NCBI GenBank assembly: GCA_944376745.1
Contig: CALWDR010000196.1
Location: 1-38,346, forward strand
Direction of reading: 5' to 3'
Length of the DNA stretch: 38,346 bases
Source of the DNA: an uncultured Lachnospiraceae bacterium
GTDB taxonomy: Bacteria; Bacillota; Clostridia; Lachnospirales; Lachnospiraceae
The notes under the pieces were generated by a model. It was not told the origin of the DNA, ran no database searches, and was given only the letters and a program-made list of their open reading frames with translations. Below are positions 1-38,346 of this stretch, one piece after another (position 1 is the stretch's first letter; every line of letters starts with the position of its first letter). Position numbers and translations under genes: made by a program.

Positions 1-42
1 CTGGAGCGCGAGGTATCTGAATTAAAGTCCAAAATAGCATAA
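1..42 (+). CDS. 3' end of an upstream gene (partial)
   Basis: The first bases read in frame as LEREVSELKSKIA followed by TAA at 40-42. The heptad-like spacing of leucine, valine and isoleucine with charged residues suggests the end of a coiled coil. A strong terminator follows 21 bases after the stop, which supports this being a real gene end. The rest of the gene lies outside the window, so its function cannot be told. Confidence 0.6.
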   Translation: MEREVSELKSKIA

Positions 43-63
43 GAAGATGAAACTTGGAAAAAA

Positions 64-94
64 GGGGGCTGCTTTCGGGCAGCCCCCTTTTTTT
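64..94 (+). terminator. Rho-independent terminator of the upstream gene
   Basis: A perfect 9-bp stem (GGGGGCTGC at 64-72, GCAGCCCCC at 79-87) closes a 6-base loop and is followed by seven T (88-94). It lies just after the stop codon at 42. Confidence 0.93.
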
Positions 95-182
95 GTCGGA
101 AATTCCGATTTTGGGAGGAACAAAAAAGAACGCACATTCACCCAGGAGAGCGGTACGGAGGGCTTCGCGGGGAAACGCGCGC

Positions 183-372
183 TTACCGGTAAAAAATCCG
201 CTTTGAATTTTCGTAAAAAATCATTTTAATCTCTTTTCTGGTAAGTCCCAGTGTTTCCGCTGCTTTCTTGCAGGCTGCAATTTTCTCATATGCCGGTCCG
301 CCGGGCCAGATCGATCTTTTCAGAGAGACGCCGGTAAAATGAGGAGTCCCCCCAATGGGAAGCTGCTTTGAA
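183..372 (-). pseudogene. Amidohydrolase C-terminal remnant
   Basis: On the minus strand an open frame with no convincing start reads through IGGTPHFTG, AYEKIAACKKAAETLGL, TRKEIKMIFYEN and SKRIFYR to TAA at 183-185. This pattern, a helix rich in K/A/E, then LGL(T/S)xxE, then an (I/L)(F/Y)xxNxxRIF ending, resembles the C-terminus of metal-dependent amidohydrolases (amidohydrolase family 2). Only about 60 residues remain, with no catalytic part and no ribosome binding site, so it is most likely a fossil left after deletion. The frame stays open to about 468 but the further part looks non-coding. A chance frame is the alternative. Confidence 0.42.
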
Positions 373-374
373 AA

Positions 375-405
375 GTGCTGCAGGAGATTTTCTGTCCTGC
401 AGCAC
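375..405. repeat. 11-bp perfect inverted repeat (hairpin)
   Basis: GTGCTGCAGGA (375-385) is mirrored by TCCTGCAGCAC (395-405) around a 9-base loop. On the minus strand four T follow the stem, so it could act as a weak terminator in that direction. It lies just upstream of the promoter of the rhamnosidase operon and may also insulate it. Confidence 0.55.
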
Positions 406-415
406 AGAATATTTA

Positions 416-444
416 TTGACTTTACGCCCCAGGTATAATATAAA
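416..444 (+). promoter_or_regulatory. Promoter of the UroD-like/rhamnosidase operon
   Basis: TTGACT at 416-421 and TATAAA at 439-444 are separated by 17 bp, the ideal sigma-A spacing. The transcript would start near 450 and run to the ribosome binding site at 537-544. A perfect TATAAT at 434-439 overlaps this -10 but would leave only 12 bp to the same -35. Confidence 0.65.
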
Positions 445-446
445 AA

Positions 447-473
447 AGATAGACGGTCGAAGCATGTCTATCT
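447..473. promoter_or_regulatory. Operator-like inverted repeat at the start of transcription
   Basis: AGATAGAC (447-454) and GTCTATCT (466-473) form a perfect 8-bp inverted repeat with an 11-base spacer. It begins 3 bp after the -10 box, so it covers the expected start point. That is a classic place for a repressor; a 5' mRNA hairpin is the alternative. The binding protein is unknown. Confidence 0.5.
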
Positions 474-552
474 GTCATAAGGCGGCGGCAATCCCGCCGG
501 CATTGCGCGGAGGAGCATTTTGACCTGAAAGAGGACAAAGGAGGATTTTTAC

Positions 553-1656
553 ATGAAAATCGAACTCTACAGGGGGAGCATGACTTCCCGGGAGCGGGTG
601 CTGTGCGCCTTAAATCGGCAGGAGCCGGACCGGGTGCCGGTAGACTATTCCAGCAATCCCGCCGTGCACGGCAGGCTGGCCCAAAGCCTGGGGCTCTCCC
701 TCGAGGATTATGAGGGTGTGCTGAAGGCCCTGGGTGTGGACATCCGCACGGTTTCCGCGGGATACAAGGGGCCGCGGCTTTTTGAGGAGAGGCCGGACCG
801 GCGGGTGGACCCGGTGTACGGCCATGTGATGCGCTGGGCGCCCAACGCGGACGGCGGGTACTGGGATTTCTGCGATTTCCCCCTGGAGGGAGCCGAGCCG
901 GAGAAGATCGCCGCCTTTCCGGTGCCGAATCCGGATGATTTTGACTATGACCGGGCGGTGGCGGATATCGAGCGGCACTATGAGAACGGGTATGCCGTCA
1001 ATATCGGCGATGCGGGCTGTGCGGACATCATCAACGCCACCGGACGGGTGATGGGCATGGAGGATACGCTGGTCAATCTGATGATGGAGGATGAGGCCAC
1101 GCTGGCGTACATTGACCGCCGCCTGGATATGGAGCTGGGCATCTGGGAGCGGCTGCTTGCGCGGGCAGCGGACAAGATCACCTTTGTCTGGATGGGGGAG
1201 GACCTTGGCACCCAGAGGGCGCCCATGATCAGTCTGGAGCTGTACCGGAAGGTGCTGCGTCCCCGCCATCAGCGGTATATTGATCTGGCCAGGGCTTACG
1301 ATAAGCCGGTGATGGTGCATTCCTGCGGAAGCTCCAGCTGGGTCTATGAGGATTTTATTGAGATGGGCGTCTCCGCGGTGGATACTCTGCAGCCGGAGGC
1401 CGCGCAGATGGAGCCGGCTTATCTGAAGAAAACCTACGGAGACCGTCTGGCCTTTCACGGCTGTATTTCCACCGCGGGCCCCCTGGCCTACGGTACGGAG
1501 GCGGAGGTGGAGGAGACGGTCCGCGCCACCCTGGAGACGATGATGCCCGGCGGCGGCTATCTGCTGGCGCCCACCCACGCCATTCAGGACAATACGCCGG
1601 TGGAAAATATTCTGGCCATGTACCGCACCGCTCACCAGGCTGGCCGCTATCAATAG
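553..1656 (+). CDS. Uroporphyrinogen decarboxylase/methyltransferase (UroD-MtaA-like) family protein
   Basis: 367 residues, no signal peptide. The N-terminus (TSRERVLCALNRQEPDRVPV) and the late HSCGSSS and HGCIST motifs are typical of the UroD superfamily branch that includes the cobalamin:CoM methyltransferases MtaA and CmuA. His256, Cys258 and Cys304 are placed like the zinc ligands of that branch, which argues for methyl transfer rather than haem synthesis; that is inference. Start 553 is chosen for the AAAGGAGG at 537-544; a second Met at 580 is also where many relatives begin. It heads an operon with two rhamnosidase-like genes, and no corrinoid protein partner is visible in the window. 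A role in removing O-methyl groups from sugars is possible but unproven. Confidence 0.8.
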   Translation: MKIELYRGSMTSRERVLCALNRQEPDRVPVDYSSNPAVHGRLAQSLGLSLEDYEGVLKALGVDIRTVSAGYKGPRLFEERPDRRVDPVYGHVMRWAPNADGGYWDFCDFPLEGAEPEKIAAFPVPNPDDFDYDRAVADIERHYENGYAVNIGDAGCADIINATGRVMGMEDTLVNLMMEDEATLAYIDRRLDMELGIWERLLARAADKITFVWMGEDLGTQRAPMISLELYRKVLRPRHQRYIDLARAYDKPVMVHSCGSSSWVYEDFIEMGVSAVDTLQPEAAQMEPAYLKKTYGDRLAFHGCISTAGPLAYGTEAEVEETVRATLETMMPGGGYLLAPTHAIQDNTPVENILAMYRTAHQAGRYQ

Positions 1657-1733
1657 GCAGAATATGGCAAAAACATTACAGGACGTATGGTTGGCCATCA
1701 TTTTGAAGAGACAAGCGATTAAGGAGGAGTTAC

Positions 1734-3989
1734 ATGCGGGAAACTGAAAAACTGACTTGCAGTCACGATCAATGGATATGGACGGAGCATCCGGAAAAGC
1801 CCAACAGCTGGGTTATTTTCACAAGAACCTTTGAGGTGGAACGGCTGCCCTCCGAGGCGGTCTCCTATGGGGCGGCTGACACGAAATACTGGCTGTACTT
1901 AAACGGACGGCAGGTGGTGTTTGAAGGCTCCCTGTTCCGGGAGAGCGTGCCGGGAGGTGGGTATTACGACGCCTTCGATCTGGCGCCCTTTCTCAGAGAA
2001 GGAACAAACCGGATCGACGTGCTGGTCTGGTATCACGGCAACGAAGGGCGCAACAGCGTTTCCAGCGGCCACGGGGGATTTTTCTTCTGCTGCGATGAGC
2101 TGGGACTTTACAGCGACGAAGGATTTCTGTGCTGCGAGGATACGGCCTTCTATCTGCCGGAGCCGGTGAAGGGACCAGTTCTCCACGGCGGCTACCCTAT
2201 CGGATACCGAAGCGGCGGGGTGTGGCAGAGCATACAGCGGAGCTTTTCGGAGGATACTTCGCCCCGGCGGGAAATCAGAGACGGCAAATATCAGCCCGGA
2301 ATGGAGGATGCTGCTATATGCGAACCGGCCAGGGAAGACGGCGCCAGATTCAAAACACCCAGGGTGTACCCGGCCGCTCTCTGGGGGGACCTGTATGAAA
2401 GGCCCATTCCCCTGCACAGGACCTATCCCTGGCTCCCTGTGGTTCTGGAGGTGCGCGGGGGAAGCAGGCTGTCCGGGAAACCGGAGGAAGGAAACGAGCG
2501 GCCTGCGGACAGGCTGCCGAAGGAGGGAAAGGCGCAGCCGGAGCCGGGCGATTTAAAGGACGCCGCTCTTTTGCTGCGGGGAAAGCTTCCCCATGCCATG
2601 GCTCTGACGCCCCGAATCCGGGTGAAAAACCAGGAGCCGGTTACCATCCGCATCCACACGGACCGTTACCGGGTCAACGGCGGTCCGGGGGATGAGACGA
2701 ACGCGTATGAGAATCACTACTATGAATTTGTATCCGGGGGCGGCGCGGAGGAATTTCAGTTTCCCTGGTATCTCTACGGGGAGGAGCTGCTGGTAAGCTG
2801 TGACAAAGAGCCGGAGGAGCTTGCCATTTCCGTTATGGAGTCCGGTTTCGACGCGGATTTTACGGGAACCTTTGTCTGTGAAAATGAAATGCTCAACACG
2901 CTGGTACAGAAGGCGGCACGCACCCTCTACGTGTGCATGCGGGATAATTTTTTTGACTGCCCGGACCGGGAGCGGGGCCAATGGATCGGGGACGTTTCCG
3001 TGCAGGTTCCCCAGGTATTTTATTTGCTGGATGAAAATGGGCGCCGCCTGGTGCGGAAGGCCATCTATGATTTTATCCTGCTCCGGCGGGGAGACATTTT
3101 GCAGGGAAATGTGCCCGGAGTCAACAGCACGGAGCTTCCGGCCCAGAGCCTGTGCGCCGTCAGTGAGTGGGGGATGATCGCGAAGTATTATCATTTTACT
3201 CAGGATAAGGAGACGATGAAGGTCTGCTTTGGGCCCATCGCCGCCTATCTGAAGCTGTGGGAGTGCGGGGAGCAGGGGCTGACACTGCGCAAAGGGGACT
3301 GGCAGTGGTACGATCACCTGTACAACCAGGACGGGATCGTGATCGAGCATGCCTGGTATTATTCGGCCCTGCGCTTTCTGCGGAAGCTGGGGACGCTGCT
3401 TGAGGACCATCGCTATGAGGATTTTATTGCGGAGCGGATGAAACAGATCGAAAATGTCTTTGAGGGCTTCTGGAACGGCTATGCCTATTCGTCGGGACAA
3501 GTGATCGACGACAGGGCCAACGCCCTGGCGGTCTTAAGCGGCCTCTGTCCCAGGGAGCACTATGATAAGGTGGCGAAGATACTGGTGAGCGTGTGCAGCG
3601 CAACCGTATTTATGGAAAATTTTGTGCTGACCGCGCTGTGTGAAATGGGCTACACAAAGTGGGCGTATGAGCGGATGATGAGCCGTTACTATCCGCTGGC
3701 CGTCAACGAAAATTCTACCCTGTGGGAGGACTTCTTCCTTCTGGGAACGAAGAACCATGCCTGGAGCGGGGCGCCGGCCACCATTGCCTTTCGCTATCTG
3801 CTGGGGCTTGACAGCCCGGACGGCTACCGGACTTTTTCCGTGAATCCGTCCTGCGAAATCCTAAGCCGCATGGATGTGAAGCTTCGCCTGAACGGAAAAG
3901 ATCTGCGCATTCTGGTGGAAAAAGGAAAAATTACGATAAACGGAGCGCCCTGTGAAGCGGGACATTCCTATGCCTTGGAGGAGTTATAG
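1734..3989 (+). CDS. Alpha-L-rhamnosidase-like glycoside hydrolase (GH78-type)
   Basis: 751 residues with no signal peptide, so probably cytoplasmic. The start (residues 12-100) is the beta-sandwich seen in rhamnosidases, beginning with QWIWTEHP and containing YWLYLNGRQV. The (alpha/alpha)6 catalytic part carries DCPDRERGQWIGD near residue 408, matching the GH78 motif whose Glu is the general acid, and STLWEDF...GTKNHAWSG near 660, where the second Glu of the family lies. Residues about 240-275 are a charged, low-complexity insert. Start is set by AAGGAGG 9 bp upstream. It sits between the UroD-like gene and a second, divergent rhamnosidase, so the two probably act on different linkages. The exact sugar is not certain. 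Confidence 0.82.
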   Translation: MRETEKLTCSHDQWIWTEHPEKPNSWVIFTRTFEVERLPSEAVSYGAADTKYWLYLNGRQVVFEGSLFRESVPGGGYYDAFDLAPFLREGTNRIDVLVWYHGNEGRNSVSSGHGGFFFCCDELGLYSDEGFLCCEDTAFYLPEPVKGPVLHGGYPIGYRSGGVWQSIQRSFSEDTSPRREIRDGKYQPGMEDAAICEPAREDGARFKTPRVYPAALWGDLYERPIPLHRTYPWLPVVLEVRGGSRLSGKPEEGNERPADRLPKEGKAQPEPGDLKDAALLLRGKLPHAMALTPRIRVKNQEPVTIRIHTDRYRVNGGPGDETNAYENHYYEFVSGGGAEEFQFPWYLYGEELLVSCDKEPEELAISVMESGFDADFTGTFVCENEMLNTLVQKAARTLYVCMRDNFFDCPDRERGQWIGDVSVQVPQVFYLLDENGRRLVRKAIYDFILLRRGDILQGNVPGVNSTELPAQSLCAVSEWGMIAKYYHFTQDKETMKVCFGPIAAYLKLWECGEQGLTLRKGDWQWYDHLYNQDGIVIEHAWYYSALRFLRKLGTLLEDHRYEDFIAERMKQIENVFEGFWNGYAYSSGQVIDDRANALAVLSGLCPREHYDKVAKILVSVCSATVFMENFVLTALCEMGYTKWAYERMMSRYYPLAVNENSTLWEDFFLLGTKNHAWSGAPATIAFRYLLGLDSPDGYRTFSVNPSCEILSRMDVKLRLNGKDLRILVEKGKITINGAPCEAGHSYALEEL

Positions 3990-4031
3990 TACAAACCGGA
4001 CATTCCTATGCCTTGGAGGAACGATAGTACA
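3960..4031 (+). repeat. 38-bp-period duplication of the rhamnosidase 3' end
   Basis: The stretch 3960-3993, which holds the last codons and stop of the first rhamnosidase, reappears at 3998-4031 with 3 differences in 34 bases. The first 23 bases (starting GGACATTCCTATGCC) are identical. The second copy is untranslated spacer. It extends the reading frame of the next gene upstream to 4008, a false start. Confidence 0.85.
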
Positions 4032-4097
4032 CGCTGTGCCGGAAGGCTATGGGGAGAAAGTATACCGACAGTGAAAACAGATGCATGGAGGTTAAAA

Positions 4098-6383
4098 ATG
4101 TTTGAACAAGCAAAATGGATTTGGAGCGGCGAGGCGGAGGGGACGGATTCTTACGCTGAATTTCGGATAAGCTGCCAGTTTGACCGGGCGGATTCCGTCA
4201 TCCTGCGTATTTCCGTGGATTCCAATTACGCCCTTTATCTGAATGGGAAATTTGTGGACAGCGGGCAGTATGCGGATTTTCCGCATTATAAGGTCTATGA
4301 TGAGATCGATCTTGGCGGAGCCATCGTGTCGGGGGTGAACCATCTGGCGTTTGTGGTATGGTATTACGGAGTGCCGTCCTCCACTTATTTTGTGGGAAAA
4401 CCGGGACTGCTCTTTGAGGTAGTGCGAAACGGGGAGGTGGTAAGCTGGTCGGATGTGCATGTGCGAAGCAGGAAAAGCAGGCGTTATCTTGGCGGGAAGA
4501 ATGAGAGGATCACATCCCAGTTGGGGTTGAACTATCACGTGGATTTGAGACAGCCGGAGGACTGGATGACGGCGGAGCTTCCCGGGGACTTGATGGGGAG
4601 CGCGCATGTGAAAGAGGCCGGCCCGGACATGAGGGAGGGCGAAGCTGCGCCGGACAGCCTGGGCTTTCGGCAGAGCGTTCTGGTGGAGGACATGCCTAAG
4701 GAGCTGTACCCAAGGGAGATCAAAAAGCTGGTCATAAAGCCTCGGGCGCGGATGGCTATCGTGGGGCAGGGGACTTTTACTTACCCAGCGGGAGACCAGA
4801 ATTTTGGCTGGAAAATGCAGCACGCCGCTCTGACCTTCTATCGGCTGTCGGAGATGGAGGGCGGACAGGCAGGACCGGAACTGTTGGAGACGGACGGCGG
4901 GACAGGAATGGAACTGTTGGAGACGGACGGCGGACAGGCAGGGACGGAACAGGAGACAGACGGCGGACAGGCAGGGACGGAACAGGAGACGGACGGGCCG
5001 GGAACGGAGCTTTATCTGCCGGAGGGAGAGAAAACCGAGGGACTTTATTTTATCGTGGATTTACAGTCCGAAAATTCCGGGTATCTGGACTTTGACCTGG
5101 AGGTGCCAAAGGACTGCCGGATGGAGGTTGGCTGGGGCGAGCATCTGAAGGATGGACGCTGCCGGACTCAGATAGGCGGGCGGAATTTTTCCGTGACGGT
5201 GGAACTGGGGAAGGGGCGGAACCGCTACATGAATCCTTTCCGCCGGCTGGGTCTTAGGTATCTTCAGTTTTTCGTACATGCGAAGCAGGTGAAGATTCAT
5301 TACGCGGGTATCCGGCCTGTGGTCTACCCGCTGCGGATACAGGAATATAAGGGCAGCAATCTTTTAAGAAAGCGGATCTATGAGGTCAGCCAAAATACCC
5401 TGATCCAATGTATGCACGAGCACTATGAGGACTGTCCCTGGAGAGAGCAGGCCTTCTATACCCTGGATTCGCGGAATCAGATGCTGTGCGGCTATTACGC
5501 CTTTTCGGAATATGAATTTCCCAGGGCGGGCCTTCGGCTGATTGCAAAGTCCGTGAGAGAGGACGGTACCCTGCCAATCTGCTATCCCATGGATCCCGGT
5601 CTCTCCATACCAGCCTTCTGTCTTGTCTACATCATTCAACTGACAGAATATTACCGCTATGCCAGGGAGAAGGAGACGGTAAATGTGTGCTTTCCATGTG
5701 CGAAAAAGATCATGGACGCGTTTATAGGCCGGATTGACCATACGGGACTGCTCCCCAATTTTGACGAGGAGAAAAATTTCTGGAATTTTTATGAATGGCA
5801 GCCCGGCCTGGACGGGAATACCTACCGGGGAAAGGCCTATGATATGTGCCTGAACGCTCTGCTGTCCTGGGTTATTGAATTTTTCCTGGAACTGGGTGAG
5901 GGGATGGGGATCGATGCAGGGCATTATATGCTTGTGAAGCAGGAGCTGAACCGGAAGATCGCGGAGAAATTTTATGACAGGGAGGCGGGGTTGTTTCGCA
6001 ACAGCGACAGACCGGAAGCCGCAGGCTTCAGCGTGCTGGCAAATGCCTGGGGATATCTTTGCGGCGCGGCGGAGGGACTGGAGGAGACGAAAATACTGGA
6101 GGTTCTCAGTAAAAATGGCTCTGGCGACCCGAAGCTTCCGGTGACCCCGGCCACCCTCTCCATGTATACCTTCCGCTATGAGGCTTTGCTGAAAAAGGAT
6201 AAGGAATTCTATAAGGACGTGATTCTGGAAGAAATAGATGCCACTTATTTTGCTATGCTGCAAAAGGGCGCCACCTCCTTCTGGGAGACGCTAAAGGGAG
6301 AGGCGGATTTCGATTACGCCGGCTCCCTGTGCCATGGCTGGAGCGCCATGCCGGTGTATTATTATGAATTGCTGGAGGAATGA
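4098..6383 (+). CDS. Second alpha-L-rhamnosidase-like glycoside hydrolase
   Basis: 761 residues from the ATG at 4098, chosen because GGAGG lies at 4087-4091 and the protein then opens with QAKWIWSGEAEG, the same N-terminal beta-sandwich start as its neighbour. The upstream in-frame ATG at 4008 lies in duplicated spacer. The catalytic part has EDCPWREQAFY near residue 444 (general acid Glu region) and GATSFWET near 725 (second Glu), followed by CHGWSAMP, as in GH78-like enzymes. No signal peptide. Residues about 254-305 form an acidic repeat-built insert of GGQAGTEQETD units that is not expected in the family. Low identity to the upstream rhamnosidase suggests a different linkage or aglycon. 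A hairpin terminator follows. Confidence 0.8.
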   Translation: MFEQAKWIWSGEAEGTDSYAEFRISCQFDRADSVILRISVDSNYALYLNGKFVDSGQYADFPHYKVYDEIDLGGAIVSGVNHLAFVVWYYGVPSSTYFVGKPGLLFEVVRNGEVVSWSDVHVRSRKSRRYLGGKNERITSQLGLNYHVDLRQPEDWMTAELPGDLMGSAHVKEAGPDMREGEAAPDSLGFRQSVLVEDMPKELYPREIKKLVIKPRARMAIVGQGTFTYPAGDQNFGWKMQHAALTFYRLSEMEGGQAGPELLETDGGTGMELLETDGGQAGTEQETDGGQAGTEQETDGPGTELYLPEGEKTEGLYFIVDLQSENSGYLDFDLEVPKDCRMEVGWGEHLKDGRCRTQIGGRNFSVTVELGKGRNRYMNPFRRLGLRYLQFFVHAKQVKIHYAGIRPVVYPLRIQEYKGSNLLRKRIYEVSQNTLIQCMHEHYEDCPWREQAFYTLDSRNQMLCGYYAFSEYEFPRAGLRLIAKSVREDGTLPICYPMDPGLSIPAFCLVYIIQLTEYYRYAREKETVNVCFPCAKKIMDAFIGRIDHTGLLPNFDEEKNFWNFYEWQPGLDGNTYRGKAYDMCLNALLSWVIEFFLELGEGMGIDAGHYMLVKQELNRKIAEKFYDREAGLFRNSDRPEAAGFSVLANAWGYLCGAAEGLEETKILEVLSKNGSGDPKLPVTPATLSMYTFRYEALLKKDKEFYKDVILEEIDATYFAMLQKGATSFWETLKGEADFDYAGSLCHGWSAMPVYYYELLEE
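4857..4991 (+). repeat. In-frame tandem 33-bp repeats in the rhamnosidase gene
   Basis: Two adjacent 33-bp units (4926-4958 and 4959-4991) differ only in the last base. Two older, diverged units precede them from about 4857. Each codes for an 11-12 residue unit such as GGQAGTEQETD, giving a flexible acidic loop between the beta-sandwich and later domains. Confidence 0.85.
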
Positions 6384-6397
6384 TCTCTGAACAGCAA

Positions 6398-6441
6398 GAG
6401 AACTGCCCTGGGGAGATGTTGATTTCTGGGGCAGTTCTTTT
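6398..6441 (+). terminator. Terminator between convergent operons
   Basis: AGAACTGCCC (6399-6408) pairs with GGGCAGTTCT (6429-6438) and four T end the run at 6441. It lies 15 bases after the rhamnosidase stop. The minus-strand operon ends at 6492 from the other side, so it may serve both directions, though the minus-strand T-run is weak. Confidence 0.75.
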
Positions 6442-6491
6442 ACTATTTGGGTTCCAGAGCTTCGCCGCATGGTTTCTGCGGCTGGCGCGCC

Positions 6492-7463
6492 CTAAGCGTC
6501 TTCCCGAAGCTCCACCCTCACGCGGTAGTGCTTTTCCTCCCCCGGCTTAAGGAATTTCAGCATGCCGGTCCTGCGCATGACGTCCCGCCCGTCGGGGTAG
6601 CAGTTGCCGCATTCCAGGCCCAGCACGTAGTCCCGGACGCCCATCATCTTCCACTCCACGAAGCCGTCCAGGTCCCTGGCGTCAAAGGCGATGGACAGCC
6701 CCATGCCAAGCTTGGGCTGGAAAATGGAGGCGTACCCGTTTTCATCGGGAAATCTGTGGTAGTAGCAGCGCTCCTGGTAACCGGCTGTGGGCGGCTGCAT
6801 ATGCATCCAGTTGGCAAGGTCCTCCGCCGCGTGGCCGTCCCGGGGAAGAACCTCTGCGGAGGGGATGGTGATAACGCTGTCCTCGTCCAGGAGGGGATAG
6901 CCCATGTTCATGTGGTAGAGGATCTCCATGGGCTCCACCCGGTCCCCGGTATTGGCGATAACATCGTGGATCTCAAATGCATTTTCCTCCGTGGATACCT
7001 GGATGGTCCGTTTTAGCGTCAGCTTTCTGCCGAAAATGGTCTCGTCCCTGGTGACGGTATGCACGTACAGTGCGTCCTTTTCCTGGGTCCACCAGGCCTG
7101 CTCGCAGGGCAGGTTGGCGATGGAGCCGTGGAGGGGCAGCTCTTCCCCTTCGTCCGTGCAGGGGGAGCCCACGGCGGCCAGACCGCAGGTAGTGAGAAAG
7201 CCCGCAGTGAAGGAATTGAGCCAGTTGCTGCCGATGCTGTCATAGTAGGCCGGGGCCACATAACCGCAGCAGGACAGGTAGCTCAGATTGATTCCCCGGA
7301 AGCGCAGCCGGGTGATGTCGCCGTTCCGGTCCGGGGAAATGGTGAGCATAAGGCCCAGGCCGTTGTTCACCTCGTAGAGGCGCATGCCGTCGCCTCTGCC
7401 GCCCACCAGCCGGTGCTCCTCAATGCCGGAAAGCTGGGATTCGTGTCCGATGTATGGATTCAT
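6492..7463 (-). CDS. DUF4432 family protein (aldose 1-epimerase-like)
   Basis: 323 residues. Features such as DGMRLYEVNNGLGLMLTISPDRNGDI near the start and PLHGSIAN and MEILYHMNMGYPLLDE further on match the DUF4432 branch of the galactose mutarotase fold. The conserved His in LHGSIAN and in YHMNMG lie where mutarotases hold their catalytic and binding histidines (inference). The ATG at 7463 is preferred over an in-frame GTG at 7472 because GAGGAG at 7472-7477 then sits 8 bases upstream. It is the last gene of the isomerase-kinase-aldolase operon, only 5 bases after the aldolase stop. It may interconvert sugar anomers or an open-chain intermediate for the isomerase. Confidence 0.8.
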   Translation of the reverse strand: MNPYIGHESQLSGIEEHRLVGGRGDGMRLYEVNNGLGLMLTISPDRNGDITRLRFRGINLSYLSCCGYVAPAYYDSIGSNWLNSFTAGFLTTCGLAAVGSPCTDEGEELPLHGSIANLPCEQAWWTQEKDALYVHTVTRDETIFGRKLTLKRTIQVSTEENAFEIHDVIANTGDRVEPMEILYHMNMGYPLLDEDSVITIPSAEVLPRDGHAAEDLANWMHMQPPTAGYQERCYYHRFPDENGYASIFQPKLGMGLSIAFDARDLDGFVEWKMMGVRDYVLGLECGNCYPDGRDVMRRTGMLKFLKPGEEKHYRVRVELREDA

Positions 7464-7468
7464 GTTTT

Positions 7469-8392
7469 TCACTCCTCTCGCATGGCGAAGATCTTCATGG
7501 CTTTTTTACAGTTTTCCTTCATGGCCTTCGTGCCCCACTGGACAATGTCGTGGTACATGATGGGGCTGTCCTTGCCCTTTTCCACCAGAGAATAGCAGTA
7601 TTTGTAGTGTTTGCCGTCCTTCTCCAGCGGGATGCAGCCCATCTGGAACTGGCTGGCGATGGTCTCGCCGCCGGCCATGGCCATGTAGGTGTAGTAGTTG
7701 ACCTTGCGCACGCCCTTCTCGATGGCTTTGCGGAAATCCTCGGGGCTGACGCCGGAGCCGCCGTGCATGACCACGGGGATATGGGCTTTCCTGCGCACCT
7801 GCTCCACAACGCTGAGATCCAGCCTGGGGGCGCTTAAATACACGCCGTGGGTGGTGCCGAAGGAGCAGGCCAGGGCGTCGATGTCGGTCTCCTCCACGAA
7901 GATTTTCGCCTGATCCGGGTCGGTGTAGATTTTCTCCGGGTCCTTTGCGCCGGCGGAGCCGGAACCTGTCTCCCGCCTGCCCATACTGCCGATCTCCGCC
8001 TCCACGGAGGCTCCAGTCTGCCCGGCAAAGGAGACGGCCAGCTGGGTATTTGCCAGATTTTCCTCAAAGGGCAGGAGGGAGCCGTCGTACATGACGGAGG
8101 TAAATCCGAGGCTTAAGGCCTTGCACACATAGTCCAGGGTCTCGCCGTGGTCCAGATGGACGCAGACCGGCACCTTCGCCCGCCTGGCCATTTCCAGCAT
8201 GATGGGGCCGATGATCTCGATGGGCATGATCTCCTCGTGTACCTGGGCGTGCTGGATCACCACGGGCACCTGAAGCTCCTCCGCCGCGCCGATGACGGCC
8301 AGGACGGATTCCAGGTTCGGGGTATTGAAAGAACCCACGGCGCAGCCTCTGGCTTCGCACAGGTTCAATATTTGTTTCAGGGTGACTAGCAT
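7469..8392 (-). CDS. Class II ketose-bisphosphate-type aldolase (GatY/FbaA family)
   Basis: 307 residues from the ATG at 8392, which has AAGGAGG upstream and gives the usual start LVTLKQILNLCEARG followed by VGSFNTPN. Zinc and catalytic motifs are intact: VHLDHGETLD (about residue 82), SVMYDGSLLPFEEN, VEAEIGSMG, FGTTHGVY and VMHGGSGVS. The usual phosphate-binding VN(I/V)(G/N)TD stretch is replaced by VNYYTYMAMA, so the substrate is probably not ordinary fructose 1,6-bisphosphate. In the operon it follows an FGGY kinase. The expected reaction is retro-aldol cleavage of the kinase product to a three-carbon phosphate and an aldehyde. The sugar itself is unknown. Confidence 0.87.
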   Translation of the reverse strand: MLVTLKQILNLCEARGCAVGSFNTPNLESVLAVIGAAEELQVPVVIQHAQVHEEIMPIEIIGPIMLEMARRAKVPVCVHLDHGETLDYVCKALSLGFTSVMYDGSLLPFEENLANTQLAVSFAGQTGASVEAEIGSMGRRETGSGSAGAKDPEKIYTDPDQAKIFVEETDIDALACSFGTTHGVYLSAPRLDLSVVEQVRRKAHIPVVMHGGSGVSPEDFRKAIEKGVRKVNYYTYMAMAGGETIASQFQMGCIPLEKDGKHYKYCYSLVEKGKDSPIMYHDIVQWGTKAMKENCKKAMKIFAMREE

Positions 8393-8429
8393 TCTTCTGT
8401 TCCTCCTTCTGTGATGCCGAAAGTTTTTT

Positions 8430-8485
8430 GCGGTACCGCCGGCCGCTTTTTTCTGCGGCACTGCCCGTATTCTTTGCGGTACCGC
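8430..8485. repeat. Repeated GCGGTACCGC palindromes between kinase and aldolase genes
   Basis: The perfect 10-bp palindrome GCGGTACCGC occurs at 8430-8439 and 8476-8485, and a decayed form GCGGCACTGC at 8455-8464. T-rich stretches separate them. All lie in the 106-base gap after the kinase stop and before the aldolase start. They could be protein sites or small mRNA hairpins that tune expression of the aldolase. Confidence 0.7.
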
Positions 8486-8498
8486 CAGCCGCTTTCTG

Positions 8499-10016
8499 TT
8501 ATACCAGAGGCCGGACGGCCTCATACAGTTTCTTGTACCGCTCATAGACGGCCATGTATTTTCTGTGCATGACCGGGTCGGGCCGGTAGACCTTTTCCTT
8601 CTTCACCATATGGGCGGCAGCGTCCGCAAGATCCGCAAAGCATCCGGCGGCGATGCCCGTCAGCATGGCGCTCCCCACGGTTCCGGCGTCCGCCGTTTCA
8701 AGAGCCGTGATGGGCAGGTTCAGGATATTCGCCTTCATCTGCATCCAGACGCTGGATCTGGCGCCGCCGCCGGTGGCGTGAAGCATACCAAAATGAATGC
8801 CGGAAGCCTGAAGGCAGTCCAGATTCAGGCGCATTTCATAGGCCACGCCCTCCATGCAGGCCCGGTAAATATCGCTGACGGTGGTGGCGGTGGTAAGGCC
8901 CAGAATGGCGCCCTTTGAACCCGTATCCATATAGGGGGTTGCGGCCCCGGCAAAATGAGGCAGCACCAGCAGCCCCGTGGGCGCTGCGCCCGAATCTGCG
9001 GAAAGCTCTGTGGGCATTTCGGTACCCCCTTCCAGAAGCTCGTTGACGGAAATGCCACGGGCTTTGGCCAGCTCCTGCTCCTTCTTGGCCAGGGTGTCTA
9101 TGCACCACTGGATCAGCGCCCCTCCCGTATAGGAAAATGCGTAGGCGATATATTTTCCGGGGATCACATAGGGAACCACGGCGTAGCTGCCCTCGTACAT
9201 GGCCTTCAGCTTGGGAAGGCCGTCGTAGACCGGGATGACGCACTCCACGGTTCCGGCGCCCTCCGCAGCGGTGTCGGAGCCGAACACGCCGGCGCCCACC
9301 GTGGCGGCCAACTGGTCGTGGCTGATGGACACGATCTTTGTGTCGGGGGCAAGCCCCGTCTTATGGGCGATCTCCGGGCGAACGGTTCCCGCCGGGGTGC
9401 CGGTGGGGACCGGCTTTGACATGAGGCTTTTGTCAATGCCGGACGCGGCGAAGATCTCGTCGCTCCAGTCTAAGGCTGTGATGTCGAAGGCCATGGTCCG
9501 GGTGGCCATGGAGTAGTCGATCTGGGCGCGTCCGGTGAGGCAAAATACCACGTAATCCTCCATGAGAAATACGTGCTTTGCCTGGGCGTAAAGGTCCGGT
9601 CTGTGTTTTTTCAGCCACATCAGCTTGGAAATGCTGTACATTTCATGGGGCTTTAAGCCGGTGATGGAGGCGATGGTCAGGGGGTCCAATTTCTCTGTCA
9701 GCTCCCGGCACTCCTCCTTGCCTCTGGGGTCCGTGTACAGCATGGCCGGGTGGAGGGGCGTGCCGGCCTCGTCGGCCAGCACAAAGGTCTCCCCGAAGCT
9801 GGTGACGCCGATCCCCGCGATGTCCGGGTATTGCAAAGCCATTTGGCGGATGACGGAGAGCACCTTCGCGTAAATGGCTCCGGCGTCGATCTCATGCTCC
9901 CAGCCCCCGCGTTTGACCGGATAATCCCCATAGGCCTTGTCCAGAAAGGTTCCGTTTTCGTCAAATACGCTGAGTTTGCAGCCGGTGGTTCCGATATCCA
10001 GTCCTGCGATCTTCAT
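8499..10016 (-). CDS. FGGY-family carbohydrate kinase
   Basis: 505 residues, the normal length for the family. It opens with the phosphate-1 loop GLDIGTTGCKLSVFDENG, has EGAGTVECV near 255 and the C-terminal ATGGGARSSVWMQMKANILN block near 415 that binds ATP and ends the sugar site. GVTSFGET and DPRG in the first domain match xylulokinase-like members. The relatives phosphorylate xylulose, rhamnulose, fuculose, gluconate or glycerol, and the choice cannot be made by eye. The start is fixed by AAGGAGGG 6 bases upstream. It lies 17 bases after the isomerase gene and before the aldolase, so its likely substrate is the ketose made by that isomerase. Confidence 0.88.
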   Translation of the reverse strand: MKIAGLDIGTTGCKLSVFDENGTFLDKAYGDYPVKRGGWEHEIDAGAIYAKVLSVIRQMALQYPDIAGIGVTSFGETFVLADEAGTPLHPAMLYTDPRGKEECRELTEKLDPLTIASITGLKPHEMYSISKLMWLKKHRPDLYAQAKHVFLMEDYVVFCLTGRAQIDYSMATRTMAFDITALDWSDEIFAASGIDKSLMSKPVPTGTPAGTVRPEIAHKTGLAPDTKIVSISHDQLAATVGAGVFGSDTAAEGAGTVECVIPVYDGLPKLKAMYEGSYAVVPYVIPGKYIAYAFSYTGGALIQWCIDTLAKKEQELAKARGISVNELLEGGTEMPTELSADSGAAPTGLLVLPHFAGAATPYMDTGSKGAILGLTTATTVSDIYRACMEGVAYEMRLNLDCLQASGIHFGMLHATGGGARSSVWMQMKANILNLPITALETADAGTVGSAMLTGIAAGCFADLADAAAHMVKKEKVYRPDPVMHRKYMAVYERYKKLYEAVRPLV

Positions 10017-10033
10017 CTGACGCCCTCCTTCGC

Positions 10034-11437
10034 TCAGTCGATGTCCACCCAGTCGTAGCCCAGGTAGGTGGTGAAGGCTTCCTTTAAAATTTCCTTCATA
10101 TGGCCCACGCCCACGGAGGTGTGGTGTTTGAAGCCGCCTCTTGCCAGCCGGATCAGCTTATTCTGCAGGTCGGGGATCTCGCATACGCCGCCGCAGCCGA
10201 AGAAGGCCTCCTCGATGGGGTCCTCCGTAAAACGGGCTTCGCTGGCGTACACAATGATCCTGCCGTCTTTGGTCTGGCAGTTGGAAATGGTGGTGGGGAA
10301 GGCTTTGATGCGCCCCTCATTGCAGCCCCAGCCGGAGCCGGGATCATTTTTGGCGAACATCTTGTGCTCCGTCACGGTGCCCTTTGCCGTCATCAAGCTC
10401 TGGGCCACCGGTCCGCAGTGGAAGAGGATGACCTTATTTTCGTCGTCCCCGTAATTGTTGTTCCAGTCCAGCACGGCGGTGGGCTCCCCGCTGGCCAGCT
10501 GCATGGCCCGCATGGTCAGGGCGGAGCACATGTCGATCTCGCAGGAGGCCACGATCCCTCTGTCGTTCAGCTCGCTTAACAGCACGCAGGGACATACCCG
10601 AAGATAGGTCTCCAGCTCGTTCCAGCAGCGGAGGGTGAGAGCGTCCAGGTGGTATTCCTGAATGTATTCGTCCAGGACCACGGAAATCTTGGCCAGCGTG
10701 ATCTTGTTGGCCTCCGGTACCCGGGAAAAGTCTGTGTAGGCTTCCAGAACTTTGCGTTTTTCCAAAACGGCGGGATCGTTGTCCTCCTTGTGCTCCACCT
10801 TGTAGACCAGCTCGGAGAGGTCGAAGGATTCTACGTTGATGCCGTATTTCTGCAGGGTGATCTCGTCGAAGCGGACGGTCTTAAAGGCCGTGGTCCGGGC
10901 GCCGATACAGCCCACGTTGAACCGCTTCATGCCGTTGACCACCCGGCAGATGGCGGCGAAATCCTTCAGGTTCCGGGCGAAGGCCGGGGACAGGGGATGC
11001 ACCACATGGGGCTTCATCACGGTGAAGGGCACCCCGTACTGGGTGAAAACGTCGGTGACGGAAAATTTGCCGCAGTAGGCGTCGCGCCGGTGGGCGAAAT
11101 CCATTTTCCCGATCTCGTCGGGGTAGGCCTGCATGAGGATGGGGACGCCCGCGTCCTGGAGGGCCGTGATGGCGCCGTTTTCGTCGGCGAAAATGGGCAT
11201 GGAGAAGATGACGCCGTCATATTTTCCCTCATGGTCCTTTAACCATTTTGCATAGAGAAGCCCTTCGTCCCTGGTCTCGATGCCGCCGTACCGGGTCAGC
11301 TCCGGGTCCATGGCGATGTAGTCGTAGCCCGCCTCCGTGACGGCTTTTATCATGTCCTCTCTGGCTCCGTAGATCAGCTCGCCCGGCATAAAGCCCCGGT
11401 TGCAGAAGGCCAGCGCAAATGTCATGTTTCGTTCCAT
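10034..11437 (-). CDS. L-fucose/L-arabinose isomerase-like protein
   Basis: 467 residues. The N-terminal half is Rossmann-like and ends in the central domain; the C-terminal half holds VASCEIDMCSALTMRA, a short TAVLDWNNN, ILFHCGPVA and GFKHHTSVG. These place a Glu, an Asp and a His like the metal and catalytic residues of the FucI/AraA fold. It is shorter than true FucI (about 590 residues) and close to AraA in length but with different motifs, so it belongs to a broad, mostly uncharacterised isomerase branch. It is the first gene of the operon, behind AAAGGAGGAG, and should convert an aldose to the ketose used by the FGGY kinase. This is not RhaA-like in sequence even though rhamnosidases are nearby. 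Confidence 0.83.
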   Translation of the reverse strand: MERNMTFALAFCNRGFMPGELIYGAREDMIKAVTEAGYDYIAMDPELTRYGGIETRDEGLLYAKWLKDHEGKYDGVIFSMPIFADENGAITALQDAGVPILMQAYPDEIGKMDFAHRRDAYCGKFSVTDVFTQYGVPFTVMKPHVVHPLSPAFARNLKDFAAICRVVNGMKRFNVGCIGARTTAFKTVRFDEITLQKYGINVESFDLSELVYKVEHKEDNDPAVLEKRKVLEAYTDFSRVPEANKITLAKISVVLDEYIQEYHLDALTLRCWNELETYLRVCPCVLLSELNDRGIVASCEIDMCSALTMRAMQLASGEPTAVLDWNNNYGDDENKVILFHCGPVAQSLMTAKGTVTEHKMFAKNDPGSGWGCNEGRIKAFPTTISNCQTKDGRIIVYASEARFTEDPIEEAFFGCGGVCEIPDLQNKLIRLARGGFKHHTSVGVGHMKEILKEAFTTYLGYDWVDID

Positions 11438-11466
11438 AGTGATTCTCCTCCTTTGAAATGTATGAT

Positions 11467-11501
11467 GTGCCAGGCCCGGACGTTTCCGGCGGGTATGGCA
11501 C
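11467..11501 (-). promoter_or_regulatory. Hairpin in the leader of the isomerase operon
   Basis: GTGCCA (11467-11472) pairs with TGGCAC (11496-11501), and inside it CCGGA (76-80) pairs with TCCGG (85-89). It lies between the likely start of transcription and the ribosome binding site, so it could be a leader stem or a protein site. Confidence 0.4.
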
Positions 11502-11520
11502 CCGGTATCCGTTTAATATC

Positions 11521-11549
11521 AGTATAGGAAAACGCGGGAGGGGAAAATA
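11521..11549 (-). promoter_or_regulatory. Probable promoter of the isomerase operon
   Basis: Reading leftward, TATACT (11521-11526) is a good -10 box. The matching -35 position, 17 bp upstream, is poor (TATTTT, 11544-11549). A weak -35 fits a promoter that needs an activator, such as the AraC-type response regulator encoded next door. Confidence 0.4.
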
Positions 11550-11614
11550 GAGGATTCTGTTCTTTTTTCTTTGAATTTGTTCGGAAAAATAATATACCGC
11601 CCAGTGAGATCGGC

Positions 11615-13375
11615 CTATCTGTTGACTGGCAGCCTGATGGTCACGCTGAAATAATCTCTGCCGGAATCGATGCTGCAGCCGTATGGATTCCCGTACAATA
11701 GCTTTATGCGCTGGTGGATATTGTTCAGCCCAATGTGTTTGGACTGCAGGATGTCATCGTTTTCCAGCATATTGCGCAGTGCGGAGAGCTTTTCTTCCGG
11801 AATGCCGTTTCCGTTGTTTTGTATGCATACAAGCAGGCTGTCACTATCAATGCGGGAAGCGATGTTGATCTGAAAGGTCTCCCCCGGCGGCAGAAGCTTC
11901 ATGCCATGCTGGAACGCGTTCTCAATGATGGGCTGGAGCATCAGCTTTAAAACCTTGCAGTTAAGGGTATCCGCTTCAATATCCCATTTCAGCTGAAACG
12001 AGTTGTCATATTGTATTTTTAAAATTTCAATATATTTTTTTGCGTAAGCCAGCTCTTCCTCCAGTGTGGGAACGTAGTCGTTGGTCTCCATGGAAGCATA
12101 GAGCAGATCGGAGAGCAGTACGATGGTCCGGCTGGCATCGTTGTTGCTGTTTTTGGCATAGCCCGCTACCATAACGTTTACCATATTTAACGTGTTAAAA
12201 AGAAAATGGGGATTGAACTGCAGCTGGAGGGCGATGGACTGGGCCTTTTTCAGCTGCTGTATTTTCTGCACGAGCTCGTTTTCAAAGTGCTTGCTGGTAT
12301 TTGTGATCCTCATGATATTGTGTATGATAAATTCAATCTCATCCAGATTACTCTCCGTCCCGTCTGCGCTCAGACTCACGACAATGTTGTGGATCGACCG
12401 GTAAAACTGCAGGGAAAAATAGAGCGCCATCAGTATGGGAATGAGGATGGCCGTTATCAGGCAGAGCAGGAAAACAGCGTTGATGGCGCCGGTTCTCTGA
12501 CTGATATAATCCGGATTCGCGCGGAAGACCAATGTCAGCCGGTCATTTAAAATATCGGTACGGATAAAAGTGTCCCCATGATGATTCAGCAGCTGGGTGT
12601 CCTGCCCGGGTTCCTGGGAAAGCGCCGGCCAGATGGTATGGGAGGTGTCAATACGGGCCTCTGAAGCATTGTTTGAGGCATAGATGATATTCCTTTCCTG
12701 GTCGAGGATATACAGGGAGTCCAGGCTATAGGACAGATCGGTGGAGATCATCTCGTTGACGTATTTGGCCGGAATCGTAAAAACGATCATGCCGTTGAGG
12801 GCCGCGCCTGCGTATACGCCATAGCACAGGACAATGCGGTCAAATTTATTGTTTTCATCCCGGATCGGAAGTATAAAGTTCGTCTCGCCGGTTTTTTCAT
12901 AGTAGTCGTACCATGCCTTATCCGTAAATTTATTCAGATAATTACTGTTGCCGGTAGAGAAAACATAGCCGTGGGAAAGGCCGTATATATAAACGGAGTC
13001 AATGTAGTCTCTGGAAATAAGAAAAAAGTGCAGTAATTCCCGCAGGTCATTGGCCTCCGTGCCGGATTGATGCAGGGTTTGGGCAGGCTTTGTTATAAAG
13101 GATAAAGCCTTTGTATTGGTGGCAAGCTGACTGAACAGCGTGTTCGCTTCCGAAAAAACCGTATCGAGGGTGTAGATGGTCTTCGAACAGGAATTTTGGA
13201 AGGAGGAATAGAATTCGCTCTGCAATACATGATGATACATCATGTAGACGATGCTGTTTATGATGATAAATGGGATTAAAAAAACAAAGAGAAGTTTTTT
13301 CCAGTATTTCACAAGGATACTGTTCCATTTGTACTTTTTTATTAAATTACGGGCAAATTCGTAGGATTTATGCAT
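11615..13375 (-). CDS. YesM-type sensor histidine kinase
   Basis: 586 residues. One membrane helix at about 27-47 and a second at about 298-322 enclose a roughly 250-residue extracellular sensor domain. The cytoplasmic part has the phospho-acceptor His in QFNPHFLFNTLN (His390), the N-box QPIIENAFQHGM, the G1 box NNGNGIPEE and the GLNNIHQRI end typical of the HPK7/LytS-YesM group. It lies 10 bases after its response regulator gene, with a GAGGAAC site. YesM/YesN pairs in Firmicutes sense oligosaccharides and control adjacent importers and glycosidases, so this one probably controls the surrounding genes. The ligand is unknown. Confidence 0.92.
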   Translation of the reverse strand: MHKSYEFARNLIKKYKWNSILVKYWKKLLFVFLIPFIIINSIVYMMYHHVLQSEFYSSFQNSCSKTIYTLDTVFSEANTLFSQLATNTKALSFITKPAQTLHQSGTEANDLRELLHFFLISRDYIDSVYIYGLSHGYVFSTGNSNYLNKFTDKAWYDYYEKTGETNFILPIRDENNKFDRIVLCYGVYAGAALNGMIVFTIPAKYVNEMISTDLSYSLDSLYILDQERNIIYASNNASEARIDTSHTIWPALSQEPGQDTQLLNHHGDTFIRTDILNDRLTLVFRANPDYISQRTGAINAVFLLCLITAILIPILMALYFSLQFYRSIHNIVVSLSADGTESNLDEIEFIIHNIMRITNTSKHFENELVQKIQQLKKAQSIALQLQFNPHFLFNTLNMVNVMVAGYAKNSNNDASRTIVLLSDLLYASMETNDYVPTLEEELAYAKKYIEILKIQYDNSFQLKWDIEADTLNCKVLKLMLQPIIENAFQHGMKLLPPGETFQINIASRIDSDSLLVCIQNNGNGIPEEKLSALRNMLENDDILQSKHIGLNNIHQRIKLLYGNPYGCSIDSGRDYFSVTIRLPVNR

Positions 13376-13385
13376 TTGTGGTTCC

Positions 13386-14585
13386 TCACGTTTCCTGACC
13401 GCGCCAATGCATGCGGTATTCGTTGGGTGTCATATTGGTATGGGATTTTATCAGGTTATAAAAATGAGTGGTATTCTTATAGCCCACCAATTCGCAGATG
13501 GATACAACGGGGATATCCGTATCCCGCAGGTATTCCAGGGCTTTTTTCAGACGGACGTTGGTCAGGTAGCTGTTGTAATTTTCGTTCGTATGCTGTTTGA
13601 AAAAAGCGCTGAAGTAAATGGGACTCAGTGAAACGTGTTCCGCCACGTCCTTCAAAGTAATATTTTCGTTATAGTGGGCGAGAATGTATGCCTCCGCCTT
13701 CTCAATGATGGACTTTGACGTAAATACTTTATCCTTATTCAGTGCCTGGGCGCGCATCTGCGCGAAGGAAGAAAAATATTGAAACTCAATGGCCTCAAAC
13801 TCAAGGCGGAGTATCTCTGAGACGTTATCCTTAAACTGATTGGCGTAACGGACCACGTCCGTCTGAAACGCAGGCGTGTCAGCCTTCTCAAAACAGACAA
13901 ATTCAGCGGTATCAGAGGAGTACCGTATCAGGGAGCAAAACAGCTTGGGGTTCATGGGCAACAGGAAGAAAATGGCGTTATAAAAGCGCTCGATGCCGTA
14001 TTTCCAGGAATCGTTTATAAACCTCTGGAAATTTTCAAACCGGATCCGGAACAGGGCACAGCTTCTGTCCAGGATTGCCGCGTCCAGATTGATCTTCTCT
14101 ATTTCCGAGAGAATCTCCGTCATGCTGGTTATGGTATCGCACAGGATATGGGAAAAAAACCTTTGCTGGAGGGCCAGAAGGTTGCTGTCCGCAAAGGAGG
14201 TATTTTTCACGGAGGCGATTTTCGCACAGGCGGCTTTGAGCGCGTCCTCAAAGGCAGAAAAATCGATGGGCTTCGTGATGTAATCGATCACATTGTAGCG
14301 GGTAGCCTCCTGGGCGTACGCAAAATCTCTGTAGGCGCTGATAAATATAAACCAGGTATCCGGGTACAGCTCATGGCAGGACCTGGCCAGCTCAAGGCCG
14401 CTTTTAAAGGGCATCTTGATATCGCTGATCACTAAATCCACAGGATTCTCTTTCAGAAAAGCATCTGCCGCTTCGCCGTTCGCAAAGGTTCCTTCCAGTT
14501 TAAAACCGTAGGCTTCCCAGTCGTAAAGTCTGCTAAGCTGCCGCAGCATCACAGGTTCATCGTCTATCAGAATAAGCTTATACAT
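13386..14585 (-). CDS. YesN-type response regulator, AraC-family output
   Basis: 399 residues from the ATG at 14585, chosen for GGGAGG just upstream and because the receiver starts at once (MYKLILIDDEPVMLRQL). The acid pocket is Asp8-Asp9, the phospho-Asp is Asp55 in VISDIKMP, and the switch Lys lies in YITKPID. The middle is a poorly conserved linker. The last ~100 residues carry two helix-turn-helix motifs, LKDVAEHVSLSPIYFSAFF and VSICELVGYKNTTHFYNLI, of AraC type. It is cotranscribed with the YesM-like kinase and diverges from the GH3 gene. The duplicated block upstream of the GH3 and permease genes is its most likely binding site (inference). Confidence 0.92.
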   Translation of the reverse strand: MYKLILIDDEPVMLRQLSRLYDWEAYGFKLEGTFANGEAADAFLKENPVDLVISDIKMPFKSGLELARSCHELYPDTWFIFISAYRDFAYAQEATRYNVIDYITKPIDFSAFEDALKAACAKIASVKNTSFADSNLLALQQRFFSHILCDTITSMTEILSEIEKINLDAAILDRSCALFRIRFENFQRFINDSWKYGIERFYNAIFFLLPMNPKLFCSLIRYSSDTAEFVCFEKADTPAFQTDVVRYANQFKDNVSEILRLEFEAIEFQYFSSFAQMRAQALNKDKVFTSKSIIEKAEAYILAHYNENITLKDVAEHVSLSPIYFSAFFKQHTNENYNSYLTNVRLKKALEYLRDTDIPVVSICELVGYKNTTHFYNLIKSHTNMTPNEYRMHWRGQET

Positions 14586-14625
14586 AACCTGCCTCCCAAA
14601 AATGAAAATAAATCTTCTTATGGAT

Positions 14626-14654
14626 AATATACAATATTTGCATAGTACAGGCAA
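14626..14654 (-). promoter_or_regulatory. Promoter of the two-component operon
   Basis: On the minus strand TTGCCT (14649-14654) and TATATT (14626-14631) are separated by 17 bp. It diverges from the GH3 promoter and ends about 40 bp before the response regulator start. Confidence 0.55.
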
Positions 14655-14666
14655 TATGGGAAAGGC

Positions 14667-14745
14667 CGGTTTTCGAAAAAACTTGAATCAGGATAAGAAG
14701 ATGTTGATTTTAGATATAGTGAAGAAAAGCGGGAATGGGTATGAT
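14667..14745 (+). promoter_or_regulatory. GH3 promoter with shared activator block (copy A)
   Basis: The 53-bp block 14667-14719 is closely matched by 16403-16455. Conserved cores are ATCAGGATAA, GATGTTGATT and GATAT at fixed spacing. In both places TATGAT follows with its first base 21 bp after the block (here 14740-14745). There is no good -35 box, and the block ends where one would lie. This is the layout of a promoter activated by a DNA-bound AraC-type regulator. Confidence 0.75.
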
Positions 14746-14782
14746 GATTGCAGTTTACATTTGATGACGGAGGTATGGATAA

Positions 14783-16384
14783 ATGGAACAGATTTTAGAA
14801 ATGATGGATATGGATGATCTTTGCGGGCAGCTATTGTGCTATGACGTGTCCCCCAAGGATGACCCGGAGCAGATTGACCGGTTATTCCAAAAAATTCGTC
14901 CGGGCGGAATTTTTGTCTCCAATCTGACGCCGGAGCAGATCAAGCTGTATGCGGACATTGCGAACAAATACACGAAGGTGCCTGTGATCGTGGCGGCGGA
15001 TGTGGAAAATGGCCCTGGCTCCGCCATTGCCGGGGAAACCATGCTGCCCCATCCAATGGCCTGGGGAGCCTGCGATGACGAGGCGCTGATCGAGAGAGCA
15101 GCGGAGGAAACAGCGAAAATCTGCAGGAAAAGCGGAATTCACTGGACGCTGTCGCCCATCGTTGATATCAATATCAATCCCAATAATCCCCTGGTGAATA
15201 TCAGAGCCATCTCGGACAGCGCGAGGCAGGTAGCCAAAATCGGCGGGGCCATGCTGAAGGGACTGCAGAAAAACGGATATCTGGTGTGCAGCTGCAAGCA
15301 TTTTCCGGGGGATGGCGTGGACGACAGAAATCAGCATTTTTGTACCAGTATCAACCGTCTCTCGTTTTCGGAGTGGATGGAGACCTACGGATATGTGTAC
15401 CGGTCCATGATCGAACTGGGAACAGCCTCCTTCATGGCGGCTCATATCGCGCTGCCGGCCTTTGACGGAGAGAAGGATGAGATAACGGGATATAAGCCCA
15501 GCGTGTTGAGCCACAAGCTGATGACGGAGCTCTTAAAAGAGAAGCTGGGATTTAAAGGCTGTATCGTCTCCGACGCGATGAGCATGATAGGGGCATGCGC
15601 CATGACAGATTTAAAGCGGCTTCCGATCGAATTTATCAACGCGGGCGGCGATATCATCCTGTTCCCGGAGGACGGCGACTTTGATCTGCTCAAGGCGGCG
15701 GTTCTGAACAATGAAATATCTCAGGAGAGACTTAAGGATGCCGTCCGAAGGATCCTTGCCATGAAACAGAAGGCGCGGCTGTTTGAAGATCAGAAACAGG
15801 TGGAGGAAGAGATCCAGGGCACGAAGCTGGATGTTTTGGCGGATGAAATCGGCGAAAAAAGTATTAAGGTCATACGAAACGCAAAAAATATCCTGCCCTT
15901 GTCTCTGGCAGAAGGGGCCAGGGTCCTGCTTGTAAATCTGCAGAAGCAGGAGCAGATTCAGAGCACCTATGTACGGGGCCTGGACGAGCTGGAGCGGGAA
16001 TTGAAGCGGCGTGGATTTCAGACAACGGTAATGGTAAATCCTGCGCATACCGCGATCAGGGAAGTCATGGATTCCTATGACTGCATACTGGTCAACTGCA
16101 AGATGAGCAGTCAGGATTATCCGGGAGGCAGCCTGAGGGCGGGCTGGGATCAGTTTCCCGCTTTCTGGAGGGGGTATCTGTTAAAACATCCGAAGGTGAT
16201 CTTTACTTCCTTTGGCGATCCCTATAAATTGTATGAATTTCCGTTTTTACATACGTATATCAACGCCTTTTCTTTTTCGGAGAGCTCCCAGCGAGGGCTG
16301 GTGAAGGTCCTTCTGGGAGAGGCAGAGCCTGTGGCCAAGAATCCGGTGTCCCTGCCAGAATTTTTTGAAAGAGAGGTAGAATGA
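14783..16384 (+). CDS. Glycoside hydrolase family 3 protein
   Basis: 533 residues, no signal peptide. The N-terminal (beta/alpha)8 barrel has GGIFVSN, PVIVAADVENGPG, a CSCKHFPGDGVDDRNQHF loop near residue 172 and GCIVSDAMSM near 262, whose Asp is the GH3 nucleophile. The C-terminal part (about 360-530) is a short Rossmann-like domain. It is closest in layout to NagZ-like beta-N-acetylhexosaminidases. However, the Asp-x-His acid/base pair of NagZ is not spaced as usual here (D-x-x-x-H), so the specificity is open: hexosaminidase or beta-glucosidase/xylosidase. GGAGG lies 9 bases upstream of the start. It is followed by the importer operon, which shares its control block. Confidence 0.87.
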   Translation: MEQILEMMDMDDLCGQLLCYDVSPKDDPEQIDRLFQKIRPGGIFVSNLTPEQIKLYADIANKYTKVPVIVAADVENGPGSAIAGETMLPHPMAWGACDDEALIERAAEETAKICRKSGIHWTLSPIVDININPNNPLVNIRAISDSARQVAKIGGAMLKGLQKNGYLVCSCKHFPGDGVDDRNQHFCTSINRLSFSEWMETYGYVYRSMIELGTASFMAAHIALPAFDGEKDEITGYKPSVLSHKLMTELLKEKLGFKGCIVSDAMSMIGACAMTDLKRLPIEFINAGGDIILFPEDGDFDLLKAAVLNNEISQERLKDAVRRILAMKQKARLFEDQKQVEEEIQGTKLDVLADEIGEKSIKVIRNAKNILPLSLAEGARVLLVNLQKQEQIQSTYVRGLDELERELKRRGFQTTVMVNPAHTAIREVMDSYDCILVNCKMSSQDYPGGSLRAGWDQFPAFWRGYLLKHPKVIFTSFGDPYKLYEFPFLHTYINAFSFSESSQRGLVKVLLGEAEPVAKNPVSLPEFFEREVE

Positions 16385-16402
16385 TCCTTGACGAAAACGA
16401 CA

Positions 16403-16481
16403 GGATTTTGGAAAAATCTTAAATCAGGATAATGGGATGTTGATTCCCGATATTGCCGCAGGAGGAATGTTGATTTATGAT
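16403..16481 (+). promoter_or_regulatory. Importer promoter with shared activator block (copy B)
   Basis: 16403-16455 repeats the block found before the GH3 gene, and TATGAT at 16476-16481 lies at exactly the same offset. A third partial copy of the ATGTTGATT element is at 16467-16475 and runs into the -10 box. A transcript would start near 16488, giving a short leader to the permease gene at 16526. Confidence 0.72.
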
Positions 16482-16525
16482 ATGTCCTGTGAAGCAGAGA
16501 TATTTGCGGAAGGGAGAGAAGGAAG

Positions 16526-17473
16526 ATGAGAGTAAAAAAGGACAGGGCTATAAAACCATCCGGCAGAAAAGGCTTCGCCAGGAAATCCTCATGGCAGCTT
16601 TATTCCATGTGCGCCATACCGGTGATCCTTGTATTTCTCTTTAATTATCTGCCCATGGGTGGATTGGTCCTTGCGTTTAAGGATTATCGTTACGACAAGG
16701 GAATATTTGGAAGCGACTGGGTAGGGCTGAAGAATTTTAAATTCTTCTTCGAGACGGATACCTTTTCCCGGATCACCTTTAACACCCTGTTTATGAACTT
16801 TTTGTTTATCGTGACGGGAGTTGCCTGCTCGGTGGGTCTTGCGATCCTGCTGTTTGAGCTGAGAAGCAGACGGGCCACGAAGGTTTTCCAGACGGCGCTG
16901 ATCGTTCCCAATTTTATATCCTGGGTCATCGCCGCGTATATGGTTTTCGCACTGCTGAGCCCCAGAAACGGTGTGCTGAATGTCATCATCGAGCAGCTGG
17001 GAGGGCAGAAGATCGACTGGTACAGTAAGCCGGAAGCCTGGATCGTGATCCTGACAATCTGTAACCTGTGGAAGAATGTGGGTATCGATTCCGTTGTTTA
17101 CTATGCGTCTCTGATGGGCGTGGATATGGCCCTGTTTGAGGCGGCGGATATTGACGGCGCGACAAAATGGCAGAAGATAAAATACATTATCATACCTTCT
17201 CTTGGACCGGTGATATCCATTTTGACGATCCTGAAGATTGGAAATATCTTCAGAGCGGATTTTGGTCTGTTCTACAATGTGACAAGAAACGTGGGAACGC
17301 TGTATCAGACAACGGATGTGATTGATACCTATATATACCGGACCATGCAGTCGGTTGGGAACATGGGAATGTCGTCCGCCGTGGGCTTATTGCAGTCGAT
17401 CGTAGGATTTATCCTGGTAATGATCACGAATTATGTGACCAAGAAGATCGATCCGGACCGGGCGTTGTATTAA
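16526..17473 (+). CDS. ABC sugar importer permease (LplB type)
   Basis: 315 residues, about six membrane helices starting at residue 28 (MCAIPVILVFLFNYLPMGGLVLAF). The cytoplasmic coupling motif is EAADIDGATKWQKIKYIIIP, the EAA loop of binding-protein-dependent permeases. The pattern matches the first permease of LplABC/YtcQP-type CUT1 importers, which take up oligosaccharides. It is followed 19 bases later by its partner permease and then by the lipoprotein. No ATPase gene is in the window, as is usual for these Firmicutes systems, which share an MsmX-like ATPase (established for Bacillus). Confidence 0.93.
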   Translation: MRVKKDRAIKPSGRKGFARKSSWQLYSMCAIPVILVFLFNYLPMGGLVLAFKDYRYDKGIFGSDWVGLKNFKFFFETDTFSRITFNTLFMNFLFIVTGVACSVGLAILLFELRSRRATKVFQTALIVPNFISWVIAAYMVFALLSPRNGVLNVIIEQLGGQKIDWYSKPEAWIVILTICNLWKNVGIDSVVYYASLMGVDMALFEAADIDGATKWQKIKYIIIPSLGPVISILTILKIGNIFRADFGLFYNVTRNVGTLYQTTDVIDTYIYRTMQSVGNMGMSSAVGLLQSIVGFILVMITNYVTKKIDPDRALY

Positions 17474-17492
17474 GAAGGGAGCTGGAGCCAAA

Positions 17493-18368
17493 ATGAAAAA
17501 GAAGCATAAAAACAGGCAGATTGGTTTGATTCTCTTTCTGACAATTTTATCCGTGCTGATCGCGCTGCCCTTTTTGATCCTGGTGAGCATATCCCTGTCA
17601 GAGGAAGAGCGTATTCTGAGCGAGGGCTATGGCTTGCTTCCCAGGGGATTGGATTTCTCCGCATACGAATTTGTATTCAAAAATCCGGCCTCCATATTGC
17701 AGGCGTACGCGGTAACGGCGGAATTTTCCGTTATCACGATGGTGCTGAGCGTGCTGTTGATGGCGCTGCTGGCGTACCCGCTTTCCAGAAGGGAGTTTAA
17801 AGGGAAAAAGGGCATCTCGCTGTATATATACTTTACCATGCTGTTCAGCGGAGGACTGGTTCCGACCTATATGGTGATAACGCAGTTTCTGCATCTGGGA
17901 GACACGATCTGGGTCTATATCCTGCCTTCCCTGATCAGTCCCTGGTACGTGTTCATGATGAGGACCTTTTTCCAGGGGATTCCAAACGAGATCTCGGAAT
18001 CGGCGCGCATAGACGGCGCAGGCCACTACACCATATTTTTCCGGATGATCCTGCCCCTTTCAAAGCCCGTGCTGGCCACGGTCGCCTTATTCATGTTTCT
18101 GGCAAAATGGAACGACTGGTATACCGCAATGCTGTATATCAATAAGGAAAGTCTTGTGAGCCTGCAGTATATGCTGCAGAGGATTATGGATAACATAAAG
18201 CTGCTGCAGGAAATGCCGTCCGGAATGACGGTAAATATTGCCGAGATACCTTCCGAGACGATCCGTATGGCAATGGCGGTTGTGGTAGCCGGCCCGGCGC
18301 TGCTGGTCTTCCCCTTCTTTCAGAAATATTTTGTCAAGGGGCTTACGGTGGGAAGCGTCAAAGGCTAG
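17493..18368 (+). CDS. ABC sugar importer permease (LplC/YtcP type)
   Basis: 291 residues with about six membrane helices from residue 8 on. The coupling motif ESARIDGAGHYTIFFRMILP is present near residue 170. The C-terminal ending, PFFQKYFVKGLTVGSVKG, is characteristic of the second permease of LplC/YtcP importers. GGGAGC lies upstream of the start. It pairs with the preceding LplB-type permease. Confidence 0.93.
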   Translation: MKKKHKNRQIGLILFLTILSVLIALPFLILVSISLSEEERILSEGYGLLPRGLDFSAYEFVFKNPASILQAYAVTAEFSVITMVLSVLLMALLAYPLSRREFKGKKGISLYIYFTMLFSGGLVPTYMVITQFLHLGDTIWVYILPSLISPWYVFMMRTFFQGIPNEISESARIDGAGHYTIFFRMILPLSKPVLATVALFMFLAKWNDWYTAMLYINKESLVSLQYMLQRIMDNIKLLQEMPSGMTVNIAEIPSETIRMAMAVVVAGPALLVFPFFQKYFVKGLTVGSVKG

Positions 18369-18396
18369 ACGCGCGAAACAAATATAAAGAATCAGG

Positions 18397-18441
18397 AAAT
18401 CACCCCTGCCCGCGGATATATGGGGAAGCAACGGGGGATTT
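18397..18441 (+). promoter_or_regulatory. Hairpin before the lipoprotein gene
   Basis: AAATCACCCC (18397-18406) pairs, with one bulged base, with GGGGGATTT (18433-18441), followed by a short T/A run. Such stems between permease and binding-protein genes often stabilise the downstream message, letting the binding protein be made in excess. A partial terminator is the alternative. Confidence 0.45.
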
Positions 18442-18467
18442 TATAAAAAACCAAAGGAGGAAATGAA

Positions 18468-19991
18468 ATGAAGAAACAGAGAAAAGCATTGTCCCTTTTA
18501 TTGGCAGGCGCTATGGCGGTCAGCCTACTGGCAGGCTGCGGGGACGGCGGCAATGCGAATGAGGATCCCGAAAAGGAGAACACAGAGAACAACGAAGGCG
18601 AGGATTCGGAAAACGGAGATGAGGAGCCGGTAGTCCTCAAATGGGTTTTTCCGGCCGGTGAGCAGGAGGACGCTGCGTCAGTGCTGGAAAAGGTGAATGA
18701 GATCATCGAGCCCAAGATCGGCGCAACCCTGGAGCTGGAATTTGTGGAGTTTGGAGCATACGCGGATAAGCTGAACATGTATATGTCCTCGGGAGCGGAT
18801 TTTGATCTGTGCTATACCTCAAACTGGTGCAACGACTATGTGCAGGCGGTTGCTAAGGGCGGACTATATCCTCTGGATGAGCTGATCGAAAACAACACCA
18901 CGCTCCTTAAGGACGCGATCCCCGAGTATGCCTGGGAAGGCACCAAAATAGGCGGAGAGATCTACGCCGTTCCCAATATTCAGATCATGACCACCGGCAA
19001 TGCCTACTATATCTTAAAGGATGTGGCAGAGAAGTATGGTTTTGAGGGAGAAACCGCAGATCCGGAAATGATGGAAGCATTTTTGGAGAAGGTGAAAGCG
19101 GGTGAGGCAGACCTGATTCCTTACCTGGTGGACGCAGGAAACTTTGCCGACACGCTGTCCCCCTGGCTTACGGATTATGAGGTTCTGGACTCCACGCTGG
19201 GAATCGGCGTGAAGGAGGGCAGCTCAGAGGATGTAACCGCATGTGTGCTGTACGAGACGGAGGAATTTAAAGACGCCATCGCCACCCTGCGCGACTGGTA
19301 TCAGAAGGGCTATATCCGGGAGGATGTTGCAAGCGTGGGAGACCAGCAGGCGGATCTGAATTCTGGCAGGATCGCTGTGTACATCAGCAGAAATAAGCCC
19401 GGCGGAGCGGCCAGCGATTCCGCCATGAGAGGTCAGGAGTTTATCATGGTTCCCTTTGAGACTCCGTTGGTGACAACCGGCGGTATCCTCTCCACCATGA
19501 CCGGTATCAACAAAAACAGTGAACATCCTGAGAAGGCGATTCAGTTCCTGGAGCTTTTGTTTACGGATCAGGAGCTGTACCGGCTGCTGGCTTATGGCAT
19601 AGAGGGTACCCATTATACCACGGACGAAAATGGTCAGATCACTTATATCGAAAACAGCGGCTATAAGACGGATGCGGACTGGGCGATCGGAAATACCTTT
19701 ATGGGCTATTCCCTGGCAGGCCAGGAGGTAGATGTGCTGGAGCAGACCGAAGCGATGAATGACAGCGCAACGAAGTCTCCGGTTTTGGGCTTCACCTTTG
19801 ACGCCTCCAATATTCAGAGCGAATACGCGCAGATTGCCAGCGTGGTTGCGGAGTACAATCTGCTCTGGGCGGGGACCTTAGATCCGGAAGAAAGCTATGA
19901 CGAATTTATCGAGAAGCTTTATTCCGCCGGGATGCAGACTGTTGTAGATGAGTATAACAGGCAGATCCAGGAGTTTATGGCCACGAAATAA
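18468..19991 (+). CDS. Sugar-binding lipoprotein of the first ABC importer
   Basis: 507 residues. A lipoprotein signal peptide ends in LLAGC with the modified Cys at 24. A strongly acidic linker (GDGGNANEDPEKEN to about residue 55) tethers it to the membrane. The mature part begins LKWVFPAGEQEDAASVLEKVNE and has the length and layout of family 1 extracellular solute-binding proteins of the LplA/YtcQ kind. AAGGAGG precedes the start. It is the last transporter gene of the operon, and an unknown glycosidase-like gene follows. Confidence 0.92.
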   Translation: MKKQRKALSLLLAGAMAVSLLAGCGDGGNANEDPEKENTENNEGEDSENGDEEPVVLKWVFPAGEQEDAASVLEKVNEIIEPKIGATLELEFVEFGAYADKLNMYMSSGADFDLCYTSNWCNDYVQAVAKGGLYPLDELIENNTTLLKDAIPEYAWEGTKIGGEIYAVPNIQIMTTGNAYYILKDVAEKYGFEGETADPEMMEAFLEKVKAGEADLIPYLVDAGNFADTLSPWLTDYEVLDSTLGIGVKEGSSEDVTACVLYETEEFKDAIATLRDWYQKGYIREDVASVGDQQADLNSGRIAVYISRNKPGGAASDSAMRGQEFIMVPFETPLVTTGGILSTMTGINKNSEHPEKAIQFLELLFTDQELYRLLAYGIEGTHYTTDENGQITYIENSGYKTDADWAIGNTFMGYSLAGQEVDVLEQTEAMNDSATKSPVLGFTFDASNIQSEYAQIASVVAEYNLLWAGTLDPEESYDEFIEKLYSAGMQTVVDEYNRQIQEFMATK

Positions 19992-20020
19992 GCATGACAA
20001 TGCTGGCGGCGCCGGCAAAG

Positions 20021-20070
20021 GACAGAAGGGTTTCGGTTCGAGGATAGGATGGACCGGAGCCTTTTCTGTC
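20021..20070 (+). promoter_or_regulatory. Hairpin between lipoprotein and next gene
   Basis: GACAGAA (20021-20027) is mirrored by TTCTGTC (20064-20070) across a 36-base loop, and GACAGAAAG recurs at 20082-20090. It could be a partial terminator that lowers expression of the following enzyme genes. There is no T-run. Confidence 0.3.
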
Positions 20071-20108
20071 TGAAACGGCCTGACAGAAAGAAAGGGCAGG
20101 GAAGATTT

Positions 20109-22016
20109 ATGAAGATAACGGTACCGGTTTCCATCGGCACATTGGGCCGCTGTGATAAACAGACCTTACTGACCCGGTTAGAGCAGCTGGGGGCGGATGA
20201 GGTGTATATTGTGTTCTTGCGTTCCGGTTTCAATCCATATCGTGATACAGACAGGGCGTTGGAGATTATTAAGAAGTATGGCCGTTTCTTAAATGAAAAC
20301 GGATATCGGACGGCTCTGTGGCTTACCGCCTTAAGCGGCTCTGAACAGCACGATTATCAGTATATGGTCGGGATCAATGGCGAACCGTCCTCTCCGCTGG
20401 TCTGTCCCTTTGACGACAGGTACACAGCGGATTTTTGCGGGCTGCTAAAGGAATTTGTCCGGGCAGGCATGAAGACCATTGTGCTGGATGATGACTTCAG
20501 AATGCAGCTGTGCGGCTCGGAGATATCCTGTTTCTGCGATAAACATATGGAATTTTACAGCCGCTGTATCGGCGAAGAAGTGACAAGAGAGAAAATGAAG
20601 GAAATGCTGCTGTGCCAGGGACCCAACCGATACCGGGAAGCGTGGATGGCAGGGTGCAGGGCTGCCCTTGAGAAAATGGCATCGGCGGTGCGGAGTGCCC
20701 TTGACGAGGAAGATGAGAGTGTCCGCATCGTATTATGCTGCGGGCCGGCTTTGTTTGGCGCGGACGGAACGGAACCCTACACACTGGCGGAGATCTTCGC
20801 CGGAAAAAATCACGAAAAAGAGCTGCGTCTCATCGGCGCTCCCTATTGGGAAAAGATGTTTCACGACAACATGCTCTCAGCCATAGATTTTGCCAGACAC
20901 CAGGCCTATGAATGTAAAAAGAGAGGTATTCTCACCATTGGGGAGGGAGATTCCTTCCCACGGCCCAGGTACGCGGTTTCCGCGGCAAAGATGGAATTTT
21001 ACCATACCATTACGCTGGCGGACGGGAATTTTGACAGACTGCTGAAATATGGGCTTGATTATATGTCGGATTTTGATTACGAGTCAGGATACGCGGACAG
21101 GGCCCAGGAGAATAAGCCGCTGTATCGGGAAATCGAGAAAATGTTTTCGGATAAGATCTGCGTGGGCTTCCATCTGGTTGAGCCCTTTGACCGGATCCGA
21201 TATGAGCATACCCTTGCGGAGTATCCGGAAATGAATATCATCCTTTCTTCTTCCCGGAATTACCTGAATGATCTTTCGCTGCCGTCGGTATTTGAACCCG
21301 GCGGAGTGAATGTCATGTTCGGAGAAAATGCCCGCCATTTTGACAGAGCTATTTTGAAAAACGGCACGATCCTGGATATGGACGCTGCGCTGATCCTGCA
21401 GGAGCTGGGAATTGACACGGGCATAAAGGAAGTTGTCAGGACAGACGAAAAGGAATGCAGAACAGAAGAGCTGGCTCATTTGACGGAAAGCTTTTTTGAG
21501 TATTATCCAGAGGAAGAGGACAACGCGCTTCTGACGGCGGAGCCCCATTGCTGCCATGGGCTTGTATTAAAGGAGAGCGCAAAGCCGGCTTCCTGGATCC
21601 ATATCAATGAGGATGTGGTTGTGGGGTCTTACACTTACGAGAATCAGGAAGGAGAAAAGTTCCTGGTGTACAATTTCGTAATGGATAAGGATGGCGGGAT
21701 TCAGGGATTGATACGGAATTATTACCGGCAGCGGCAGGTGATCCGCCTTTACTCGTGGCTGAACGGAAAGAAATTGGAGGCGATCTGTCCCGGGAATCCG
21801 GATCTGTATCTTATGGTGAAACGGGGGAAAGCTTCCCTGGCGGTTGGGCTGTGGAATTATTTTGAGGATAAAATCACAAAGCCTGTGATCTATCTTCATA
21901 AGACCTATAAAAATATCCGGTTTTTGAACTGCGACGGCGTTCTGGAGGGCGATAGAATTACGCTGACAAGCGGTCTTGGCGCCTATGATTTTGCCTTTGC
22001 GGAGGTCTGGGACTAA
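20109..22016 (+). CDS. Uncharacterised protein, possible TIM-barrel glycosidase
   Basis: 635 residues from the ATG at 20109, set by AGGGAAG just upstream. I do not recognise the family. Residues 1-330 alternate predicted strands and helices like a barrel. LDDDFRMQLCG (about 126-136) with a Cys-rich CFCDKHMEF just after recalls the acidic strand end plus zinc cysteines of GH42-type galactosidases. DFDYESGYAD and GEGDSFPR are further acidic segments. The last ~130 residues look like a beta-sandwich. No signal peptide. It lies between the importer lipoprotein and a hydrolase and a beta-helix enzyme, which supports a role in breaking down the imported sugar. The enzymatic role is inferred from position and these weak motifs. 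Confidence 0.6.
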   Translation: MKITVPVSIGTLGRCDKQTLLTRLEQLGADEVYIVFLRSGFNPYRDTDRALEIIKKYGRFLNENGYRTALWLTALSGSEQHDYQYMVGINGEPSSPLVCPFDDRYTADFCGLLKEFVRAGMKTIVLDDDFRMQLCGSEISCFCDKHMEFYSRCIGEEVTREKMKEMLLCQGPNRYREAWMAGCRAALEKMASAVRSALDEEDESVRIVLCCGPALFGADGTEPYTLAEIFAGKNHEKELRLIGAPYWEKMFHDNMLSAIDFARHQAYECKKRGILTIGEGDSFPRPRYAVSAAKMEFYHTITLADGNFDRLLKYGLDYMSDFDYESGYADRAQENKPLYREIEKMFSDKICVGFHLVEPFDRIRYEHTLAEYPEMNIILSSSRNYLNDLSLPSVFEPGGVNVMFGENARHFDRAILKNGTILDMDAALILQELGIDTGIKEVVRTDEKECRTEELAHLTESFFEYYPEEEDNALLTAEPHCCHGLVLKESAKPASWIHINEDVVVGSYTYENQEGEKFLVYNFVMDKDGGIQGLIRNYYRQRQVIRLYSWLNGKKLEAICPGNPDLYLMVKRGKASLAVGLWNYFEDKITKPVIYLHKTYKNIRFLNCDGVLEGDRITLTSGLGAYDFAFAEVWD

Positions 22017-22085
22017 GGAAACACCGCAAGGGTGTACCTGTATGTCCTGGGAACACGGACAATAACAAGGAAAGGATGGTATGGG

Positions 22086-23102
22086 ATGGAAGATATACGG
22101 TATCGGGAGGATATGAGAGCAGCAGAGGGCTGCCGCCGGGCTTATGTCGAGGGAATGGAAGCCTTAATTTCCGGAAGAGAAGCAAAGGCCCGGGCAGAAC
22201 GGGATGCTTACGCCAGAGACATTTTCCGGGATCAGGAGAAATACCGGGAAGACTACAGGCGGATGTTGGGCTGGCCGCTTGTTGGAGAACCGGACCATGG
22301 GACGCCCGCCGTAAGGCTTGAGAAGCTGTCGGAGGAAAAAAATATTTCTATTTACAGGATCACTTTGGAGGTTCTGGATGGATTTTCCATTACGGGGCTG
22401 TTGTTTCGGAAAGGGCAAGAGAGAATGCCTCTTGTGATCGCGCAGCATGGCGGAGGCGGAGCGCCGGAGCTTATGGGAAATTTTTATGGGGACACCCATA
22501 ATTATAATCATATGGCGGAAAGAATGTTGGCGTATGATGTCCATGTCTTTGCGCCCCAGCTGCTGCTGTGGGACAAGGAAACCTACGGGGTGGAATATGA
22601 CCGGGTGAACCTGGACGCGCGTCTGAAGCGGGTGGGAAGCTCCGTGACTGCGCTGGAGGTGTATGGGCTCACCAGAATCCTGGATTATTTTGAAGCCCAG
22701 GAGTATGTAAGCAATTTTGGAATGATCGGACTTTCCTACGGGGGCTTTTATACCTTGTTTACGGCGGCGGCCGATACTAGGATAAAGTCGGCGGTTGCTT
22801 GTTCTTTTTTTAATACCCGAAGCGACTATGCCTGGAGCGACTGGACCTGGTTTGGCTCTGCGCAGACCTTTTCCGATGCGGAGATCGCCTGTCTGGTGTA
22901 TCCCAGAAGGCTCTGCATAGAAGTGGGAGCAAAGGATGAATTGTTTGCGGTGGAAGGAGCAAGGGCGGAGCTGCGCCGCCTGCGGGAACTAAGCAGCTCG
23001 GTAACCGGAGATTGGATTGACTTCATCGAATTTGACGGTACCCATGAATTCTGCTGGGAGGAGGAGTCTTTGCGGCGGCTTGTCCGGGATATTCAATCAT
23101 AA
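22086..23102 (+). CDS. Alpha/beta hydrolase (dienelactone hydrolase/acetyl-esterase-like)
   Basis: 338 residues from the ATG at 22086; the frame runs further up to 22032 but without a site. The fold is shown by the nucleophile elbow GLSYGGFYT (Ser about 217), Asp in VGAKDELFAVEG, and His in FDGTHEFCW near the C-terminus, giving a complete catalytic triad. VIAQHGGGGAPE, near 118, is the oxyanion-hole loop. The N-terminal ~90 residues form a charged helical cap as in AXE1-like esterases. No signal peptide. Its place among glycosidases suggests a carbohydrate deacetylase, but a peptidase-like or lactonase role cannot be ruled out. Confidence 0.85.
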   Translation: MEDIRYREDMRAAEGCRRAYVEGMEALISGREAKARAERDAYARDIFRDQEKYREDYRRMLGWPLVGEPDHGTPAVRLEKLSEEKNISIYRITLEVLDGFSITGLLFRKGQERMPLVIAQHGGGGAPELMGNFYGDTHNYNHMAERMLAYDVHVFAPQLLLWDKETYGVEYDRVNLDARLKRVGSSVTALEVYGLTRILDYFEAQEYVSNFGMIGLSYGGFYTLFTAAADTRIKSAVACSFFNTRSDYAWSDWTWFGSAQTFSDAEIACLVYPRRLCIEVGAKDELFAVEGARAELRRLRELSSSVTGDWIDFIEFDGTHEFCWEEESLRRLVRDIQS

Positions 23103-23124
23103 AAAGAAAAAGGAGGATCACAGC

Positions 23125-25047
23125 ATGTCAGTGAAATCAGTTTTAAGTATGCAGGCGGATTCCGCCGGGGCCCTGCAGGAGGCGTTTCATATCGCCTCAA
23201 AGCTGTCCGGCGGCAATGTCAGTCAGGTGGAAATTACCATCAAGGGAGAGATCCGGCTGGAAAAAGCGCTGCGGGTGCAGGGCAACGCTGTTCCGATCCG
23301 TATAAAGGGCGAGAACGGCATTCTGGACGGCGGTTTCCGGGTGACCGGGTTTCAACCCGTCAGGATAAACGGAGTAGAGGCGTGGCGTGCGCCCATTGAC
23401 CGCGCGTATGGAGAAAGGCTGCAGTTCGATCAGCTGTTTGTCAACGGAAACCGCAGGTTCCGCCCGCAGTTTCCCGAGGAGAAGCCCTCCGGCTTCTGCG
23501 GGCTGACAGAGGAAACCGACGGCAGTCTGCGGGAGATGGGGAAGGAGGACTGGATCACATCCAACAGTCTGTTTCGCTATCGCGGCCAGCTGCTGGAATT
23601 TGCCCATCCGGAAGAGCTGGAGCTGCATGTCATGCACTGCTGGCTGCATGAGCGGGCGAAAATAGCGTCCCTGGATCCGGTTCAGAATCTGATCCGCACG
23701 GAAGCAGGAACCCGCTTCTGCGTGTTGGATCATGAGTACTGCGCGCTGGTAAATGTATTTGAATGCCTGAAAAAGCCGGGGCAGTATTATTATGACAGGC
23801 GGGAGCGCTGCCTTTATTATATCCCGGTGGAAGGGGAAGTTATGGAGACCGCTGAGGTTGTAGTTCCACTTGCGGACGCATTGCTGCAATTTGCGGATTG
23901 CAGCAATGTGGAGGTTATAAAGCTGGCCTTCCGGTATGTGTCCGGGCGGTGCGATTACCGGGAAACGGTCCAGAGAGAAGAAACGCCGGAGCGTTTTCTC
24001 ACGGAGACACAGCGGCAGGGAGAATGCGAGATGGCAGGCTGCGTTCAGTTTGCGGACAGCAGGGATTGCAGCGTTGACAGCTGCAGTTTTGCGCATCTGG
24101 GCGCATATGGCGTGGATGTTGTCGGTACAGCGAAGAACATCTCTGTGGAGCGCTGCGTGTTTACGGATATGGGCAGCGGGGCGCTGAAAACCCAGCATGA
24201 CGACGCGCATGGCGTACATATGACCGGAATCCGTTTTACGGACAATCGGGTAAATGGCTACGGGACGGCATACCATGCGGCATGCGCGGTATTGCTGGCC
24301 CAGGCCGCCGGGTGCGTGGTGGAAAATAATGAGATCAGCGATGGCGAGTACACGGCGATCTCCTGCGGATGGACTTGGGGCTATGAAAATATTGGGTATT
24401 ATGGAAACCGGATCTGCGGGAATCATCTGTACAACATTGGAAAGAACCGGCTGGATGACATGGGAGCCATCTATACCCTCGGGGTGCAGCCCTTCACCGT
24501 CATCTCCGGGAACCACATCCATGATGTAACCTCCCTAAGCCCGGTGTGCTTCGGGATCTATCTGGATGAGGGCTCCTCCTGCATGACCGTGGAAGGAAAT
24601 CTTGTATACCGCGTCAACGGTGACGCGATCCGCATACATTACGGCCGGGACAATATGGTGCGCCATAATATCTGCGCGTCCTGTAAAGGCGCTCTTCTGA
24701 ATTGTTCAAGAAAGGAAGACCATGTGCAGATATACGCGCTGGAAAATGTATTTTTCAATGAAAACCAGAAAATGATCCGTATTCCCGCCGGGACTCCCAG
24801 CCTGGTATCCAACGGGAATCTCTTCTTTGCCGATGGGGAAACGCCGTTGTTCTCCAGAACTGCCTTTCAGCCGGGGGAAACCTTCTTCCCCATGGAGGAG
24901 TGGATCGGGGGAACGGGAAATGACACGCTGAGCACAGCGGAGGATCCTGGGTTTGTGGATCGCCTTGGGGGAGATTACCGTTTGCGGCCCCAATCCCCGG
25001 CGGCAAAGAAATACGGCGGGGATTTGGAACAATGGATTGTCAAGTAG
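23125..25047 (+). CDS. Right-handed beta-helix protein, GH141-like
   Basis: 640 residues from the ATG at 23125, set by AGGAGG 8 bases upstream; the frame extends upstream only because it overlaps the hydrolase. QLFVNGNRRFRPQFP near residue 115 resembles the N-terminal domain of GH141 enzymes. From about 300 there are beta-helix coils, seen as repeated short strands ending in N/D/G (CSFAHLGAYGVDVVG, ENNEISDGEYTAIS, GNHIHDV). DDMGAIYTLG and IYLDEGSSCM carry acidic residues in the groove. GH141 includes alpha-L-fucosidase and xylanase activities, so a fucosidase-like role is plausible. No signal peptide, so it would act on imported oligosaccharides. Confidence 0.78.
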   Translation: MSVKSVLSMQADSAGALQEAFHIASKLSGGNVSQVEITIKGEIRLEKALRVQGNAVPIRIKGENGILDGGFRVTGFQPVRINGVEAWRAPIDRAYGERLQFDQLFVNGNRRFRPQFPEEKPSGFCGLTEETDGSLREMGKEDWITSNSLFRYRGQLLEFAHPEELELHVMHCWLHERAKIASLDPVQNLIRTEAGTRFCVLDHEYCALVNVFECLKKPGQYYYDRRERCLYYIPVEGEVMETAEVVVPLADALLQFADCSNVEVIKLAFRYVSGRCDYRETVQREETPERFLTETQRQGECEMAGCVQFADSRDCSVDSCSFAHLGAYGVDVVGTAKNISVERCVFTDMGSGALKTQHDDAHGVHMTGIRFTDNRVNGYGTAYHAACAVLLAQAAGCVVENNEISDGEYTAISCGWTWGYENIGYYGNRICGNHLYNIGKNRLDDMGAIYTLGVQPFTVISGNHIHDVTSLSPVCFGIYLDEGSSCMTVEGNLVYRVNGDAIRIHYGRDNMVRHNICASCKGALLNCSRKEDHVQIYALENVFFNENQKMIRIPAGTPSLVSNGNLFFADGETPLFSRTAFQPGETFFPMEEWIGGTGNDTLSTAEDPGFVDRLGGDYRLRPQSPAAKKYGGDLEQWIVK

Positions 25048-25068
25048 GACTGGATACAGGAGACGGGT

Positions 25069-25920
25069 ATGAAGTATTTGCTGTTAATTGCTGCCATTAC
25101 TGCAGGAACACTGCAGACGATCGCCACAAAGCAGTACAACGAAAAAAATAAAAGGCCGAATTATTTATTATATACCGCCGTGTCCGGTTTGTTCGCCATG
25201 GGATTCTTCTGGATCGCTGCAGGCTTTCGCCTGCAGCTGTCCATGGAATTTGTTCCCTATTCCATTGGATTTGCGGTTGCCTATGGTTCCTGTATGATCT
25301 CACTGAACGCCGCGATCGCCACGGGACCCTTGTCCATTACATCTTTGATGAATTCCTGCTCTTTGATCATACCGACCATGTACGGGATCCTGTTTCTGAA
25401 GGAGCCCATGAAGAGCACGTCTTATGCGGGAATCCTGTTTCTGCTGCTGGCGATTTTTCTTGTCAATGTCAAAAAAGAGAAAGAAAGCAGGGTATCCCTG
25501 CGCTGGGGTATCGCCGTGGTAACGCTTTTTGTGGCCAACGGCATGTGCTCCACGGTGCAGAAGATGCAGCAGGTAAAATGCGGCGGCGCTTATAAAAACG
25601 AGATGATGATCGTGGCCCTGGGGCTCGTGGTGATTTTCTGCGTCATAGTTCTCCTGTTTCGAAAAACAGATTGGAGAGAAGAATGTGGAAAATGTTATAA
25701 ATACGCGCCTGTGAGCGGGGTGGCAAACGGCGCGCTGAATCTGCTGGTCATGATCACGACGGCCATTATGCCAAGCGCGGTCTTCTTCCCGCTGTTTTCT
25801 GCCGGAAGTATGACCGTGATGTTTGTGATCTCCTTGGTTTCGTACAGGGAAAAGCTTACCTGGGCGCAAAAGTGCGGGTATTTTGCCGGGATCGTATCGG
25901 TGATTTTGCTGAATCTGTGA
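25069..25920 (+). CDS. EamA/DMT-family small-molecule transporter
   Basis: 283 residues with ten likely membrane helices; the two halves (1-135 and about 145-283) are related like the tandem EamA repeat. Positive charges sit in the loops between helices. The gene follows the beta-helix gene by 21 bases and looks cotranscribed. Members of this superfamily carry metabolites such as amino acids, nucleosides or sugars. Its place may mean export of a sugar or breakdown product, or uptake of the monosaccharide. Function is otherwise open. Confidence 0.75.
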   Translation: MKYLLLIAAITAGTLQTIATKQYNEKNKRPNYLLYTAVSGLFAMGFFWIAAGFRLQLSMEFVPYSIGFAVAYGSCMISLNAAIATGPLSITSLMNSCSLIIPTMYGILFLKEPMKSTSYAGILFLLLAIFLVNVKKEKESRVSLRWGIAVVTLFVANGMCSTVQKMQQVKCGGAYKNEMMIVALGLVVIFCVIVLLFRKTDWREECGKCYKYAPVSGVANGALNLLVMITTAIMPSAVFFPLFSAGSMTVMFVISLVSYREKLTWAQKCGYFAGIVSVILLNL

Positions 25921-25978
25921 TGTGGGGGCGAGGGAGCAGAAAGAAGGCTCATGAAATGAGATAGGGAGGGGGCGCGGC

Positions 25979-27280
25979 ATGTATACGGTGCTGATCGTAG
26001 AGGATGAGATGTTGATCCGTGTGGGGCTTAAAAATCTGATCAACTGGTCCGGACTGGGAATGACGATTGTTGGGGAAGCGCAGGACGGAAACCAGGGGCT
26101 GGAGTTGTATCACCGAAAGAAGCCGGATGTGATACTGACAGACATTAAGATGTCTGGTATGGATGGGATTGAGATGATCCGTCAGATCCGGCAGCAGGAT
26201 ACCAGAACCAGGATTGTTGTTTTAAGCAGTTATGAGGATTTTTCCCTGGTGCGGGATGCCTTTGTGCTTGGGATATCAGATTATATCCTCAAGCTTAAGA
26301 TGATGCCGGAGGAAATGGAGCGGGTGATGTGCAAGGTCTGTGATGAGCTTAAGCAGGACCGGGCACAGGCGGAAATAGATAACGCCGGTAGGAGGCAGGA
26401 GGAGGAAGAAGCAAGGGCCAGGGTGAAAGCGAAATCGTATATTGTGGATGGAGCTTGTACGCCGGAAGAATTTCGTGGGTTGGCAGAGCGGCTGCGCATT
26501 TCGGAACAGGAACTTTGTGTGAGCGTTTTGGAGATTTTGCCCTCTGCGCAGAAACAGCGGACCACAGACCGGCAGCACACAGGAAGAATTGGTCAGATCG
26601 TGCTGAATCTGATCCAGACATTGTTGCTCGAATATGGAGAGGGAGAGGTCTGGCAGGAGAAAGAAACGCGGTATCTGATCGTGCAGAGTTTTCCGAAAGC
26701 GGAAAGCATAAGGGAGAAGCGTGAGCTTTGCGAAGCGGTTATAGAACGGATCCGGACTGCCGTACAGTCCTGCGTCAACCGAAAGCCGGTCTGCGGCGTA
26801 AGCGGCTTCGCGGACTCCTATCAGGAGCTGAACCGTTTGTACACGGAGGCTCTGTGGGCGCTGGAGACGGCCCTTTTGCAGGAGGAGCCATGGGGCTTTT
26901 ACGGAGACAGACAGAGCGGCGAAAAGGAGGCGGAACCGGTACGGCGTGAGGTGGCGGAGGCGCTTGTCTATATTCAGCTGCACTATGCGGATGAGGATCT
27001 GTCTCTGCCAAAGGTTGCCAGGGAGGTGGCGATCCATAAGGATTATCTGAGCAAGCTATTCAAGAAAGAAACAGGCATCGGATTTTCAGATTATATCAAT
27101 CTGCACCGGATTAAGAAAGCCCGGGAGCTTCTGGAAACAACATCCATGAGATCCTACGAGATTGCCAGACGGGTGGGTTTCCAGGATGAAACATATTTCT
27201 GTCGGGTGTTTAAGAAGATTATGGGGATGGGGGCTAATGAATACAGAAGGAAAGAAAAGGACAAGCCGTTTTCTGAGTAA
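25979..27280 (+). CDS. Second YesN-type response regulator, AraC output
   Basis: 433 residues. The receiver opens YTVLIVEDEMLIRVG, with phospho-Asp55 in LTDIKMSG and switch Lys in YILKLKMMPEEM, where Lys-Pro is changed to Lys-Leu as in many YesN relatives. The middle domain (about 150-310) is divergent. The AraC-type C-terminus has LPKVAREVAIHKDYLSKLF and YEIARRVGFQDETYFCRVF. GGGAGGGGG precedes the start. It overlaps the kinase gene by 44 bases and controls, by position, the second importer. Its site is probably near 29141-29160. Confidence 0.92.
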   Translation: MYTVLIVEDEMLIRVGLKNLINWSGLGMTIVGEAQDGNQGLELYHRKKPDVILTDIKMSGMDGIEMIRQIRQQDTRTRIVVLSSYEDFSLVRDAFVLGISDYILKLKMMPEEMERVMCKVCDELKQDRAQAEIDNAGRRQEEEEARARVKAKSYIVDGACTPEEFRGLAERLRISEQELCVSVLEILPSAQKQRTTDRQHTGRIGQIVLNLIQTLLLEYGEGEVWQEKETRYLIVQSFPKAESIREKRELCEAVIERIRTAVQSCVNRKPVCGVSGFADSYQELNRLYTEALWALETALLQEEPWGFYGDRQSGEKEAEPVRREVAEALVYIQLHYADEDLSLPKVAREVAIHKDYLSKLFKKETGIGFSDYINLHRIKKARELLETTSMRSYEIARRVGFQDETYFCRVFKKIMGMGANEYRRKEKDKPFSE

Positions 27281-29054
27281 GTGGAAAGGGAAGCTGGCGG
27301 TTCAGCTGGGGATCTTGATCCTTGGAATGAATTTACTGGTTTTAATCCTGTGCTTCACGTTTTTGTATCTGAGAATTGAGGATATATTGCTTGAAAAGGC
27401 TGAGAAGGATAACATAGAGCGGCTGGAGCAGTCGGAATATAATATCGATGTCTTTTGTGAGCAGGTGAAGCTTGCTTTGCGGAGGCTCGCCATAAATTCG
27501 GATCTGAAAACCTTGTCCAAGGATATGCGGCTGTCGGAGGGTGACCGCTACTATTGCGTAAATCAGGTGCTGGAGAGCTTCGATGAAATACAGGAAAATT
27601 ATCCTTACATCCAGCAGATAAGTTTTTTCGGCGAAAACGGAATCGTGATAAAGAAGGCGAATGGAACAGGCCCTGGGAGATATTTTGTTATGGATACGGA
27701 CAAAAGCGACTGGTATTATACTTCTGAGCTGGCAAGACTGCTTGAAATAAGGAAGCAGCTTTGGTACGGCGGCTGTACGGCCAGGAATTTCAGCTTTGCT
27801 TACCGGGAGGAGCTGGACGGAAAAGACGAGTATTATGTTTCCTTTGCGCAGGTGGTAGTATATGGAGCAGGGGCGCTTGTGATAAATGTGGATATGGATT
27901 ATTTCCTGGATCTGTTTTATGTCAATGCTGTAGAAAATTCTGAGACAATGTATACCATGGATGAGAATTGCAGGGTGGTGGCGGCCAGAGATTTCGAATC
28001 TGTGGGTACGACCGTCCAATTCTCCGGAGGGGAGGAGATACAGGACGGAGTAGAGAGATATATTGAAGATACCCAGCAAGGGAAAACGCAGATCATAACC
28101 TATGCGCTGCCGGCAATGGGATGGAAGCTGGTAAGTGAGATGCCGGTGGCGGAGGTGACAAAGGAGAGCCGGCATTTGAAGGATATTATGATCCTTGCCT
28201 GTGCGCTCAGTGTGACGGCCTCCTTTGTTCTGACCATGTGGTGCGTATCGAAAATGCTCAAACCCCTAAAGGAACTGGCTGCGGTTGTGCGCAAGGTGGG
28301 AACCGGCAAGCTGGGACGTACCTTTGAGAAAATACCCGGTAATGAGCTGGGGGTACTGACCATGCAGTTTAATCAGATGTCGCTGGATCTGAGAGAACTG
28401 TTTCAACAGAAGGAACATATGGAACGGGAACGGCGGGAGCTTGAGATGCAGACGCTGCGGGCGCAGATCAATCCGCATCTGATCTACAATACGCTGAATG
28501 CCATTAAGTGGCGGGCACTCATCAGCGAGGAGCGGAATATCGCGGAAAGTATTTCTTTGCTGTCCGATTTCCTGGAGCCGGTATTTAAGAACCAGAAGCT
28601 TTTGTGTACGGTCAGGGAAGAGCTGGATTATGTGAAGAATTATATTGCTATTATGAACCTGCTTAAGACCGGCGTCTATCTTCTGGAAACGGAAGTGCCG
28701 GAAGCCTGTTGCGAGTATCCGGTCATTCGATTTCTGTTGCAGCCCGTAGTGGAAAATGCTATTCTGCATGGATTTCGCGGAGCTTCTTCCGGAAAAATTT
28801 GTATTTCCATGGAGGCGGCGGGTGCGGACGCTTTGCTACGGGTGACGGACAATGGATGTGGGATGAATCAGACAGAGCTGCAAAAGCTGCAGGAGAAGCT
28901 TCGGGCACCAGAGCTGTGGGAGGGAGAAGGCGTTGGACTCGTAAATGTGGCCAGGAGAATCCGCAATCAATACGGGACGAACTATGGAATATCTGTCTGC
29001 AATGGAGAGAAAAGTGGGATGGTTGTAGTTCTGCGTATAAAATGGGACATGTAG
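27237..29054 (+). CDS. Second YesM-type sensor histidine kinase
   Basis: 605 residues from the ATG at 27237 inside the end of the response regulator gene; a longer frame from 27162 has no good site. Membrane helices at about 21-45 and 317-337 enclose a large extracellular sensor, followed by a HAMP-like linker (KPLKELAAVVRKVGTGKLG). Phospho-acceptor His414 lies in INPHLIYNTLN. The N-box QPVVENAILHGF and G boxes DNGCGM and GVGLVNVARRI are intact. It pairs with the overlapping regulator, and a terminator follows directly after the stop. Confidence 0.92.
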   Translation: MNTEGKKRTSRFLSKWKGKLAVQLGILILGMNLLVLILCFTFLYLRIEDILLEKAEKDNIERLEQSEYNIDVFCEQVKLALRRLAINSDLKTLSKDMRLSEGDRYYCVNQVLESFDEIQENYPYIQQISFFGENGIVIKKANGTGPGRYFVMDTDKSDWYYTSELARLLEIRKQLWYGGCTARNFSFAYREELDGKDEYYVSFAQVVVYGAGALVINVDMDYFLDLFYVNAVENSETMYTMDENCRVVAARDFESVGTTVQFSGGEEIQDGVERYIEDTQQGKTQIITYALPAMGWKLVSEMPVAEVTKESRHLKDIMILACALSVTASFVLTMWCVSKMLKPLKELAAVVRKVGTGKLGRTFEKIPGNELGVLTMQFNQMSLDLRELFQQKEHMERERRELEMQTLRAQINPHLIYNTLNAIKWRALISEERNIAESISLLSDFLEPVFKNQKLLCTVREELDYVKNYIAIMNLLKTGVYLLETEVPEACCEYPVIRFLLQPVVENAILHGFRGASSGKICISMEAAGADALLRVTDNGCGMNQTELQKLQEKLRAPELWEGEGVGLVNVARRIRNQYGTNYGISVCNGEKSGMVVVLRIKWDM

Positions 29055-29065
29055 TAGAAGGAGTT

Positions 29066-29131
29066 CAAAATAATCCAAGAAAGCTTGCATTATTATGCAA
29101 CATGCTCGCTTATTGGATTATTTTGTTTTTT
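29066..29131 (+). terminator. Terminator after the second two-component system
   Basis: CAAAATAATCCAA (29066-29078) is perfectly paired with TTGGATTATTTTG (29113-29125), followed by T6 (29126-29131). The 34-base loop holds its own inner hairpin, TTGCAT/ATGCAA. It separates the regulators from the importer operon. Confidence 0.85.
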
Positions 29132-29159
29132 ATAATAAGCAATATTACATAATATTTTA

Positions 29160-29189
29160 TTGATGTAAACGGGAAGTGAATGCTAAAAT
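29160..29189 (+). promoter_or_regulatory. Promoter of the second importer operon
   Basis: TTGATG (29160-29165) and TAAAAT (29184-29189) are separated by 18 bp. Just upstream, AATATT at 29141-29146 and 29151-29156 flank ACAT and form an A/T-rich palindrome, a possible site for the neighbouring response regulator. Confidence 0.6.
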
Positions 29190-29225
29190 AACGGAAAGAA
29201 ACACGGAGGATACAATCCGATAGAA

Positions 29226-30161
29226 ATGGGGGCAATTCATTTGTTGATCAAGAGAAAGAAGCTAAAGCCTGGCGTAAAACTGTTTTTGGGAATTCTGCCT
29301 TTTATTCTTGCGTATGTCATTTTCTGCTATCTGCCATTGACTGGCTGGAGCTACGCGTTTTATGATTACAGGCCGGGGCGGCAGCTGACAGACTGTGAGT
29401 TCGTGGGTTTGCGATATTTTACGAATATGTTTGAGAATCCTGTTTCCCGGCGGGAGCTGCTCCGGGTCATGACCAATACAGTGGCTATGAGCGCCATGGG
29501 ATTGATGACATCGTTTTTGCCGATGTTTTTCGCAATCATGCTGAATGAGGTAAGGCACAGGAAATATCGGAAATTTGTCCAGACCGTAACAACCATTCCT
29601 AATTTTATCAGCTGGATATTGGTGTTTGCCATTGCTAGCGCCATGTTTTCTGTGGAGAGCGGCGCTTTAAATGTTCTGTTAAAGGAATTGGGTATTATCG
29701 ATCAGGGACTTAATATTTTAGGTACCTCCAAGCATGCATGGCTGTTCATGCTTCTCCTGGGGCTGTGGAAAGGACTTGGCTGGAGCAGTGTTATCTATAT
29801 GTCATCCTTAAGTGGTATTGACCAGGAGCTTTACGAAGCGGCCTCTGTGGATGGCGCCAGTCGCTTTCAGCGGATTCGCTACATTACTATACCGGGGTTG
29901 ATGCCAACCTTTGTCACTTTATTCATTATGGGAATCGGGAATTTCCTGAATATGGGTATGGACCAGTATTATGTATTTTCAAATGCCTTCAATAAGGAAA
30001 AGATTGAGGTCTTGTCCCTGTATACGTACAACGTGGGACTTGCGGGAAATAATATTTCCCGGGGAACGGCAATCGGCATGATGCAAAGCGCAATAGCGCT
30101 GGTGCTGTTGTTTGCTTCCAATATGCTTTCCGGAAAAATCCGCGAGGAAAAAGTTTTTTGA
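29226..30161 (+). CDS. ABC sugar importer permease (LplB type), second system
   Basis: 311 residues with about six membrane helices from residue 17. The coupling motif EAASVDGASRFQRIRYITIP is present near residue 200. It is the paralogue of the permease at 16526-17473, in the same gene order. The ATG at 29226 is 15 bases from GGAGGA, a long spacing, and a TTG at 29241 or 29244 could be an alternative start. Confidence 0.92.
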   Translation: MGAIHLLIKRKKLKPGVKLFLGILPFILAYVIFCYLPLTGWSYAFYDYRPGRQLTDCEFVGLRYFTNMFENPVSRRELLRVMTNTVAMSAMGLMTSFLPMFFAIMLNEVRHRKYRKFVQTVTTIPNFISWILVFAIASAMFSVESGALNVLLKELGIIDQGLNILGTSKHAWLFMLLLGLWKGLGWSSVIYMSSLSGIDQELYEAASVDGASRFQRIRYITIPGLMPTFVTLFIMGIGNFLNMGMDQYYVFSNAFNKEKIEVLSLYTYNVGLAGNNISRGTAIGMMQSAIALVLLFASNMLSGKIREEKVF

Positions 30162-30186
30162 TTGATATGCGCAAGGAGGAATCGGT

Positions 30187-31101
30187 GTGAGAACAGTAAG
30201 TAAGGTTAAGCGGAAACAAAGCGCGCAGGACCGGATTTTTGATTTTTTTAATATAGCGTTTTTGACGGTGTTTGCGCTTATGTGTATCTACCCGTTCTAC
30301 TATATTTTTATTAATTCCATCAGCAGCAATCTGCTGGTACAGCGGGGGCGGATCGTGTTCCTGCCTCAGCAGATCCATTTTGGCAATTATCTGGATGTGT
30401 TTCAGATGCCGGGACTGTCCAGGGCTGTGCTTGTGTCAGTGGCGCGGACCGTGGTAGGTACTATCATATCCCTTCTGTCAAGCATGGTTCTGGGGTATGC
30501 CATGAGCAGGCAGGAATTATGGCACAGAAAATTCTGGTACCGGTTTTTGGTCGTCACCATGTATTTCAGCGCAGGGCTGATTCCAGGCTACCTGAATATC
30601 AACAGACTGGGGCTTATGAATACCTTCTGGGTCTATGTGCTTCCGTCTCTGGTAGGGCCATATAATATGATCCTGGTCAAGACCTATGTGGAGAGTATCC
30701 CTCCGTCCCTGGAGGAATCCGCCTTTATGGATGGCGCCGGCTATTTGAAACGGCTGATTTATATCATTGTGCCGCTGTCAAAGCCGATTCTGGCAACACT
30801 GGCGGTGTTTGGCGCAGTGGGGCATTGGAATTCCTATATGGATACCGTCCTTTATACCAGCGGAACGAAGCTTCAGACGCTGCAGTCCATTTTGTATCAG
30901 TATCTGAACAGTTCCAGAATGCTGGCGGATATGATCAAGAACGGAGGGGACCTGTCAGCGGCAGGTATGATGGCACAGACGAATATTCAGAGTGCCCGAC
31001 ATACCATTACAATGGTTACGATCATTCCTATTTTGCTGGTGTATCCCTTTTTCCAGCGCTATTTTACCAAGGGTATCATGATTGGCGCAGTAAAGGGCTA
31101 G
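30187..31101 (+). CDS. ABC sugar importer permease (LplC/YtcP type), second system
   Basis: 304 residues, GTG start with AAGGAGGA 5 bases upstream. Six likely membrane helices; coupling motif ESAFMDGAGYLKRLIYIIVP near residue 178; the ending PFFQRYFTKGIMIGAVKG is diagnostic of the YtcP-type partner. It is cotranscribed with the preceding permease and the following lipoprotein, and again no ATPase is encoded nearby. Confidence 0.92.
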   Translation: MRTVSKVKRKQSAQDRIFDFFNIAFLTVFALMCIYPFYYIFINSISSNLLVQRGRIVFLPQQIHFGNYLDVFQMPGLSRAVLVSVARTVVGTIISLLSSMVLGYAMSRQELWHRKFWYRFLVVTMYFSAGLIPGYLNINRLGLMNTFWVYVLPSLVGPYNMILVKTYVESIPPSLEESAFMDGAGYLKRLIYIIVPLSKPILATLAVFGAVGHWNSYMDTVLYTSGTKLQTLQSILYQYLNSSRMLADMIKNGGDLSAAGMMAQTNIQSARHTITMVTIIPILLVYPFFQRYFTKGIMIGAVKG

Positions 31102-31108
31102 CGTATGG

Positions 31109-31150
31109 ATTTTTCGGGAGGAAGCCGCTTTTTGCAGACTCCCCAAAAAT
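31109..31150 (+). promoter_or_regulatory. Hairpin before the second lipoprotein gene
   Basis: ATTTTTCGGGAG (31109-31120) pairs with CTCCCCAAAAAT (31139-31150) with one mismatch in 12. It sits in the same place as the hairpin before the first lipoprotein gene, though the sequence differs. Confidence 0.5.
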
Positions 31151-31179
31151 AGAATAAAAAAAGAGAGAGGTGCAGTGAA

Positions 31180-32889
31180 ATGAAAAAAAGAATCAAAAAG
31201 GTATTGGCAATGCTGATGTGTACCGTGACGGTCCTGTCTCTGGCGGCCTGTCAGGGGGAAGGTAAGCCCGGGGAATCTGGGGAGGGAGGTGACAACGGCA
31301 AAGATGAGGTTGTGACCCTGACCAGCTATTTCCAATTTGGAATCAACATTGCGGAAAATTATCAGTGGTTTGAAAATTATCTGGGGGAAGAGTTCGGCAT
31401 ATTCCTGGAAAGCAGAATCCAGGCTAATGATTCGGCCCAGCTGGATACCATGCTGGCCAGCGGGGAATTGACAGATCTGATCGGGATCCAGGATAAAACC
31501 CAGATCAGTGACGCGGTGGCAGGCGGCATGCTGCTGGATCTGGAGGTGTATAAGGATCAGCTTCCGAATATTTTCGGAAACGAGAAATATGCGGCTGCCA
31601 TTCAATTCATGAAGGATACCTTTGGCGGGGTGTATATGATGCCCATGTCCATTGGTGAGAGCAGAGGCGTGAATTACGATCCGCAGCTGCGCTGGGATCT
31701 CTACAGAGATCTGGGAATGCCGGAAATGAACGATTTATACGATCTGCTGGATGTTCTGAAGCAAATGCAGGAGATGGAGCCGGAGACAAAGGACGGCTTA
31801 CCGGTATACGGCTTTGGATGGTTCCCCTCCTGGGATGGAAATGCCAGTATGATGGCAGCCAACTACAATTACATGAATCTTCTGGGATATGACGCAGGTG
31901 CCATTTCGTCCCTTGTGTATACGAAATACGATGGAACGGGAGAGATAGAGTATCTACTGGATGATGACAGTATCTATAAGGATGCGCTGCAGTGGCTTTA
32001 CACCGCCAACCAGATGGGATTACTGGATCCGGAATCTGCCACCATTGATTATGAGGGATTTGTGGCAAAGGCAAACAACGGACAATATCTGCACAGCGTA
32101 TGGCCCTGGTTTAATTACGGGGAACCGGACGCCGAGGAATGGTGGGGACCCGCCTCTGTATGGCCTGAAGGGTGTCTGCTTCCGGATCTGTCCATGGGAA
32201 ATCCCGTAGGACAAAACGGACGCTATATGGGAATCGGCGCTGACTGTGAGCATGTGGATAAAGCCCTGGCGTTTTTGGACTGGTTCTATTCGGAAGAAGG
32301 CATTAATTTTATTTTAAATGGCCCAGAGGGAATCCTGTGGGAGTATGATGAAGACGGAAAGCAGGTATTTACGGATCTGTTCTATGAGACCGAATATGTA
32401 GGAAAGCCCTATGAACATCCGGAAGGAGGACAGATTACGGGCGTTCCGGCGATATTTAACTGTTATCCGGTGAATCTTGGCGCGCGAAATGAGAATGGAC
32501 AGACCTATCAGCTGCTGAGCGACCCTTACGCAACGGCGAATTTTGACCGGACTAAGCTGCAGGAGGATTTTATCGAGCACAACGATGGATATGCCACCAG
32601 ATACGACAGAGCAGAAGCGGAAGGCGGGAAAACTACCATAAAGATGACCCCGATTTTCACCTTTGTGCAGCCGGCCCCCAATGAAATTGAAGAAATTCGC
32701 GCCCAGATTGGAGAAATCGTGGTGACGAATTCCTGGAAAATGGTATTTGCCGCTGATCAGGCGGAGTTTGACGCTCTGTGGGAGCAGACCCAGCAGGACG
32801 CGGAGACCCTTGGCGGGGAGCAGGTATATGAGGACGCCGTTGCCAGATGGGAAGCGGCTGTGGCGGCAAGCGAAAAATATCTGAATTAG
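31180..32889 (+). CDS. Sugar-binding lipoprotein of the second ABC importer
   Basis: 569 residues. The signal peptide ends LSLAAC with Cys24 as the lipid site, then a Gly/Glu-rich linker. The mature protein begins VVTLTSYFQFGINIAENYQW and is large, as in LplA/YtcQ-type binding proteins for oligosaccharides; KQMQEMEP and GFGWFPSWDGN are in the body. Aromatic-rich stretches (WLYTANQMG, WPWFNYGEPD) fit sugar stacking. AGAGAGG precedes the start. A terminator follows. Confidence 0.92.
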   Translation: MKKRIKKVLAMLMCTVTVLSLAACQGEGKPGESGEGGDNGKDEVVTLTSYFQFGINIAENYQWFENYLGEEFGIFLESRIQANDSAQLDTMLASGELTDLIGIQDKTQISDAVAGGMLLDLEVYKDQLPNIFGNEKYAAAIQFMKDTFGGVYMMPMSIGESRGVNYDPQLRWDLYRDLGMPEMNDLYDLLDVLKQMQEMEPETKDGLPVYGFGWFPSWDGNASMMAANYNYMNLLGYDAGAISSLVYTKYDGTGEIEYLLDDDSIYKDALQWLYTANQMGLLDPESATIDYEGFVAKANNGQYLHSVWPWFNYGEPDAEEWWGPASVWPEGCLLPDLSMGNPVGQNGRYMGIGADCEHVDKALAFLDWFYSEEGINFILNGPEGILWEYDEDGKQVFTDLFYETEYVGKPYEHPEGGQITGVPAIFNCYPVNLGARNENGQTYQLLSDPYATANFDRTKLQEDFIEHNDGYATRYDRAEAEGGKTTIKMTPIFTFVQPAPNEIEEIRAQIGEIVVTNSWKMVFAADQAEFDALWEQTQQDAETLGGEQVYEDAVARWEAAVAASEKYLN

Positions 32890-32943
32890 AAAAGACAAGG
32901 ACGCCGGAATTTGCGCTGCGTAAGCAGCATATTTTTGCACAGG

Positions 32944-32983
32944 GAAGGGAGTGCCTCATTCTATGAGGCAGCTCCCTTCTTTT
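32944..32983 (+). terminator. Terminator of the second importer operon
   Basis: GAAGGGAG (32944-32951) pairs with CTCCCTTC (32972-32979) and the stem goes on with TGCCTCAT/ATGAGGCA around a 3-base loop, with one bulged G. A TTTTCTT tract follows. Confidence 0.85.
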
Positions 32984-32984
32984 C

Positions 32985-33194
32985 TTAATGGCTCGTTGAC
33001 TTTGGAGTAAATATAAGCTTTAAATCCATTCCCATTCCTTCGGCAAGCCGCTTTAATAGCTTTAAGGAGGGGTTTCTGGTACCGTTTTCTAACTTGTCTA
33101 TATCTGCCTGGTTGATTCCGGTTCTGTCGGCCAGTTCTTTTTGGGTGAGGTTTTGGGAAATTCTCGCATCGACCATTGCCCGGATGACATCCAT
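32985..33194 (-). CDS. HigA-like antitoxin/XRE helix-turn-helix protein (N-terminally shortened)
   Basis: 69 residues from the ATG at 33194. The helix-turn-helix NLTQKELADRTGINQADIDK and the following GTRNPSLKLLKRLAEGMGM are the hallmark of antitoxins that accompany HigB/RelE toxins. Typical members are about 100 residues and begin with a 30-residue segment ending in xxPEMDVIRAMxDAR. That segment is only partly present here: NERENSQPE can be read in frame just upstream but it starts after a stop. The likely old start, ATG AAA ACA near 33233, is one base out of frame. The gene therefore looks damaged. If translated from 33194 it would still carry its DNA-binding half. The adjacent toxin is a remnant. 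Confidence 0.72.
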   Translation of the reverse strand: MDVIRAMVDARISQNLTQKELADRTGINQADIDKLENGTRNPSLKLLKRLAEGMGMDLKLIFTPKSTSH

Positions 33195-33215
33195 TTCCGG
33201 CTGACTGTTTTCCCG

Positions 33216-33400
33216 TTCATTACGGAATTGTTTTCATAGGAGTTACCAAACCTTTCTATATAATCTTTTCGGTAAGCTTTTGCCAGTTCGATTTCCTGTT
33301 AAGGTGTTTTTTTTGTGATTTTTTTACAAAACCATTTGTGAAAATTATTTTGCCGCCATAATAGAATTGTATTTTTACAAACCTATTATATGGCAAATAT
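33216..33400 (-). pseudogene. HigB/RelE-type toxin remnant
   Basis: Pieces of a HigB (phage Gp49-like) toxin can be read in two frames: IQFYYGGKIIFTNGFVKKSQK, broken here as IQFYYGG and KIIFTNGFVKKSQK, and then EIELAKAYRKDYIERFG. These match the C-terminal half of the family, where KKTQKTP is followed by EIxxAxxYRxDY. Dropping one base from the T8/A8 run at 33307-33314 restores SQKTP, but a TAA follows it before QEIELAK. So there is a frameshift plus a nonsense change, and the first half of the toxin is missing. The antitoxin-like gene lies just downstream. Confidence 0.65.
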
Positions 33401-33516
33401 GCCATAATAGCAATCATGAGTGAGTTAAAACTTCGCAAATTTGTGATTAGTGATTGACTGCGGGGGAACCTGCTGAAAAAGGCAGAGTGAAGGGAAACGG
33501 TTTCGGAAAGTATTTC

Positions 33517-33545
33517 TTGTGAAAAGAAGGGGAATCCGATATAAT
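33517..33545 (+). promoter_or_regulatory. Promoter of the PocR-AraC/phosphotransferase pair
   Basis: TTGTGA (33517-33522) and a perfect TATAAT (33540-33545) with a 17-bp spacer, ending 24 bp before the start codon at 33570. Confidence 0.65.
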
Positions 33546-33569
33546 GCGTATAAGGAGTGTAGCCACATT

Positions 33570-34406
33570 ATGATATCCAGCTTTGATCTGACAAAACTAA
33601 ACGCGTTGCTGCGGGACTTTTACAATTTAACCAAAATCCGCATTACGGTATTTGACGATTCCTTCCGGGAGCTGGCCGCATACCCGGAGCAGATTGCGCC
33701 TTTTTGCCGGATCATTCGCAGCGATGAGAGAGGGGAGGCGGAATGCAGGCGCTGTGATGCCAGGGCCTGTGAAATTGCCGCGCGGCGTCATTCCCTCTAC
33801 ACGTACCGTTGCCATGCGGGGCTTACGGAGAGCATTGCGCCCCTATATCTGGGAAATGTGGTAATCGGATACCTGCTGTTTGGTCATGTGTTTTCCTATG
33901 CCTCTTATGAGGAAGGCTGGGAGGAGATTGAGAGGCTGTGCAGAGGGTACCGGATAGATTTTAAGGCTCTGAAAGAGGCCTGCTTAAAGCAGCCCATGAT
34001 TTCGGAGGATTATATCACCTCCGCTTCCCATATTTTGAAAGCGGTGGCTTCCTTTCTCTGCCTGGAGCGCATGGTATCCTTAAAACAGCAGGAGCTGCCG
34101 GTACGGATTGATGAATATATTACAGCCCATTATACGGAGCCCCTGGACGCCCGCAGCCTCTGCCGGGAATTTGGCATCGGTAAGACGCAGCTTTATGAAA
34201 TCGCCAGACAAAATTACGGCGTTGGGGTTGCGGAGCATATACGGAATTTAAGGATGGAGAAGGCAAAGAGGCTGCTGAGGGAAGGGAATCTGCTCCTGGC
34301 GGAAATCGCCGCCCGGTGCGGCTATAAGGATTATAATTACTTTATCGCCGTGTTTAAGCGTGTGGTAGGGGTGTCTCCCAAGCGGTACGCGCGGGAAATA
34401 AAATGA
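33570..34406 (+). CDS. PocR-domain AraC-family regulator
   Basis: 278 residues from the ATG at 33570; an in-frame start at 33519 would precede the promoter's -10 box. Residues about 5-160 look like a PocR sensory domain: YNLTKIRITVFDDSFRELA, then a Cys cluster (PFCRIIR, ECRRCDARAC, YRCHAGL) and IAPLYLGNVVIGYLLFGHVF. The C-terminal 100 residues are AraC-type, with LDARSLCREFGIGKTQLYEI and LAEIAARCGYKDYNYFIAVF. PocR domains bind small organic ligands in gut bacteria and often control diol or glycan use. The stop overlaps the next start as ATGA. Confidence 0.88.
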   Translation: MISSFDLTKLNALLRDFYNLTKIRITVFDDSFRELAAYPEQIAPFCRIIRSDERGEAECRRCDARACEIAARRHSLYTYRCHAGLTESIAPLYLGNVVIGYLLFGHVFSYASYEEGWEEIERLCRGYRIDFKALKEACLKQPMISEDYITSASHILKAVASFLCLERMVSLKQQELPVRIDEYITAHYTEPLDARSLCREFGIGKTQLYEIARQNYGVGVAEHIRNLRMEKAKRLLREGNLLLAEIAARCGYKDYNYFIAVFKRVVGVSPKRYAREIK

Positions 34407-35362
34407 ACAGGATTAAGAAATATTCCGAAAGAGAAACAAAAAGGAAGGTGACAGAATTGAAGGAATGGCAGGATATTCCGATGGCATATACGTTTCGAGA
34501 TGTAAAATATATCAACAAGGGAATGTCAAGCGACAGAAAATATGTTGTCAGAACCGGCAAAGGAGAGCGTTACTTATTACGTCTCGCTGATTACCAAGAA
34601 TTTGACAGAAAAAAGGCGGAATATGAACTGGTGGAGAAAATGTTTCGTTTAGGTATTCCAATGCCATCGCCGATTGACTTTGGGATCTGTAACGGCGGAG
34701 CGAGTGTATACACTTTGTTGTCCTGGATTGAGGGCGAAGAAGCGGAAACGGTAATCCCAAAGCTGTCGGCAGGAAATCAGTATTTGCTGGGAAAAGAGTC
34801 GGGAAAAATACTTAGGAAAATTCATACACTGAAAGGGCCGCAAAATAGCGCCGACTGGGAGACGCGTTATTTTGGGGTTATTGAAGAGCGGCTTGAGGCA
34901 TTTCGAGAAGAAGGCACAAGGTTTGAGGGCTGCGACATTATTATGGATTATATTGAGACCAACAGACATATCCTCAGAAACCGGCCCCAGTGTTATCACC
35001 ATGGCGACTATCATATGGGGAATTTGATTCAGTCCGGGAGCGGGCAGCTTTTTGTGATTGACTGGCATACGGTTGATTTTGAGAATTATGGAGACCCGTG
35101 GTACGAATTTAATCGGATCGGGGTGGAGTATCCTTATTTTGCATCGGGGCAGATTGACGGTTATTTTGATGATCAGGTGCCGGATGAATTCTGGAAGCTT
35201 CTGGCTTATTACCTTTCCGTCAGCGCCATTACCTCTATCGTATGGGCAAAATACTTCGCGCCGGACAGGCTGTCTTCCATTTTAGAGTTAAATAAGGATA
35301 TCCTTAAGTGGTTTGATCATATGCAAAGCGCGATGCCAGGCTGGTATATGCAAGTAAAATGA
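34403..35362 (+). CDS. Aminoglycoside phosphotransferase/choline-kinase-like protein
   Basis: 319 residues. YVVRTGKGERYLLRLAD holds the ATP-anchoring region near residue 50. YHHGDYHMGNLIQ (about 199-211) is the catalytic loop and VIDWHTVDFENYGDPWYEF the metal-binding Asp motif, all of the APH family. The ATG at 34403 overlaps the previous stop, so translation is coupled. The best-matching family start is nearer a TTG at 34458 with GGAAGG upstream, giving about 300 residues. Resistance or a metabolic kinase cannot be told apart by sequence. A terminator follows. Confidence 0.85.
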   Translation: MNRIKKYSERETKRKVTELKEWQDIPMAYTFRDVKYINKGMSSDRKYVVRTGKGERYLLRLADYQEFDRKKAEYELVEKMFRLGIPMPSPIDFGICNGGASVYTLLSWIEGEEAETVIPKLSAGNQYLLGKESGKILRKIHTLKGPQNSADWETRYFGVIEERLEAFREEGTRFEGCDIIMDYIETNRHILRNRPQCYHHGDYHMGNLIQSGSGQLFVIDWHTVDFENYGDPWYEFNRIGVEYPYFASGQIDGYFDDQVPDEFWKLLAYYLSVSAITSIVWAKYFAPDRLSSILELNKDILKWFDHMQSAMPGWYMQVK

Positions 35363-35402
35363 GGGCATTGCAAAAAAGACAGGCTGTTTTGTGAACGTGG
35401 CA

Positions 35403-35430
35403 GGAAGCGGGTGTAACCGCTTCCTATTTT
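35403..35430 (+). terminator. Terminator after the phosphotransferase gene
   Basis: GGAAGCGG (35403-35410) pairs with CCGCTTCC (35417-35424) around a 6-base loop, followed by TATTTT. It overlaps the last codon of the minus-strand pseudogene. Confidence 0.75.
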
Positions 35431-36060
35431 GATTTCCATATATGACGCCAATACTTCAAATTTAACAGGATGAGACAGGCGGCGGTGACAATATCAGCAA
35501 GGAGATGGCGGACGCCGACCTGGCGGATCGGGATAAGGCCCGGCAGGAAAAATATTAAAAAAATCATAACCGCGCCAACGGCTATTTGCAATCGCTCTAA
35601 TTTATGTTTTTTGTGCATGTCCATCGAGGTGATAAAAAGCAGTATAAGGCCTGCGCCCAAAATCGCCAGCCAATAATATGGCATGGGGATGTACAATCCC
35701 GAGGAAAATCCATCCCATCCGGTATTTATCAAAATCACTGCGCCCGCCCGGCCTACATGCATTTTGGCGTTTCTCTGCTTCTCCTTCCGCTGTTCTTCCT
35801 GGGCACGCTGTTCTTTTGCATATTTCTCCGGCTCAACTAACTCAGAAATATTCATTTCAAACAATAGAAAACACGCTTCGCGAGTTTTCTATTGTCATGA
35901 ATAAGTCGGCTAACGACGCTAAATTTGCTGCGGTGGGCTTACTCTGGCCGGATTCCCATTTGGCTACGGCCTACCTGCTGATACCCAGCTGATCCGCCAC
36001 ATACTCTTGGGACATATTTAACTGCATACGCCGGGCTTTTATATTTTCATTGAGTGCCAT
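35424..36060 (-). pseudogene. XRE helix-turn-helix/membrane protein gene, broken twice
   Basis: From the ATG at 36060 (GGGAGGTG upstream) the protein reads MALNENIKARRMQLNMSQEY then VADQLGISR, stops at TAG (35971-35973), and continues in frame AVAKWESGQSKPTAANLA SLADLF. The TAG replaces the Gln of GISRQAVAKWE in the recognition helix. Next a 40-bp palindromic insertion (35859-35898) shifts the frame. Removing it joins SLADLF to EMNISELVEPEKYAKEQ, a normal HTH to linker junction. The rest has a charged helix (AQEEQRKEKQRNAKMHV) and four membrane spans (GLYIPMPYYWLAILGAGLI onward). Both changes point to a dead gene. The downstream 146-residue frame alone could be made only from a weak TTG or ATG. 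Confidence 0.85.
35859..35898. repeat. 40-bp palindromic insertion element
   Basis: CAATAGAAAAC (35862-35872) is mirrored by GTTTTCTATTG (35884-35894), with CGC/GCG inside around TTC: a near-perfect 33-base hairpin. Deleting the 40 bp restores the reading frame of the HTH-membrane gene, which shows it was inserted. No other copy was noticed in the window. Confidence 0.7.
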
Positions 36061-36099
36061 ATCAAACACCTCCCTGTAACCGGATTATAAGGCTAAAAC

Positions 36100-36132
36100 C
36101 CGGTTGCGTGCCATCAACTATCCCGCAACCGG
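36100..36132. repeat. Inverted repeat upstream of the HTH pseudogene
   Basis: CCGGTTGCG (36100-36108) and CGCAACCGG (36124-36132), 9 bp perfect, 15-base spacer. It lies upstream of TATAAT on the minus strand (about 36084-36089), so it may have been an operator of the HTH gene. No gene is seen in 36061-36287. Confidence 0.4.
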
Positions 36133-36239
36133 CAGTTGCAGGGATAGAAATCGCATTTATTGCCTGGGCTTCAAAAATAAGTATAGCACATAAGGAAATA
36201 GATGGCACATTGAATATCGTAGAAAAGCAGAGAAAAATA

Positions 36240-36248
36240 TGGTACAAT
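36240..36248 (+). promoter_or_regulatory. Extended -10 promoter of GNAT gene
   Basis: TGGTACAAT is an extended -10 element (TGn plus TACAAT) about 40 bp before the acetyltransferase start; no clear -35. Confidence 0.4.
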
Positions 36249-36287
36249 CTAATGGCAAAACACTATTTTTGATTGGAGGTTGAGCGG

Positions 36288-36854
36288 ATGAAATTTTATA
36301 AGAAAATCATCGGTGAACGACTGTATCTTTCGCCTTTTGACGCAGAGGATGTAGAGTTTTATTCTAAATGGGCCGAATGGATGAATAACAAAGTCGTCGC
36401 CGATAGCTATGGCGGAAATTGCAATCTTGTATCCCTGTCAGGTGCTAAAAAGATGGTTGAAAAATTTGGAGGATACCGTTTTGCGGTGGTACTCCTTGAG
36501 AGTGATATTCTAATTGGACATATCAGCCTGCATGATGTGGATCACATCAGCCGCAATGCCTTTATGGGAATTTGTATCGGCGAGGATGAGTACCGGGGCA
36601 GAGGCTACGGCACGGAGGCTGTCCGGCTGATTTTGAGTTATGGATTTAAAACCCTAAATCTTCACAATATCATGCTTACCGTCCATGCAGACAATTATGC
36701 GGCCATAAAATGCTATGAAAAAGCCGGCTTTAAAGAGGTAGGAAAGTGCCGTGAGTGGGTATATAAAAATGGAATTTATGTGGATAAGATTTACATGGAT
36801 ATTCTGGAAGGGGAATTTGAGGAGGCCGTTAATCCGGAAAACTGTAAAAAATAG
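36288..36854 (+). CDS. GNAT acetyltransferase (RimJ/RimL-like)
   Basis: 188 residues from the ATG at 36288, set by GGAGG 8-9 bases upstream; the frame's earlier TTG is less likely. The acetyl-CoA motif A is GICIGEDEYRGRGYGTEAVR (about 98-117), and NIMLTVHADNYAAIKCYEKAGF is motif B, as in RimJ/RimL-type N-acetyltransferases. The substrate is unknown. It converges with another acetyltransferase 22 bases away. Confidence 0.9.
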   Translation: MKFYKKIIGERLYLSPFDAEDVEFYSKWAEWMNNKVVADSYGGNCNLVSLSGAKKMVEKFGGYRFAVVLLESDILIGHISLHDVDHISRNAFMGICIGEDEYRGRGYGTEAVRLILSYGFKTLNLHNIMLTVHADNYAAIKCYEKAGFKEVGKCREWVYKNGIYVDKIYMDILEGEFEEAVNPENCKK

Positions 36855-36867
36855 AATATTACCGCCG

Positions 36868-36895
36868 ATATCTGCCTTACGATTCCGGCAGATAT
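36868..36895. terminator. Possible shared terminator between converging acetyltransferases
   Basis: ATATCTGCC (36868-36876) and GGCAGATAT (36887-36895) form a 9-bp stem that overlaps the minus-strand stop codon. Only TTT follows on the plus strand, so the stem may be weak. Confidence 0.4.
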
Positions 36896-37404
36896 TTCTG
36901 CATGACAACTACGGTACAGTTTCCATGATCGACCTCCAGCCCGATTGGAGCGAACCCGTTTTTCTTCCAGAAGGATTCGCTCTGAGGGTTTCCTTTGGCA
37001 AAGCCTAAACGGACAAAAGAATATCCCTGCTTCCTCAGATAGCGGAAACATTCGCCGATAATGCGGGAGCCGATACCTTTTCCCTGGGCTGCCCTGGACA
37101 TCATAAACAACCCGATAAATGCGGTGCGTGGATTGGGATAGTTTAAAATCAAATCCATGATGGCAGCCAGTCGATCATTTTCAAAAAATCCAAGATAGAA
37201 CTTGTCTTCAAAGGACATTCCGGGCGGCAAGGCTCTCATATCTTCCAGAATGCTGTTTTTGGTGACAAATGGCGGACAATATTGATAATACATGGGATTT
37301 CCTATGGACAATTCATAAATTTTATCGACATCATCCGCAGTCAGTTTTCGCACGACATAACGGGAGGATAACTCTGTTATATTGATTGGTACCATTCCTT
37401 TCAT
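36877..37404 (-). CDS. GNAT acetyltransferase
   Basis: 175 residues. RKLTADDVDKIYELSIGNP opens the fold, and MMSRAAQGKGIGSRIIGE is the acetyl-CoA loop; VRLGFAKGNPQSESFWKKNGF is the following motif B. Unlike the neighbour it belongs to a different branch of the family. The ATG at 37404 has no good Shine-Dalgarno; a second ATG at 37395 has AAAGGA immediately in front. The substrate cannot be told. Confidence 0.88.
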   Translation of the reverse strand: MKGMVPINITELSSRYVVRKLTADDVDKIYELSIGNPMYYQYCPPFVTKNSILEDMRALPPGMSFEDKFYLGFFENDRLAAIMDLILNYPNPRTAFIGLFMMSRAAQGKGIGSRIIGECFRYLRKQGYSFVRLGFAKGNPQSESFWKKNGFAPIGLEVDHGNCTVVVMQKYLPES

Positions 37405-37464
37405 GTTTCGTAGTTTATCAATGATAGAAGCAAGGTAATAAAGGTTTTTTCGCCTGAAAAAATA

Positions 37465-37662
37465 TTACCTTTCCTTCAGCCGCCGCAATTCCTCCCTGAG
37501 AAGACGGAGTTCCTCCTCGGCGGCCTCCGCGCGCTTCCGTTCCCGGGCGGCAATTTTCCGTTCTCTTTCCGTGTTGGCGCGTTCCTCTTTTCTTCCCTCT
37601 TCCCGGCCCTGGTCGAGCAGAAACCGTTCTATTTCAAATGTTTTCATATAGCCTATGGACAC
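37465..37662 (-). CDS. Charged coiled-coil protein, likely truncated Rpn/transposase-type tail
   Basis: 65 residues from GTG at 37662 or 60 from ATG at 37647. After MKTFEIERFLLDQGREEGRK it is almost all Arg, Glu, Lys and Ala (ERERKIAARERKRAEAAEEE), a long helical coiled coil. This tail is often seen at the C-terminus of Rpn-type recombination-promoting nucleases. The last 42 residues are repeated, almost unchanged, at the end of the window. It is probably a duplicated, truncated tail and may not be a working gene. AAGGAGG lies before the start codons. Confidence 0.5.
   Translation of the reverse strand: MSIGYMKTFEIERFLLDQGREEGRKEERANTERERKIAARERKRAEAAEEELRLLREELRRLKER
37466..37592. repeat. 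Direct repeat copy 1 (coiled-coil tail)
   Basis: 127 bp nearly identical to 38220-38346 (two base differences seen, near 37504 and 37576). The copies are 754 bp apart in the same direction and flank the membrane protein gene. Confidence 0.9.
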
Positions 37663-38204
37663 CTCCTTGTCCTAATCAAGATAACGGATAAAAGAATCAC
37701 CAAAACCGTCATTGGATCGCCTAATAAAAATACTACCCAGTACAATTGATTAAAATCCAAGTATAGAATTCCCAAGACTTTGGATATAATTTTCAAGCCA
37801 AAATAGATAAGCCATACAACATTGATGCCGAGCATGCTTTCTTCGGGAATCTGTTTGAGCCATTGAATCTCAAAATCCTTTGCCAGAAAGTGGAGAACGC
37901 TTTTATGGCGGATAGACAGTAGTGTCATGAATCCGCCATAAATGATGTTCTCAACGATAGAAGGAATGTAGTAAAGCCTTTCTTCACCGGTAAATAGGAT
38001 TGCCGTGGCTGAACCGATGAGACCGAAGATACCTACGATTTGAGAATTTTTCACCCTATGGTACTTCTGCTTAGAATATATGGCAGAAATAATGCTGTAA
38101 GACAGGGAAAGAGTGACAGCGGGAATGATACCGCCGATACGATAGGCAGCGTAAAATAAAATTGCCGGTACCACTATATTCCCCAAGGGTTTTATCCATC
38201 TCAT
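37653..38204 (-). CDS. Small multi-spanning membrane protein (VC0807-like)
   Basis: 183 residues with about five or six membrane helices (NIVVPAILFYAAYRIGGIIP, then ATAILFT region, VVWLIYFGLKI and VILLSVILIRT). The opening, PAILFYAAYRxGGxxPAVxLSL, and later LHFLAKDFEIQWL resemble the VC0807 family of unknown function. It overlaps the coiled-coil fragment by 10 bases. It is framed by two copies of the same tail sequence, so it may have been inserted into, or duplicated within, the tail of a larger gene. Confidence 0.65.
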   Translation of the reverse strand: MRWIKPLGNIVVPAILFYAAYRIGGIIPAVTLSLSYSIISAIYSKQKYHRVKNSQIVGIFGLIGSATAILFTGEERLYYIPSIVENIIYGGFMTLLSIRHKSVLHFLAKDFEIQWLKQIPEESMLGINVVWLIYFGLKIISKVLGILYLDFNQLYWVVFLLGDPMTVLVILLSVILIRTRRCP

Positions 38205-38215
38205 AGAGGTATCTC

Positions 38216-38346
38216 CTAGTACCTTTCCTTCAGCCGCCGCAATTCCTCCCTGAGAAGGCGGAGTTCCTCCTCGGCGGCCTCCGCGCGCTTCCGTTCCCGG
38301 GCGGCAATTTTCCGTTCTCTTTCCGTGTTGACGCGTTCCTCTTTTC
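38216..38346 (-). CDS. C-terminus of a coiled-coil (Rpn-like) protein, partial
   Basis: The minus strand reads KEERVNTERERKIAARERK, then AEAAEEELRLLREELRRL and KERY before TAG at 38216-38218. The gene runs off the window. The tail matches that of the small coiled-coil gene at 37465-37662 except for Val/Ala near the start and an extra Tyr at the end. The nuclease part, if present, lies outside the window. Confidence 0.7.
   Translation of the reverse strand, partial: KEERVNTERERKIAARERKRAEAAEEELRLLREELRRLKERY
38220..38346. repeat. Direct repeat copy 2 (coiled-coil tail)
   Basis: Second copy of the 127-bp tail sequence, ending at or beyond the window edge, so the repeat may be longer. Confidence 0.9.

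Follow-up and report, generated by a model that had tools for sequence, protein, structure and literature searches.

A paired tandem half-site as a candidate target of an AraC-type response regulator upstream of a GH3 gene and a sugar importer in a Lachnospiraceae bacterium

The locus

The window considered here, a stretch of 38,346 nucleotides from an uncultured Lachnospiraceae bacterium (contig CALWDR010000196.1), encodes on one strand a response regulator and a sensor histidine kinase, and on the other a GH3-family enzyme followed by two ABC permeases and an extracellular solute-binding protein (Table 1). The combination of a regulator having a receiver domain and an AraC-type HTH, a partner kinase, and linked permeases and binding protein is YesMN-like, a term that denotes likeness only and carries no implied orthology to Bacillus subtilis YesM/YesN. 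At related loci importer genes are similarly linked to such two-component genes. The kinase has a dCache match that, at 34.8 bits, is below the cut-off of 45 bits. The GH3 protein is probably cytoplasmic. Its nearest solved structure is that of a beta-glucoside phosphorylase (5vqd, E 1.8e-70), which makes it possible that the enzyme acts as a phosphorylase and not as a hydrolase.

After the kinase gene and on the same strand (7469-11437, minus strand) are genes for a fucose-isomerase-like protein, an FGGY kinase and a class II aldolase, and two rhamnosidase-type proteins are encoded at 1734-6383; together these suggest a deoxysugar or related pathway. The two proteins encoded after the importer genes (655 aa, 20049-22016, and 356 aa, 22032-23102) have no Pfam or NCBIfam match, and the larger has no PDB match either. 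The same window also has a second cluster of AraC-type response regulator, kinase and importer at 25979-32889.

Table 1. Positions of genes, control blocks, half-sites and promoter elements in the window
Feature	Position	Strand	Remarks
Sensor histidine kinase	11615..13375	-	His_kinase PF06580, E 4e-19; HATPase_c PF02518, E 2.9e-6
Response regulator, candidate binder of the block	13386..14585	-	Receiver PF00072, E 1.3e-19; AraC-type HTH PF12833, E 5.5e-19
Promoter-like site, regulator and kinase genes	14626..14654	-	Divergent, adjoins block 1; consensus match only
Control block copy 1, GH3 promoter	14667..14719	+	41/53 identical to copy 2, ungapped
Distal half-site CTTGAATCAGGATAA, block 1	14682..14696	+	
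Proximal half-site GTTGATTTTAGATAT, block 1	14703..14717	+	21 bp from the distal one
Degenerate -35 position TAGTGA, GH3 promoter	14717..14722	+	3/6; 17-bp spacer
-10 TATGAT, GH3 promoter	14740..14745	+	Predicted start near 14752
GH3-family enzyme	14783..16384	+	PF00933, E 7.4e-55
Control block copy 2, importer promoter	16403..16455	+	Ungapped alignment to copy 1
Distal half-site CTTAAATCAGGATAA, block 2	16418..16432	+	
Proximal half-site GTTGATTCCCGATAT, block 2	16439..16453	+	
Weak -35 TTGCCG, importer promoter	16453..16458	+	4/6; 17-bp spacer to -10
Third half-site GTTGATTTATGATAT	16469..16483	+	Over importer -10, 30 bp past the proximal one
-10 TATGAT, importer promoter	16476..16481	+	Predicted start near 16488
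ABC permease 1	16526..17473	+	BPD_transp_1
ABC permease 2	17493..18368	+	BPD_transp_1
Extracellular solute-binding protein	18468..19991	+	SBP_bac_1 and DUF3502

Two copies of a 53-bp block

Upstream of the GH3 gene and again upstream of the importer genes is a 53-bp block, the copies of which align without gaps at an offset of exactly 1736 bp. That such a pair exists, with conserved words at fixed spacing, had been claimed in a first-pass annotation and is borne out, since the 41 identities exceed the best 53-bp match in 2000 shuffles of both intergenic regions (33; mean 26.5). The columns identical in both copies read -G-TTTT-GAAAAA-CTT-AATCAGGATAA---GATGTTGATT---GATAT-G, and within them the core ATCAGGATAA-N3-GATGTTGATT-N3-GATAT is exact in each. 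In the 3-bp gaps between the conserved words every base differs between the copies, and identity in the flanks on both sides is at background level with the exception of TATGAT. The same annotation had placed this hexamer 21 bp past the block in both cases, and it is found there, at 14740 and 16476; a 6-base run common to both downstream flanks at one offset has a p of ~0.02 by shuffling.

Neither the rest of the window (0 expected) nor any of 298 further genomes in the family contains the core pattern, and the genome-wide search that the annotation had proposed found just the two copies in the 4.32-Mb assembly, with up to three mismatches allowed. The rarity of the block makes its regulator look local and pathway-specific. 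The importer of the second two-component cluster has no copy in front of it. Near matches to the half-site pair described below, with 2-3 mismatches, occur in the same genome at position 4722 of contig C54, at 35288 of the window and at position 31820 of contig C143; the first is inside a kinase-like reading frame and the second inside an APH-family gene (34403-35362), and both were taken as chance. Gut Clostridia from ruminants and deer have relatives of the GH3 protein at 45-60% identity; on 23 public contigs with GH3 relatives the block was not found upstream, so that the gene appears to move about independently of this control.

With copies only 1.7 kb apart and on the same strand, recent duplication of a promoter segment needs to be kept in mind, in which case the copies would match by descent alone with no regulator bound. 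This is very improbable given that the copies agree in half-sites and spacing, differ at every position of the 3-bp gaps and have flanks that bear no relation to each other; besides, duplication is not exclusive of a role in control, as a copied promoter may still function. A reading of the block as an RNA leader or riboswitch was also considered and set aside: an Rfam search of the window for such elements gave no match, and the block is upstream of the predicted transcript start.

Promoter elements

The proximal half-site of each block overlaps by 1 bp the position that a -35 element would have with a 17-bp spacer to TATGAT. The annotation had seen no -35 in either promoter. This stands for the GH3 copy, where the hexamer at that position (TAGTGA) has 3/6 consensus bases, and does not for the importer copy, where TTGCCG (4/6) is a weak -35 at the 17-bp spacing. 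On the other side of block 1, the promoter-like site reading from 14654 to 14626 adjoins the block, and so block 1 could influence expression of the regulator itself; consensus promoter matches of this kind arise here at chance rate.

Direct or inverted half-sites

Each block can be read as two direct units of the form TTRAWTnnnGATA, 21 bp apart, and thus about two helical turns, in both copies. This internal tandem repeat was not part of the first-pass annotation and is the mechanistic core of what is proposed below. The best joint self-similarity of the two blocks in 15-nt windows is at an offset of 21 bp (19/30). When the block is considered alone, with columns shuffled and the same 15-nt length, the p value for a direct repeat is ~0.11 if any offset is allowed and 0.005 if only 21 is, so on this evidence the repeat is only suggestive. 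The inverted reading AATCAGGAT-N6-ATGTTGATT scores equally or slightly better: across arm lengths, again for the block alone, its p values are in the range ~0.02-0.1 versus 0.07-0.4 for direct symmetry.

What gives preference to the direct orientation is a third half-site, in the importer promoter, together with the related loci considered in the next section. Exact matches to TTRAWTNNNGATA number six in the window against 0.41 expected, and five of the six are within the two promoters, all five on the plus strand; the sixth, at 35288, is inside a coding region and probably due to chance. As the TTRAWTNNNGATA pattern was derived from four of its promoter matches, only the third unit of the importer promoter counts as independent support, and a matrix made of the other four units places it 5th in the window. 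The GH3 promoter has no counterpart of it.

The inverted arms, scoring as well as the direct repeat, would suit a palindromic operator bound by a dimeric regulator other than the adjacent one, which might be a repressor with its gene elsewhere. Against this, the third half-site, at 16469, is a further direct unit oriented like the others, and the window proteins scanned include no LacI-, GntR- or TetR-type gene product; moreover, the only two copies of the block are both beside the two-component genes.

The same near-equality of scores also bears on whether the adjacent response regulator binds the block as an inverted pair or mainly represses, and the half-site over the importer -10 is in a place typical of repression. 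The tandem pair, however, is upstream of, and abuts, a poor -35, which is a typical place for activation, and most AraC-type response regulators that have tandem sites act as activators (PMC8579813), so that an inverted-pair or repressing role for the regulator is considered quite improbable. If the adjacent regulator is instead an activator bound to direct half-sites, the third unit could have a further role: activation by the phosphorylated regulator would start from the tandem pair, and at higher levels the regulator would also cover the importer -10, damping expression of the importer and not of the GH3 gene. Such a band-pass response, which would limit sugar uptake relative to cleavage, is an unlikely possibility.

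Related importer loci

The comparison drew on importer loci of the family and the order that have the same permease, many of which were uninformative because a binding-protein gene precedes the permease. Among the others is a promoter family, present in several genera of the family, in which TTTGTRTCATTT is upstream of the importer permease and starts exactly 32 bp before the -10 (L118, L120, L121, L122, L051 and L055, with one base off in L051). In five of these six promoters a similar half-site is 21 bp further upstream (~20 in L122); tested together, these five give p = 0.0075 for a direct repeat at 21 bp, and inverted repeats of equal arm length in them are not significant. That this family has direct and not inverted repeats argues further against the palindromic operator introduced above, which is considered improbable.

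The preferred reading, direct half-sites for the neighboring response regulator, fits with how motif and protein vary together. The HTH regions of the neighboring regulators at L118, L120, L121 and L051, on which this HTH class was defined, are 69-82% identical to each other and 29-31% identical to that of the window regulator. The regulators of L055 and L122 were fetched later and, by inspection, have the same HTH class, so that a small prediction held. A second HTH class (L057, L058 and L059, 87-93% identical) is associated with a different half-site, ACCAAACGA, which forms a pair at 19-bp spacing immediately upstream of a TTGAAA/TATAAT promoter; in L058 there are two such pairs, on the reverse strand upstream of the permease gene at 3211-4146. 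Relative to the 21-bp class, the HTH of the 19-bp-class regulators has a one-residue deletion, which might be related to the shorter spacing. At L053, from another family of the order, AAAGTCATTATA occurs twice, 21 bp apart. The half-site motif thus follows the HTH class of the neighboring response regulator at related loci, and the window regulator stands apart from both of these classes in its HTH as well as in its motif.

When 34 repeat spacings were ranked over 31 importer promoters, 19 bp came first and 21 bp second, with Z values of 4.3 and 2.7. These values are somewhat inflated, as the set contains both promoters of the window as well as three near-identical loci, and many single promoters among the 31 have no clear 19-21-bp repeat. 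In the sampled family, genus and nearest relatives no ortholog of the window regulator was found beyond ~34% identity, and for this reason direct phylogenetic footprinting of its site failed.

Proposed mechanism

It is quite likely that the block is a tandem AraC/XylS-type activator site and that the adjacent response regulator activates both the GH3 gene and the importer genes from it; the best reading of these two transcription units is as a local regulon of that regulator. The first-pass proposal that the block is the site of the YesN-like regulator encoded next to it gains support from the anatomy of the promoters and from the comparison with related loci. From the arrangement of the DNA we infer regulator binding, its dependence on phosphorylation, activation, the transcript starts and a sugar signal, in the following way. 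The kinase would sense extracellular sugar and phosphorylate the regulator, two monomers of which would bind the two direct half-sites on the same face of the DNA. Because the proximal half-site abuts the -35 position, the bound regulator would make up for an element that is missing or weak and, by class II activation, would bring in RNA polymerase at the TATGAT -10, whose distance from the site is constant. The GH3 enzyme and the sugar importer would in this way be switched on together.

The locus itself is ordinary, and paired tandem activator sites, as the blocks most likely are, make a familiar kind of bacterial switch. What it offers is a specific, testable candidate motif for an AraC-type response regulator of the Lachnospiraceae, and a comparative rule of tandem half-sites 19-21 bp apart, at a fixed distance before the -10, with a motif that follows the HTH class. 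Gut bacteria of the family have many uncharacterised clusters of regulator, kinase and importer, and such a rule could be of use in working out their regulons.

Comparison with known systems

The layout of 15 + 6 + 15 bp abutting the -35 position is nearly the same as that of XylS at the Pm promoter, whose repeats have 6 bp between them and are 21 bp apart from start to start. The Pm sites are two 15-bp direct repeats in tandem, each with a 5′ box and a 3′ box (PMC5481539), and the proximal repeat overlaps the -35 by 2 bp (PMC4225500). XylS is nevertheless a one-component regulator with direct binding of its inducer, and its boxes are TGCA and GGTA; the regulator considered here has a receiver domain in place of the inducer domain. 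In several groups, rhamnose regulators of the AraC type also show a 21-bp periodicity (PMC3870299).

Among two-component relatives, the AraC-type hybrid two-component systems (HTCS) of Bacteroides have predicted direct-repeat motifs at a mean distance of 21 bp, and the likeness extends to direct repeats near glycan-use genes and to a motif that follows HTH phylogeny; in the Bacteroides systems, however, sensor, kinase and regulator are one polypeptide, and here they are two separate proteins (PMC3878776). In the Clostridia, XydR of Clostridium cellulolyticum is likewise an AraC-type response regulator encoded beside a carbohydrate gene cluster, which it controls, and mobility shift showed it to bind upstream of that neighboring cluster; no consensus site was established for it (PMC3572039), whereas a specific motif is proposed here. 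In BxgRS of Caldicellulosiruptor bescii, too, an AraC-type response regulator and kinase are beside a CUT1 oligosaccharide importer. For AraC-type two-component regulators of local importers in Caldicellulosiruptor, tandem sites precede promoters that have been mapped, and three of the five systems are taken, by prediction, to be activators (PMC8579813). The genus and the motif are different from those of the present case, and the C. bescii sites are conserved across species and accompanied by mapped 5′ ends (PMC8579813).
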